Below are positions 1 through 64,000 of a DNA stretch of 64,000 nucleotides, one piece after another (within the stretch, counting starts at the first letter, position 1; each line of letters starts with the position of its first letter). The stretch covers positions 1 through 64,000 of the forward strand of contig CM026427.1 of NCBI GenBank assembly GCA_014871385.1, given 5' to 3'. Both the position numbers and the translations under genes were made by a program. The stretch comes from Ceratodon purpureus (lineage: Eukaryota > Streptophyta > Bryopsida > Pseudoditrichales > Ditrichaceae). The notes under the pieces were generated by a model. It was not told where the DNA came from, did not search any database, and saw only the letters and a list, made by a program, of their open reading frames with translations.

Positions 1-262
1 ACCCTAAACCCTAAACCCGAAAAACCCTAAACCTAACCCTAAACCCATAAACCTAAACCTAAACAAAACCTAAACCCTAAACCTACCTAAACCTTAACCA
101 AACCCTAAACCTAAACCCTAACCTAGGTCGCTCACCTAAACCTAAACCCTAAACCCTAAACCCTAAACTAAACCCTAAACCCTAAACCCTAACCTAAACC
201 TAAACCTAACCCTAAACCCTAAACCCTAAAACCCTAAACCTAAACCTAAACCTAAACCCTAA
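1..262. repeat. Telomeric repeat, chromosome end (CCCTAAA)n
   Basis: Tandem CCCTAAA with many CCTAAA and other variant units fills the first 262 bases. The C-rich strand reads inward from base 1, which is the orientation expected for a left chromosome terminus with TTTAGGG at its 3' end. A short non-telomeric interruption (TAGGTCGCTCA) lies near 124-135. The degeneracy suggests the proximal part of the telomere rather than its freshly synthesised tip. Confidence 0.93.
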
Positions 263-2126
263 AAGTATGCCAAAAAGGCGGGGACACCCTTGTAACCCAA
301 ACCCTAAACCCTAAACCCTAAACCCTAAATTATTTCACCATTGGATTCACAACCTTTGAAAATGGGGGGGTACATGTCCTTAAAATTTTGAATTTCCAAA
401 CCCACAAGCATTTGGAAACCCTAAACACCACTTGCAAACCCGACTTTAACTTCTTAAACCCTAACCCTCATGAGAATTTTGACTACGCCATTGGATTCAC
501 AATGTCCTAATATGGGGGGGTAGGTATGTTCAAAATTCCAAAATACCTCACCAATCTAAAAGTCAACTCAAATTTTGCAAAGTCCAAGTTGCTCTATCTC
601 CCAAATGGTGATAGTGTTAAGCGAAATTATTGGACCATTGGATTCACAACCCTTGTAAATGGGGGGTAAGTCACCTCAAAACCTCATTCTAAGTAGGCCA
701 TATAATCGGGGTCACACATGTAACCCTAAACCTATGTTTTTACATATTTGGATTCCCTATACCTTTAAATGGGGGGCTAGGTCACCTCAAAATGCCAAAA
801 AAAGTATGCCAAAAAGGCGTGGACACCCTTGTAACCCTAAATCCTAAACCCTTAACCCTAAACCTTAAACCTAGGGCTTTGTCATCGGAGTTTGCATGCA
901 TGAGATATGGATGGATGAAGTTTCAACAATTCAAAGTTCATACGTCTATATCCCCTAAATGAAGATAGTCTTAGGAAATGTTTTTACATATTTCAATTCC
1001 TTGAGCTTAAAATAGAGTGTAGATGTCCTTAAAACTTTGATCGCTTTGGCCAATTGACAATGATTCCTATTTTAAGACTTTACCTTTGATTGCCTATAAC
1101 ACCTAACCAACACTATTTATGGAAAAAAAATATAAGAGCACCATCCAAAAATAACTAACAACTATGATATAAGCCTTTGAAAATTTCAAAAATGCTTTAA
1201 ATAGACCAAAGTCAACTACCCTAGCTCAAAGTCAACGAGGCTATATCTCCAAAAGTACAACAGTCTTGGGAAATATTTTTACATATTCGGATTCCCTATA
1301 CCTTAAAATGGGGGGGTAGGTCACCTCAAAATGCCAAAAAAAGTATGCCAAAAAGGCGGGAACACCCTTGTAACCCTAAACCCTAAACCCTAAAACCCTA
1401 AACCCTAAACCCTAAACTCATGCATACAAAGTCCAACCTTGAAGTGTGATACCATTTTGGAATGCTCGAGATAAGTCCTAGGATGTGGCGAAAGTTTAAA
1501 GTCAAACACTCAACCTCATCAAAAAGTCATAATCCTAAGACCAACCCCGTACATCTCTTAAACAAAGCTCATCTAGACAAATCCAACATCACCATTGGAT
1601 TCCCCATGTCCAAATTAGTGGGGGTAGGTATCTTCAAACTTCCAAAATAATGAAAACCCAGTTGAAAGTCAACAACATTTACCAAAGTCAAACGTTTAAT
1701 ATCTCCCAAATGGTGATAGTGTTAAGCAAAATTATTTCACCATTGGATTCACAACCTTTGAAAATGGGGGGGTACATGTCCTTTAAATTTTGAAATTCCA
1801 AACCCACAAGCATTTGGAAACCCTAAACACCACTAGCAACCCGACTTTAACTTCTTAACCCTAACCCTCATGAGAATTTTGACTACACCATTGGATTCAC
1901 AATGTCCTAATATGGGGGGGTAGGTATGTTCAAAATTCCAAAATACCTCACCAATCTAAAAGTCAACTCAAATTTTGCAAAGTCCAAGTTGCTCTATCTC
2001 CCAAATGGTGATAGTGTTAAGCGAAATTATTGGACCATTGGATTCACAACCCTTGTAAATGGGGGGGTAAGTCACCTCAAAACCTCATTCTAAGTAGGCC
2101 ATATAATCGGGGACACACATGTAACC

Positions 2127-2358
2127 CTAAACCCTAAACCCTAAAACCCTAAACCCTAAACCCTAAACCTAAACCTAAACCTAAACCCTAAACCTAAACC
2201 TAAACCTAAACCCTAAACCTAAACCTAAACCTAAACCTAAACCTAAACCTAAACCCTAAACCTAAACCCTAAACCCTAAACCCTAAACCTAAACCTAAAC
2301 CCTAACCCTAAACCCTAAACCCTAAAACCCTAAACCTAAACCTAAACCTAAACCCTAA
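2127..2358. repeat. Interstitial telomeric repeat block 1
   Basis: About 230 bp of CCCTAAA and CCTAAA units sits between subtelomeric units one and two, in the same orientation as the terminal telomere. A near-identical block lies exactly one unit further in, so the block is part of the duplicated 2,096 bp repeat rather than an independent insertion. Confidence 0.9.
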
Positions 2359-4222
2359 AAAGTATGCCAAAAAGGCGGGGACACCCTTGTAACCCTAAAC
2401 CCTAAACCCTAAACCCTAAACCCTAAATTATTTCACCATTGGATTCACAACCTTTGAAAATGGGGGGGTACATGTCCTTAAAATTTTGAATTTCCAAACC
2501 CACAAGCATTTGGAAACCCTAAACACCACTTGCAACCCGACTTTAACTTCTTAACCCTAACCCTCATGAGAATTTTGACTACGCCATTGGATTCACAATG
2601 TCCTAATATGGGGGGGTAGGTATGTTCAAAATTCCAAAATACCTCACCAATCTAAAAGTCAACTCAAATTTTGCAAAGTCCAAGTTGCTCTATCTCCCAA
2701 ATGGTGATAGTGTTAAGCGAAATTATTGGACCATTGGATTCACAACCCTTGTAAATGGGGGGTAAGTCACCTCAAAACCTCATTCTAAGTAGGCCATATA
2801 ATCGGGGTCACACATGTAACCCTAAACCTATGTTTTTACATATTTGGATTCCCTATACCTTTAAATGGGGGGCTAGGTCACCTCAAAATGCCAAAAAAAG
2901 TATGCCAAAAAGGCGTGGACACCCTTGTAACCCTAAATCCTAAACCCTTAACCCTAAACCTTAAACCTAGGGCTTTGTCATCGGAGTTTGCATGCATGAG
3001 ATATGGATGGATGAAGTTTCAACAATTCAAAGTTCATACGTCTATATCCCCTAAATGAAGATAGTCTTAGGAAATGTTTTTACATATTTCAATTCCTTGA
3101 GCTTAAAATAGAGTGTAGATGTCCTTAAAACTTTGATCGCTTTGGCCAATTGACAATGATTCCTATTTTAAGACTTTACCTTTGATTGCCTATAACACCT
3201 AACCAACACTATTTATGGAAAAAAAATATAAGAGCACCATCCAAAAATAACTAACAACTATGATATAAGCCTTTGAAAATTTCAAAAATGCTTTAAATAG
3301 ACCAAAGTCAACTACCCTAGCTCAAAGTCAACGAGGCTATATCTCCAAAAGTACAACAGTCTTGGGAAATATTTTTACATATTCGGATTCCCTATACCTT
3401 AAAATGGGGGGGTAGGTCACCTCAAAATGCCAAAAAAAGTATGCCAAAAAGGCGGGAACACCCTTGTAACCCTAAACCCTAAACCCTAAAACCCTAAACC
3501 CTAAACCCTAAACTCATGCATACAAAGTCCAACCTTGAAGTGTGATACCATTTTGGAATGCTCGAGATAAGTCCTAGGATGTGGCGAAAGTTTAAAGTCA
3601 AACACTCAACCTCATCAAAAAGTCATAATCCTAAGACCAACCCCGTACATCTCTTAAACAAAGCTCATCTAGACAAATCCAACATCACCATTGGATTCCC
3701 CATGTCCAAATTAGTGGGGGTAGGTATCTTCAAACTTCCAAAATAATGAAAACCCAGTTGAAAGTCAACAACATTTACCAAAGTCAAACGTTTAATATCT
3801 CCCAAATGGTGATAGTGTTAAGCAAAATTATTTCACCATTGGATTCACAACCTTTGAAAATGGGGGGGTACATGTCCTTTAAATTTTGAAATTCCAAACC
3901 CACAAGCATTTGGAAACCCTAAACACCACTAGCAACCCGACTTTAACTTCTTAACCCTAACCCTCATGAGAATTTTGACTACACCATTGGATTCACAATG
4001 TCCTAATATGGGGGGGTAGGTATGTTCAAAATTCCAAAATACCTCACCAATCTAAAAGTCAACTCAAATTTTGCAAAGTCCAAGTTGCTCTATCTCCCAA
4101 ATGGTGATAGTGTTAAGCGAAATTATTGGACCATTGGATTCACAACCCTTGTAAATGGGGGGGTAAGTCACCTCAAAACCTCATTCTAAGTAGGCCATAT
4201 AATCGGGGACACACATGTAACC

Positions 4223-4454
4223 CTAAACCCTAAACCCTAAAACCCTAAACCCTAAACCCTAAACCTAAACCTAAACCTAAACCCTAAACCTAAACCTAAA
4301 CCTAAACCCTAAACCTAAACCTAAACCTAAACCTAAACCTAAACCTAAACCCTAAACCTAAACCCTAAACCCTAAACCCTAAACCTAAACCTAAACCCTA
4401 ACCCTAAACCCTAAACCCTAAAACCCTAAACCTAAACCTAAACCTAAACCCTAA
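4223..4454. repeat. Interstitial telomeric repeat block 2
   Basis: Second copy of the telomere-like block, 2,096 bp from the first, between subtelomeric units two and three. Smaller CCCTAAA patches also occur within each unit (for example near 1375-1420, 3471-3516 and 5567-5612). Confidence 0.9.
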
Positions 4455-6390
4455 AAAGTATGCCAAAAAGGCGGGGACACCCTTGTAACCCTAAACCCTA
4501 AACCCTAAACCCTAAACCCTAAATTATTTCACCATTGGATTCACAACCTTTGAAAATGGGGGGGTACATGTCCTTAAAATTTTGAATTTCCAAACCCACA
4601 AGCATTTGGAAACCCTAAACACCACTTGCAACCCGACTTTAACTTCTTAACCCTAACCCTCATGAGAATTTTGACTACGCCATTGGATTCACAATGTCCT
4701 AATATGGGGGGGTAGGTATGTTCAAAATTCCAAAATACCTCACCAATCTAAAAGTCAACTCAAATTTTGCAAAGTCCAAGTTGCTCTATCTCCCAAATGG
4801 TGATAGTGTTAAGCGAAATTATTGGACCATTGGATTCACAACCCTTGTAAATGGGGGGTAAGTCACCTCAAAACCTCATTCTAAGTAGGCCATATAATCG
4901 GGGTCACACATGTAACCCTAAACCTATGTTTTTACATATTTGGATTCCCTATACCTTTAAATGGGGGGCTAGGTCACCTCAAAATGCCAAAAAAAGTATG
5001 CCAAAAAGGCGTGGACACCCTTGTAACCCTAAATCCTAAACCCTTAACCCTAAACCTTAAACCTAGGGCTTTGTCATCGGAGTTTGCATGCATGAGATAT
5101 GGATGGATGAAGTTTCAACAATTCAAAGTTCATACGTCTATATCCCCTAAATGAAGATAGTCTTAGGAAATGTTTTTACATATTTCAATTCCTTGAGCTT
5201 AAAATAGAGTGTAGATGTCCTTAAAACTTTGATCGCTTTGGCCAATTGACAATGATTCCTATTTTAAGACTTTACCTTTGATTGCCTATAACACCTAACC
5301 AACACTATTTATGGAAAAAAAATATAAGAGCACCATCCAAAAATAACTAACAACTATGATATAAGCCTTTGAAAATTTCAAAAATGCTTTAAATAGACCA
5401 AAGTCAACTACCCTAGCTCAAAGTCAACGAGGCTATATCTCCAAAAGTACAACAGTCTTGGGAAATATTTTTACATATTCGGATTCCCTATACCTTAAAA
5501 TGGGGGGGTAGGTCACCTCAAAATGCCAAAAAAAGTATGCCAAAAAGGCGGGAACACCCTTGTAACCCTAAACCCTAAACCCTAAAACCCTAAACCCTAA
5601 ACCCTAAACTCATGCATACAAAGTCCAACCTTGAAGTGTGATACCATTTTGGAATGCTCGAGATAAGTCCTAGGATGTGGCGAAAGTTTAAAGTCAAACA
5701 CTCAACCTCATCAAAAAGTCATAATCCTAAGACCAACCCCGTACATCTCTTAAACAAAGCTCATCTAGACAAATCCAACATCACCATTGGATTCCCCATG
5801 TCCAAATTAGTGGGGGTAGGTATCTTCAAACTTCCAAAATAATGAAAACCCAGTTGAAAGTCAACAACATTTACCAAAGTCAAACGTTTAATATCTCCCA
5901 AATGGTGATAGTGTTAAGCAAAATTATTTCACCATTGGATTCACAACCTTTGAAAATGGGGGGGTACATGTCCTTTAAATTTTGAAATTCCAAACCCACA
6001 AGCATTTGGAAACCCTAAACACCACTAGCAACCCGACTTTAACTTCTTAACCCTAACCCTCATGAGAATTTTGACTACACCATTGGATTCACAATGTCCT
6101 AATATGGGGGGGTAGGTATGTTCAAAATTCCAAAATACCTCACCAATCTAAAAGTCAACTCAAATTTTGCAAAGTCCAAGTTGCTCTATCTCCCAAATGG
6201 TGATAGTGTTAAGCGAAATTATTGGACCATTGGATTCACAACCCTTGTAAATGGGGGGGTAAGTCACCTCAAAACCTCATTCTAAGTAGGCCATATAATC
6301 GGGGACACACATGTAACCCTAAACCCCGTACCCTAAACCCCCTACCCTAAACCCTAAACCCCCTAAACCCTAAATCTAAACCATGGCATC

Positions 6391-6515
6391 TGGTGTAGGT
6401 GTGGGTGTGGGGTGTGGCGTGGGTTGTGGGTGTGGGTGTGGAGTGTTGCGTCGGGTGTGGGTGTGGGTGTGGAGTGTTGCGTCGGGTGTGGGTGTGGGTG
6501 TGGGTGTGACGCGGG
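6391..6515 (+). repeat. GT-rich minisatellite
   Basis: Roughly 125 bp made of GTGGGT hexamers with a longer period of about 38 bp (GGAGTGTTGCGTCGGGTGTG recurs). It lies immediately inside the last degenerate telomere-like bases (6316-6378). Open frames on both strands across it are low-complexity artefacts. Confidence 0.85.
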
Positions 6516-6572
6516 TGTACGTCCATGGTATGGCCCGCTGTGTAGGAGGGGTGTGATGGAGGAGATTGTTGC

Positions 6573-7230
6573 TTGGAGGACGGTGTTGTTGTTGTTGTTT
6601 GCAAAGCGTCGGTGCGATGTGCCTTGCACCGAAGATTATACACTCTAAAGCCAAAAATCTCAAATGAGCAAACCCCGCACCATAGGTGGCATCAAAGACT
6701 CCAAATGAATTCGACCCTAAATCTCAACCCCAAGCAATTTACCCTTCACGGCATGCACCATCCACCGCCACTGTTTACAAAGGTGCCACGGCTCAAGAGG
6801 CAACTTTTGATTGGCAAGGAATGGGAGGGCGAGCCTTATACCGATGGAAAGCTCTTTGAAAAGCGCACAAGATGCGCGCAAAAAACATGCAAATTGGGCA
6901 AGATTTGATTGAGATATAGCTCGCCGAAGTTAACAGTTGGACGGTGCACCCGGAAATGAAACTTTTGCATGTGGCGGAATTAGCGGCCGTGCCTTATACC
7001 GATGGAAAGAGCGTGAGAAATTAGTCACAATGAAGCCAAGAACGACCGCAATCGGACACAAAATGGCGGAGATATGGAAGGTGGCAGTTGGCGGCAACAC
7101 GGCAATTTCAATGAAAATGTCGCATTTGACTCGCACCGAATCTGTGAACGAAAATTAGATGGTTGGAAAGAGCTCACAAAATCAGTAAAGACCGACCTTT
7201 GAAACACTCAAATCGCACAAGATATGAGGA
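6573..7230. repeat. Unclassified subtelomeric sequence with an internal duplication
   Basis: No convincing gene. The string CCTTATACCGATGGAAAG occurs twice, near 6834 and 6990, about 157 bp apart, indicating a degenerate duplication. Open frames here are short, overlap on both strands and show no recognisable domain. Confidence 0.4.
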
Positions 7231-7319
7231 AGAAAATGCACCCTAAACATTGGTGTGGCATGCGGGGTACACCAGTGCGGTGTACCTCACGGAATGCACT
7301 GCATTCCGGTCCCCTCTTA

Positions 7320-7555
7320 ACATAGGCAGGTTCAAAATTCCAAAATACCTTACCAATCAAAAAGTCAACCCAAACTTGGCAAAGTCCAAGTTGCTATATC
7401 TCACAAATGATAGTAGTGTTAAGCGGAATAATTGGACCATTGGATTCACAACCCTTATAAATGGGGGGAATGTCCCCTCAAAAGCTCATTCTAAGTATGC
7501 CATATAATCGTGGACACACATGTAACCCTAAAACCCTAAACTCTAAACCCTAAAA
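7320..7555. repeat. Diverged fragment of the 2,096 bp subtelomeric unit
   Basis: About 235 bp resembles positions 519-745 of the first subtelomeric unit, including the ACCATTGGATTCACAACCC motif, the G run and a terminal CCCTAAA patch, but with many substitutions. It is an older copy left inside the homogenised array. Confidence 0.85.
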
Positions 7556-7947
7556 TCTTAGTTAACGTTTGTGACGGCCATAAGTCTTGAAGTATATCGC
7601 AATTGAACTCAAACACGTCCTAAGACCTTGCTAGCGCTCTCTGTCAACGCAATCCATTCTTCAAGTCGACGTGGCATGCGTGCGCAATGAGCTGACGAAG
7701 TTTGAAAACTGCAAACTTCATCCGCTCATATCTCATGCATACGGCATTGGAATGGAGCGTGCTTTAACTTTTTGGAACTGTACAGTTAAAGTTCACCTTG
7801 TGGGGCCCTCCATTTAGAATCGTCCTTCACCGAGGCAAGGGATCATAGTTGCCACCCCCATAAAAGGGACCTTGCATTTTCTATTGTTAGCCATAATGGT
7901 AAAATCCACGCTATAGATAACTGTGAGGGAATTTCGGTCATATGTAG

Positions 7948-8335
7948 TGCTTTGTCATCGGAGTTTGCATGCATGAGATATGGATGGATAAAGTCTCAAC
8001 AATCCAAAGTTCATCCGTCTATATCTCTTAAATAAAGGTCGTCTAAGGAAATGTTTTTACATATTCCGATTCCTTGAGCTTAAAATAGAGTGTAGGTGTC
8101 CTTAAAACTTTGATCACTTTGGTCAATTGACAATGATTCCTATTTTAAGACTTTACCTTAGATTGCCTTTAACTCCTTATCAACCCTATTTATGGAAAAA
8201 CTTTTTGAAGCACCATTCAAAAATATCCCTCAACTATCACATAAGCCTTTGAAAATTTCAAAATTGCTTTAAATAGACCAAAGTCAACTACCCCAGCTCA
8301 AAATCAACGAAGCTATATCTCCAAAACTACAATAG
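7948..8335. repeat. Second diverged fragment of the subtelomeric unit
   Basis: Resembles positions 872-1262 of the first subtelomeric unit, starting at the GCTTTGTCATCGGAGTTTGC string. Divergence is similar to that of the fragment at 7320. The 390 bp between the two fragments (7556-7947) does not match the unit, so the older copy is rearranged or interrupted. Confidence 0.85.
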
Positions 8336-8339
8336 GGTG

Positions 8340-10670
8340 GAAGTACACTAGAGGTAGTGCAGTTTTGGCAAAACTCCACTGTACCGTTGGGACCTTTTAG
8401 TACTAAAGTGTACAATAAGTACTCTAACGGGCTCAATCTGAGCCGTTGAAATTCCTTGAAAGAAGCGAGGTTAGGCGATTGGAATCAGCCAATCAGGATA
8501 GTCTATTCTGACAGTAGGGATTCGCTTTGATTTAGATCCATATGGGCCAGCACATCTTGACATGACATGTGGCGAAATTCAAACACATGGAGTGGCGGGA
8601 GTTGATGTCCAGCCTCGGTGGGTGGATCTGCGATTCATTGAGGCACTTAGCATCCTAGCCTTTCCAGACAGGGTTTCCAAGATTGGTGATTTGATTACAA
8701 TCATCCTTCTAATGTGCAATCATCCTGCTCCTGAAAATTGTATATTTGTTAAAGGTCTCAAAGTTATGGACTTGTCTCCACTTTAGGTTTTTTTTAGATG
8801 AACTTGGGATGAAGTCTAGTTCAGTCAAGTGATTGGTTGTTCGAAGCATTCCAAAATATCATGCAAGCTTTTGAAATTAAATTATAGCATGGCCCTAATA
8901 AGATTTTCTTTTTAATACGTTGTTATAATAAAAATTCCTTAAAGAAAACCATAAATATCGATTATTTATACACTTGTTTTTTTGGAATTGTATATGGTTC
9001 CTAATTTTGTATCTTGAAAATAAACCTCCGTACTTTGAATTAAGAGTTCTTCCTAGAATTCATCATTTTATAAAAGAAAACATGAGAAGTTGAGCTATTA
9101 GCATGGTGGAAAAAGGAGAATGCAAGAAAATACTCTATATAGCATGTTTATTTTTTCGTCTTTTATTTTTTTTGGGGTATAGCCTTTTGAAGTTGTTTTA
9201 ATATTAATATAAAAATTAAAATTAAAATATGGACATCATTTCCTCCCCCCCCCCCCCCCTCTTAAAATAACATTTTAAATATTAAGATTAAAGAAGGAAA
9301 AAATTAATGGAGAAAAAAAAATAAAAATAATGAAAGGACAAATAAAATAGAAACAGATTTGAAATACGGTAATAAAAGAAGGAAGAAAAATAAGTTAAAT
9401 GAAAAAAAATAGAAGAAAAAAATAACAGTAATAGAAGGACTAGAAAAAGAGAGTAATATGAAATATGGTGATAAAAGAACAAAGGGGAAAAAATTAAATA
9501 AAATAGAAGGGTGAGAAAAAGGTTGCGAATATGAATACTCTACTATAAGAGGGAATGAAAATAAATAAAAGTGGGACACTGAAAGAGGTCTTCGAAAGAA
9601 AGGAATGAAATATTAAAATAAAAGAAGGTGGAAAAAGAAAAAAAAAGAAAAAAGAAAAAAAGGAGGACTTATGAAGAAAAAAGGAAAAGAAAAAAATTAA
9701 AGATGGTCAAAAAGAAAGAGAAAAAGAGTTTAATTAAATTACAAAAAATAAAAAAAATAGTTGAAGGATGAAGGAACACTTTACTCAAGTGTGATGTAAT
9801 AGAGCGATGAAAGTGAATTCATCAGATTTATGGGTGCTAATGGATTTTTAAGATAGCAATTTGAAAATAGAATATTCTAAAATGTGGTTAGATTTGTTTA
9901 TATGTAATTTTTTCTTAAAATAAGGCATGAGACATTAGAAATTAGTATGATGGAAAAAGTATAGCTGCAAAATCAACATATGAGATAGTTAATATATTAA
10001 TTTAACATGTACAATTACTTTAAGATATTTTATTGATAGAGAAATAAATTTAAAAAATAAATGAATGAACGTCATTTTGTGCGCCTCTTCTTAAGAGTTG
10101 ATATGATATATTAAAAAAGAAGAAAGCAAAGAATAATAGATCAATATTATTAGAAAAAATAATAGATCAAGATTATTTCTTCCCCCCTTTAAATAAAATA
10201 CGAAACATTAAAAGCAGGAAGAAGTGGTGAAAGAATTGAGAAGGACACTTTTCCAAAGACGAAAGAACAAGATATTGTAGAGATTGCTTTATATATGTTG
10301 TTCATTTAAAAAAATAAAAAATAAAAAAAATAAAAAAATAAAAAAATAAAAAAACGAGATCTATTTTAAGTTTATTTGATAATAGGAAATTAAAAAAAAA
10401 AAACAATAGACAAAAATCGTTGTCTTCCCCACTTTAAATAAAATATAAAGTATAGTACTTATCGTATGTTGGATGAAGACACCAACATATGTGTTTTTTT
10501 TTTTTTTTTTTTTTAATTCTGGAAAAAATTAGAAAACAGAAATCAGAAATTAGGTATAAGGAAAATACAAGCAATTACTTTATACATATATTTCTTTTTT
10601 CTGATTTTTTAATTTTTTAATTTCATATAGGTGTATTTTAAGTGTTTTTCAAGTGTCAATTAATGTTGAA
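8340..10670. other. AT-rich region without a supported gene
   Basis: From about 8,880 the sequence is strongly AT-rich and purine-biased on the plus strand, with a 16-17 bp C run near 9246, (AAAAAAT)n near 10310-10355 and a T run at 10494-10514. A 74-codon frame at 8562-8786 begins with ATG but has no recognisable domain, and I do not call it. The polypyrimidine open frames on the minus strand at 9288-9579 are composition artefacts. Confidence 0.6.
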
Positions 10671-11072
10671 GTCGGCTTACACTGAAGGTGACGGCGGGAA
10701 GTAATGCTCAGGGTTTAGTGACTGGTGATCACCAGTTAGGAGTGAGGAGAGTGTGGGCATGACCGGTGACCGCCGGTGACCGCTGTGAAGGAGTGACGGC
10801 GTGACTCGTGGTCGGGGGTGAGCTTCGTCTCGCACCTCTGTCGGGGGTCGAAGGTAGTGAGCTTTGTGTGTAGCCAAAGCTGCGACTGTGAGAGGAGATG
10901 CTGGAGCAATGGTTTTGTAGACTTTAGGTGCGTCTGTTGTGGGTTTAGGGGGGGCGATGGTGAGCTCGGATTGTGGGGTTTAGGGTGTAGAGTTTTCTTT
11001 TGGTTCTTTTGGAGCGGTGAAGGTAGCATTGGTGGCTGTAGTTGGTGTTTCTGTGGAGGGGTGAGGCGCAGC

Positions 11073-11879
11073 ATGGAGCGAAGTACTGGTGCACGCTCCG
11101 GGGACACATCCAGCGCGAGGAAGGGGAGAGTAGTGGCGGCACGAGAGAGGAGGAGTCGCGGTGCGGGGAGTGATGAGGAAGACGCTGGGGGGGAGGGTCC
11201 GCGGAAGAAGGCGCGGGCGTCGTCAGGCAAAGGAGGGCGGACTGGTGAAGAGCCAGCGAGGAGGGAATTGCGGACGAAGGCGGCAGCAGGAGGAACCAGA
11301 GGTCGCAGTCGTGGCCGGGACGAGGTGGAGGGAGGAGTTGCAAAGGACGTGCCGAGGAGGACTTCAGGCGCAACGCGAGGAGCAGATACCCCCAAAGACG
11401 ATTTGGAGGAAGAAGCTGCTGCGGGTTCGAAGTCCACAGCGAAGAAGAAAGGGAAGGGGACTGTGAGGTCTGAGAAGGCCTTCACTTGTGTAGAAGACAT
11501 CGACGACGAGATTTCGAGGCTGAAGAAGCCTCCGCGGGAATTTAAGAAGGCGGATTTCCAGGCTGAGTATGGACTTCCCAACGAGGGGGAGAACCCCCAC
11601 CACTTCCGAAGAGGCACGGTCTCTTCCGACACTGTGCGCAAGTTGTTTGGTAAGCCCTACGGAGATGGTGGTCGGAGCGGGTTCTATTGGCAGGGTTGCG
11701 AAGTCCAGGATGTTGTGGACAGGGTGAAGTACCTACATCCCATTCTGTATCAACATGGGGAGGAGGAGAATCCAAACCTGATCACCGTGAGGTTCGCCGA
11801 AGGGATAGCATTAGAGTACGAAGAAGGTGGTGGACGAGTGAATTGGTGTGCGTTCGGGGAGGAGACAAACAAGAGATAG
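11073..11879 (+). CDS. Basic protein with 'PILY...VNW' domain; first half of a TAG-interrupted frame
   Basis: I do not recognise a named family. From the ATG at 11073 the frame gives 268 residues; the frame is open upstream but that part is Cys/Trp/Gly-rich and unconvincing. Residues 1-135 are Arg/Lys/Glu-rich and probably disordered, with nuclear-localisation-like clusters. Residues about 155-268 form a compact domain with GFYWQGC near 203, HPILY at 222-226, ITV near 237 and VNW at 256-258. The same landmarks in the same order occur in the gene inside the LTRs of the neighbouring retrotransposon (residues about 109-165 there). The frame ends in TAG at 11877-11879 and is continuous, in the same frame, with the downstream gene starting 15 bp later, so the two may be one protein or one broken gene. 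GC-rich coding composition contrasts with the AT-rich DNA upstream. Confidence 0.6.
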   Translation: MERSTGARSGDTSSARKGRVVAARERRSRGAGSDEEDAGGEGPRKKARASSGKGGRTGEEPARRELRTKAAAGGTRGRSRGRDEVEGGVAKDVPRRTSGATRGADTPKDDLEEEAAAGSKSTAKKKGKGTVRSEKAFTCVEDIDDEISRLKKPPREFKKADFQAEYGLPNEGENPHHFRRGTVSSDTVRKLFGKPYGDGGRSGFYWQGCEVQDVVDRVKYLHPILYQHGEEENPNLITVRFAEGIALEYEEGGGRVNWCAFGEETNKR

Positions 11880-11894
11880 AGGAGTCGGTACACC

Positions 11895-14280
11895 ATGGAC
11901 AGGGGAAAGCTCGAGGAGCTGAGGAAGTCAATTGCGGAGTCTAAGTGCGTGGAGGGGAAGAGAAAGGTCGACGTCCGGGGTAAGGAGTGGCGTGGCATTA
12001 AGATAGAACCAGGTTGGGAAGGAAGGGTCGAGCAAGGGGATGCTGTGAGGGTGGGGGGTCGTGGGCCACCGGGAGATTCGAAGGGTGGACTTGAGTCCGC
12101 CATGGCCTCGGGTGTGTGCCTACAGGAGGATACGGGTTTGCGAGGACAGAGCAGTGGCAGGTTGGCAAAGGGGGAAGTGGAGGAGCAGCTACGAGACGTG
12201 GAGGGTTTACAGCAAGCTGTCTACTTGGAGCAGAAGAATAAGCGGGAGCTAAAGAAGGAGGCAAGTCAACGGCTTGACGGCGCCATTTGGAAGAGCAAGC
12301 AAAGTGAATGGGGCATGGGCACATTGAGGAAACAAGAGGAGCAGAAGACGGCGCTGATTAGAGCGATGGAAGAGGAAGGGGCCGATGTGTACAAAGAGAA
12401 GATCAAGATGGAGGGAATTCAGGAGCAGTTGGCAGAGGAGGAGGTCAAGGTCGCGGCCGCTAAGAGGGAGCTAGAGAGTGCCGAAGCTGAGATCCAGGCA
12501 TTGAACCGTGAATTGGAGTCGAGCCAATTGCAACTTGATGCCCTTGCAGCCGAGAAGTTTCAGTTGAAGCAAGGGAGGAGTACTTTGAAATTTACTCCAA
12601 GTCCACAGGTGTATGCGCCTGCGGTGTCAATTCTGTCCGGGTGTGATTTTGAAGATGAGACCGGGTTCATCAGGATTACCCCTTGCTGCTTGTGTTACTT
12701 CCCATTCCCGCAGAATGACATGGTTGTATCCTCCTGTAGACACTTATATCATCCTTTCTGTGCTTCAGTAGTCTTTGTGCGTAGCTGCAAGTGCGTGGCA
12801 ATAGGGTGCGGGGAGATTTGTCACCCGGAATGGTACCGGAGTTTTGGTTGGGGAGAGCCACCTGCGGATTTGGTGGAGACGGCTAGGATGCTTGGAGTAG
12901 CCGAAGAAAGGAGGAGGCTGATGAAGGAAAGGACAGAGCAGGCTATGGCGAATGTGCCATCCGATGGTAAGTTAATTTACATTTAATTTTCAGCATTCTG
13001 GATATGTGGTTTAGAGTGTTGAGTCATTGTTGTGCTCTGTAGGAATTTGAGTGCTTATGTACTTTGGAGTCCTAGAATGTAGTATGCGGTTGTTCCAGTT
13101 TAGGTGAGTTCTAGAAGTTTGTTAAAGGAATAGCTAGTATATTGTTGGATCGTAAGGTTGTACACTATGTCTTTGGTGTGGTTGCTAGCATTGTGATGAT
13201 TGCGATCTTTGTGCCGGATTAGACTTGCACAGTGGATATGAAGTCCAATTTCACTAACAGCATATGTCTGAAGATGTATCTTACTGTCGAAGTCTAAAGT
13301 CAATATGTGTACAAGAAGTCCTGTCACTGAATTCTATACATTATTGTGTATTGCATGGTACTTGGTGATTTTTGTTAGTTGCTGGAGATGTCATATTTGT
13401 ATAGTAGTGTCAAAGTCTAAATCCAGTACGTGTACAAGTTGTTTGCTTCACTGAGGTCGGTACATTATTGTGTATTGCATGGTACTTGTTGATTTTTGTT
13501 AGTTGCTGGAGATGTCATATTTGTATAGTAGTGTCAAAGTCTAAATCCAGTACGTGTACAAGTTGTTTGCTTCACTAAGGTCGGTACATTATTGTGTATT
13601 GCATGGTACTTGTTGATTTTTGTTAGTTGCTGGAGATGTCATATTTGTATAGTAGTGTCAAAGTCTAAATCCAGTACGTGTACAAGTTGTTTGCTTTACT
13701 GAGGTCGGTACATTATTGTGTATTGCATGGTACTTGTTGATTTTTGTTAGGTGCAGGAAATGTCATATTTGTATATTAGGCCTAATCTTCAGGTACATGC
13801 GGCTACTTAGAGCAAGTATTTTATGTACTCCATGTGACATAGTGCTTCAAATGTACTTACGGTTTAGGGTGCGCAGACAACATTGTACTTGACGGAGCTA
13901 CTACAGGTATTTCTTGTCTTTATTTTATTTGGTACTAGAAGTCCTACATGGTAAATACAGAGTGAGAACAAGTCGTAGAGTACATTTAGGATTGCGAACT
14001 TCTACAAATGGTCCACCAGTTCAAACAGAATAGGTAGTGATAGTACTGGTTCATTTGTGCTAGTTGATTGCAACTACATTCGGTACCATGTGTTTAGACT
14101 CTAACGGGATGTTTGGTGGCAGGTTCTAGCCTGAGGTTTGCATCACCTATGAAGGCCGTCAAGAATGCGGGGCCAACAGTGGAAGGGGAGACAAGCCAGC
14201 CAACATGGTCTCTAGGCGATCCAGAAGATTTAGGTGAAGAGCCGCAAAGGATTGTCAGGGGCGAGAGCATTAACCCCTAA
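11895..14280 (+). CDS. Coiled-coil and RING-like finger protein, two exons
   Basis: Exon 1 is 11895-12966 and exon 2 is 14123-14280, joined by a 1,156 bp GT-AG intron (donor GTAAGT, acceptor GGCAG); the frame is preserved across the junction and gives 409 residues. The start ATG has a strong context (ACCATGG). Residues about 92-225 are heptad-rich and predicted coiled coil. Residues about 264-311 form a Cys/His finger with the order C-x2-C, C-x-H-x3-H-x2-C, C-x-C, C and C-H, which resembles a RING-type ubiquitin-ligase finger but is not canonical. The exon 2 tail is short and acidic. The upstream frame (11073-11879) is in register and separated only by TAG, so the original product may have been about 680 residues with the VNW domain in front. 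E3 ligase activity is possible but unproven. Confidence 0.6.
12967..14122 (+). other. Intron of the coiled-coil/RING-like gene
   Basis: Donor GTAAGTTAAT at 12967 and acceptor GGTGGCAG ending at 14122. Splicing joins phase-1 ends and keeps a 409-codon frame open to TAA at 14278-14280, whereas reading into the intron terminates after five codons. Most of the middle is a 124 bp tandem repeat. Confidence 0.75.
13310..13775 (+). repeat. 124 bp intronic tandem repeat, about 3.7 copies
   Basis: TGTATTGCATGGTACTTG begins at 13347, 13471, 13595 and 13719, an exact 124 bp period. Units differ by a few substitutions. It lies entirely within the intron of the coiled-coil/RING-like gene. Confidence 0.9.
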
Positions 14281-14903
14281 AGTATTTGGCTTGAAAATCC
14301 GAAATTCTGCCTCAAATCTGCCCTATTTCACTTCAAGGTAGAATTATGCAAATTTGAACGTGATTTGAAGAATCTAACCGTAGGATGTACTACCTAACTT
14401 GTACATGTATGTGTACAAAAAATTTCAGATTGTTACTCCTCACCATTTTGGAGATTATGAGGTTTGAAGTTCAGGAAAAAGTTTTTTTCGGTACTGCCCG
14501 ACAGGGACAGCCACCATTCGGAGGGTAAAACAGTTGATTTTTTGAGATGATATGGGTGGAGACTCCTCTGGTTTACATTACATAGTGGGTTGGGAGTATG
14601 GTCCCAAAATTTCATCACCATACGGCAAACAGAGGTATAGATAATCCACATTTTAGGTGATGGGGGTCTCGATTTATGCACATACACTGCCTCATTTTAG
14701 ACACCACAAATGTCCAATAAAAGGAGTTGATTTTAGAAATCCAAACGGTGTGAATGTGCATTTGTATGAACAAAAAATTGTAGTGAAAAAAAAAAATGGA
14801 AAATAATAAATCCCATATAGATATGAGTTTTAGAGCAAATACTGTGGTTTATGAGGATAAAATGGTGTAGGGCAGTGAAGGGAAAATGGGTGGAGAATGT
14901 GAC
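14281..14903. other. Intergenic sequence, retrotransposon insertion target
   Basis: Presumed 3' untranslated and intergenic sequence downstream of the TAA at 14280. No further gene was recognised. The sequence resumes at 28282 on the other side of the retrotransposon. Confidence 0.6.
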
Positions 14904-14908
14904 CCAAG
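14904..14908 (+). other. Target-site duplication, left copy (CCAAG)
   Basis: CCAAG directly precedes the TG of the left LTR and is repeated directly after the CA of the right LTR at 28277-28281. A 5 bp duplication is typical of Ty3/gypsy integrase. Confidence 0.93.
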
Positions 14909-15842
14909 TGTCGGAACACGGAAACGCAACTAACATCCGGATAGCGCTCTAATTGAGCGTAAACTTCCGTACTGTCACTAGGTTCCGAGTATCGTCCAGG
15001 GATTCAATAGTGTTTCACCAAGTAGTTACTTCTAATCGTTCCGAGCCTTGCCACTGCTCGGATAGTGTCCTCGGAACGTAACTCCCGAACTATCTCCTTC
15101 TCTATTCTTCTCTCATTAGGTGTTTCGTCCACAAACCCCAACGTCTCGGATCAGTTACCGTCTCACAACTGTCCTAGAGTACTCTGGCCAGCAGGTCACA
15201 CAAACGATCCTCTCCGATCCGTGGGACTACAACGACAAACCAATCCGGATCTGGGAGAACCAGGATCCGATTATCCCTAGGCGACCCGTACCACGTTCCG
15301 ACTCCCCCTCTCACTGTGCACGGAACCTCTTCAGAAGTTCAGGGAGCCCGACCAAGTAGTTCTTGATCCGCTTCGACCCTAGCGACGGCTATTCCGTATG
15401 AGGTTGATTTGGGGACGGAACAGTGAGGCTTCACTCCTACGACAATCCGCTAAATCTTTCCGCTCAATCCCAATTCCTTTCCGGTTTGGGTCTCGTCGCA
15501 ACTCCCATCACCTTCCTATCCGAGCTACAGCGGAACTCCCATATCCTTCCCGGATCATTCACACTTAGCGGGAAATCACGCACAGTACTTACAAAACACA
15601 AATACTTTACTGATAAGGAATATAGGGGGAAAACATGCAAAACGAAGACCCGGATCACCTCGCCTGCCTGGTTTAAGTAAGCAGGGGCTTCCACAAAAGC
15701 GGCGGCGCCGGCAATTCAATCAAAACCCTAATCCCTAACTACCTACCTAGAATTCTACTTTACGACTAGGACGGATCTCCTGATCCGGAATCTACGCCTA
15801 TAAATCCGGAAAGTTACGACAAGTGGCAGTGAGAGGAATCTA

Positions 15843-18038
15843 TCACTTCTTTGTCTTCTTGTGGCTCTCCTGCTCGCGATCCTTCGACCTGGTCACCCGC
15901 GGCTCTGATCCGCCCGCCTCTGCTGCTCGTGCCGCCTTGCGTCTAGCACTCCGTTCCGCCTTTGACTCCCTCTCCTGAGCCTCCAAAGACAACCGGGTAA
16001 CGATCCGGGGCTTGGGAGAATTGGGCGATTTCGGGATCATATGTGCGGGAGGAGTTCCGGACGTCGGAGTCTGAGTTTCAGTTCCGGTGGTCCTGACCGG
16101 AGAGCTCCCATGCGTCTCTGAGTCGGACTCGGAAATTGTAATCGGCTCCTTCCTTTTCCGCAATCTCCGGAAATCACCGACAGTGTTCGGAGGGGAACCC
16201 GCTGCTGGCGTTCCGGTGGGAGTAGGCGTCACCGTTCCGGTCTTGGCTGTGGGTGAAGGGGTCAATCCCCCCTCCTGAGTTACTCGGGTCCGTCCGGGTG
16301 GTGAAATAGGTCGTCCCCATTCCGGTCCCGCTACCTCCCCTCGGTAATTCGCAATGATCACTTCATCTCCGAGTCGTGGAAGAACATCCGGCGGCACGGT
16401 CCGAGTCACCTGTTCCGAAACCGTCCTCTCCTCGATCCGCCTCTCGGTGACTGTCGTTCCGGTCACCTCCACCTGTCCTCTGGGGATCGCGCAGCTCTGC
16501 TGGACTGTACTGGTTCCGGGTGACGCCACTGGTGCTTGGTGTTCCCGGATCGCCTCCGCAATCGTCCGATTTGTCATGGCGGCCTCTTCGACCGTCATCT
16601 GTTCTGCTGCTTGGAGGTTACTCCCTATCGGGGTTCGGAACCCCACTCCGCGAGATTCTCCTACCACGGCGCGAGAGGGCGATCCGGGGAGCGGAAGACC
16701 CCGGCCAGCGACTACGAGACTGGGACTTCCGGTGCTCGGATTGAGCAGCTGCCGGACCTTCTTCAGGATCATGTTCATCGAGTGCTCGCATTTGGAGAGG
16801 ATCTTGATGATCTTCTGCTTGTCCTCGAAATCAGCCGGCTGCACTACGTTCTCATCAAACAGCCGGGCCTTGTTGATTACCGCTCCCGAACTTCCCACCA
16901 ACTTCCGAAGCTCCCCCAAAGTCTCCTCCTGCTCGGCGTGGAACTTACGGATCTCGTCACTCTTTGCCGCCAGCTCCTTCGTCAGCTCCTGCAACTGAAG
17001 CTCCAGCCGCTTCTTCTCACTCCGGAGAGTTGGGGCATCCTTCAACAACTCCACTTCTCGGATCACCTCTTCCGGTAAGCACCCTCCCAGCGCTGTACAG
17101 ACCCTCCGGAACAGGGTTTCGATCCGATCATAAGAAGCTTGAGCCCGGTGAGTCTCCTCCCGAATCCCCCGAAACAGGTCCACCGGAAATCCCCGATCGG
17201 AACTGACCTCTCTCCGTTCCGGATCTCCCCGGGCCGTAGACGGCTCCGCGTGTCGTGACGGAGCCTGCTCCGATCTCGACCTGGACTGAGCCCTAGTAGC
17301 GCCAGGGTTCGGAACCTCCCTCGTATCGTCCTCATCTTCCGAGTCCGTTGTATCCGAGGGCTCACCTCGCGGATCGGGTTCCATTCCGGGCGGAATCTCC
17401 GAGAAGTTGAGGCAGTTCTTCGCGTGCGTATACGTCTCGTCCTCCTTATCGGTCAGCAAGTCATACGCATGGTAAAGGTGAAAGAGGAAAGGGGAGAGTG
17501 GGGTCGGCTTCTTTCCGATCGTCGGAACCATCTTCTGCACCACTTCCGCCATGAGTGCAGCCCAATTCACCGGACGTTCTCCTGTATACGCTCCGAGGAT
17601 GGTATTCCCGACCGTAATGGTAACTTGTGCCGGTTTCTGCGGATACAGGATCGGAACGAGGAAAGCTAAGACCTGCCTCTGCCTCCTATCCTTGCAGGCG
17701 TCTATCTCGTATCCATTGTTCCTATGGATCTTCCCGTGGAACCTATCCTGCACGTACTGATCCGTTCGGGTCGCCCAAAGGAGTCCCTTCTGCTCGAAAC
17801 CGTAAGCTTCCGCCCACTGTTCCGCATTCCACAGCGTGGGCTTGCCTCGGATCGTATTATCCCACCGGTTGTCCGGACCTTCCAGGACCTCCCTCACCAT
17901 CACCTCACTCTTCAGTAACCACGGCCGTGCCAACAATCCCTCACACCTCATCCGAGTGAGGTCGGTGATCAGTTCCTCCATATCCGATTCCTTCACCGGA
18001 GTTCCGGGGCTAAGGACGCAACACTGCACGCGCGCCAT
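15843..18038 (-). CDS. LTR-encoded 731-residue protein (3' LTR copy)
   Basis: An intact ATG-to-stop frame lies wholly inside the LTR. I do not recognise a named family. Residues 1-210 look globular, with PILY at 129-132, ITV near 140 and VNW at 157-159, landmarks shared with the gene at 11073. Residues 220-280 are acidic then Ser/Arg-rich. A coiled coil is likely at about 338-382. The C-terminal 300 residues are Pro/Thr/Ser-rich and end in a strongly basic, nuclear-signal-like tail. The copy in the other LTR differs by a single residue (Asp here, Glu there). Because transcription from this LTR would run into flanking DNA, this copy may be expressed separately from the genomic RNA. Confidence 0.8.
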   Translation of the reverse strand: MARVQCCVLSPGTPVKESDMEELITDLTRMRCEGLLARPWLLKSEVMVREVLEGPDNRWDNTIRGKPTLWNAEQWAEAYGFEQKGLLWATRTDQYVQDRFHGKIHRNNGYEIDACKDRRQRQVLAFLVPILYPQKPAQVTITVGNTILGAYTGERPVNWAALMAEVVQKMVPTIGKKPTPLSPFLFHLYHAYDLLTDKEDETYTHAKNCLNFSEIPPGMEPDPRGEPSDTTDSEDEDDTREVPNPGATRAQSRSRSEQAPSRHAEPSTARGDPERREVSSDRGFPVDLFRGIREETHRAQASYDRIETLFRRVCTALGGCLPEEVIREVELLKDAPTLRSEKKRLELQLQELTKELAAKSDEIRKFHAEQEETLGELRKLVGSSGAVINKARLFDENVVQPADFEDKQKIIKILSKCEHSMNMILKKVRQLLNPSTGSPSLVVAGRGLPLPGSPSRAVVGESRGVGFRTPIGSNLQAAEQMTVEEAAMTNRTIAEAIREHQAPVASPGTSTVQQSCAIPRGQVEVTGTTVTERRIEERTVSEQVTRTVPPDVLPRLGDEVIIANYRGEVAGPEWGRPISPPGRTRVTQEGGLTPSPTAKTGTVTPTPTGTPAAGSPPNTVGDFRRLRKRKEPITISESDSETHGSSPVRTTGTETQTPTSGTPPAHMIPKSPNSPKPRIVTRLSLEAQERESKAERSARRKAARAAEAGGSEPRVTRSKDREQESHKKTKK

Positions 18039-18189
18039 CTCTATTCCTCACTTCTCTCCCTCTACGATCCGACAGCAAGAAACCCGGCAATCCAACTGCC
18101 GGTGAATCGGAAAGGACAAAGACACCTCACCGCTCTTTCACTCTCTACTCCCAGTTCGCAAAAAGGAACTCCAAACCCTAACACCCTCG

Positions 18190-18197
18190 CTTATATA
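18190..18197 (-). promoter_or_regulatory. TATA box of the 3' LTR
   Basis: TATATAAG on the minus strand, about 150 bp upstream of the LTR gene's ATG. It is identical in position to the 5' LTR box at 27902-27909. Confidence 0.6.
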
Positions 18198-18563
18198 CCC
18201 CAGGCATAATAAACGCTGTGGCGGCCCGTAATTGCAGCCGCCAACGTACCGGGGTAAACGCCTATCCGAGTCATGATGACTTCCGCGTCGCTTCGGATCC
18301 TTGACGCGGTTACAGTAACGGTCAGTACTCGGATCGTCCACCCGTTCCGTATCTTATCTTCCGAGTTTCCGGAATCCAGGTTCCGGGAACACTTCCTACG
18401 TTAACTGTTTTAACGTTTCTGGAGTATCCGATTTGCGTTAACTACTAATGCTGCTAGTGTCTGGCCAGTTTTTACCTAATTAACCAAAAAAATTGAAAAA
18501 TAAATGGAATACTTACGCCGGCTGGGGCTCTTCCGGTTTATTCTGAGTTTCTCGGATCCCACA

Positions 18564-18576
18564 TTACCCCATTTTC
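18564..18576 (-). other. Polypurine tract candidate
   Basis: On the minus strand the bases immediately before the 3' LTR read GAAAATGGGGTAA, a purine-rich stretch in the right place to prime plus-strand DNA synthesis. It is short and interrupted by T, so the exact primer boundary is uncertain. Confidence 0.6.
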
Positions 18577-18599
18577 AAATGTGAGAGTCCCCGCGAACA

Positions 18600-21500
18600 C
18601 TATTCTTCTTCCTCCCCTTCCGGGCTTTCGCTTCCTTCGGTGTCTGTGAACTCCTCAGGGTTGTAATTCTTCTCTCGGGATCCGTTCACCCGGGTTTCGA
18701 AGCTATTTCCCTGGAGGTCCGCCAGTTGTAACGATCCGTTCTCAAAGATCCGCGTAACCCGGTAAGGTCCCATCCATCTCGTATGTAACTTTCCCGGAAA
18801 CTTTTGGTGCCGATTATCGTATAAGAGCACCAAGCCTCCTTCTACCACCTTATTGTCCTTAGGAATTTTCTTGTCGTAGGTCTCCTTACGCTTGGCCTGG
18901 ACATCCACAGCCTGCTGGAGAGCGCCTCTCCTGACTTCTTCCAGATCCTGTAATGCCACGATCCGGTACCCCGGATCCTCGACTCTCGTCCCGTGACGGG
19001 CAGCCATAACCCGTAAGGTTTCTACCTCCAGCTCCACTCCGTGAACTGCGGATTGTCCAAAGACTAGGAAGAACGGACTCTTACCCATGGTTTTCTTCTC
19101 ACTGGTATTGTAGGCGTGTACAGCTGAAGGGAGCTTCCGATCCCAATCCGTCTTATGAGCCGAGACCATCTTGTTCAGAATCTTTCCGACGATGCCATTA
19201 GCTCGTTCCGTCAGCCCATTCGCTTTCGGATTATAAGGGGTCGTCTTCCGGTGCTTGATGAGATACCGTTCCGTGATATTGATGATGACATCGTTCAGGA
19301 AATGTTTTCCCCGGTCACTCACCAGTTCTAACGGATGTCCAAATCTCATCATTATTTCTTCAAAGAGGAATGTGGCTGCGGCTGCGGCGTCATTCTTCAC
19401 CGTTGCCCTTGCCTCTACCCATCTGGTCGCATAATCCGTAGCCAGGATAATGTATCTCCTCTTCCGGGCTGTGACCGGATTGATCGGTCCGATAAAGTCT
19501 ATCCCCCATTTTTCAAACGGAGCCAAGGGAATAATGGGAGTGAGGGGCCAGTGGTTCCGGAACGAGGGTGCCCCGGTTCTTTGACATTGGTCACACTGCC
19601 CTACAAATTCCTTCACGTCCCGGGAGAGGTAAGGCCACCAATATCCGGCTGATCGGATCCGTTTGATGGTTGTCTCCGAGGCGAAATGGCCGCCCGAGGG
19701 TCCGGCGTGTAAGGCCCTCATGACCTGCCTTCGTTCGGACTCCTCGAGGCACCTCCGTAATACATCATCCGGTCCCATCCGGAAAAGTACCCCTCGGATC
19801 AGTGTGAAAGGAGCTACTGTATTCTGAAATACCATCTTCTCCTCCCGCGTAAATCCCTCCGGGTACCTCCGTTGTGTTAAATACTGGATAATCTCCGAAT
19901 AATCGGATTCCTCCGTTCCGGAAATGTGAAATACCTCCGCCTCTTCCGGAAACTCATCCGGAAACGTGGCGGTGATATCCGAGACTGCTTCCGGGCCTCG
20001 CATCCTTGACAGGTAGTCAGCGTTGGCATTGGCCTTACCCGGTTTCACTACTACCTCGTAGTTGAATTCCTGGAGCAGCAAGATCCATCGTGCAATACGC
20101 CCTGAGAGATCCGGTTTGTTCACCAAATACTTCAGGGAGTCATGATCCGTATGGAACACGATCTTGTATCCGAGAAGGTAGTGTCGGAACTTCTTGCAGG
20201 CGTATACTACCGCCAAGGCTTCCCGTTCAGTGGTAGTATATTTTCGTTCCGCAAGGCTCATCTGCCTGCTAGCATAATAGATCGGATGCTCCTTCCGATC
20301 CTCCCCTTGCTGCCACAGAATCGCCCCTAGGCACCACCCGGAAGCGTCGATTGTCACATGGAATTCCTTCGACCAATCCGGTGCTGATAGGATCGGAGCG
20401 GTGGTCAGGGCCTTCTTCAGTTCCTCGAACGCCTGCTGTCTCCGTTCCGTCCACAAAAACTCTTCTTCCTTCTTCAACAGTTCCGTTAATGGGGCTGCCA
20501 ATTTGGCATACGCAATAATAAACCTCCTGTAGTATCCGACGCATCCTAGGAATCCCCGGACCTCTCGGACGTTGGTGGGAGACACTAGAATAAGGATAGC
20601 TCGTACCTTATCCGAATCGACTTCCAACCCGTTCCGACTTACGATGTGCCCGAGAAGAATTCCGGAAATCATCCCCATAAAACATTTTCCGGGGTGTAAT
20701 TTCAGTCCGGTTTCCCTGCACCTCTGGAAGGTCCTTCGGAGGTACTCGAGATGTTCCTTCCACTTACTGAACACCGCGAAGTCATCGATGAAGACTTCTA
20801 GAAAATGCCTCAAGAAATCTCGGAAAATATCCACCATCAGCCTTTGGAATGTTCCGGGAGCGTTACACAGTCCGAAGGGCATTCTGTTGAAGGCGAACGT
20901 CCCCCATTCCGTGGTGAAGGTCGTCTTCAGCTGATCTTCTTCCCGGATCGACACCTGGTTGTAACCGGAAAATCCATCAAGAAAGCTGTAGCACTCCTGC
21001 CCTGCCACGTGATCGAGGATAATGTCCGTAAAAGGTAACGGAAAGTAATCCTTCTTTGTGGCCGCATTCAGTTTCCGAAAATCTTGACAAACTCGGATCT
21101 TGACTTTCCCATCCGAGCCAACTTTCTTCGGAACGACGACTATGGGCGATACCCACTCGGAATTATTTACTGGATAAATGAATCCGGCTTTCAGGAGGCT
21201 ATCGATCTTTTCCTTCACCATCAGAGAATACTTCGGATTGAGCCTGTACTGGCGTTGTCTGACCGGAACTGATCCGTCAACCAAGTCTATATGATGTTGG
21301 CCGAGTTCCGGAGGTATTCCCTTGAGGTCGGATGGTGACCAAGCGAATACGTCTAAATATTCCTTTAGTAAACCCACATACTCCTTTCTCTGCTCCTTGC
21401 TCATGCTTCGCCCTAGCAGAAATGTCTTTCCGGGGGCTACTTCCACCTTCTCATAGTCGGATGGTCTCACAACGTTCTTGACTCGTTCCGATTCCTGTTC

Positions 21501-22751
21501 CTCTCCCTGATCCGTCCATGCGCTCCACACCCGGACAGGGGTGTCCGGATCGAGACCCATGGCGGGCAGGTTTCCCTCCTCGACCTGTTGTCGGAACCAT
21601 TCAGCTGAGAGTGGGACACTTCCTTCTCCGAGAGAGCGATCCTCTAGTACCGGGAATTTCACGTGCTCCGGTGATGGTTGGGGTTGCTCACTGATCGGAT
21701 TATGAAATCGGAAGTCCTCCTCGGTAACTTCCGAGAACTGATTCACGAAATAACTAAATACTTCGTCATCCTCCTCTTCCGGGTCGGACCAATCAGACGT
21801 ATACCCATCCGAGCCACTGGTTTCCCCTAGATATCCATCCATCTTCCACGGAATCCGTTGATTGGTTTTTCCGAGCACGAACTCCTTGGCTCCCCAATCA
21901 ACGAGGACTCGCGCCATGTATAGCCAGGGTCTTCCCAACAACATCGGGAAGGGACGGCCCGTACTAACTCGGATTATCACGAAATTCAAGAGGTAGGTTA
22001 CCTCTCCGATCGTGGTCGGAACTTGGGACAACCTTCCCACGGGTTTAACTCTAGATTGATCCGCCATTCGTAACACCTGATCGGTGGATTCGAACGAGGT
22101 GTATCCGAGTTCAAAGGCCGTATCCTCCAACATCAGGTTCACACCGGATCCTCCATCCACCGGAACTTTCGGGATAGCACATCCTTCTATTAGCACCGTC
22201 AGTTCCGGGGCTCCGTGATCCTCAACCTGTAAGAAATTAGTAGCTACAGACGGAAGTTTCACCCCTCGGCGCCTCCGCTTTGTCCATGCCTCTCGGATTA
22301 CCTTCTGGTAATTCACATTGTCATGGAGCAACTGTCCAATCGTGACATTTGCCTTGAGGGATTTGATGTCCCCAAGAATGTCATACTCATCCACTCTGGG
22401 ATCGGAAGGAATAACCACCGGAACGTCATCAAACCGGACCGAAGGCTTGGTGATCTTCCGGGCAGGGGGATCCGTGAGTTCTTTCCGAACTTCCTCACTG
22501 ATATCTTCCGGGAGGTTCCCTCCTTCCACCCCATTCTCAGCTCTTGGACGGTCATTTTCTTCTGGTAAAGCTCTGGTTACCGTAGAGGGTTCGGATCCCG
22601 AATCCGAATCCACTCTCCTGGATCTTACCCTCCTCCTGGTCTTCCGGGATTTCGGAAGCTCCGGTTCCTGGGCACGTTCTCTAGCGGAACTACGGGTTGA
22701 TACTCTGTGTACTGGTACTTCCGCGCCCTCCTGTAGTTCCGTCACAAACCG
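18600..22751 (-). CDS. pol: Pol polyprotein, expressed by in-frame readthrough of the gag UGA
   Basis: The frame continues directly from the gag stop for 1,383 residues with no ATG near its start; the first in-frame start-like codon is GTG at 22745. This argues for a gag-pol fusion. Numbering from that GTG: protease with catalytic Asp in VDGGSG near 197; reverse transcriptase about 490-720 with FIDD at 652-655 in place of the common YVDD; RNase H about 795-915 (TIDASG, TTTERE, HTDH, NADYLSR); integrase zinc finger with CDQC near 1051 and catalytic Asp in GIDFIGP, Asp in SDRGKHF and Glu in LTERANG, the last two 35 residues apart; then a GPY/F module (RWMGPYRV). All catalytic residues visible are present. 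The C-terminus is acidic with no chromodomain. Confidence 0.95.
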   Translation of the reverse strand, partial: RFVTELQEGAEVPVHRVSTRSSARERAQEPELPKSRKTRRRVRSRRVDSDSGSEPSTVTRALPEENDRPRAENGVEGGNLPEDISEEVRKELTDPPARKITKPSVRFDDVPVVIPSDPRVDEYDILGDIKSLKANVTIGQLLHDNVNYQKVIREAWTKRRRRGVKLPSVATNFLQVEDHGAPELTVLIEGCAIPKVPVDGGSGVNLMLEDTAFELGYTSFESTDQVLRMADQSRVKPVGRLSQVPTTIGEVTYLLNFVIIRVSTGRPFPMLLGRPWLYMARVLVDWGAKEFVLGKTNQRIPWKMDGYLGETSGSDGYTSDWSDPEEEDDEVFSYFVNQFSEVTEEDFRFHNPISEQPQPSPEHVKFPVLEDRSLGEGSVPLSAEWFRQQVEEGNLPAMGLDPDTPVRVWSAWTDQGEEQESERVKNVVRPSDYEKVEVAPGKTFLLGRSMSKEQRKEYVGLLKEYLDVFAWSPSDLKGIPPELGQHHIDLVDGSVPVRQRQYRLNPKYSLMVKEKIDSLLKAGFIYPVNNSEWVSPIVVVPKKVGSDGKVKIRVCQDFRKLNAATKKDYFPLPFTDIILDHVAGQECYSFLDGFSGYNQVSIREEDQLKTTFTTEWGTFAFNRMPFGLCNAPGTFQRLMVDIFRDFLRHFLEVFIDDFAVFSKWKEHLEYLRRTFQRCRETGLKLHPGKCFMGMISGILLGHIVSRNGLEVDSDKVRAILILVSPTNVREVRGFLGCVGYYRRFIIAYAKLAAPLTELLKKEEEFLWTERRQQAFEELKKALTTAPILSAPDWSKEFHVTIDASGWCLGAILWQQGEDRKEHPIYYASRQMSLAERKYTTTEREALAVVYACKKFRHYLLGYKIVFHTDHDSLKYLVNKPDLSGRIARWILLLQEFNYEVVVKPGKANANADYLSRMRGPEAVSDITATFPDEFPEEAEVFHISGTEESDYSEIIQYLTQRRYPEGFTREEKMVFQNTVAPFTLIRGVLFRMGPDDVLRRCLEESERRQVMRALHAGPSGGHFASETTIKRIRSAGYWWPYLSRDVKEFVGQCDQCQRTGAPSFRNHWPLTPIIPLAPFEKWGIDFIGPINPVTARKRRYIILATDYATRWVEARATVKNDAAAAATFLFEEIMMRFGHPLELVSDRGKHFLNDVIINITERYLIKHRKTTPYNPKANGLTERANGIVGKILNKMVSAHKTDWDRKLPSAVHAYNTSEKKTMGKSPFFLVFGQSAVHGVELEVETLRVMAARHGTRVEDPGYRIVALQDLEEVRRGALQQAVDVQAKRKETYDKKIPKDNKVVEGGLVLLYDNRHQKFPGKLHTRWMGPYRVTRIFENGSLQLADLQGNSFETRVNGSREKNYNPEEFTDTEGSESPEGEEEE

Positions 22752-22754
22752 TCA
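22685..22754 (-). promoter_or_regulatory. Gag-pol stop-codon readthrough signal (UGA-CGG plus 3' stem)
   Basis: On the minus strand gag ends with TGA at 22754-22752, followed by CGG TTT GTG. Gag and pol are in the same frame. Ten bases after the stop, CGGAACTAC (22741-22733) is perfectly complementary to GTAGTTCCG (22693-22685), giving a 9 bp stem closing a 39-base loop. UGA followed by CGG with a downstream stem-loop is the established type II readthrough context of tobra-, peclu- and furovirus replicase genes. Function here is inferred from this match and from the frame arrangement. Confidence 0.8.
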
Positions 22755-24422
22755 TTTGTCCGGGTTCTCTATCCCACCCGAGTGACCGTAGTTTAGCCCA
22801 GTCATCTCTCTCGGAGGAACCTCCACCTGTTTGAAAGTCGGGCGGGGTTGTGCCGGTTTGGCACACTGAGGAGCCGTATGACCGTACTCCCCGCAATTTT
22901 GGCACGGAAGGATCCGCGGTGCTCCCTGCCCCTGTCGCTCAAACGGACAGTTAGGTGCGTAATGATCCGGGCTCCCACAGTTAAAGCAGTACCCGTGGGT
23001 CGGCTTCTGGTACATCGGCCTACCCGGAACGTTCTGTGGGATCCGGTATCCGGCGGGAGGACGGGCTATCTGGATCGGAGCCTTCCCTCGTCCGTAAGTG
23101 GTCTGAACCTGATACACAGGTTGGTACTCCTCCATCTGAAACTCTTCCTCTTCCGGATAGGCAAAGTATACTTCTTCTTCCGGATGGACGTAGTGGATCC
23201 GTTTCTGGCGGGGTTCAGTACACTCCGGAGGATAATGTCCTTGCTTTCCGCAGTTAGCACACCACACATTAGCTCTGCTGGTGGGAATCATTTTACGAGG
23301 TTTCCGATTCTCGGAAAGGTGGACGTTGAGTTCGGCAATCGATTCTCGGATCTCCTTCATCTCCTTCATGACCTTCCGAGAATCGTCATCCTCCACTTTC
23401 ACCTTGATCAACTCTCGGTTCCGTCTTGGCCGGGTGTCTCTACTGGAGCCGCCTCGGCGTTTCGAGGCTTCCCTGGAGTCCTCTTCCGACTGATCGGAAC
23501 TGGATGAAGTGGAATCGCTCTTACTGGTAGAGTCGGAATCTTCCGAGGAGGACTCGTGCCTCCGACGGCGCTCTCTCTCCTTCCGGATCTTCTTGCCCCG
23601 CTTCTCGGTATGCTTCAGAGACTTCCGTAGAGATTGGGCTGAGTTCTCATAGTTCTGAGCCGCTTCCACGGCTTCCTGGAGTGTGGCGGGACGGGTTTGT
23701 CGGATCTGAAACCCCATCTCCTCTGGAAATCCGGCGACAAACCATTCCACTTGTACACTCGGAGCTATGGCTGTAGTGAGTTTCTGTATGAGCGCCTTTA
23801 CTCTCTGACTGTACTTCCGTACTGACTCGGAAGATCTCATCGTCATTCGACTCAGCTTTCCGAGTGCGCGAGCCTCTCCTCCGGCCTCACGGAACGTACG
23901 TCGGAATAAGGTCACGAAACTCGTCCAGTCGTTACGTGTGCGTTCCGGAACGTCTTGGTACCACTGTAGAGCTTCTCCCTTCAGAAGACCTTGGAATATT
24001 CTTCTCTTCGCATCCGGATCTTCCTGATTGGCCAGAGCGATGGACTCGAACTCACAGAGCCATTCGTCCACGTCTTGACTTCCGTCTCCTTTGAATCGGT
24101 TGTACTTCAGTCGGGTAGAGGGTGCCATTGGATTGTCTTCCTCGTCTTCTTCCTCTTCCTCGGTCTCCTCTTCTACTCCTGCGTCGGCTTCGACTTCGTC
24201 AGCTACGACCTCTTCTTCTTCCGGATCTGGAGCTGTACCTGCTCCGGCTGTGGAGGTTCCGGCCAACGACACCACGATTACGTCTCCTTCTCGTTCTACA
24301 GCAGTCTGGATCCGGGGAAGTAGATTCGTTCCCGGTAGATCGTGTACCAAAACTCTTCCCCTCTTCTGTAGCAACCGAGTGGATCTTCTTCCCCCTAACT
24401 CTTCCGGTTGCGCCCCAACCAT
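22752..24422 (-). CDS. gag: Gag with three zinc knuckles
   Basis: The first ATG after an upstream in-frame TAA is at 24422, giving 556 residues; the frame is open from 24581 but begins with GTG. The N-terminal third is very acidic (Glu/Asp runs). A Retrotrans_gag-like capsid domain follows (NRFKGDGSQDVDEWLCEFE, then GLLKGEALQWY). A basic and Ser-rich linker leads to three CCHC knuckles of the form C-x2-C-x4-H-x4-C: CANCGKQGHYPPEC, CFNCGSPDHYAPNC and CQNCGEYGHTAPQC. Three knuckles is more than the usual one or two for plant gypsy Gag. It would assemble the virus-like particle and package RNA. The terminal UGA lies in a readthrough context leading into pol. Confidence 0.9.
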   Translation of the reverse strand: MVGAQPEELGGRRSTRLLQKRGRVLVHDLPGTNLLPRIQTAVEREGDVIVVSLAGTSTAGAGTAPDPEEEEVVADEVEADAGVEEETEEEEEDEEDNPMAPSTRLKYNRFKGDGSQDVDEWLCEFESIALANQEDPDAKRRIFQGLLKGEALQWYQDVPERTRNDWTSFVTLFRRTFREAGGEARALGKLSRMTMRSSESVRKYSQRVKALIQKLTTAIAPSVQVEWFVAGFPEEMGFQIRQTRPATLQEAVEAAQNYENSAQSLRKSLKHTEKRGKKIRKERERRRRHESSSEDSDSTSKSDSTSSSSDQSEEDSREASKRRGGSSRDTRPRRNRELIKVKVEDDDSRKVMKEMKEIRESIAELNVHLSENRKPRKMIPTSRANVWCANCGKQGHYPPECTEPRQKRIHYVHPEEEVYFAYPEEEEFQMEEYQPVYQVQTTYGRGKAPIQIARPPAGYRIPQNVPGRPMYQKPTHGYCFNCGSPDHYAPNCPFERQGQGAPRILPCQNCGEYGHTAPQCAKPAQPRPTFKQVEVPPREMTGLNYGHSGGIENPDK

Positions 24423-24592
24423 GGAAGAGATTGGGAATTCTTCTTCCGATTCCTCGGAAGGCAAGATCTGTACGTAAGACTTCCGACTACAGCATATCCA
24501 CCTAAATGAAGCCTTCACGGTCTGACTCCACTTTTCTTCAAATCTGCGCTCACTTATCTTTCGAGTATCCACCTGGTTCACAGCTTATCGAA

Positions 24593-24610
24593 TCCCCGGC
24601 AGCGGCGCCA
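24593..24610 (-). other. Primer-binding site, tRNA-Asp type
   Basis: Ten bases inside the 5' LTR the minus strand reads TGGCGCCGCTGCCGGGGA. From knowledge of plant tRNA-Asp(GTC), whose 3' end is ...CCCCGGCAACGGCGCCA, this is complementary except at one position. tRNA-Asp priming is known for Athila/Tat-lineage elements. The 10-base gap to the LTR is longer than the usual 0-5. Confidence 0.75.
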
Positions 24611-25554
24611 GATTTTTACGTGTCGGAACACGGAAACGCAACTAACATCCGGATAGCGCTCTAATTGAGCGTAAACTTCCGTACTGTCACTAGGTTCCGA
24701 GTATCGTCCAGGGATTCAATAGTGTTTCACCAAGTAGTTACTTCTAATCGTTCCGAGCCTTGCCACTGCTCGGATAGTGTCCTCGGAACGTAACTCCCGA
24801 ACTATCTCCTTCTCTATTCTTCTCTCATTAGGTGTTTCGTCCACAAACCCCAACGTCTCGGATCAGTTACCGTCTCACAACTGTCCTAGAGTACTCTGGC
24901 CAGCAGGTCACACAAACGATCCTCTCCGATCCGTGGGACTACAACGACAAACCAATCCGGATCTGGGAGAACCAGGATCCGATTATCCCTAGGCGACCCG
25001 TACCACGTTCCGACTCCCCCTCTCACTGTGCACGGAACCTCTTCAGAAGTTCAGGGAGCCCGACCAAGTAGTTCTTGATCCGCTTCGACCCTAGCGACGG
25101 CTATTCCGTATGAGGTTGATTTGGGGACGGAACAGTGAGGCTTCACTCCTACGACAATCCGCTAAATCTTTCCGCTCAATCCCAATTCCTTTCCGGTTTG
25201 GGTCTCGTCGCAACTCCCATCACCTTCCTATCCGAGCTACAGCGGAACTCCCATATCCTTCCCGGATCATTCACACTTAGCGGGAAATCACGCACAGTAC
25301 TTACAAAACACAAATACTTTACTGATAAGGAATATAGGGGGAAAACATGCAAAACGAAGACCCGGATCACCTCGCCTGCCTGGTTTAAGTAAGCAGGGGC
25401 TTCCACAAAAGCGGCGGCGCCGGCAATTCAATCAAAACCCTAATCCCTAACTACCTACCTAGAATTCTACTTTACGACTAGGACGGATCTCCTGATCCGG
25501 AATCTACGCCTATAAATCCGGAAAGTTACGACAAGTGGCAGTGAGAGGAATCTA

Positions 25555-27750
25555 TCACTTCTTTGTCTTCTTGTGGCTCTCCTGCTCGCGATCCTTCGAC
25601 CTGGTCACCCGCGGCTCTGATCCGCCCGCCTCTGCTGCTCGTGCCGCCTTGCGTCTAGCACTCCGTTCCGCCTTTGACTCCCTCTCCTGAGCCTCCAAAG
25701 ACAACCGGGTAACGATCCGGGGCTTGGGAGAATTGGGCGATTTCGGGATCATATGTGCGGGAGGAGTTCCGGACGTCGGAGTCTGAGTTTCAGTTCCGGT
25801 GGTCCTGACCGGAGAGCTCCCATGCGTCTCTGAGTCGGACTCGGAAATTGTAATCGGCTCCTTCCTTTTCCGCAATCTCCGGAAATCACCGACAGTGTTC
25901 GGAGGGGAACCCGCTGCTGGCGTTCCGGTGGGAGTAGGCGTCACCGTTCCGGTCTTGGCTGTGGGTGAAGGGGTCAATCCCCCCTCCTGAGTTACTCGGG
26001 TCCGTCCGGGTGGTGAAATAGGTCGTCCCCATTCCGGTCCCGCTACCTCCCCTCGGTAATTCGCAATGATCACTTCCTCTCCGAGTCGTGGAAGAACATC
26101 CGGCGGCACGGTCCGAGTCACCTGTTCCGAAACCGTCCTCTCCTCGATCCGCCTCTCGGTGACTGTCGTTCCGGTCACCTCCACCTGTCCTCTGGGGATC
26201 GCGCAGCTCTGCTGGACTGTACTGGTTCCGGGTGACGCCACTGGTGCTTGGTGTTCCCGGATCGCCTCCGCAATCGTCCGATTTGTCATGGCGGCCTCTT
26301 CGACCGTCATCTGTTCTGCTGCTTGGAGGTTACTCCCTATCGGGGTTCGGAACCCCACTCCGCGAGATTCTCCTACCACGGCGCGAGAGGGCGATCCGGG
26401 GAGCGGAAGACCCCGGCCAGCGACTACGAGACTGGGACTTCCGGTGCTCGGATTGAGCAGCTGCCGGACCTTCTTCAGGATCATGTTCATCGAGTGCTCG
26501 CATTTGGAGAGGATCTTGATGATCTTCTGCTTGTCCTCGAAATCAGCCGGCTGCACTACGTTCTCATCAAACAGCCGGGCCTTGTTGATTACCGCTCCCG
26601 AACTTCCCACCAACTTCCGAAGCTCCCCCAAAGTCTCCTCCTGCTCGGCGTGGAACTTACGGATCTCGTCACTCTTTGCCGCCAGCTCCTTCGTCAGCTC
26701 CTGCAACTGAAGCTCCAGCCGCTTCTTCTCACTCCGGAGAGTTGGGGCATCCTTCAACAACTCCACTTCTCGGATCACCTCTTCCGGTAAGCACCCTCCC
26801 AGCGCTGTACAGACCCTCCGGAACAGGGTTTCGATCCGATCATAAGAAGCTTGAGCCCGGTGAGTCTCCTCCCGAATCCCCCGAAACAGGTCCACCGGAA
26901 ATCCCCGATCGGAACTGACCTCTCTCCGTTCCGGATCTCCCCGGGCCGTAGACGGCTCCGCGTGTCGTGACGGAGCCTGCTCCGATCTCGACCTGGACTG
27001 AGCCCTAGTAGCGCCAGGGTTCGGAACCTCCCTCGTATCGTCCTCATCTTCCGAGTCCGTTGTATCCGAGGGCTCACCTCGCGGATCGGGTTCCATTCCG
27101 GGCGGAATCTCCGAGAAGTTGAGGCAGTTCTTCGCGTGCGTATACGTCTCGTCCTCCTTATCGGTCAGCAAGTCATACGCATGGTAAAGGTGAAAGAGGA
27201 AAGGGGAGAGTGGGGTCGGCTTCTTTCCGATCGTCGGAACCATCTTCTGCACCACTTCCGCCATGAGTGCAGCCCAATTCACCGGACGTTCTCCTGTATA
27301 CGCTCCGAGGATGGTATTCCCGACCGTAATGGTAACTTGTGCCGGTTTCTGCGGATACAGGATCGGAACGAGGAAAGCTAAGACCTGCCTCTGCCTCCTA
27401 TCCTTGCAGGCGTCTATCTCGTATCCATTGTTCCTATGGATCTTCCCGTGGAACCTATCCTGCACGTACTGATCCGTTCGGGTCGCCCAAAGGAGTCCCT
27501 TCTGCTCGAAACCGTAAGCTTCCGCCCACTGTTCCGCATTCCACAGCGTGGGCTTGCCTCGGATCGTATTATCCCACCGGTTGTCCGGACCTTCCAGGAC
27601 CTCCCTCACCATCACCTCACTCTTCAGTAACCACGGCCGTGCCAACAATCCCTCACACCTCATCCGAGTGAGGTCGGTGATCAGTTCCTCCATATCCGAT
27701 TCCTTCACTGGAGTTCCGGGGCTAAGGACGCAACACTGCACGCGCGCCAT
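25555..27750 (-). CDS. LTR-encoded 731-residue protein (5' LTR copy)
   Basis: Same gene as at 15843-18038, differing by one residue. In this LTR it is the first open frame downstream of the LTR promoter and precedes gag by about 1.1 kb, so scanning ribosomes would meet it first on a full-length RNA. Its perfect preservation in both LTRs follows from reverse-transcription copying. Its length, globular N-terminus and coiled coil suggest a functional protein rather than a chance frame. A role in regulation, nuclear targeting or packaging is speculation. Confidence 0.8.
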   Translation of the reverse strand: MARVQCCVLSPGTPVKESDMEELITDLTRMRCEGLLARPWLLKSEVMVREVLEGPDNRWDNTIRGKPTLWNAEQWAEAYGFEQKGLLWATRTDQYVQDRFHGKIHRNNGYEIDACKDRRQRQVLAFLVPILYPQKPAQVTITVGNTILGAYTGERPVNWAALMAEVVQKMVPTIGKKPTPLSPFLFHLYHAYDLLTDKEDETYTHAKNCLNFSEIPPGMEPDPRGEPSDTTDSEDEDDTREVPNPGATRAQSRSRSEQAPSRHAEPSTARGDPERREVSSDRGFPVDLFRGIREETHRAQASYDRIETLFRRVCTALGGCLPEEVIREVELLKDAPTLRSEKKRLELQLQELTKELAAKSDEIRKFHAEQEETLGELRKLVGSSGAVINKARLFDENVVQPADFEDKQKIIKILSKCEHSMNMILKKVRQLLNPSTGSPSLVVAGRGLPLPGSPSRAVVGESRGVGFRTPIGSNLQAAEQMTVEEAAMTNRTIAEAIREHQAPVASPGTSTVQQSCAIPRGQVEVTGTTVTERRIEERTVSEQVTRTVPPDVLPRLGEEVIIANYRGEVAGPEWGRPISPPGRTRVTQEGGLTPSPTAKTGTVTPTPTGTPAAGSPPNTVGDFRRLRKRKEPITISESDSETHGSSPVRTTGTETQTPTSGTPPAHMIPKSPNSPKPRIVTRLSLEAQERESKAERSARRKAARAAEAGGSEPRVTRSKDREQESHKKTKK

Positions 27751-27901
27751 CTCTATTCCTCACTTCTCTCCCTCTACGATCCGACAGCAAGAAACCCGGC
27801 AATCCAACTGCCGGTGAATCGGAAAGGACAAAGACACCTCACCGCTCTTTCACTCTCTACTCCCAGTTCGCAAAAAGGAACTCCAAACCCTAACACCCTC
27901 G

Positions 27902-27909
27902 CTTATATA
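27902..27909 (-). promoter_or_regulatory. TATA box of the 5' LTR
   Basis: TATATAAG on the minus strand, followed by GC-rich sequence, 152 bp upstream of the ATG at 27750. It is the only good TATA match I found between the start of the LTR and that gene. Confidence 0.65.
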
Positions 27910-28276
27910 CCCCAGGCATAATAAACGCTGTGGCGGCCCGTAATTGCAGCCGCCAACGTACCGGGGTAAACGCCTATCCGAGTCATGATGACTTCCGCGT
28001 CGCTTCGGATCCTTGACGCGGTTACAGTAACGGTCAGTACTCGGATCGTCCACCCGTTCCGTATCTTATCTTCCGAGTTTCCGGAATCCAGGTTCCGGGA
28101 ACACTTCCTACGTTTAACTGTTTTAACGTTTCTGGAGTATCCGATTTGCGTTAACTACTAATGCTGCTAGTGTATGGCCAGTTTTTACCTAATTAACCAA
28201 AAAAAATGAAAAATAAATGGAATACTTACGCCGGCTGGGGCTCTTCCGGTTTATTCTGAGTTTCTCGGATCCCACA

Positions 28277-28281
28277 CCAAG
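28277..28281 (+). other. Target-site duplication, right copy (CCAAG)
   Basis: CCAAG immediately after the LTR's terminal CA, matching 14904-14908. It defines the right boundary of the retrotransposon. Confidence 0.93.
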
Positions 28282-28507
28282 AGAAGGTTGTGAAGGTCTC
28301 AACTGTCAACTAATGAAGTATAAGAGTAAAGATGAATGTCATCTCATAATCATTGATGGTGGACAGTTCTACAAGAAATCAATCTCCAAAATAAGGTTCA
28401 AATCCTTACATGGGAAGAGCCGTTGGCTCGCCCAAGCTGTACTCATCAACTGACCCCGCTCCAATTGGCTAACATCCGCATGTGGATCAAGAGTGCAGCC
28501 GAGGGAA
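28282..28507. other. Intergenic DNA between the retrotransposon and element C
   Basis: Continuation of the target sequence interrupted at 14908. No gene was recognised. It ends where the GTACGTGAG transposon terminus begins. Confidence 0.5.
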
Positions 28508-28806
28508 GCTTGTACGTGAGCGGAGAGCGCAGAGCGGAGAGCGGTGAGCGCAGATTTGGAGAGCGGAGAGCACAGAATGAGGGACAGAACCTAAAAATAG
28601 CACTTTTTTTACTAAAAATAAATTATAAAATTAAAAGATTCGAATATTTTTAGTGTATTTTTGGAAATATACTAATTTTAGTAATTTAGATGACCCTATA
28701 ACCGTGGACTAATTACAGTATTTTCATTGAATTCGTAGTTGATATTCTCTTTTATTGGTGATTAATTTTTTAACGTGCACCAATTACTATGCTCCAGCTC
28801 CTTCTA
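28508..28806 (+). mobile_element. Left terminal region of element C
   Basis: Contains GTACGTGAGCGGAGAGCG (from 28513) followed by further GAGCGG/GAGCGC units and about 240 bp of AT-rich DNA. It is roughly 90% identical by eye to 33501-33800, the left end of element A, and then diverges abruptly. I read it as the left end of an older related transposon whose transposase lies just inside (29711-33500, minus). Confidence 0.7.
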
Positions 28807-29710
28807 ACGGACGTCACTAAAGTGCGAGCCTTGAGCGGTGAGCGGAGAGCGGTGAGCGGTAACTTTGCGGATATTTTGATGTATTTGGGAATTTAGAGCG
28901 ATATGGTTATGGTATTTTATGGATTAACAATTTTTTGGGTTTTGAAATTTCTAAATTTAGTTCGTAATGGGACCTATTACCGTGGACAGTCTCAGCAAAA
29001 TTAATACTTGGCCTGATCTATGGCCGTGGAAATTATTGTATTACGGTTTTCGGGTGCGTTAGTGGCCTCCACTCGTGGATTCCTGTTATAGAGACTGGTC
29101 AGCCGGGTCTTTTTATAAGGACAGGCCGTGAGGTAACACTGTAGCGCTGAATTTCTCTTCAGTGTGTCGTGAGCCACGGAGGTAGGGGATGAACGTCAGC
29201 CAACAGCCACTGCCGATGATTCCAACCCAAGCAAGCGTCGAAAACTGGAGGACAATGAATTCTCACTTTGCGCACGAACAAAAAGATTAGACCATACATG
29301 TGCAACATATCATACAAAAGTATGCACGTTCTGCAAAGTACAACAGAACAAGTGGTAGTTTATCCCATTCATGGACCTATGACAAAGGTGGGTCAGTAGT
29401 ACACCTCCCCTTCAGTAAGAGTTCTCTCGGTTTAGGGAGTCTGGAAAAGGATTGTTCGAGCCTAGGCACACATATGTGACTTCCTCCCAGACCCTTTTAC
29501 ATGGATTTCTTCAGGAATTACACAGTTCTTTAAATGACTTGCAAAATGGTTCTTAACAGCGCTTAAGAAAAATAAGGGCGTGATTCACAAGAATGGGAAC
29601 AACGATTTACAGTGCAAGTGCAAATTTGTGGTAGTGGCCCTTTTAGTCTCACTACTTCGTCATCCAGATGAATTCAGGCGATACATGTGCGAATAACGAA
29701 TCAGATATCA
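28807..29710. other. Element C interior between its left end and its transposase gene
   Basis: No gene was recognised. A second cluster of GAGCGG/GAGCGGT units lies at about 28833-28860. Two variants of a subterminal motif, TATTACCGTGGA at 28975-28986 and TATGGCCGTGGA at 29019-29030, join the TATAACCGTGGA at 28697-28708. Such repeated motifs near transposon ends commonly bind transposase. Confidence 0.5.
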
Positions 29711-32700
29711 CTACTTCTCCAGGTGCTTCAAAAGGCCACTCTCTAGGACTCGCTTGACTTCGTTGAAGCTAAAACTAGCTGCATGAATGAATGTATCCGA
29801 CTCCGAATCAAGACCGCAAACTACACTGAGAAGGTAGTACAAATGCTTACAATTAGCCCATTGACCCCGCTTCCCAAGTGCCGTCATTGCCATCTCCTTG
29901 AAGTTTGGGCAAGTGCAGGCAGGGTGCTGTGAAATGGTCAGGTAGTATTGTTGTACCTTTGGAAGCTTCCCAGAATCCAGTGTGACAATGCATCCCAGGG
30001 CTGGGGCAGGCAGCATGCAAAGCTTGCTGACCTTCGCGTTCAACGATAAGGCAGAGGCACAATTATTGCTATGCTTGGTCGACGGGGCCTTCTTGTTCCG
30101 TCGGATGAGCTTCCCTGATCGCCGGGTAGGGAACTCATCCGGGTATGCCGGCGTAGGGTAGGCGGAGAGGTCCACTGCCGCGGCCCGGTCTTGGAAGAGT
30201 CTTCTTGGTGACATCTCCTTCTGTTGAGGGAGTCTGAAGCCGGCATTCTCTAGAGAGAGGATCTCTTTCTTCGTCAACTTCGTCCCAATCTTCACAGGCC
30301 ACACCTCAGGTACCTTTGGCACCGATAGTACCCACTTCCGCTTGCTACCCTTGACGCACCTGTCAATGTCGTCATTGCAGAAAAAGAACTGATGAGTCTC
30401 TATTCTGTCCTTCTGGTAGTTCTTCATGGGGCCTGTGTATGTCGGCGCAGCCGTGCTCTTCCCGTGCTGCACAATTCGTGCCACGCATTTCTTCTTAGTC
30501 ACAGCGTGTTGGGCGAAGCAAGCCTTAGCGGACGTCTTAGGAAGTCGTGCAATGTGCCACTCGGAAGGGTTGCAGGCGGTCTCTTCAACTGAAGTGACGT
30601 GATGGTACTCGACTGGAGGTGGACAGTGCTTAGGGTGGAGGTCGGCTTCGTCCGCTTCAGTGCTTGTAGGAGAGTCTGCTATTACCACCGTCGGAGGGTA
30701 GTCGCTCTCCAGACGTGCAGCTCTAGTCTGGACACGAGGTCTTGACACGGTGATCTTGTCTGGCCTATGAGACTCTCGTTCATCTCCGAAGGCAACATCA
30801 GGTTTTCGTTTTAGTGAGACACAGACCTCCTCCCCTTCGAGATGCGGGTCCCTTGTGCACCACTCGCCCGCTCCTGGCATGTTCATAATCGCTTCATGTA
30901 GGACCTTCGGGTTCCCTGTCCTCGCTGCAGATCTCTGTGCACGTCGGAGGCTGAGCTCTTCTTTTGACGGACCTTTCCCGGGACGCTCCCCCTTCAAGAA
31001 CTGGAAGTAGGCAACGCATTGCATGAACGCCCTTACAAAGTCGTCGACAGCTGCAACGTACAAGTCGCTGCCCCGATCTCCAGACTGCTGCTTCCACCTG
31101 TTGTGAATTGATTCAGCAAGATTGCACGACGGCATTTCCGCCAGCTCTTCCTCAGTGTGATTCTGCGCACATTAGGGGTTAGGTTAGGGTTTAGGGTCCA
31201 ATTACTGACTGCGAAGCAAAAACAGTGCCACCAGCAAGAGTCCTCGTCACCGAGGCCAATTGCCAAGCGCTGCAAGGCTGCTGCATTGGGCGCTAACTCA
31301 AGGCATGGAGCAACATGAAAGACCAGACTGAGTACCCCCAGCAAGAGTCCTCGGCACCGAGGCAAATTGCCAAGGGCTGCAAGGCTGCTGCATTGGGCGC
31401 TTAGTCAAGGCATGGAGCATCATGAAAGACCAGACTCAGTACCCCCAGCAAGAGTCCTCGGCACCGAGGCAAATTGCCAAGGGCTGCAAGGCTGCTGCAT
31501 TGGGCGCTTAGTCAAGGCATGGAGCATCATGAAAGACCAGACTCAGTACCCCCAGCAAGAGTCCCCGGCACCGAGGCCAATAGCCAAGGGCTGCAAGGCT
31601 GCTGGATTCGGCGGTAGGTCATGCCTCGGAGGATCAGAAATGAGCAGATTCTGTACTCCCACCTGGAGTACTCGGCACCGAGGGCTGAAAGGGTGCTGCA
31701 CTGGACGCTAGGGCATCGCAAGGAGCATCACGAGAGAGCAAATTCTTTACCTTCACCAAGTTACCTAAGATGCGATAGACACCTGAAAGGCCGAGAGATA
31801 GCTTACCAGTTCCATGAAGCCTCCCCACTGCCGATAGCGATGGTGCCAGAACGAGAGCCACGTCTCCATGTTGGAGAGCCCTTTTCCAGTTGCAGCGCCG
31901 GATGACATCCACCATGCTCGGATTGCCAAGAATTTTGTTTCAGCTTCGGCCACTGTCGTCGCATTCTTGTACTGTTGGCAGAGTTTGATATGTTGTGCTC
32001 GGAGGTCCTGTCGAATGTTTGCGTTTGTATGTTGCTCCAAAGACTGCCTCCAATGAAATAGGCATGTCCTCTCCCTGTCAACCATCCTCTCGGAGGCGTT
32101 ACCGCTCCCATAGATAATTCGAACTGCGTTCCAATTCGCTTGGGCACCGTCTGCCATGAAGCCCTTAAAGTTTACTCTCGCGACCCCGTGAGTCTCCATG
32201 ATGGCATTCAAATTCTTCCACAGCACGGACTGGGCTGCCGTGTCCTCCGATTGCATGTCGCACGCAGCGATTGTCATTATCCGACAGTAAGTTGGGTCGT
32301 AGACGTGGCAGGCCATCGTTACCCAGTCCCTTACTCGCCTCACGTGGTCAAACATGATCCACGCATCCTCCAAGTCACCGCCTGTCTGCATACGCTTAAC
32401 TAGATCGACTCCAGAACCCGGCCCTACCTCAGACATCTTGAAGACATACACCTTCGTCGCATCATCGCCTTGCCCCGGGAACATGTTATTCTGGATAAAC
32501 TTCCAGTTGCTGAACCCCCGCAGCATCCTGATGCCATCCATAGTCCCAAAGCGCCTAACATTCTTGAACGACGTAATGCAATTTCGGATGTTTGGAGAAG
32601 AGAGGTGCTTACAGCGGTCGAATATTGGTTCGAGCTCCTCCAATTCAAGAATCTTCTGCGGTTCACCTTCCTTGGCCAGAAGTAACGGGCCCAGCAGCTC

Positions 32701-33500
32701 CTTCGCAGTTTCGAGGACGATTGCGGAGGGTGTGGCGGAGGGAGTGCGCTCCACCTGCTCCCTGATCAAATTCTCCGTGTGTTCGACGAAGTCACCGTTC
32801 TCGCCAGACTTCACTGGATGATTGTGAGTTCCGAAGTGAACGCACGCTCTCGTCATGTGAGGTCCTGCAGTGACATAGTAAATCTTTGCAGGACAAAGTG
32901 CAACGCAGGTAGGCGGCGTACTGCAAGATTTACAGACCACGGTGGAACTCTGCGGCGGCTTCGACCCAACTTCAAACAGTTTCTCAGATTTCCCATCCCA
33001 TTCAGTCTCGTTCAGTACCGAAGTCCTATTATCACATGTAAGATACTCACATTTGACATTGTCACAGCGCAGATGGCCAAGGCACGACGAAGAACGGAAT
33101 GTTAGCTTGAGGTCGTTCTGAATATTCGAAGTCGCTGTTCGAGTCCAAGGGTGTCCGTCGTATTTCCTATCCATTCCCCGTAACTGCTTTGCGCCGGAGT
33201 GATGGCCGTGAGCACCTAGGGGTGGGAACTCAAAAATGACATCGCCATTGTACTGAGGAGGAAGGTACTCAACTTCCTGCATTCTAATTGCATCAAAATT
33301 GATGCGAGACAGAACACTCTTTGACCTTTTACGAGCGCTAAGCTTCATGAGGCACTGGACGACACTGTTTGAAGGGGAGACTGCCGGGATAGACGGAGGG
33401 GAGACTGCAGGGGTACATGGAACGGATGACTTCAGGGAGGTTACTACTATTGCAGGAATCTCAACTGCAGTTGGCAATGTCGTGTCCTTCACCTGGACGT
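29711..33500 (-). pseudogene. 5'-truncated SWIM-finger MULE-like transposase (element C, C-terminal part)
   Basis: Exon 1 is about 33500-31807 and exon 2 is 31162-29711 on the minus strand, joined by a 644 bp GT-AG intron at the same position as in the intact homologue of element A. It matches that protein from about residue 170 to the end. A MULE-like catalytic core is visible (CDMQSED, GFMADGAQANWNAVR, CLFHW), and the C-terminus has a SWIM finger (CTCP...CKH). The first ~150-170 residues are missing: upstream sequence is the terminal repeat of element A, read as filler codons to 33597. The rest of the frame has no stops, so truncation is recent. A matching N-terminal part lies at 53645-54092. 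Confidence 0.8.
31225..31690 (+). repeat. 107 bp tandem repeat in the intron of the truncated transposase
   Basis: CCAGCAAGAGTC(C) recurs at about 31231, 31338, 31445 and 31552 (107 bp period), with a fifth degenerate unit to about 31690. The homologous intron in element A is only 106 bp and lacks it, so the array arose or expanded in this copy. Confidence 0.88.
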
Positions 33501-33505
33501 AGCTT

Positions 33506-33575
33506 GTACGTGAGCGGAGAGCGTAGAGCGGAGAGCGGTGAGCGCAGATTTGGAGAGCGGAGAGCACAGAGTGGG
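33506..33575 (+). repeat. Element A left terminal inverted repeat
   Basis: GTACGTGAGCGGAGAGCG followed by AGAGCGG, GAGCGGT and GAGCGC units. The right end carries the same sequence inverted (51814-51856). The repeat is itself internally repetitive (GAGCGG-like hexamers). Confidence 0.85.
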
Positions 33576-33690
33576 GGACAGAACCTAAAAATAGCACTTT
33601 TTTTACTAAAAATAAAATATAAAATTAGAAGATTCGAATATTCTCAGTATATTTTTGGAAAAATACTAATTTTAGTATTTTTATTGACCC

Positions 33691-33702
33691 TATAACCGTG
33701 GA
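33691..33702 (+). promoter_or_regulatory. Subterminal motif TATAACCGTGGA
   Basis: Matches the motifs near the other ends of elements A, B and C (28697-28708, 51749-51760 minus, 54189-54200 plus, with TATTACCGTGGA variants at 28975, 51687-51698 minus and 54251-54262). Candidate transposase-binding site. Confidence 0.5.
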
Positions 33703-33802
33703 ATAATTACAGTGTTTTCATTGAATTTGTAGTTCGTTTTCTTTTTTTTTTGATGATTAATTTTTTAACGTGCACCAATTACTATGCTCCAGCTCCTTCT
33801 AA

Positions 33803-34000
33803 CTAGTTTAGGCATACATTAATTCCCTTTATCTCCTCAAATTTATATGCAAATTACCGCATAAAATGTATTGGTATTAAAGCTCTTAAGAGGGATAAAG
33901 TAACATTTAATATCGTAACAATTTCTTAACATTGTTAGAAATCATCCGCCATGGTCTACATGGTTTATTTCTTTTATTCTTCATATTAACTTCCATTACT
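33803..34000. other. AT-rich subterminal DNA of element A
   Basis: No gene or repeat recognised between the conserved left-end block and the T-rich minisatellite. Confidence 0.5.
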
Positions 34001-34009
34001 CTATCTATC

Positions 34010-34500
34010 TTTCCTTTCCTTTAATTCTCTTTCATTTTCTTTTCTCTTTCATTTTATTCTCTCTTTCATTTTATTTTTTCTTTCATTTTATTTTCTAGTT
34101 CCTTTTATTTTCTCTTTCATTTTATTGTCTCATTCATTTTTTTTTCTCTTTCATTTTATTTTCTCTTTCATTTTATTCTCTCTTTCATTTTATTGTCTCA
34201 TTCATTTTATTTTCTCTTTCATTTTATTTTCTCATTCATTTTATTTTCCTTTTCATTTTATTTTCTCTTTCATTTTATTTTGTCTTTCATTTTATTTTGT
34301 CTTTCATTTTATTCTCTCTTTCATTTTATTTTGTCTTTCATTTTATTCTCTCTTTCATTTTATTGTCTCATTCATTTTATTTTCTCTTTCATTTTATTTT
34401 GTCTTTCATTTTATTCTCTCTTTCATTTTATTGTCTCATTCATTTTATTTTCTCATTCATTTTATTTTGTCTTTCATTTTATTTTCTCTTTCATTTTCTT
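34010..34500 (+). repeat. T-rich minisatellite, ~17 bp unit
   Basis: About 28 copies of TCTTTCATTTTATTTTC with small variants. Three overlapping open frames rich in Phe, Ser and Leu result from the repeat and are not genes. Confidence 0.9.
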
Positions 34501-34716
34501 AGTCGCCTTCATATTATTTTCAACCTTAATATTTATTTTTGCTTTTTTTCCTTTTTGCTTTTATAATTTTTTTTTAATTTTTTTTATTATTTTTTAATTC
34601 TAAAAGCTAAATGACTTCTGCTCAACCCTCATCCTTTTTCATTCAGTTGAGGAAGATGCAACTTCCAAATGAATGAATATCCGATTTTCAAGGGCGCCAA
34701 GCATCTCCTTCACGGA

Positions 34717-34724
34717 TATTTAAG
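34717..34724 (+). promoter_or_regulatory. TATA-like box of the small gene in element A
   Basis: TATTTAAG lies 78 bp before the ATG at 34802. The homologous gene at 52792 has TATATAAG at 52713-52720, the same distance upstream. Confidence 0.5.
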
Positions 34725-34801
34725 TTAGGATTATGGAATGTCTCTTCCTCTTTTCTGTTGGTGTTTTGTGAAGCTCTTTTCCGTACTGCGGGACAGCAGT
34801 T

Positions 34802-35254
34802 ATGGAAGACGTCAGAGATATTGTTGTTTCACTTGCTGACGATGTTTGTCCATTTCAACCATATGTTGAGGTGGAGGACGAAGAAGAGGTGATGGCCAGC
34901 AGCCAAGGGCGTCCTTTAACAACGGATGTTGACGTGCAACCGGATGTTAGAGCTGACCCTCCACGTTCAGAAAATTCGGATGATATCAGAGTGCTGGAGG
35001 AGGACGCAGATGTGCCTTTGCAACCTCATGCATACTCGAAGGTTGGAAAGATCCCAAGGGGAACCTATTCCAGGGAATCAGTGAATCGGAGGCGGGGAGG
35101 TGGGCCATTGCTGAAACGATCATACCAAGGACACGCTCCAAGTGTGGGAACGAAAGTGAATGCGAATGTAGTTTGTCCTGTAGTACAGTCAGAGGTTCGC
35201 AATCCTGCTGATAGTGTAGTGGGCAACCCTAAACGTGTTAGGTTCGAAGATTAG
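34802..35254 (+). CDS. Small transposon-borne protein with HAYSKVG motif (element A)
   Basis: A 150-residue frame from ATG 34802. I do not recognise a family. Residues 1-80 are acidic, including EVEDEEEV. The middle carries HAYSKVGKIPRGTYSR (about residues 78-93), and the C-terminal part is basic (NRRRGGG, NPKRVRFED). The paralogue in the spacer (52792-53247) has HAYAKVGNIKPGTYSR in the same place while the rest has diverged, so this motif is the conserved core. The gene converges on the transposase gene with 254 bp between stops. An AATAAA lies at about 35286. Partner or regulator of the transposase is a guess based on co-occurrence in two elements. Confidence 0.65.
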   Translation: MEDVRDIVVSLADDVCPFQPYVEVEDEEEVMASSQGRPLTTDVDVQPDVRADPPRSENSDDIRVLEEDADVPLQPHAYSKVGKIPRGTYSRESVNRRRGGGPLLKRSYQGHAPSVGTKVNANVVCPVVQSEVRNPADSVVGNPKRVRFED

Positions 35255-35508
35255 GACATCTAATGACAAGTATATGTTTGCTGTAATAAAGGGTACATGT
35301 CAGAGGATACGAGGTATATAGTGCACTTCTTCAAGATAGAATGTATTGAAATAGAATGCAATCAAAGTGAACGACAAAGCCTTTAATATAATGAAAAAGT
35401 CAATACAGCTTCTGAATAGCTGACTTAGTACATGGTATATTACTAAAATCATTCACTACGTGACAAATGGCCATTGTGGAAATGGCAGTTCTAAAGTAGG
35501 AGGGCTAC

Positions 35509-38500
35509 CTACTTCTTCGCCAAGGGGTGACGCAAGATTCCACTCTCTAGGAGAAGCTTGACCTCGTTGAAGCTAAAGGTAGGCGCATGGATGAAAAGCT
35601 CGGCTTCGGGATCACGGTTGCAGACCTTCAAGAGTATGTAGTAAAGGTGCTTACAATACGTGAACTGAGTCCTGCCTTTGAACGTAGTCATCGTCTTCTT
35701 GAATGCTGGGCAAGTGCAACCAGGGTAAGAACTGATGGTAATCTGGTAACGTGTGATGTGAGGAGCGACGCCCGAATCCAGCCCAATGATGCAACCGTGG
35801 CCCGGCTCAGGTATCATGGTGACGGAACGGAGGCGCGCTTTGAGAGACTCGGAGGAGCCCATGGATAGTCGCTGCGCCGGATTGGGACGAGTGGCAGTGC
35901 GCTTCACCATCTTGCCATCTCTCTTGCCTGGGTAGCGGTCAGCGTCTGCGGGGACTGGCACCGAGTTGAGATTCGCAGGGGGCGGGGCAGAGGAGAAGAG
36001 GCGTCTTGGGGAGACCGGCTTTTTAGGCGGAAGTTGAAAGCCTGCTGCTTCGAGGGCAAGAATCTCAGTCAGTTTTAGGTTAGTACCTAGTTTCACTGGC
36101 CAGACCTCTGGAATGGAGGGGAATTCCTGGTCCTTTGAGTAGTGCGCTACCCACTTGCGCTTAGAGCCTTTCACGCAGCGCTCAATATCGTCGGAGCAGA
36201 AGAAGAACTCTGTCTTCTCAACAGTGTTCCTGCGATAGTTAGTCCACAGCCCAGTGTAGGTCGGTGCAGCTGTGCAAAGGGGCCCCCTCACGATTCTCTC
36301 AGTGCACTTCTTCTTCGTTTCAGCTCTCTGGGCCCAGCAGCACTTCGCAGAAAGTTTGTGAAGTCTTGAAATGTGCCACTCCTTCACGTCCACCTTGGTT
36401 TCTTCAACCGCGTTGACATGGCGAATGCCGCCCTTGTTCACAGGTGAAGGTAAAGGGGAATCAACTTCCTGGGCAGGAGGTTGCGCACATTGTACCTCGG
36501 TGTCGTGTTCGGAGTCGTCTTCCACAATGACGGGCATCTGCATAGGGCGAGCCCTGACGGCACGTCTTGGGCCTCTTGGGCGTGAAAAGTTTGTCTTGTC
36601 CGGGCGATGAGACTCCTCGTCAGCTCCGATGGGGACGTCGGCTTTTCGCTTCTGTGAACCGAAGACTTCCGCTCCTGGCATGATAGGCTGACGGGTGCAG
36701 AACTCATCCGCGCCTGGCATATCGAGCATGGGCTTATCGAGCAGTGTAGGATTTCCCCATTTCTTGGCGTTGCGTTCAGCCATCCGGAGTCTGAGTTCCT
36801 TCTTGGACGGTCCTGTTCCGCCGACGTCACCTTTGAGGAATTGGTAGTAGTTAACAACTTGAAGAAAAGCCCGAACGAAATCGTCCACGGTAGCAACGTA
36901 GAGGTCGTTCCCGTTGTTTCCAGAAGCCTGGAGCCACTTGTTGTGAACTGTTTCGGCGAGGTTACAGGTGGGCATCTCTGTGAGTTCTTCTTCCGTGAAT
37001 TTCTGCAATTTTGACAGTAGGTGCCATTAGATTCACGGATTAGAGTTTTGTAGGTTAGGGCTAGGAAACCAGTATGAAAAACATCAAAACAGAGTTCAGA
37101 GATAATACCTCGGTCATGAATCCCCCCCATTGGCGGAAGCGGTGGTGCCAGAATGACAGCCACTGATCGAGTTTGATGAGCCCGCTTTCGCCAACGACCC
37201 CGGTGGATGCCCACCATGCTCGCAACGCGTGGTACAGAGTTTCCGCCTCTGCCATGCTGGTCGCATTCTTGTACTGAGTGCACATCTTCTTGTGCTGTTC
37301 CCAGAGTTCTTCGGGGAAGTGCTTCTGCGTATACGCCACCATGTTCTGAGTCCAGTGGAACAAGCACGACCTCTCCCGGTCCTCCATTGGGTCCTCTTTG
37401 TTGCCATTGCCGTAAAGGATTCGCACTGCATTCCAATTGGCCTGTGCGTTATCCGCCATGAACCCCTTGAAGTTCGGCGCTGCAACGCCATTGATCTCCA
37501 TGACAAGGTTCAGGTTTTTCCAGAAGACGAGCTGGGCGTCCGTGTCCTCAGACTGCATGTCGCAAGTGGCGATTGTCATCACGCGGCAGTACGTGGCGTC
37601 GTACACATGGCACGCCATGGTCGACCAGTCTTTGACGCGTTTTACATGGTCGAACATGATCCATGCGTTCTCCAAGTCGCCACCAGCTTGCATTCGGCTG
37701 ACCAAGTCGACACCACTTCCCGGCCCAACCTCCGACATCTTGAAGAGGAAGACTTTGTCACGCATCGATCCCTGACCAGGAAACCTATTCTCCTGGACAT
37801 ACGCCCACAGACTGTTTCCACGGAGCTTGGTGATACCGTCCATGATTCCGTACCTTTTGAATCTTTTGAAGGTGGCGACTTTGTTGCGGATGTTCGGCGA
37901 CGCCATATCTTTGCATCGATCCAGAACAGGAACCAGCTCCTCCATCGTCAGTTTCCTCGGTGGTGCATCCTCGGGCTGTAGAAGGTAGCTGCCGATGAGG
38001 AGTTTGCTCGCCTCCAGGACAACGGCGCTCTTTGTTGCTTTGTTGTTCATCTCTACCTGCTCTTCTATTAAGCTACTAATCTCTGCTTTAGAGTCTCTGT
38101 AGTCTCCAACTTTCACTGGATGATGATGTGTTCCTATGTGAATACAAGCTCTAGTCTGATTTGGTTTGCCCACAACATAATAAATCTTAGCCTCGCATGT
38201 AGCTACACATGATGGAGGTTCTTTACATACCTTGCACACTAGCGTGGAGTCAGATGGAGGAGGCTGATCCATGAGAAAAGCTTGCAGGGTACAGCCTTCG
38301 AACTCAGTCTCGTTAACCTCGAAGATCTTGGGAACACGCTTCAGGAAGTCACACTCCGGGTTGCTGCAACGCAGCCATCCGACGCAGGTGGAACTTCGAA
38401 AAGAGAGTCCGAAGTCGTTTTTGATGTTTGTTGTGATGGTCTTGGTCCACAAGTGTCCGTCGTATCGTTTGTCCATTCCCTGCATTGACTTGGCGGCGAG

Positions 38501-39187
38501 CTTAGAGGATCCTGCAGCAGCTGGGGGCAACTCAAAAAGAACCGGACCATCAAACTTCGCAGGCAAGTACTCTACTCTCTCGTGTCTAATAGTGGAATAG
38601 TCTATCTTCTTCAAAATGTTTTTGGACCCACGCGTCTTAGCAATCTCTTGAAGGAGCGGAACAATGCTAACTGTGACCTGGGACAATGGAGGAGACACAT
38701 TGGAAGGAGGAGCATCAACGTGGACCTTAGGCACCAACTTCACGGGACTGACTTCGTCATCAGAAGAGAGAGATATGACGGTCGGAGGAGGTTTCTCAAC
38801 ATCTGAAGTCTCGGTACCAGGCTCGACTTTGACCTTGACTTCACGAGGTAAGGGAGTCTGAATTGTGCAAGTAGAAGAGCGACGGGGGGTGAGGATCTCA
38901 GTGGATGCAGCCATCAGAGAATCAGTAAGACCATAGACTCTGTAGGATCCAGGGAGGAGTCTCCACTGCAATATGTTGTTCTCATCTCTCACTGATGGTT
39001 GCCCGAGGGTGTGGGTAACCTCGGCAGTAACGTCATCAAAGATCTCCTCCTCTATACTGATGGAATCCTCACGGAAATGGAATCTGAGACTGAGGCGAAG
39101 AGAGGACACCGTAGCTAGACCATCGTCATCTACGCGAAACCTAAGAGGGATGCCCATGCCTTGGGCGTACAGACAGACCATCCCCAT
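35509..39187 (-). CDS. SWIM zinc-finger MULE-like transposase (element A, intact)
   Basis: Exon 1 is 39187-37109 and exon 2 is 37002-35509 on the minus strand, joined by a 106 bp GT-AG intron in phase 0, giving 1,190 residues. The frame is open to 39247 but that codon is TTG; the first ATG is 39187, and alignment with the copy at 53645 supports a start there or two codons later. Residues about 1-110 form a conserved N-terminal domain (REDSISIEEEIFDD). The middle holds a MULE-like core (CDMQSEDTDAQ, GFMADNAQANWNAVRILYG, CLFHW, FWHHRFRQWGGFM). Near residue 1122-1145 is a SWIM finger, C-x-C then C-x-H (CTCPAFK, YCKHLYY). It would bind the element's ends and catalyse excision and insertion. FAR1-like transcription factors share this architecture, but location inside terminal repeats favours a transposase. 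Confidence 0.8.
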
Positions 39188-39823
39188 GTTCGCAGGGAAC
39201 TCAGTGATACTAGTGGAAGAAGGGAGGAGAGTGAGTGTATCAGCCAAGCGCTATCGCGAGAGCAAAGTGAGAGGAATGATGCATCGTTGATGATCATTTT
39301 ATTCAGGTTGGAATGTCCATGTGAATAGTTGGGGAATGATTCTGTCAGTTAGGTAACGAATGTATGATTTAAGAGAGGCGGCGCTAACTAATTACAGTGC
39401 CACTTTTTGCAGGTCTAAGGTTATGAGGTAAGGTCTATTGAACTCTACTTTAAAATTTGAATCGTAGAGCGGATTCTATTTGACATGATGTATTATAAGA
39501 TTAGAATGAGCCGTCATTTTAATTCTACATTTAATACAATGAATATAAAAAGGAGCATGATTGAAGTGCTAGATTCAAATCTTTCAATTTATAGTGCACT
39601 TAGATATATTCCTTATAATTAAAGGTTGATATTTTAAATCTAGCTTCAATTATAGAATTGTTAAATATATTCTTAATATAAAGTGGGCAGACACTGTGTA
39701 AGTTGTTGAGATTGTATATCAACTTAGGGTTCTAGGAGAATAGTTGTACGTGAGAGGTATTTAAGCAGGGAGAAGTTTTCATGAAAGTCTTTTTGTGAGA
39801 GAGTCCTTCCCTTGGTTAGACAC
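39188..39823. promoter_or_regulatory. Divergent promoter region between transposase and methyltransferase-like gene
   Basis: About 640 bp of AT-rich DNA between two divergent starts. TATTTAAG at 39758-39765 lies 58 bp before the plus-strand ATG. Just upstream, TTGTACGTGAG at 39744-39754 repeats the outermost 11 bases of the element A left terminus. This could let transposase bind its own promoter, or may be chance. Confidence 0.45.
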
Positions 39824-42800
39824 ATGAAGCAGAGTGGAGGGCCATCTCCCTCCACTTATGTTACTCCTAAACAGAGAAGGAAACCTGGCCGCACTGATTT
39901 TACAAATAGAAGAGCTAGAAAGAGGAGAGCATCACGTAAGCAGGTAGATTCTAAAAGTGACCATTTGAGTGCACCCGTGAAACGGAGAGGAGGAGATCTG
40001 CCTGTAGCTTTGAAGTTTTGTAGCCTTCGCAAACTCATTCTCGACTCAATAGAAGAGGGGAAAGAGGAATTATTAGAGGACAAGGACGTCCAGAATCACG
40101 ACCACGAACAGGTTGTACATTTAAGTAGAGGAGCACGTGAGGCCATGACGGAAGAATTAGTCTTCAACTGTAGTCAGAAACTAGAGTCTCCGCAACCATC
40201 GTTTTCATTCAATGAGTTCTCGACAGGGGAGGCTGATTCTCAATCAGATTTTTATTTAAACCCCGACAAGGTAAGTATTTATATTCTCTCTAGAACCAAG
40301 GTAATGGGAATTATTTGTGTAATCTAGTATATTTGTGAAAGGTTTGTAATTGAGTAGTTTGAATAAAGAATGTGAGGTTCGCTCTAAGTCTATTTGAGAG
40401 GGGCCGCGGCAATTTTCACACTCGAATACTAAGTCTCAGGGAGAGGGCCGCGGCACTTGACACAGGGGAATCGTAGATTTATTTGTCTGCTATTTTTATA
40501 CAGAGCATCGAGAGGATGAGAGGGGTCGAGGATCAATGTGGTGGCTCCGCTCTTGGAGAATGCACGGAGTTTGAGCACCTCCGACTCGAGGCGAGGCGAG
40601 CAAGGCTGGGCATTCTCGACGCAGGCGAGGGAGGGAGTGCAATGGCTGCGCAGGGAGAGCAGAATGTGGGCGGCCGCGGCCAGGGGGATGATGTGCAGGT
40701 CGCTGGAGGGGTGGAGGTCGATGGAGGCTTGGAGCTCGATGGAGGCGTGGAGCTCCAGCAGCAGCCCGGAGTGCAGCACGAGGACCAAATCGAGGGCGAC
40801 CACGACGACGAGCTCGACTCTGAAGACGAGCACGACGAGGTCAGAATCTATGGGTGTCGGTTTGATGGGGTTGACGGGGACGTGGGGTTAATGAGGGTTA
40901 TGGGTTCCTGCTGATGTTGATTGGAATCTCGCATTGGAAGCTCGGGGAGTGCGGGTGCTTGTGAAATTGTGTGTTGGGGGATTGTGGATTGCGAGAATTC
41001 GAGGAGTCGCAGTTCGGTTGGGTGGGTTTTGGGATTATCATGTTTGTGGGTAGTGGGCTTGCGGGTATCTGCTTGTTCGGGAAGCTTGGGGCTTACTGCT
41101 TGTTGTATGTGCTCTGCATTTGGATTGAAGAGCCGCGGCTGAGGAGGCTAGGAGCCTCCCATGAGGCTTGCGGCTCACATTTTTTTTTTATTTCCATTTC
41201 GTGGCAAGCACCCTGGTGCCTGCTTTCGGAGCAGACACCAGTGCTGCGAGCCCTCTAACTGAGCCCCGGCCGAGGAGGCTCTATGCCTCCGAGGAGGCTT
41301 GGGGCTTACTGCTTGTTGTATGTGCTCTGCATTTGGATTGAAGAGCCGCGGCTGAGGAGGCTAGGAGCCTCCCATGAGGCTTGCGGCTCACAGTGCTGCG
41401 AGCCCTCTAACTGAGCCCCGGCCGAGGAGGCTCTATGCCTCCGAGGAGGCTTGGGGCTTACTGCTTGTTGTATGTGCTCTGCATTTGGATTGAAGAGCCG
41501 CGGCTGAGGAGGCTAGGAGCCTCCCATGAGGCTTGCGGCTCACATTTTTTTTTTATTTCCATTTCGTGGCAAGCAGCCTGGTGCCTGCTTTCGGAGCAGA
41601 CACCAGTGCTGCGAGCCCTCTAACTGAGCCCCGGCCGAGGAGGCTCTATGCCTCCGAGGAGGCTTGGGGCTTACTGCTTGTTGTATGTGCTCTGCATTTG
41701 GATTGAAGAGCCGCGGCTGAGGAGGCTAAGAGCCTCCCATGAGGCTTGCGGCTCACATTTTTTTTTTATTTCCATTTCGTGGCAAGCAGCCTGGTGCCTG
41801 CTTTCGGAGCAGACACCAGTGCTGCGAGCCCTCTAACTGAGCCCCGGCCGAGGAGGCTCTATGCCTCCGAGGAGGCTTGGGGCTTACTGCTTGTTGTATG
41901 TGCTCTGCATTTGGATTGAAGAGCCGCGGCTGAGGAGGCTAGGAGCCTCCCATGAGGCTTGCGGCTCACAGTGCTGCGAGCCCTCTAACTGAGCCCCGGC
42001 CGAGGAGGCTCTATGCCTCCGAGGAGGCTTGGGGCTTACTGCTTGTTGTATGTGCTCTGCATTTGGATTGAAGAGCCGCGGCTGAGGAGGCTAGGAGCCT
42101 CCCATGAGGCTTGCGGCTCACATTTTTTTTTTATTTCCATTTCGTGGCAAGCAGCCTGGTGCCTGCTTTCGGAGCAGACACCAGTGCTGCGAGCCCTCTA
42201 ACTGAGCCCCGGCCGAGGAGGCTCTATGCCTCCGAGGAGGCTTGGGGCTTACTGCTTGTTGTATGTGCTCTGCATTTGGATTGAAGAGCCGCGGCTGAGG
42301 AGGCTAGGAGCCTCCCATGAGGCTTGCGGCTCACATTTTTTTTTTATTTCCATTTCGTGGCAAGCAGCCTGGTGCCTGCTTTCGGAGCAGACACCAGTGC
42401 TGCGAGCCCTCTAACTGAGCCCCGGCCGAGGAGGCTCTATGCCTCCGAGGAGGCTTGGGGCTTACTGCTTGTTGTATGTGCTCTGCATTTGGATTGAAGA
42501 GCCGCGGCTGAGGAGGCTAGGAGCCTCCCATGAGGCTTGCGGCTCACATTTTTTTTTTATTTCCATTTCGTGGCAAGCAGCCTGGTGCCTGCTTTCGGAG
42601 CAGACACCAGTGCTGCGAGCCCTCTAACTGAGCCCCGGCCGAGGAGGCTCTATGCCTCCGAGGAAGCTTGGGGCTTACTGCTTGTTGTATGTGCTCTGCA
42701 TTTGGATTGAAGAGCCGCGGCTGAGGAGGCTATGAGCCTCCCATGAGGCTTGCGGCTCACATTTTTTTTTTATTTCCATTTCGTGGCAAGCAGCCTGGTG

Positions 42801-45800
42801 CCTGCTTTCGGAGCAGACACCAGTGCTGCGAGCCCTCTAACTGAGCCCCGGCCGAGGAGGCTCTATGCCTCCGAGGAGGCTTGGGGCTTACTGCTTGTTG
42901 TATGTGCTCTGCATTTGGATTGAAGAGCCGCGGCTGAGGAGGCTATGAGCCTCCCATGAGGCTTGCGGCTCACATTTTTTTTTTATTTCCATTTCGTGGC
43001 AAGCAGCCTGGTGCCTGCTTTCGGAGCAGACACCAGTGCTGCGAGCCCTCTAACTGAGCCCCGGCCGAGGAGGCTCTATGCCTCCGAGGAGGCTTGGGGC
43101 TTACTGCTTGTTGTATGTGCTCTGCATTTGGATTGAAGAGCCGCGGCTGAGGAGGCTAGGAGCCTCCCATGAGGCTTGCGGCTCACATTTTTTTTTTATT
43201 TCCATTTCGTGGCAAGCAGCCTGGTGCCTGCTTTCGGAGCAGACACCAGTGCTGCGAGCCCTCTAACTGAGCCCCGGCCGAGGAGGCTCTATGCCTCCGA
43301 GGAGGCTTGGGGCTTACTGCTTGTTGTATGTGCTCTGCATTTGGATTGAAGAGCCGCGGCTGAGAAGGCTAGGAGCCTCCCATGAGGCTTGCGGCTCACA
43401 TTTTTTTTTTATTTCCATTTCGTGGCAAGCAGCCTGGTGCCTGCTTTCGGAGCAGACACCAGTGCTGCGAGCCCTCTAACTGAGCCCCGGCCGAGGAGGC
43501 TCTTTGCCTCCGAGGAAGCTTGGGGCTTACTGCTTGTTGTATGTGCTCTGCATTTGGATTGAAGAGCCGCGGCTGAGGAGGCTAGGAGCCTCCCATGAGG
43601 CTTGCGGCTCACATTTGTTTTTTATTTCCATTTCGTGGCAAGCAGCCTGGTGCCTGCTTTCGGAGCAGACACCAGTGCTGCGAGCCCTCTAACTGAGCCC
43701 CGGCCGAGGAGGCTCTATGCCTCCGAGGACGCTTGGGGCTTACTGCTTGTTGTATGTGCTCTGCATTTGGATTGAAGAGCCGCGGCTGAGGAGGCTATGA
43801 GCCTCCCATGAGGCTTGCGGCTCACATTTTTTTTTTATTTCCATTTCGTGGCAAGCAGCCTGGTGCCTGCTTTCGGAGCAGACACCAGTGCTGCGAGCCC
43901 TCTAACTGAGCCCCGGCCGAGGAGGCTCTATGCCTCCGAGGAGGCTTGGGGCTTACTGCTTGTTGTATGTGCTCTGCATTTGGATTGAAGAGCCGCGGCT
44001 GAGAAGGCTAGGAGCCTCCCATGAGGCTTGCGGCTCACATTTTTTTTTTATTTCCATTTCGTGGCAAGCAGCCTGGTGCCTGCTTTCGGAGCAGACACCA
44101 GTGCTGCGAGCCCTCTAACTGAGCCCCGGCCGAGGAGGCTCTTTGCCTCCGAGGAAGCTTGGGGCTTACTGCTTGTTGTATGTGCTCTGCATTTGGATTG
44201 AAGAGCCGCGGCTGAGGAGGCTAGGAGCCTCCCATGAGGCTTGCGGCTCACATTTGTTTTTTATTTCCATTTCGTGGCAAGCAGCCTGGTGCCTGCTTTC
44301 GGAGCAGACACCAGTGCTGCGAGCCCTCTAACTGAGCCCCGGCCGAGGAGGCTCTTTGCCTCCGAGGAAGCTTGGGGCTTACTGCTTGTTGTATGTGCTC
44401 TGCATTTGGATTGAAGAGCCGCGGCTGAGGAGGCTAGGAGCCTCCCATGAGGCTTGCGGCTCACATTTTTTTTTTATTTCCATTTCGTGGCAAGCAGCCT
44501 GGTGCCTGCTTTCGGAGCAGACACCAGTGCTGCGAGCCCTCTAACTGAGCCCCGGCCGAGGAGGCTCTTTGCCTCCGAGGAAGCTTGGGGCTTACTGCTT
44601 GTTGTATGTGCTCTGCATTTGGATTGAAGAGCCGCGGCTGAGGAGGCTAGGAGCCTCCCATGAGGCTTGCGGCTCACATTTGTTTTTTATTTCCATTTCG
44701 TGGCAAGCAGCCTGGTGCCTGCTTTCGGAGCAGACACCAGTGCTGCGAGCCCTCTAACTGAGCCCCGGCCGAGGAGGCTCTATGCCTCCGAGGAGGCTTG
44801 GGGCTTACTGCTTGTTGTATGTGCTCTGCATTTGGATTGAAGAGCCGCGGCTGAGGAGGCTAGGAGCCTCCCATGAGGCTTGCGGCTCACATTTTTTTTT
44901 TATTTCCATTTCGTGGCAAGCAGCCTGGTGCCTGCTTTCGGAGCAGACACCAGTGCTGCGAGCCCTCTAACTGAGCCCCGGCCGAGGAGGCTCTATGCCT
45001 CCGAGGAGGCTTGGGGCTTACTGCTTGTTGTATGTGCTCTGCATTTGGATTGAAGAGCCGCGGCTGAGGAGGCTAGGAGCCTCCCATGAGGCTTGCGGCT
45101 CACATTTTTTTTTTATTTCCATTTCGTGGCAAGCAGCCTGGTGCCTGCTTTCGGAGCAGACACCAGTGCTGCGAGCCCTCTAACTGAGCCCCGGCCGAGG
45201 AGGCTCTATGCCTCCGAGGAAGCTTGGGGCTTACTGCTTGTTGTATGTGCTCTGCATTTGGATTGAAGAGCCGCGGCTGAGGAGGCTATGAGCCTCCCAT
45301 GAGGCTTGCGGCTCACATTTTTTTTTAGGATGTCGTGCTTGTATATATGTGTGATCATTTGTGCATATAGATGAGAACCTATCTACAGGGGTGAGAATAA
45401 TTCTAATCATTGACATTAGTGCCTTTTTTGTGAATTACAGGATACTTCTCAGCAGAACAACGGGACCGAGAGTGAAAGCAAGGGGCCTGAGGAGACTGAG
45501 GTATTGTTTCTGATGTTTTCATTTTTGAAATTCACATGTTCTATTATCCTAAATAATTGAAGTTGAGCATTTGAAAGATCTTTCAAATGATTAGAAAGCT
45601 CATATTTCCTCATTTGCCTTTTACTTGCAGGTAGGCTCTGATGCTCCCGACATGTCTGTCAATTCTCCAATCTCTGTCATAAACCTTTCAGACCTGTCAG
45701 ACCCAGAGGATGAGCGTCTTTGTACCTGTGATTTAGCCATTCCTTTGGGTGTAGACACTGGACCTTTCGAGGTCCAGTCACCCCAGTACATGCCTACTTC

Positions 45801-48800
45801 GCCTGTATTTGAGCCCACCTCTCCTGTGTACATGCCCACCTCTCCAGTGTACATGCCCTCCTCGCCACGTCTTGGCACACCGCCGTCTTCGCCTAATCCC
45901 CCAGTTTCACCTTTGGTGTTGAGGAGGCCAGCCCATGTAGTGTTTGCCCTTCCGGCAATACTGCCCAGCGCTTGCCGTCAGACCAGGCGATTTTGGAGGA
46001 GGCGCCATCATTGGAATAGTAGAGAGGCTAGACAGTACTATGGAAGAGCTCCTCGTAGAGTGGCACGGCCTTGATTCTTGGTGCTATAGATGAAATTTGA
46101 GATGTTTTTTTTTACTCTTTCATTTATGAGAAAAGCTCTATGTGATTGGTAAATTCCATTTCTCAGTATCTACATTATTGTGTTTGATTGTTCATTTCCA
46201 TTGCTTACGGCAGGTACCCGAGTTGACGCAAACACAGGACGTGTTGCCATCATCATCAAAGCCTTTGGACTTGAAAGACGCTGTTGAAGGGGAACTGCTT
46301 CATCGAACACAGCATAAAGTTGACTCCATCAACGTCATCAATGCCGTTCGTATTCAGCCCTTGAGGAAGTCTCGCCTGCTGGTCCCATTGTGTAGAATGG
46401 TCGCAATGGCAAAAGTCAGACCGGTTGGCGAAATGGGCGTGCAACATCTGGAGAGGGAGTTCGTGAAGGGCTACAGAGATGGGGACCGCGTGATGTACAT
46501 TTCCATGTTCAACACTGAAGAGGTGTCAATGGATGTCACGGAGGAAGTGAAGGCAAAGTGGAGCCCGTGCTGGCGTAGGGCTAACGAAGCCTTCGAAGCC
46601 GACCTAGGTTTAGACGATGACCTCAATCAATTCAGTGGCAAAATGTTTTTTGTATGGGAAGGTAACCATCGCCTTTCAGCTTGGTTACGGCACATCAACA
46701 AGCATCATGCCGACGACCCAGCTTGGCACATCTCCGTGCATTGCATCATATTGGACCCCCGCGGCCAAGTGGGCAATCTTCTCCATGCCATGCACGACAT
46801 CAACTGGTAAGAATTTTGATGGAACATTTTTTCAATTTTGATTTCGGATCATCCTTCTATTATGATGTGTTTTCTAAACTGTTTATTTTGTCCACAGGTC
46901 TACTGAGAATGACCATGTGAAGAGTAATCTTCCAGCGAAGTTATTCCGCATCCGCTCTTTCGGTGTCATGAAGTTAGAAGAATTCAAAGATCTTCTAAGC
47001 CCCGAAGAGTTTGAAATCTGTGTGCAGAATAAACACGCAAAGGACCGATGGTTCACCTTGACAACAAAGGTTTTCATTGCGTTCCTATACCGAGTAAGAA
47101 TTTATACCATGACTCAGCAAGTACATTCGTCTGATCCATATACTTTAAGTAATGCATTTCAAGTGGTTTGTACATTGATTTTAATATAATGTATATCCAT
47201 GTACAGAGAGAGATTGCAGTCGCCTCGGATCAGGCCGCAAGAGCCTACAAGGAGAACACGCCAATAGACGATCAATCTGGATCTGGAGTGTGGGATGCGA
47301 TGACGACAGCGTCAAACAACTACATTGAGGCCGTCAAGAAGAAAGACTTCACCAAGTACTTGGCCATTGCGAATCCCAAAAATGGTGACGACTTCCTTGC
47401 CGAGGTGAATCCTTAATCACTTCATCTTAAGCTATTTTGTTCTTATCTCCTATGATATCTTCATTTCATAATGCTAACAGTTGTGTTCTAAATGCAGATT
47501 AACCGCCACTTCAGCGATCTCAACAAACCTGAGATGACATTGGACAAGCTGCAGAAGATTGTGCCGGCGGCAGTGGAACCCAAGTACAAAGCTCGTTGGT
47601 TGAGGTGGTGGAACTCCTCTCCGACTTCAAGGCAGTCTTACAGGTTCCCACCACCGGAGTTCAAGGAAGCTGACCTCGACCGTTGGCTAAACAGGGCTAC
47701 ATTCTGGGCAGGGGTATGCTCCCTTATTTCCAAAACTGATAATGTCTTTGTCATTGTATCACTTTGATAGTTGTAGTCTAATTCTCCTGACTGTCTCTTG
47801 TAGTTGGAAGAAGCGGTCATCCAAGAGTTCGAGAACATGTGTAAGTCTGAGGAGCTGGACATCAATTGGAATGCCTCCCCTGATGTTCAGCGACCAGGCG
47901 ATTACGTGGAGAGCTGGCGTATTCTGCTTTGGGACAGAGCATTCCCGGCATTCCTTGGATCCAAGGCGAAGAAGACTTTTGATAAGAAGTCGATTTTCAC
48001 GAAATTCCCTGGAACGGTAGATGTTGTCAAGCGAGTCATTTACCGGTATGAATCTTTTCTCAAACATGTGTGCATTTCGAATCCTGCGTTTCGTCTCTCC
48101 CACATACTAAGTATTTTAAAATTGGCCCACATTAGGTACTTCAAGAGAGAGCTTCTTCCCAAAGGAGCCGTCACTGTCCACCAACTCCCGAAGTACTTTC
48201 CTTTATGGATCCAGAGAGGCACGGACGAGTGTATCTACTCTGCTCAGCAATTGAAGAGGTACAAAGCTCCCCACTTGGAGGCAGGATGTTGGTATCTAGA
48301 TTGCCTCCGTGGTTTTACAGTCGATTCTGAGGCCGATGTGAAATCATCACTTGATCTTCGAGCGCCAGTAGTCGAAGACTCCAACGACGGTTCTGAAGAA
48401 GACGAAGAACATCAAAGTCAATCATCTGCACCTCAACCGAAGAAAGGGAGAGCTCGGCGACTGCGAACACTGGGTTCAAAGTCACAGACCTCACAAGATA
48501 CTGGGGCTGAGTCTTCCTCACCAGGGAAGGAGACGGGCAACGCTTCTCCAACTGTAGACGTCCCAATGCCAACGTCGAACACAGCGAATGCGCCTTCATC
48601 CATTGGTGCTTCTGCAGTCACGCGAAGTCTCATTGAGCAGAGGAAGGCCAAACTATATCCTCAACCAACTTCTTCCGCTGGAGCTTCGATTTCCACACAT
48701 GTTTCCGTCTTCAACTCATCCGTGGATTCCTTGTTACGGCGAAATAGGAGACAGGAGAGCAAAGGTGGCGACCCGGATTGGATCAAGACTCAAGACTTTA

Positions 48801-50211
48801 TTCGCAAGGTTTGTTCATGTATTTCGACATTTAATGGATTCTGCCACCTCTACTCACTATGTAGTTACTAACTCTCCTTTCTTGTTTGCTCAAGTTTGGA
48901 GCAGGCCGCGAAAACGAAGTTCCGGACCGGTGCAAAGAAGAGAACCATCTGGGAGTCGACTTGATCATTGCCGACATTCCTGAGAATCTTCCCGTCCCAT
49001 CCGTTTCCGTTCCTCCCACGAGTATTCCGCCTTGGAACTCTCGCTACAGGGATTATTTGTACGACATCTTCCATTTTGCAGATGATTTCCTGCAGAAAGA
49101 TGGTGCCCTCTGCCTCATCTACAACACTGATCAGAAGCTGGCTAAGGATATCGAGGAAGAAGCTGCTGCTGGTGGATACGTGCTGTTCAAGGACTGGTGG
49201 GGTGTCAATGTCCTCGGCCTGACTTCTCCTACGAACCCCGAGAACTTGGTACTTTTCCTAAACATGCCCTTCTCTTCGCTTTCTAATAACCCTTCCGCTT
49301 CATTTTACTCACTACTTGTGCTTGACTGCAGACTATGCGATTCTGGATTCGCGTCTACATTCGTAGTGGCAGTACTTTCTCCTTCCAGACGAAGAAGGAA
49401 GACTTGATACATGGGCTCCTCAACATTACCAAGAGTGATGCCATTTTCAACTTCACCGATGCGGAATCTCAGCTCATGAATGGGGAGGTGCCGTGGAGAG
49501 GCCCAAGGGAGAAATCCCCTGAGATGATGCAGAGCATCATTGAGGAGCTGTCCAAGCCCGGCGACATAGTTGTTGACTGGAATGCTGGGACAGGTAACTC
49601 TTCTTACATATCTCTGCTTCATTTTTCCTCTCGTTTTTTCCAGAGTTTCTCATTTCTTTGTTTCTCTTCGAGTTTCAGGGGCCTCCATCAAGGCCGCCCA
49701 GGCTGTTGGTCGTCACATTCTCGCTTTTGAGGAGGACGAAGCCATATTCAACGCCCTTCTCAAACCATCAGCCATGGGTCCTCCTAAACATCCAAGGCCG
49801 GCAGCAGCAGGCGAAGCGCCTCCTAAGAGAGCAAGACCTTCCAAGTGGTGTAAGTCTTTCATTTTTTGTTCATATTATCCAATCGTTACTTCTCTTTCTA
49901 GCTTTACGTACTCTATCTAACCACAGTCGGTTCTCTATTGCAGAGTAGTTTCAGCAACACCGCCACGTGGGCCAAGAGCAGTGTCCACTCCATCGTGGCG
50001 TCTTCATTCCAGCCCGATTCAGCCTTTCATACTTCCGGATTACGCAGAGGGCTTAGCACAGGCGTTTCAATCTGGAGCCCTGACATATGTTCCTAGTCGG
50101 CCAACTACTTTTGATCCCAGGGCCCTTCTATTTGTCGATGATGAGGCGGTAGAAGGAGATTCAGAGTCATCTAGTTCTGAGAGTGGAAGTAGCGATGGTA
50201 GCATTTTCTGA
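39824..50211 (+). CDS. ParB-like plus N4/N6 DNA-methyltransferase-like protein, 13 exons (element A)
   Basis: Hand-built exons: 39824-40270, 40504-40839, 45441-45500, 46214-46806, 46898-47093, 47207-47404, 47498-47713, 47804-48045, 48136-48808, 48895-49248, 49332-49593, 49679-49849 and 49955-50211. All use GT-AG and keep one frame of 1,334 residues. Residues 1-261 are basic then acidic and low-complexity. Around 431 is VWEGNHRLSAW, like the DGNHR motif of ParB/Srx domains. Residues ~990-1225 resemble a beta-class adenine/cytosine methyltransferase: catalytic region first (DLIIADIPE, where DPPY is expected), then a SAM-binding loop (DIVVDWNAGTG, then GRHILAFEEDE). ParB-methylase fusions are common in bacteria and phages. 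The altered DIPE motif suggests weak or lost catalysis. The N-terminal exons and the exact last acceptor are least certain; mid exons are firm. Intron 2 is 4.6 kb. Confidence 0.65.
41081..45329 (+). repeat. 213 bp satellite array in intron 2 of the methyltransferase-like gene
   Basis: About 20 head-to-tail units, mostly 213 bp, two of them 152 bp (units starting near 41283 and 41861) that lack a 61 bp segment. Each unit contains CTGGTGCCTGCT-TTCGG-AGCAGACACCAG arms able to form a hairpin with a UUCG-type loop, and a GAGCCGC...GCGGCTC outer stem enclosing GAGGCTAGGAGCCTC. Repeating 62-codon frames are translations of the repeat, not genes. It is flanked by the exon ending at 40839 and the exon starting at 45441. 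Confidence 0.93.
45631..46074 (+). CDS. Alternative terminal exon with RNA polymerase II CTD-like heptads
   Basis: Preceded by an acceptor (CTTGCAG, ends 45630) and in phase 0 with the exon ending at 45500. It is open for 147 codons to TGA at 46074. It encodes four near-perfect heptads, YMPTSPV, FEPTSPV, YMPTSPV and YMPSSPR, close to the Pol II consensus YSPTSPS, then a Pro/Ser-rich stretch and an Arg-rich tail. The next exon (46214) also needs a phase-0 donor, so the 45500 donor can pair with either acceptor. That would give a short protein ending in the heptads or the long ParB/methyltransferase form. A weak internal donor in this exon cannot be excluded. Confidence 0.55.
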   Translation, partial: VGSDAPDMSVNSPISVINLSDLSDPEDERLCTCDLAIPLGVDTGPFEVQSPQYMPTSPVFEPTSPVYMPTSPVYMPSSPRLGTPPSSPNPPVSPLVLRRPAHVVFALPAILPSACRQTRRFWRRRHHWNSREARQYYGRAPRRVARP

Positions 50212-50725
50212 GTTTGAAGGAGGCTTCGGTCTTTCATTGTTTTCATTTGCTTTGATTTGATTTAATTGGAGTTCTTTGGGTAATCCTTCGTCTACTCTAC
50301 TACCCTAAACCTAAACTTGTTATGATTCTCATTTCCATTTTGTCTCCGTGTTTGTAAAGGATGAAATGTCACAACTGTAATGCTCAAAATATAATATGAA
50401 GAATGAAATGTTACAAAAGAAAGGCTCAAATATAATATTGTGCTGTTAATTATATTTTACTCATTCAAAATCCCATATTTCCATAGGCATGTTATCTATT
50501 CTTGACTTGGTGTACATCTTGGTTTCTGCTACTCCATTATTCTACACGAACTCTGAAATATTCTACGAACTTCTAAGACCATTTCTTTTAGTTGGTTTCG
50601 AGTTGTCTTATTCCTAGAATCGTCTATATTATCTAAAACCATCGTGCTGGAATACTCGTATGTAGATCCGATAAGGGACCAAATCTAAAGGAATGTATTC
50701 AAACACCCCACTAGACTTCACAGTA
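50212..50725. other. Convergent intergenic region
   Basis: AT-rich 3' flanks of the methyltransferase-like gene (plus) and the 123-residue gene (minus). Nothing else was recognised. Confidence 0.55.
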
Positions 50726-51097
50726 CTAATCCTTCGAAGGATATACAGTCCAACTCTTGTCCATATCAAACCAGCAAGTTTCGCCATCCGATATGATCAC
50801 TTCGGGCAGCTGAACAACTGGATTCTCATCGACGTTCGATAGCAAGGGATACGGGATTAGGGACAACTCCATAATACGGAGAAGCTCATTCGTACAAAGC
50901 ACTGTCCAACGCCATTCACCTTCACCAACATGGAGGCTTCCGATGTGCCTAAACGGTGGCAGGTCCATGCCTCGTTCCCTGGCGCGCTCCACCTCCAACA
51001 GCCACGGCCGCAGCTCCTCATAACTCGCCGGTGCCTTTGGGGGCAAACCTACAGCCGCTCTCGTCCTCCTTGATCTCGCATTACACACCTTCGGCAT
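50726..51097 (-). CDS. 123-residue protein of unknown function (element A)
   Basis: ATG at 51097 (the frame is open four codons further but starts GTG). I recognise no family. It has a basic N-terminus (NARSRRTR), a helical Glu/Arg-rich segment near residues 25-45 and a Trp-containing middle (GEGEWRWTVL). The C-terminus reads GETCWFDMDKSWTVYP. It lies between the methyltransferase-like gene and the right terminal repeat. The element B copy at 54852-55223 encodes the same protein. Confidence 0.55.
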   Translation of the reverse strand: MPKVCNARSRRTRAAVGLPPKAPASYEELRPWLLEVERARERGMDLPPFRHIGSLHVGEGEWRWTVLCTNELLRIMELSLIPYPLLSNVDENPVVQLPEVIISDGETCWFDMDKSWTVYPSKD

Positions 51098-51813
51098 CGC
51101 GCAACACACTAAATTGTTGTAGTCTTAAAACGTTCCACGCAAGCCTACAGATTGACCCCCCCGAACTCCATCGCTACCTTCGCATATAGCACAGACTGCC
51201 AAGGACTGTATGACTATCCTAATACGCCACCTAGAGACAAGCTCAAGAAACCAAGAGTGACCTCCTTCTCTGGAACCCAGCTTACCAAGTGTTGTTTCAT
51301 GCTGAAAATCTCCTACTTCTATCACTCAAATTCAGATGCTTCGCTGCCTAGGAAGAGAGAGTAATCTTCGATGAAGACAAGGACTCTGACAAGGTATATC
51401 TTGGTTTCAGCAGTCAAGATATTATACACGAATTTTGAAATATTCCAGGAAGTTTTCAAACCTTGCCTCCTTTATGTTCTGTGAAATTTGTTTCTTTCCT
51501 TGTGCATTTACATAATCCTATGAAAGAATTAATTGTTTGATCTAGAACTCAACGCCTGATCATTGTAGCTTGCCTACACCCATGACAAATCTAAAGGAAT
51601 GTATGCATGACGTCATCATGACATCAGCCCTAATTTGTATCTTAGAGAACAAACGTAATAAATTCTTACCAGAGATAACCCTAAATTCCACGGTAATATA
51701 CTCTTTTTCTAAAAAAAGTGTCAAAATTAAGCCTTAATTTAGTAATTCTCCACGGTTATAGGGTCTACTTTGCTTTTGAAAATTTTCCTAATTGTCAATT
51801 CTGTGCTCTCCAT
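51098..51813. other. Right subterminal region of element A
   Basis: No gene recognised. On the minus strand it holds TATTACCGTGGA (51698-51687) and TATAACCGTGGA (51760-51749), matching motifs at the left end. The single A/G difference found between the palindrome arms lies near 51105. Confidence 0.55.
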
Positions 51814-51856
51814 TCTGCGCTCACCGCTCTCCGCTCTACGCTCTCCGCTCACGTAC
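51814..51856 (-). repeat. Element A right terminal inverted repeat
   Basis: Read on the minus strand it starts GTACGTGAGCGGAGAGCG and matches the left terminus at 33506 for about 43 bases before diverging. Confidence 0.85.
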
Positions 51857-51989
51857 GAACTTTCCCCTCGATGACTATGTACTTGACAACTCTGAAGTAA
51901 CCCATACTCATGAGGACAGTGATTTTTATTGTCTACCAGAGAACGAAGTTGACAAGCGTATGCATGGTTCCCATTGAATTGGAGCATAC

Positions 51990-52268
51990 CTTACTGCGAG
52001 GATTCTGGATGGGCGTTCCGTCCTCTTCCACATAGTTCAGAGTTCGCGGTGAAACATCGTCTCGTCCAATCGAAGCGCCAGGCCGTCTAGTTTGTCCTCC
52101 GACGGCCTGACTAGAATTCCCTCCCTTCTTCCCCATCGCTGAACGCAAATTGTACGGGGATTCAGTGACCTCCGGAGCCGCTAACCTCCTCTTCCTCCGA
52201 AGACGCCTCCGTTTCTGTACAGACCTGGATAACTCTGCCTGCGCCTTCGAAGCAGACCGTGTGATCAT
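51990..52268 (-). pseudogene. Orphan first exon, possible methyltransferase-gene exon 1 of element C
   Basis: ATG at 52268; 93 codons to a GTATGC donor at 51989, phase 0, as in exon 1 of the element A methyltransferase-like gene. Both encode a strongly basic segment (here QKRRRLRRKRRLAAPE) and end in Asn-Pro followed by Lys. Similarity is compositional rather than clearly alignable. No downstream exons exist before the palindrome arm begins. Confidence 0.4.
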
Positions 52269-52712
52269 CTCTGATTCTAATGGGCCATCCGAAGCATTAC
52301 GTAATGGCTTGAAAAAATAGCTGACGAGGGATCTATGAACCCCATAATATGTTGATTCTTTAAAATGTCTTAAAGCGTGTCATTATGAGCTAGACCGCGA
52401 TTTATAGTTCTCACTGACATTTGGGCCCTCCATAAGATATTTGGACGCTAATAGTTGTCTTAATGAATGAGCCGCCGTTGGCTGTACGTGGAATACATGA
52501 AATTAGTTACCTGATAATATTCCAATATCTACTCACCAGGACGTAGCATTTGTTCTGCAGCACAAGTTAGTTCACCTTTCATACTGTCACGTATTAACTG
52601 CATGTAAACAACCATGCGAAGACTGCGCCGTCCCTGATTCATTCTTTGCATTAATATAGCCCTCCTAGACACGTGTTTTAACATGAGCCGAGGCTGCGTT
52701 CATTGTACTCCT

Positions 52713-52720
52713 ATATAAGA
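52713..52720 (+). promoter_or_regulatory. TATA box of the spacer small gene
   Basis: TATATAAG, 72 bp upstream of the ATG at 52792. Placement matches the TATTTAAG box of the paralogue in element A. Confidence 0.55.
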
Positions 52721-52791
52721 AATGTCACTGGCTCCTCCATTTCCAGACGCATTTCCAGACTGAGATAATCTTAGTAGAGGCTTCACTGGAG

Positions 52792-53247
52792 ATGGAGGCA
52801 GAACCGCTCATGTCCCCTTCTCGTATACTTCTAGATTCACAGGTAGTGGGAGAGTATGAGGTGTCCTTAGACGATTTTCAGGGTCCCTTTGATCCAGTTC
52901 CAGATTGCAGCTTGCCAGACTCCAAGGAGCCACCCACCCAAGTTGCTACCGTTCATGTCATGATTGTGGACGCCGAGGGCTGTGTCCAATCGGCCACACC
53001 AACCACGGTAGAAGGAGAACGGGCTGTGTGCGACGTTATTAGTGCAGCCCATGCGTACGCCAAAGTTGGAAACATCAAACCGGGGACCTACTCCAGATGT
53101 CTTTTAAGAAGCACCCCTCGTCCGAAAGGACGTAAGCTCCAAAGTAGAGGCTGCTGGACTGCAATTAGCACTCATGGGCTTCTTGAAGACAGTATCAAAG
53201 ACTACGATGCGAGGGAGCCATCTAGAAAACACATTCGTCGAATTTAA
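52792..53247 (+). CDS. Small transposon-borne protein with HAYAKVG motif (element C)
   Basis: A 151-residue frame, paralogue of 34802-35254. The acidic N-terminal half carries no detectable sequence match to the paralogue. HAYAKVGNIKPGTYSR (about residues 83-98) is conserved, and the C-terminus is basic. Here it lies upstream of, and in the same direction as, the transposase fragment at 53645, whereas in element A it converges on the transposase gene. Retention of an open frame in a broken element suggests recent decay or continued use. Confidence 0.6.
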   Translation: MEAEPLMSPSRILLDSQVVGEYEVSLDDFQGPFDPVPDCSLPDSKEPPTQVATVHVMIVDAEGCVQSATPTTVEGERAVCDVISAAHAYAKVGNIKPGTYSRCLLRSTPRPKGRKLQSRGCWTAISTHGLLEDSIKDYDAREPSRKHIRRI

Positions 53248-53644
53248 CAGAGTAGTGGGATTAAAGACCTTGGAGTACGTGTACCTGAATGTGATCGGAA
53301 TGGTTCTGCTGTAATGAAAGCGTTTCATTGTAATAAAAAATCTATTAGTACTAAAAGTGGCCGTCATCTTCCACTCATGTCTGTAATATCCCAGCCTATA
53401 TGACAATGAATATTAGGGCGGGCATGTTCTCTGGACTTGTACTAATCCATGATTAATTAGTTCATATAAGGTTATTCGCTCCAGAAATTATCCTAACTAT
53501 ACGTCTTAATGTTAACCGTCTCCTGAATCATGTACTCTTGTGTGAGTTTAGAAGAATGTCGCAGCGAGAAGGGTACGTAATATTCTGTGATCATCTCCTC
53601 CGCCGTGTTTGCTTTTTTCACATCTCGCTCTTCGTGTTCACAGT

Positions 53645-54092
53645 ATGGCTTACCTTCGTGCAGATTCGCATTCTGTTCCGATTACGTTTCCTTTGGGTGT
53701 AGATGGGTGTGCTATGATCAGTTCTACCACTCTGAGTCTTCGCTTCCAGTACAGAGAGGAATCACTTCATGTAGAGGAGGAGATATTTGACGACATCAGT
53801 GGCGAACTCTCGCATGCAGTGGGTCAGTTATCTACCCAGAAGGAGTTTGGGACGTTTTGGTTGCTTAAACCAGGGAAGTACAGAGTCTACGGAATTACGG
53901 AGTCTATCTTAGGTGCTTCTACTGAATTGCTTACCCCCCGATCGTCCACAACAGTTTGCATCAATTCTGATCCGCCGTTGAGGAAAGTGAAGACCGAGCC
54001 AGGACTTCAAACCATCTTTGAGTTGAGTGATTCTGATAGTGAAAACGTACTTGAGACGACAGTACTCCCTGAGGTGAAGGAGGGGAAAGTTC
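53645..54092 (+). pseudogene. N-terminal part of a SWIM MULE-like transposase, cut by element B
   Basis: ATG at 53645. About 149 codons align with the N-terminus of the element A transposase (REESLHVEEEIFDD versus REDSISIEEEIFDD, then GKYRVYG and STELLTPR). The frame runs into the element B terminus at 54093 and stops two codons later. It breaks at nearly the point where the other fragment (29711-33500) begins, so the two are plausibly halves of one gene. Confidence 0.75.
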
Positions 54093-54851
54093 GTACGTGA
54101 GCGGAGAGCGTAGAGCGGAGAGCGGTGAGCGCAGAATGGAGAGCACAGAATTGACAATTAGGAAAATTTTCAAAAGCAAAGTAGACCCTATAACCGTGGA
54201 GAATTACTAAATTAAGGCTTAATTTTGACACTTTTTTTAGAAAAAGAGTATATTACCGTGGAATTTAGGGTTATCTCTGGTAAGAATTTATTACGTTTGT
54301 TCTCTAAGATACAAATTAGGGCTGATGTCATGATGACGTCATGCATACATTCCTTTAGATTTGTCATGGGTGTAGGCAAGCTACAATGATCAGGCGTTGA
54401 GTTCTAGATCAAACAATTAATTCTTTCATAGGATTATGTAAATGCACAAGGAAAGAAACAAATTTCACAGAACATAAAGGAGGCAAGGTTTGAAAACTTC
54501 CTGGAATATTTCAAAATTCGTGTATAATATCTTGACTGCTGAAACCAAGATATACCTTGTCAGAGTCCTTGTCTTCATCGAAGATTACTCTCTCTTCCTA
54601 GGCAGCGAAGCATCTGAATTTGAGTGATAGAAGTAGGAGATTTTCAGCATGAAACAACACTTGGTAAGCTGGGTTCCAGAGAAGGAGGTCACTCTTGGTT
54701 TCTTGAGCTTGTCTCTAGGTGGCGTATTAGGATAGTCATACAGTCCTTGGCAGTCTGTGCTATATGCGAAGGTAGCGATGGAGTTCGGGGGGGTCAATCT
54801 GTAGGCTTGCGTGGAACGTTTTAAGACTACAACAATTTAGTGTGCTGCGCG

Positions 54852-55223
54852 ATGCCGAAGGTGTGTAATGCGAGATCAAGGAGGACGAGAGCGGCTGTAG
54901 GTTTGCCCCCAAAGGCACCGGCGAGTTATGAGGAGCTGCGGCCGTGGCTGTTGGAGGTGGAGCGCGCCAGGGAACGAGGCATGGACCTGCCACCGTTTAG
55001 GCACATCGGAAGCCTCCATGTTGGTGAAGGTGAATGGCGTTGGACAGTGCTTTGTACGAATGAGCTTCTCCGTATTATGGAGTTGTCCCTAATCCCGTAT
55101 CCCTTGCTATCGAACGTCGATGAGAATCCAGTTGTTCAGCTGCCCGAAGTGATCATATCGGATGGCGAAACTTGCTGGTTTGATATGGACAAGAGTTGGA
55201 CTGTATATCCTTCGAAGGATTAG
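54852..55223 (+). CDS. 123-residue protein of unknown function (element B)
   Basis: Mirror copy of the gene at 50726-51097, encoding the same protein from the ATG at 54852. The one substitution I found between the arms lies just upstream of this ATG (TGC here, TGT in the other copy, in the four-codon extension). Confidence 0.55.
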   Translation: MPKVCNARSRRTRAAVGLPPKAPASYEELRPWLLEVERARERGMDLPPFRHIGSLHVGEGEWRWTVLCTNELLRIMELSLIPYPLLSNVDENPVVQLPEVIISDGETCWFDMDKSWTVYPSKD

Positions 55224-55737
55224 TACTGTGAAGTCTAGTGGGGTGTTTGAATACATTCCTTTAGATTTGGTCCCTTATCGGATCTACATACGAGTATTCC
55301 AGCACGATGGTTTTAGATAATATAGACGATTCTAGGAATAAGACAACTCGAAACCAACTAAAAGAAATGGTCTTAGAAGTTCGTAGAATATTTCAGAGTT
55401 CGTGTAGAATAATGGAGTAGCAGAAACCAAGATGTACACCAAGTCAAGAATAGATAACATGCCTATGGAAATATGGGATTTTGAATGAGTAAAATATAAT
55501 TAACAGCACAATATTATATTTGAGCCTTTCTTTTGTAACATTTCATTCTTCATATTATATTTTGAGCATTACAGTTGTGACATTTCATCCTTTACAAACA
55601 CGGAGACAAAATGGAAATGAGAATCATAACAAGTTTAGGTTTAGGGTAGTAGAGTAGACGAAGGATTACCCAAAGAACTCCAATTAAATCAAATCAAAGC
55701 AAATGAAAACAATGAAAGACCGAAGCCTCCTTCAAAC
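55224..55737. other. Convergent intergenic region (element B)
   Basis: Mirror of 50212-50725; nothing additional recognised. Confidence 0.55.
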
Positions 55738-58700
55738 TCAGAAAATGCTACCATCGCTACTTCCACTCTCAGAACTAGATGACTCTGAATCTCCTTCTAC
55801 CGCCTCATCATCGACAAATAGAAGGGCCCTGGGATCAAAAGTAGTTGGCCGACTAGGAACATATGTCAGGGCTCCAGATTGAAACGCCTGTGCTAAGCCC
55901 TCTGCGTAATCCGGAAGTATGAAAGGCTGAATCGGGCTGGAATGAAGACGCCACGATGGAGTGGACACTGCTCTTGGCCCACGTGGCGGTGTTGCTGAAA
56001 CTACTCTGCAATAGAGAACCGACTGTGGTTAGATAGAGTACGTAAAGCTAGAAAGAGAAGTAACGATTGGATAATATGAACAAAAAATGAAAGACTTACA
56101 CCACTTGGAAGGTCTTGCTCTCTTAGGAGGCGCTTCGCCTGCTGCTGCCGGCCTTGGATGTTTAGGAGGACCCATGGCTGATGGTTTGAGAAGGGCGTTG
56201 AATATGGCTTCGTCCTCCTCAAAAGCGAGAATGTGACGACCAACAGCCTGGGCGGCCTTGATGGAGGCCCCTGAAACTCGAAGAGAAACAAAGAAATGAG
56301 AAACTCTGGAAAAAACGAGAGGAAAAATGAAGCAGAGATATGTAAGAAGAGTTACCTGTCCCAGCATTCCAGTCAACAACTATGTCGCCGGGCTTGGACA
56401 GCTCCTCAATGATGCTCTGCATCATCTCAGGGGATTTCTCCCTTGGGCCTCTCCACGGCACCTCCCCATTCATGAGCTGAGATTCCGCATCGGTGAAGTT
56501 GAAAATGGCATCACTCTTGGTAATGTTGAGGAGCCCATGTATCAAGTCTTCCTTCTTCGTCTGGAAGGAGAAAGTACTGCCACTACGAATGTAGACGCGA
56601 ATCCAGAATCGCATAGTCTGCAGTCAAGCACAAGTAGTGAGTAAAATGAAGCGGAAGGGTTATTAGAAAGCGAAGAGAAGGGCATGTTTAGGAAAAGTAC
56701 CAAGTTCTCGGGGTTCGTAGGAGAAGTCAGGCCGAGGACATTGACACCCCACCAGTCCTTGAACAGCACGTATCCACCAGCAGCAGCTTCTTCCTCGATA
56801 TCCTTAGCCAGCTTCTGATCAGTGTTGTAGATGAGGCAGAGGGCACCATCTTTCTGCAGGAAATCATCTGCAAAATGGAAGATGTCGTACAAATAATCCC
56901 TGTAGCGAGAGTTCCAAGGCGGAATACTCGTGGGAGGAACGGAAACGGATGGGACGGGAAGATTCTCAGGAATGTCGGCAATGATCAAGTCGACTCCCAG
57001 ATGGTTCTCTTCTTTGCACCGGTCCGGAACTTCGTTTTCGCGGCCTGCTCCAAACTTGAGCAAACAAGAAAGGAGAGTTAGTAACTACATAGTGAGTAGA
57101 GGTGGCAGAATCCATTAAATGTCGAAATACATGAACAAACCTTGCGAATAAAGTCTTGAGTCTTGATCCAATCCGGGTCGCCACCTTTGCTCTCCTGTCT
57201 CCTATTTCGCCGTAACAAGGAATCCACGGATGAGTTGAAGACGGAAACATGTGTGGAAATCGAAGCTCCAGCGGAAGAAGTTGGTTGAGGATATAGTTTG
57301 GCCTTCCTCTGCTCAATGAGACTTCGCGTGACTGCAGAAGCACCAATGGATGAAGGCGCATTCGCTGTGTTCGACGTTGGCATTGGGACGTCTACAGTTG
57401 GAGAAGCGTTGCCCGTCTCCTTCCCTGGTGAGGAAGACTCAGCCCCAGTATCTTGTGAGGTCTGTGACTTTGAACCCAGTGTTCGCAGTCGCCGAGCTCT
57501 CCCTTTCTTCGGTTGAGGTGCAGATGATTGACTTTGATGTTCTTCGTCTTCTTCAGAACCGTCGTTGGAGTCTTCGACTACTGGCGCTCGAAGATCAAGT
57601 GATGATTTCACATCGGCCTCAGAATCGACTGTAAAACCACGGAGGCAATCTAGATACCAACATCCTGCCTCCAAGTGGGGAGCTTTGTACCTCTTCAATT
57701 GCTGAGCAGAGTAGATACACTCGTCCGTGCCTCTCTGGATCCATAAAGGAAAGTACTTCGGGAGTTGGTGGACAGTGACGGCTCCTTTGGGAAGAAGCTC
57801 TCTCTTGAAGTACCTAATGTGGGCCAATTTTAAAATACTTAGTATGTGGGAGAGACGAAACGCAGGATTCGAAATGCACACATGTTTGAGAAAAGATTCA
57901 TACCGGTAAATGACTCGCTTGACAACATCTACCGTTCCAGGGAATTTCGTGAAAATCGACTTCTTATCAAAAGTCTTCTTCGCCTTGGATCCAAGGAATG
58001 CCGGGAATGCTCTGTCCCAAAGCAGAATACGCCAGCTCTCCACGTAATCGCCTGGTCGCTGAACATCAGGGGAGGCATTCCAATTGATGTCCAGCTCCTC
58101 AGACTTACACATGTTCTCGAACTCTTGGATGACCGCTTCTTCCAACTACAAGAGACAGTCAGGAGAATTAGACTACAACTATCAAAGTGATACAATGACA
58201 AAGACATTATCAGTTTTGGAAATAAGGGAGCATACCCCTGCCCAGAATGTAGCCCTGTTTAGCCAACGGTCGAGGTCAGCTTCCTTGAACTCCGGTGGTG
58301 GGAACCTGTAAGACTGCCTTGAAGTCGGAGAGGAGTTCCACCACCTCAACCAACGAGCTTTGTACTTGGGTTCCACTGCCGCCGGCACAATCTTCTGCAG
58401 CTTGTCCAATGTCATCTCAGGTTTGTTGAGATCGCTGAAGTGGCGGTTAATCTGCATTTAGAACACAACTGTTAGCATTATGAAATGAAGATATCATAGG
58501 AGATAAGAACAAAATAGCTTAAGATGAAGTGATTAAGGATTCACCTCGGCAAGGAAGTCGTCACCATTTTTGGGATTCGCAATGGCCAAGTACTTGGTGA
58601 AGTCTTTCTTCTTGACGGCCTCAATGTAGTTGTTTGACGCTGTCGTCATCGCATCCCACACTCCAGATCCAGATTGATCGTCTATTGGCGTGTTCTCCTT

Positions 58701-60508
58701 GTAGGCTCTTGCGGCCTGATCCGAGGCGACTGCAATCTCTCTCTGTACATGGATATACATTATATTAAAATCAATGTACAAACCACTTGAAATGCATTAC
58801 TTAAAGTATATGGATCAGACGAATGTACTTGCTGAGTCATGGTATAAATTCTTACTCGGTATAGGAACGCAATGAAAACCTTTGTTGTCAAGGTGAACCA
58901 TCGGTCCTTTGCGTGTTTATTCTGCACACAGATTTCAAACTCTTCGGGGCTTAGAAGATCTTTGAATTCTTCTAACTTCATGACACCGAAAGAGCGGATG
59001 CGGAATAACTTCGCTGGAAGATTACTCTTCACATGGTCATTCTCAGTAGACCTGTGGACAAAATAAACAGTTTAGAAAACACATCATAATAGAAGGATGA
59101 TCCGAAATCAAAATTGAAAAAATGTTCCATCAAAATTCTTACCAGTTGATGTCGTGCATGGCATGGAGAAGATTGCCCACTTGGCCGCGGGGGTCCAATA
59201 TGATGCAATGCACGGAGATGTGCCAAGCTGGGTCGTCGGCATGATGCTTGTTGATGTGCCGTAACCAAGCTGAAAGGCGATGGTTACCTTCCCATACAAA
59301 AAACATTTTGCCACTGAATTGATTGAGGTCATCGTCTAAACCTAGGTCGGCTTCGAAGGCTTCGTTAGCCCTACGCCAGCACGGGCTCCACTTTGCCTTC
59401 ACTTCCTCCGTGACATCCATTGACACCTCTTCAGTGTTGAACATGGAAATGTACATCACGCGGTCCCCATCTCTGTAGCCCTTCACGAACTCCCTCTCCA
59501 GATGTTGCACGCCCATTTCGCCAACCGGTCTGACTTTTGCCATTGCGACCATTCTACACAATGGGACCAGCAGGCGAGACTTCCTCAAGGGCTGAATACG
59601 AACGGCATTGATGACGTTGATGGAGTCAACTTTATGCTGTGTTCGATGAAGCAGTTCCCCTTCAACAGCGTCTTTCAAGTCCAAAGGCTTTGATGATGAT
59701 GGCAACACGTCCTGTGTTTGCGTCAACTCGGGTACCTGCCGTAAGCAATGGAAATGAACAATCAAACACAATAATGTAGATACTGAGAAATGGAATTTAC
59801 CAATCACATAGAGCTTTTCTCATAAATGAAAGAGTAAAAAAAAACATCTCAAATTTCATCTATAGCACCAAGAATCAAGGCCGTGCCACTCTACGAGGAG
59901 CTCTTCCATAGTACTGTCTAGCCTCTCTACTATTCCAATGATGGCGCCTCCTCCAAAATCGCCTGGTCTGACGGCAAGCGCTGGGCAGTATTGCCGGAAG
60001 GGCAAACACTACATGGGCTGGCCTCCTCAACACCAAAGGTGAAACTGGGGGATTAGGCGAAGACGGCGGTGTGCCAAGACGTGGCGAGGAGGGCATGTAC
60101 ACTGGAGAGGTGGGCATGTACACAGGAGAGGTGGGCTCAAATACAGGCGAAGTAGGCATGTACTGGGGTGACTGGACCTCGAAAGGTCCAGTGTCTACAC
60201 CCAAAGGAATGGCTAAATCACAGGTACAAAGACGCTCATCCTCTGGGTCTGACAGGTCTGAAAGGTTTATGACAGAGATTGGAGAATTGACAGACATGTC
60301 GGGAGCATCAGAGCCTACCTGCAAGTAAAAGGCAAATGAGGAAATATGAGCTTTCTAATCATTTGAAAGATCTTTCAAATGCTCAACTTCAATTATTTAG
60401 GATAATAGAACATGTGAATTTCAAAAATGAAAACATCAGAAACAATACCTCAGTCTCCTCAGGCCCCTTGCTTTCACTCTCGGTCCCGTTGTTCTGCTGA
60501 GAAGTATC
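55738..60508 (-). CDS. ParB-like plus methyltransferase-like gene, element B copy (5' part outside window)
   Basis: Mirror exons on the minus strand: 60508-60449, 59735-59143, 59051-58856, 58742-58545, 58451-58236, 58145-57904, 57813-57141, 57054-56701, 56617-56356, 56270-56100 and 55994-55738. The encoded residues match the element A copy in every frame I compared. Exons 1 and 2 should lie beyond 64000, upstream of the satellite intron. The DIPE and NAGTG motifs are unchanged, so the altered catalytic motif is fixed in both copies. Confidence 0.65.
59875..60318 (-). CDS. Alternative CTD-like terminal exon, element B copy
   Basis: Mirror of 45631-46074, open in phase 0 with the same four heptads and Arg-rich tail. 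Confidence 0.55.
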   Translation of the reverse strand, partial: VGSDAPDMSVNSPISVINLSDLSDPEDERLCTCDLAIPLGVDTGPFEVQSPQYMPTSPVFEPTSPVYMPTSPVYMPSSPRLGTPPSSPNPPVSPLVLRRPAHVVFALPAILPSACRQTRRFWRRRHHWNSREARQYYGRAPRRVARP

Positions 60509-60619
60509 CTGTAATTCACAAAAAAGGCACTAATGTCAATGATTAGAATTATTCTCACCCCTGTAGATAGGTTCTCATCTATATGCACAAATGATCACAC
60601 ATATATACAAGCACGACAT

Positions 60620-63600
60620 CCTAAAAAAAAATGTGAGCCGCAAGCCTCATGGGAGGCTCATAGCCTCCTCAGCCGCGGCTCTTCAATCCAAATGCAGAGC
60701 ACATACAACAAGCAGTAAGCCCCAAGCTTCCTCGGAGGCATAGAGCCTCCTCGGCCGGGGCTCAGTTAGAGGGCTCGCAGCACTGGTGTCTGCTCCGAAA
60801 GCAGGCACCAGGCTGCTTGCCACGAAATGGAAATAAAAAAAAAATGTGAGCCGCAAGCCTCATGGGAGGCTCCTAGCCTCCTCAGCCGCGGCTCTTCAAT
60901 CCAAATGCAGAGCACATACAACAAGCAGTAAGCCCCAAGCCTCCTCGGAGGCATAGAGCCTCCTCGGCCGGGGCTCAGTTAGAGGGCTCGCAGCACTGGT
61001 GTCTGCTCCGAAAGCAGGCACCAGGCTGCTTGCCACGAAATGGAAATAAAAAAAAAATGTGAGCCGCAAGCCTCATGGGAGGCTCCTAGCCTCCTCAGCC
61101 GCGGCTCTTCAATCCAAATGCAGAGCACATACAACAAGCAGTAAGCCCCAAGCTTCCTCGGAGGCAAAGAGCCTCCTCGGCCGGGGCTCAGTTAGAGGGC
61201 TCGCAGCACTGGTGTCTGCTCCGAAAGCAGGCACCAGGCTGCTTGCCACGAAATGGAAATAAAAAACAAATGTGAGCCGCAAGCCTCATGGGAGGCTCCT
61301 AGCCTCCTCAGCCGCGGCTCTTCAATCCAAATGCAGAGCACATACAACAAGCAGTAAGCCCCAAGCTTCCTCGGAGGCAAAGAGCCTCCTCGGCCGGGGC
61401 TCAGTTAGAGGGCTCGCAGCACTGGTGTCTGCTCCGAAAGCAGGCACCAGGCTGCTTGCCACGAAATGGAAATAAAAAAAAAATGTGAGCCGCAAGCCTC
61501 ATGGGAGGCTCCTAGCCTCCTCAGCCGCGGCTCTTCAATCCAAATGCAGAGCACATACAACAAGCAGTAAGCCCCAAGCCTCCTCGGAGGCATAGAGCCT
61601 CCTCGGCCGGGGCTCAGTTAGAGGGCTCGCAGCACTGGTGTCTGCTCCGAAAGCAGGCACCAGGCTGCTTGCCACGAAATGGAAATAAAAAAAAAATGTG
61701 AGCCGCAAGCCTCATGGGAGGCTCCTAGCCTCCTCAGCCGCGGCTCTTCAATCCAAATGCAGAGCACATACAACAAGCAGTAAGCCCCAAGCTTCCTCGG
61801 AGGCAAAGAGCCTCCTCGGCCGGGGCTCAGTTAGAGGGCTCGCAGCACTGGTGTCTGCTCCGAAAGCAGGCACCAGGCTGCTTGCCACGAAATGGAAATA
61901 AAAAACAAATGTGAGCCGCAAGCCTCATGGGAGGCTCCTAGCCTCCTCAGCCGCGGCTCTTCAATCCAAATGCAGAGCACATACAACAAGCAGTAAGCCC
62001 CAAGCTTCCTCGGAGGCAAAGAGCCTCCTCGGCCGGGGCTCAGTTAGAGGGCTCGCAGCACTGGTGTCTGCTCCGAAAGCAGGCACCAGGCTGCTTGCCA
62101 CGAAATGGAAATAAAAAAAAAATGTGAGCCGCAAGCCTCATGGGAGGCTCCTAGCCTCCTCAGCCGCGGCTCTTCAATCCAAATGCAGAGCACATACAAC
62201 AAGCAGTAAGCCCCAAGCTTCCTCGGAGGCAAAGAGCCTCCTCGGCCGGGGCTCAGTTAGAGGGCTCGCAGCACTGGTGTCTGCTCCGAAAGCAGGCACC
62301 AGGCTGCTTGCCACGAAATGGAAATAAAAAACAAATGTGAGCCGCAAGCCTCATGGGAGGCTCCTAGCCTCCTCAGCCGCGGCTCTTCAATCCAAATGCA
62401 GAGCACATACAACAAGCAGTAAGCCCCAAGCTTCCTCGGAGGCAAAGAGCCTCCTCGGCCGGGGCTCAGTTAGAGGGCTCGCAGCACTGGTGTCTGCTCC
62501 GAAAGCAGGCACCAGGCTGCTTGCCACGAAATGGAAATAAAAAAAAAATGTGAGCCGCAAGCCTCATGGGAGGCTCCTAGCCTTCTCAGCCGCGGCTCTT
62601 CAATCCAAATGCAGAGCACATACAACAAGCAGTAAGCCCCAAGCCTCCTCGGAGGCATAGAGCCTCCTCGGCCGGGGCTCAGTTAGAGGGCTCGCAGCAC
62701 TGGTGTCTGCTCCGAAAGCAGGCACCAGGCTGCTTGCCACGAAATGGAAATAAAAAAAAAATGTGAGCCGCAAGCCTCATGGGAGGCTCATAGCCTCCTC
62801 AGCCGCGGCTCTTCAATCCAAATGCAGAGCACATACAACAAGCAGTAAGCCCCAAGCCTCCTCGGAGGCATAGAGCCTCCTCGGCCGGGGCTCAGTTAGA
62901 GGGCTCGCAGCACTGGTGTCTGCTCCGAAAGCAGGCACCAGGCTGCTTGCCACGAAATGGAAATAAAAAACAAATGTGAGCCGCAAGCCTCATGGGAGGC
63001 TCCTAGCCTCCTCAGCCGCGGCTCTTCAATCCAAATGCAGAGCACATACAACAAGCAGTAAGCCCCAAGCTTCCTCGGAGGCAAAGAGCCTCCTCGGCCG
63101 GGGCTCAGTTAGAGGGCTCGCAGCACTGGTGTCTGCTCCGAAAGCAGGCACCAGGCTGCTTGCCACGAAATGGAAATAAAAAAAAAATGTGAGCCGCAAG
63201 CCTCATGGGAGGCTCCTAGCCTTCTCAGCCGCGGCTCTTCAATCCAAATGCAGAGCACATACAACAAGCAGTAAGCCCCAAGCCTCCTCGGAGGCATAGA
63301 GCCTCCTCGGCCGGGGCTCAGTTAGAGGGCTCGCAGCACTGGTGTCTGCTCCGAAAGCAGGCACCAGGCTGCTTGCCACGAAATGGAAATAAAAAAAAAA
63401 TGTGAGCCGCAAGCCTCATGGGAGGCTCCTAGCCTCCTCAGCCGCGGCTCTTCAATCCAAATGCAGAGCACATACAACAAGCAGTAAGCCCCAAGCCTCC
63501 TCGGAGGCATAGAGCCTCCTCGGCCGGGGCTCAGTTAGAGGGCTCGCAGCACTGGTGTCTGCTCCGAAAGCAGGCACCAGGCTGCTTGCCACGAAATGGA

Positions 63601-64000
63601 AATAAAAAAAAAATGTGAGCCGCAAGCCTCATGGGAGGCTCATAGCCTCCTCAGCCGCGGCTCTTCAATCCAAATGCAGAGCACATACAACAAGCAGTAA
63701 GCCCCAAGCCTCCTCGGAGGCATAGAGCCTCCTCGGCCGGGGCTCAGTTAGAGGGCTCGCAGCACTGGTGTCTGCTCCGAAAGCAGGCACCAGGCTGCTT
63801 GCCACGAAATGGAAATAAAAAAAAAATGTGAGCCGCAAGCCTCATGGGAGGCTCATAGCCTCCTCAGCCGCGGCTCTTCAATCCAAATGCAGAGCACATA
63901 CAACAAGCAGTAAGCCCCAAGCTTCCTCGGAGGCATAGAGCCTCCTCGGCCGGGGCTCAGTTAGAGGGCTCGCAGCACTGGTGTCTGCTCCGAAAGCAGG
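60620..64000 (-). repeat. 213 bp satellite array of element B (continues past the window)
   Basis: At least 15 units, all 213 bp as far as seen. Variants carrying AAAAAACAAATG in place of the longer A run, and GCAAAGAG in place of GCATAGAG, allow register comparison: the order from the inner edge differs from element A for the first units, then matches again with a 639 bp offset (62470 corresponds to 43930). Confidence 0.93.

Follow-up and report, generated by a model that had tools for sequence, protein, structure and literature searches.

What does a moss DNA transposon gain from carrying a gene that joins a ParB-like domain to a DNA methyltransferase-like domain? The question is raised by an 18.4-kb element, copy B1, in the window analyzed here, a 64,000-nucleotide stretch of Ceratodon purpureus DNA (assembly GCA_014871385.1, contig CM026427.1, positions 1 to 64,000, forward strand). 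A first-pass annotation had placed a transposon with inverted termini at 33506–51856; the termini are real, but comparison with 19 further left flanks and 16 right flanks puts the true ends slightly further out, at 33495–51867 (plus strand), with outermost bases at 33495 on the left (GGACGTAGCTT) and 51867 on the right (...AACTTTCCCC). Positions 33501–33548 and 51814–51861 are 96% complementary, and these 48 bp plus 6 outer bases form the terminal inverted repeats (33495–33548, plus strand, with GAGCGGA sub-repeats; 51814–51867, minus strand). Chance does not explain these termini, because the exact left 23-mer and right 22-mer occur 236 and 292 times in the genome, versus 0 occurrences for control k-mers of both termini read backwards. 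Among 19 further copies tried, all 16 that were testable at both ends have perfect 10-bp target duplications; these, the consistent ends, and the hundreds of exact termini confirm a DNA transposon. A 17-bp tandem array of 29 copies lies near the left end (34025–34521).

The transposase gene (35509–39247, minus strand) contains reading frames of 728 and 499 amino acids, with D...D...CxxH-like motifs in the lineage alignment and a CxC...CxH SWIM-like finger, all read by eye. The finger proposed earlier is visible as this motif and has no Pfam support: no Pfam model of any kind, the KDZ transposase domain included, matches the transposase up to E 10, and a profile search of the PDB gave no convincing relative, its one spidroin match (E 0.034) being taken as chance. 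The best 61 of 2,783 first-look candidates scored are 97–100% identical at the amino acid level. SWIM zinc fingers are present in many MULE groups, and terminal inverted repeats, present here, vary in length among MULEs and are missing from some groups. Sola transposons make 4-bp target duplications, unlike the 10-bp duplications of this element. A length of 10 bp, seen in 16/16 testable copies and in the swapped pair described below, falls within the MULE range of 8–11 bp (PMC6446971). Target duplications, ends, and motifs together suggest a MULE-like element, apparently a large and recently active one in this moss.

A second copy, B2, was overlooked in the first pass; it starts at 54082 on the minus strand, opposite in orientation to B1, and runs through the end of the window (64000) to C7:73093. 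The two copies have traded their 10-bp duplications: TCCTTCACCT at the left end of B1 (33485–33494, plus strand) pairs with its reverse complement beside the right end of B2 (54072–54081), and TCGATGACTA at the right end of B1 (51868–51877, plus strand) pairs with C7:73094–73103 beside the left end of B2. Such a pattern would be left if the copies inserted independently and the 2.2 kb between them was then inverted. The inverted segment (51868–54081) is a piece of an older related element, A, with the N-terminal part of a transposase and a small ORF. B1 inserted into element A, whose left end and interrupted transposase (29723–33490) occupy 28503–33494 on the minus strand and whose own ParB-methyltransferase gene, a version 39% identical, lies beyond B2 at about C7:78480–82240.

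The cargo gene of B1 is spliced and runs on the plus strand from 46214 to about 50211, encoding a protein of at least 968 amino acids. A ParB-like exon with a GNHRLSAW motif (46214–46806; the start codon would lie upstream) is followed by linker exons 2–6 (46898–47093, 47207–47404, 47498–47713, 47804–48045, and 48136–48808) and by beta-class methyltransferase-like exons (48895–49248, 49332–49593, 49679–49849, and a last one, of uncertain acceptor, to about 50211). Both domains named in the first pass are real, and profile searches treat them differently: the C-terminus scores 33.7 bits against Pfam N6_N4_Mtase (cut-off 26.7), whereas the ParB exon matches no Pfam or other sequence model. The ParB-like fold of the N-terminus is a structure prediction built on 86 sequences, the single window exon alone having given a pLDDT of 34; a ParB/Srx N-domain fold was found in the predicted model of a relative (P0001) that is 41% identical to the window exon. 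In a viral structure library, the second match of the ParB-like model is annotated as a DNA methylase of phage Vincenzo. Two other candidates were rejected, DndB (one relative matched at E 0.018, below the DndB cut-off) and ribosomal eL24 (the sole PDB profile match of the ParB alignment, E 0.017, taken as chance).

The gene moves with the element: some part of it is present in 22/22 copies examined, and it is not single-copy, so both observations that would have refuted the first-pass reading turned out in its favor. Copy number, target duplications, and dN/dS rule out a single-copy host gene and contradict a captured passenger with no role for the transposon. Purifying selection is evident from an omega of 0.08–0.16 (exons 1–6, five copies versus the window), reading frames are intact, and the gene persists in diverged lineages, element A among them. 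It can decay, since one short copy has lost its methyltransferase exons and the gene of L023 is damaged, but a passenger remains very improbable. The higher dS of L022 and L022b versus the window arises because the comparison was limited to the 5′ portion of the gene. As part of the best overall explanation, the protein is probably a core component of the element.

Whether the methyltransferase-like domain is an active enzyme is a separate matter. Its profile alignment runs along CcrM, a beta-class enzyme with which it shares the order motif IV then motif I. Motif I reads DWNAGTG here, and motif IV reads DIPE, where CcrM-type enzymes have DPPY; 19 of 20 aligned rows show this motif, and all 19 have DIPE. 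The other lineages seen have DVPE, DQPF, or DQPY; none has DPPY, and the catalytic (D/N/S)PP(Y/F/W) consensus is absent from all of them. The aromatic residue of motif IV normally stacks the flipped base, and DIPE lacks one at that place. Catalysis is therefore doubtful, and the proposal that the element carries DNA-modification cargo holds for the domain but cannot be assumed for its activity. The protein might still methylate adenine or N4-cytosine in the element that encodes it, as a tag of self or a mark against silencing, the unusual motif IV remaining catalytic. The D-x-P of motif IV is invariant in 7/7 aligned representatives, one lineage retains DQPYN, and the methyltransferase exons are near-uniform across three cassette lineages; the authors of PMC12477816 put the same idea forward for an algal protein. 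We nevertheless consider active self-methylation rather unlikely.

A different role is suggested by the introns. Gene 1 (39824–46074, plus strand; exons by eye at 39824–40270, 40504–40839, 45441–45500, and 45631–46074) has a large intron filled by a 213-bp tandem array (41026–45463) with 19 perfect copies of the palindrome GGAGGCT-N3-AGCCTCC, a 7-bp-arm form found nowhere else in the window. The array of element A (31223–31683, between its two transposase reading frames) carries CCTCGG-N2-CCGAGG. Palindromes are invariant although the surrounding repeats have diverged, and their arms differ between ParB lineages, for example between the window lineage and the CCTACTGTCGT lineage. This conservation was measured on consensus units of the arrays, which were rotated into register with the site masked; an initial column count (22/24 versus 29/185) was partly circular, its units having been cut by the palindrome core itself, and was set aside. 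Shuffled units yield about 0.4–1.0 short inverted repeats each by chance, so the 24-bp site counts as stronger evidence than the sites with 6-bp arms, those of L023/L058 and element A. In place of protein sites, the palindromes might be RNA hairpins or recombination-prone sequences that expand the array. Hairpins with 3–4-nt loops could form, and constant arms with variable loops would also suit RNA. Against this, it is the sequence of the arms that is kept, seven units showing no compensatory change, and the arms change between ParB lineages, which makes this explanation improbable. The palindromes look more like docking sites for the ParB-like protein of the element.

In the three cassette lineages compared, divergence is high across a unit made up of ParB domain, linker, and array (dS 1.2–2.2), and the flanking transposase and methyltransferase exons are near-uniform (dS 0.06–0.14). 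This bears on the possibility that the protein does not act on chromatin but, bound to arrays or ends, helps to build or control the transposition complex. The gene is under selection and adjoins the transposase within a recently copied element, but ParB and array change while transposase and termini stay constant, and the palindromes of the window are intronic and 6–11 kb from the right end; we judge such a transposition role improbable too. The first pass suggested that the element ends might be protected; the findings favor the intronic palindrome arrays, and not specifically the ends, as what the protein would recognize. The most likely mechanism, which we think probable, is that the ParB-like domain binds the palindromes, repeated about 5–41 times in the introns of the element, possibly loading there and then spreading as bacterial ParB does from parS, and so brings the methyltransferase-like domain onto the DNA of the element. 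Gene 1 has YMPTSPV heptads like those of the Pol II CTD in its last exon and ends at the same place, to within a few codons, in the 6 other copies translated; its protein might also be recruited. Such recruitment could keep the element unsilenced or mark it as self; a role against host silencing is plausible.

The exchange of a ParB domain/linker/array cassette between elements would give them different address labels, comparable to VANC and its repeat targets in the VANDAL MULEs of Arabidopsis. There is about an even chance, in our estimation, that this is a eukaryotic ParB-parS-like self-recognition system, in which the fold and its cognate array swap jointly into a constant chassis of transposase, ends, and methyltransferase-like effector, and each lineage gains a private address through which host silencing is escaped or redirected without cross-talk. 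To our knowledge VANC is unrelated to ParB-methyltransferase proteins. It too is an accessory protein encoded by the element, and the short motifs that it targets often lie in tandem repeats, also within introns, an arrangement also present here for the candidate sites. Related elements vary both in this protein and in the repeats. Experiments have shown which motif VANC binds and that it has a demethylating effect (PMC5735166), whereas any moss counterparts are candidates. The array palindromes are not, as far as we know, the parS sequence. Clustered palindromic sites and a predicted ParB/Srx-like fold are shared with bacterial and phage ParB-parS, and the domain pairing with phage proteins that join ParB and a methylase, but the moss gene is eukaryotic, spliced, and inside a transposon, and no partner ParA was noticed.

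The claim that no described MULE-type transposon has such cargo stands in part: the MULE-like moss setting and the palindrome cassette appear new, whereas the cargo itself is known from algal DNA transposons of other superfamilies. The portion of PMC12477816 at hand describes a ParB-methyltransferase accessory protein in Sola1-1_Ec32 of Ectocarpus, with ParB-like and N4/N6 DNA methyltransferase-like domains (1,104 amino acids there, at least 968 here); there as here, the host is a giant DNA transposon whose transposase is encoded on the other strand. That element, likened here by description, belongs to the Sola-1 superfamily of a brown alga; the degenerate motif IV, intronic palindrome arrays, and cassette pattern are on the moss side. 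For the algal proteins, binding to and modification of the element that encodes them were proposed, and no binding site is named in that portion. Fungal DNA transposons with TET/JBP dioxygenases likewise carry a DNA-modification enzyme, mostly in intact frames and with a proposed anti-silencing role, in other hosts and superfamilies; the accessible part of the source (PMC12730594) mentions no recognition-site array. The moss data suggest that a plant transposon carries a self-recognition kit whose parts can be swapped. If true, the problem that VANC solves in Arabidopsis MULEs would have been solved a second time by unrelated means, with a bacterial partition-type module put to use by the selfish DNA of a land plant, and new sequence-specific DNA-binding domains could be drawn from it; the moss sequence itself supplies candidate sites and several protein lineages whose predicted sites differ, a natural domain-swap experiment.

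Besides gene 1, the element contains a 150-amino-acid ORF (34802–35254, plus strand). A 56%-identical relative of the ORF adjoins a decayed transposase in L055; the L055/L050 neighborhood holds transposase and gene remains in an orientation unlike that expected and was excluded as an intact pair. A search with the full-length cargo protein gave nothing among the 7,991 candidates scored. Lineage profiles gave 340 ParB-domain and 40 methyltransferase-domain matches, and C. purpureus M758_9G115400 is among the 120 ParB-domain matches listed.

The window's copy of this MULE-like DNA transposon, B1, spans 33495-51867, with ends set by flank comparison among copies: left flanks part at GGACGTAGCTT and right flanks part after AACTTTCCCC. 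Nineteen further copies were sampled, each by its left flank and by 10 kb of sequence from its right part, and a perfect 10-bp target duplication was found in all 16 whose right end fell within those 10 kb (L015, L022, and L024, where it lies outside, were left out of the count). Across the genome searched (362.5 Mb, 151 contigs), the exact left 23-mer occurs at 236 sites and the exact right 22-mer at 292, with no site for either backwards-read control. On contigs C1-C4, 29 of 52 exact left ends have an exact right end on the same strand within 60 kb; the spacing is 14.9–19.1 kb in 20 pairs, shorter in two, and longer in seven. The best 61 of 2,783 first-look transposase candidates were scored, all at 97–100% identity and 6 with at least one internal stop. 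Near-identical transposases, exact ends, and perfect duplications together make the family look recently active.

On contig C7, of which the window is positions 1-64000, a second copy, B2, runs from 54082 to C7:73093 in the opposite orientation to B1. The two are 99.76% identical over 9.9 kb, and their target duplications are swapped between them. Because the duplications have been exchanged, the arrangement fits two insertions into an older related element, A, and a subsequent inversion of the intervening 2.2 kb; the interval 33485-54081, with its inverted copies and swapped duplications, would be a record of inversion via recombination between transposons. The transposase of A is 52–53% identical to that of the B elements. 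If the ParB/methyltransferase-like cargo gene belongs to the basic layout of these transposons, A would be expected to hold its own version beyond B2, and there (stretch L056) lie a ParB exon with 39% identity over 167 aa and further exons in order; the exon with motif IV was not found in L056.

Some part of the cargo gene, in which linker exons 2-6 join a ParB exon to methyltransferase exons 7-9, was present at 22 of 22 loci. These comprise the stretches L009-L028 (20/20; L009 covers B2, L024 displays only 251 bp of the gene, and L022 holds two copies, the gene region occurring twice in one stretch about 5.6 kb apart) and the two shortest exact-end pairs, L057 and L058, examined in their right parts only. 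One stop and a partial loss of exons 5-6 mark L023, and a single base is missing from exon 7 of L016. L057 (C3:312540-323391) is a short derivative that has lost its methyltransferase exons but still carries ParB, some of the linker, and its palindrome array, making it a natural test of the methyltransferase domain's necessity for mobility.

Relative to the window, omega of the gene ranges from 0.117 to 0.539 across 19 rows, with the maximum at a dS of 0.022. When five copies (L012, L014, L016, L018, and L025) were each compared with the window by exon block, the ParB exon had a dS of 1.6–2.2 (omega 0.08–0.12) and exons 2-6 a dS of 1.2–1.4 (omega 0.14–0.16), while dS in exons 7-9 was just 0.06–0.14 (omega 0.26–0.43); L023, outside these five, differs in that dS of exons 7-9 reaches 0.72. 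Transposases are 98–99% identical to the window's in the copies that coordinates place behind L014, L016, L017, L019, L022, L025, and L026. With dS high in exons 1-6 and low in exons 7-9, and the transposase uniform, what these lineages carry is, judged from sequence, a diverged cassette within a near-uniform chassis.

The cassette also includes a palindrome array. Gene 1, the element's second spliced gene, has a tandem array in the intron preceding its last exon in those copies where this intron was in view. Seven array consensus units (one each from L015, L022, and L024, two each from L018 and L057) are mostly 68–77% alike pairwise, and all contain CCTACTGTCGT-N2-ACGACAGTAGG. With the palindrome site masked during rotation, its arm columns are invariant at 22 of 22 positions versus 31 of 217 other columns, where the longest invariant run is 3. 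Over the part in view, L015, L018, L024, and L057 have ParB exons matching that of L022 at 96–100% identity. Perfect 24-mers number 5 in L015 (array of about 5 units), 9 in L018 (about 10), 10 in L022 (about 9.5), 39 in L024 (about 41), and 9 in L057 (about 10). The same palindrome is also found in the copy behind L017 (L062), and its 22-base core occurs at 1,875 genomic sites (control, 0).

Other ParB lineages carry other palindromes. That of the window's lineage is GGAGGCT-N3-AGCCTCC, found in the window and in L059, L060, and L061, from the copies behind L020, L021, and L013, respectively. Throughout nine units of this lineage, two positions per unit carry invariant 6-bp arms, GGAGGC...GCCTCC, with variable centres; the L059 and L060 arrays are only 73–74% identical to the window's. 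Conservation extends to other blocks of the unit too (141/215 columns), including one of 19 bp that belongs, in L059 and L060, to a 25-bp inverted repeat. For the 7-bp-arm form there are 512 genomic sites (control, 0), and its five clusters among the matches listed all lie, by coordinates, within element copies. The copy behind L016 has CCCTACTGTC-N6-GACAGTAGGG (L063). With 6-bp arms, which shuffled units yield about 0.4–1.0 times per unit, TTCGGATCCGAA is common to L023 and L058 (ParB exons 98.8% identical), and CCTCGG-N2-CCGAGG recurs in element A, where three L056 arrays together hold 38 occurrences and the stretch between the transposase reading frames has two perfect ones and three with one mismatch. 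The repeats at these two places in A are related (about 73%). Inspection of L052-L054 showed no repeated palindrome.

A ParB-like protein, palindromes clustered within its own element, and the joint change of protein and palindromes match the predictions of a self-recognition system. Linkage alone could lie behind the joint change of ParB and array; given the sharp dS shift between exons 6 and 7 and the constancy of the transposase, a functional cassette is the better reading, without being proven. Analogy with VANC suggests an anti-silencing role. VANC targets are described as short motifs in tandem repeats, introns included (PMC5735166); the moss element is alike in its repeat-borne short motifs, introns included, its sites being candidates from sequence. 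In the titles and abstracts searched, chiefly of open-access papers, we found no description of such a gene from any moss or MULE-type transposon and none of palindrome arrays accompanying such a gene.

The cargo gene model has nine exons and 968 aa, with the first coding exon further upstream and the last acceptor uncertain. Its match to Pfam N6_N4_Mtase scores 33.7 bits, above the cut-off of 26.7, and a methyltransferase profile built on seven representatives gives alignments along CcrM (6pbd, E 2.4e-7) and with DpnA (E 3.2e-9), with DPPY standing opposite a degenerate motif IV. This motif is DIPE in 19 of 20 aligned rows (the 19 with it in view), DVPE in L050 and L051, DQPF in L052 and L053, and DQPY in L049; its aspartate and second proline are invariant in 7/7 aligned representatives. 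Owing to this degeneracy, enzyme activity is uncertain in the DIPE lineage and more conceivable in the DQPY relatives, and the methyltransferase-like half may serve in methylation, in SAM binding as a switch, or in DNA binding alone. The DVPE lineage (L050/L051) has an uninterrupted frame of 567–569 aa across linker and methyltransferase parts, and so fewer introns.

Genome searches returned at least 32 matches with the Pfam N6_N4_Mtase family (150 of 773 candidates scored) and at least 163 with a ParB-domain relative (149 of 2,996 scored). In the protein database, cargo relative P0062 is Ceratodon purpureus M758_9G115400, and related protein P0013 has at most 61% identity to this genome among the matches listed. 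P0013, P0014, P0024, and P0136 sit on long contigs, up to 1.08 Mb, so the family may occur in further genomes.

In gene 1 the final exon codes for YMPTSPV-type heptads (45787-45867); they occur in both of the window's copies and in 12 of the loci sampled (L009 overlaps the window). The RNA polymerase II CTD repeat is YSPTSPS, and the resemblance makes a CTD mimic in a transposon possible. Elsewhere in the window, positions 1-6300 hold a subtelomeric repeat (about 2,096 bp) interspersed with CCCTAAA blocks, and a 3.66-kb segment is directly duplicated (14908-18563 and 24620-28276; 99.86% identity).
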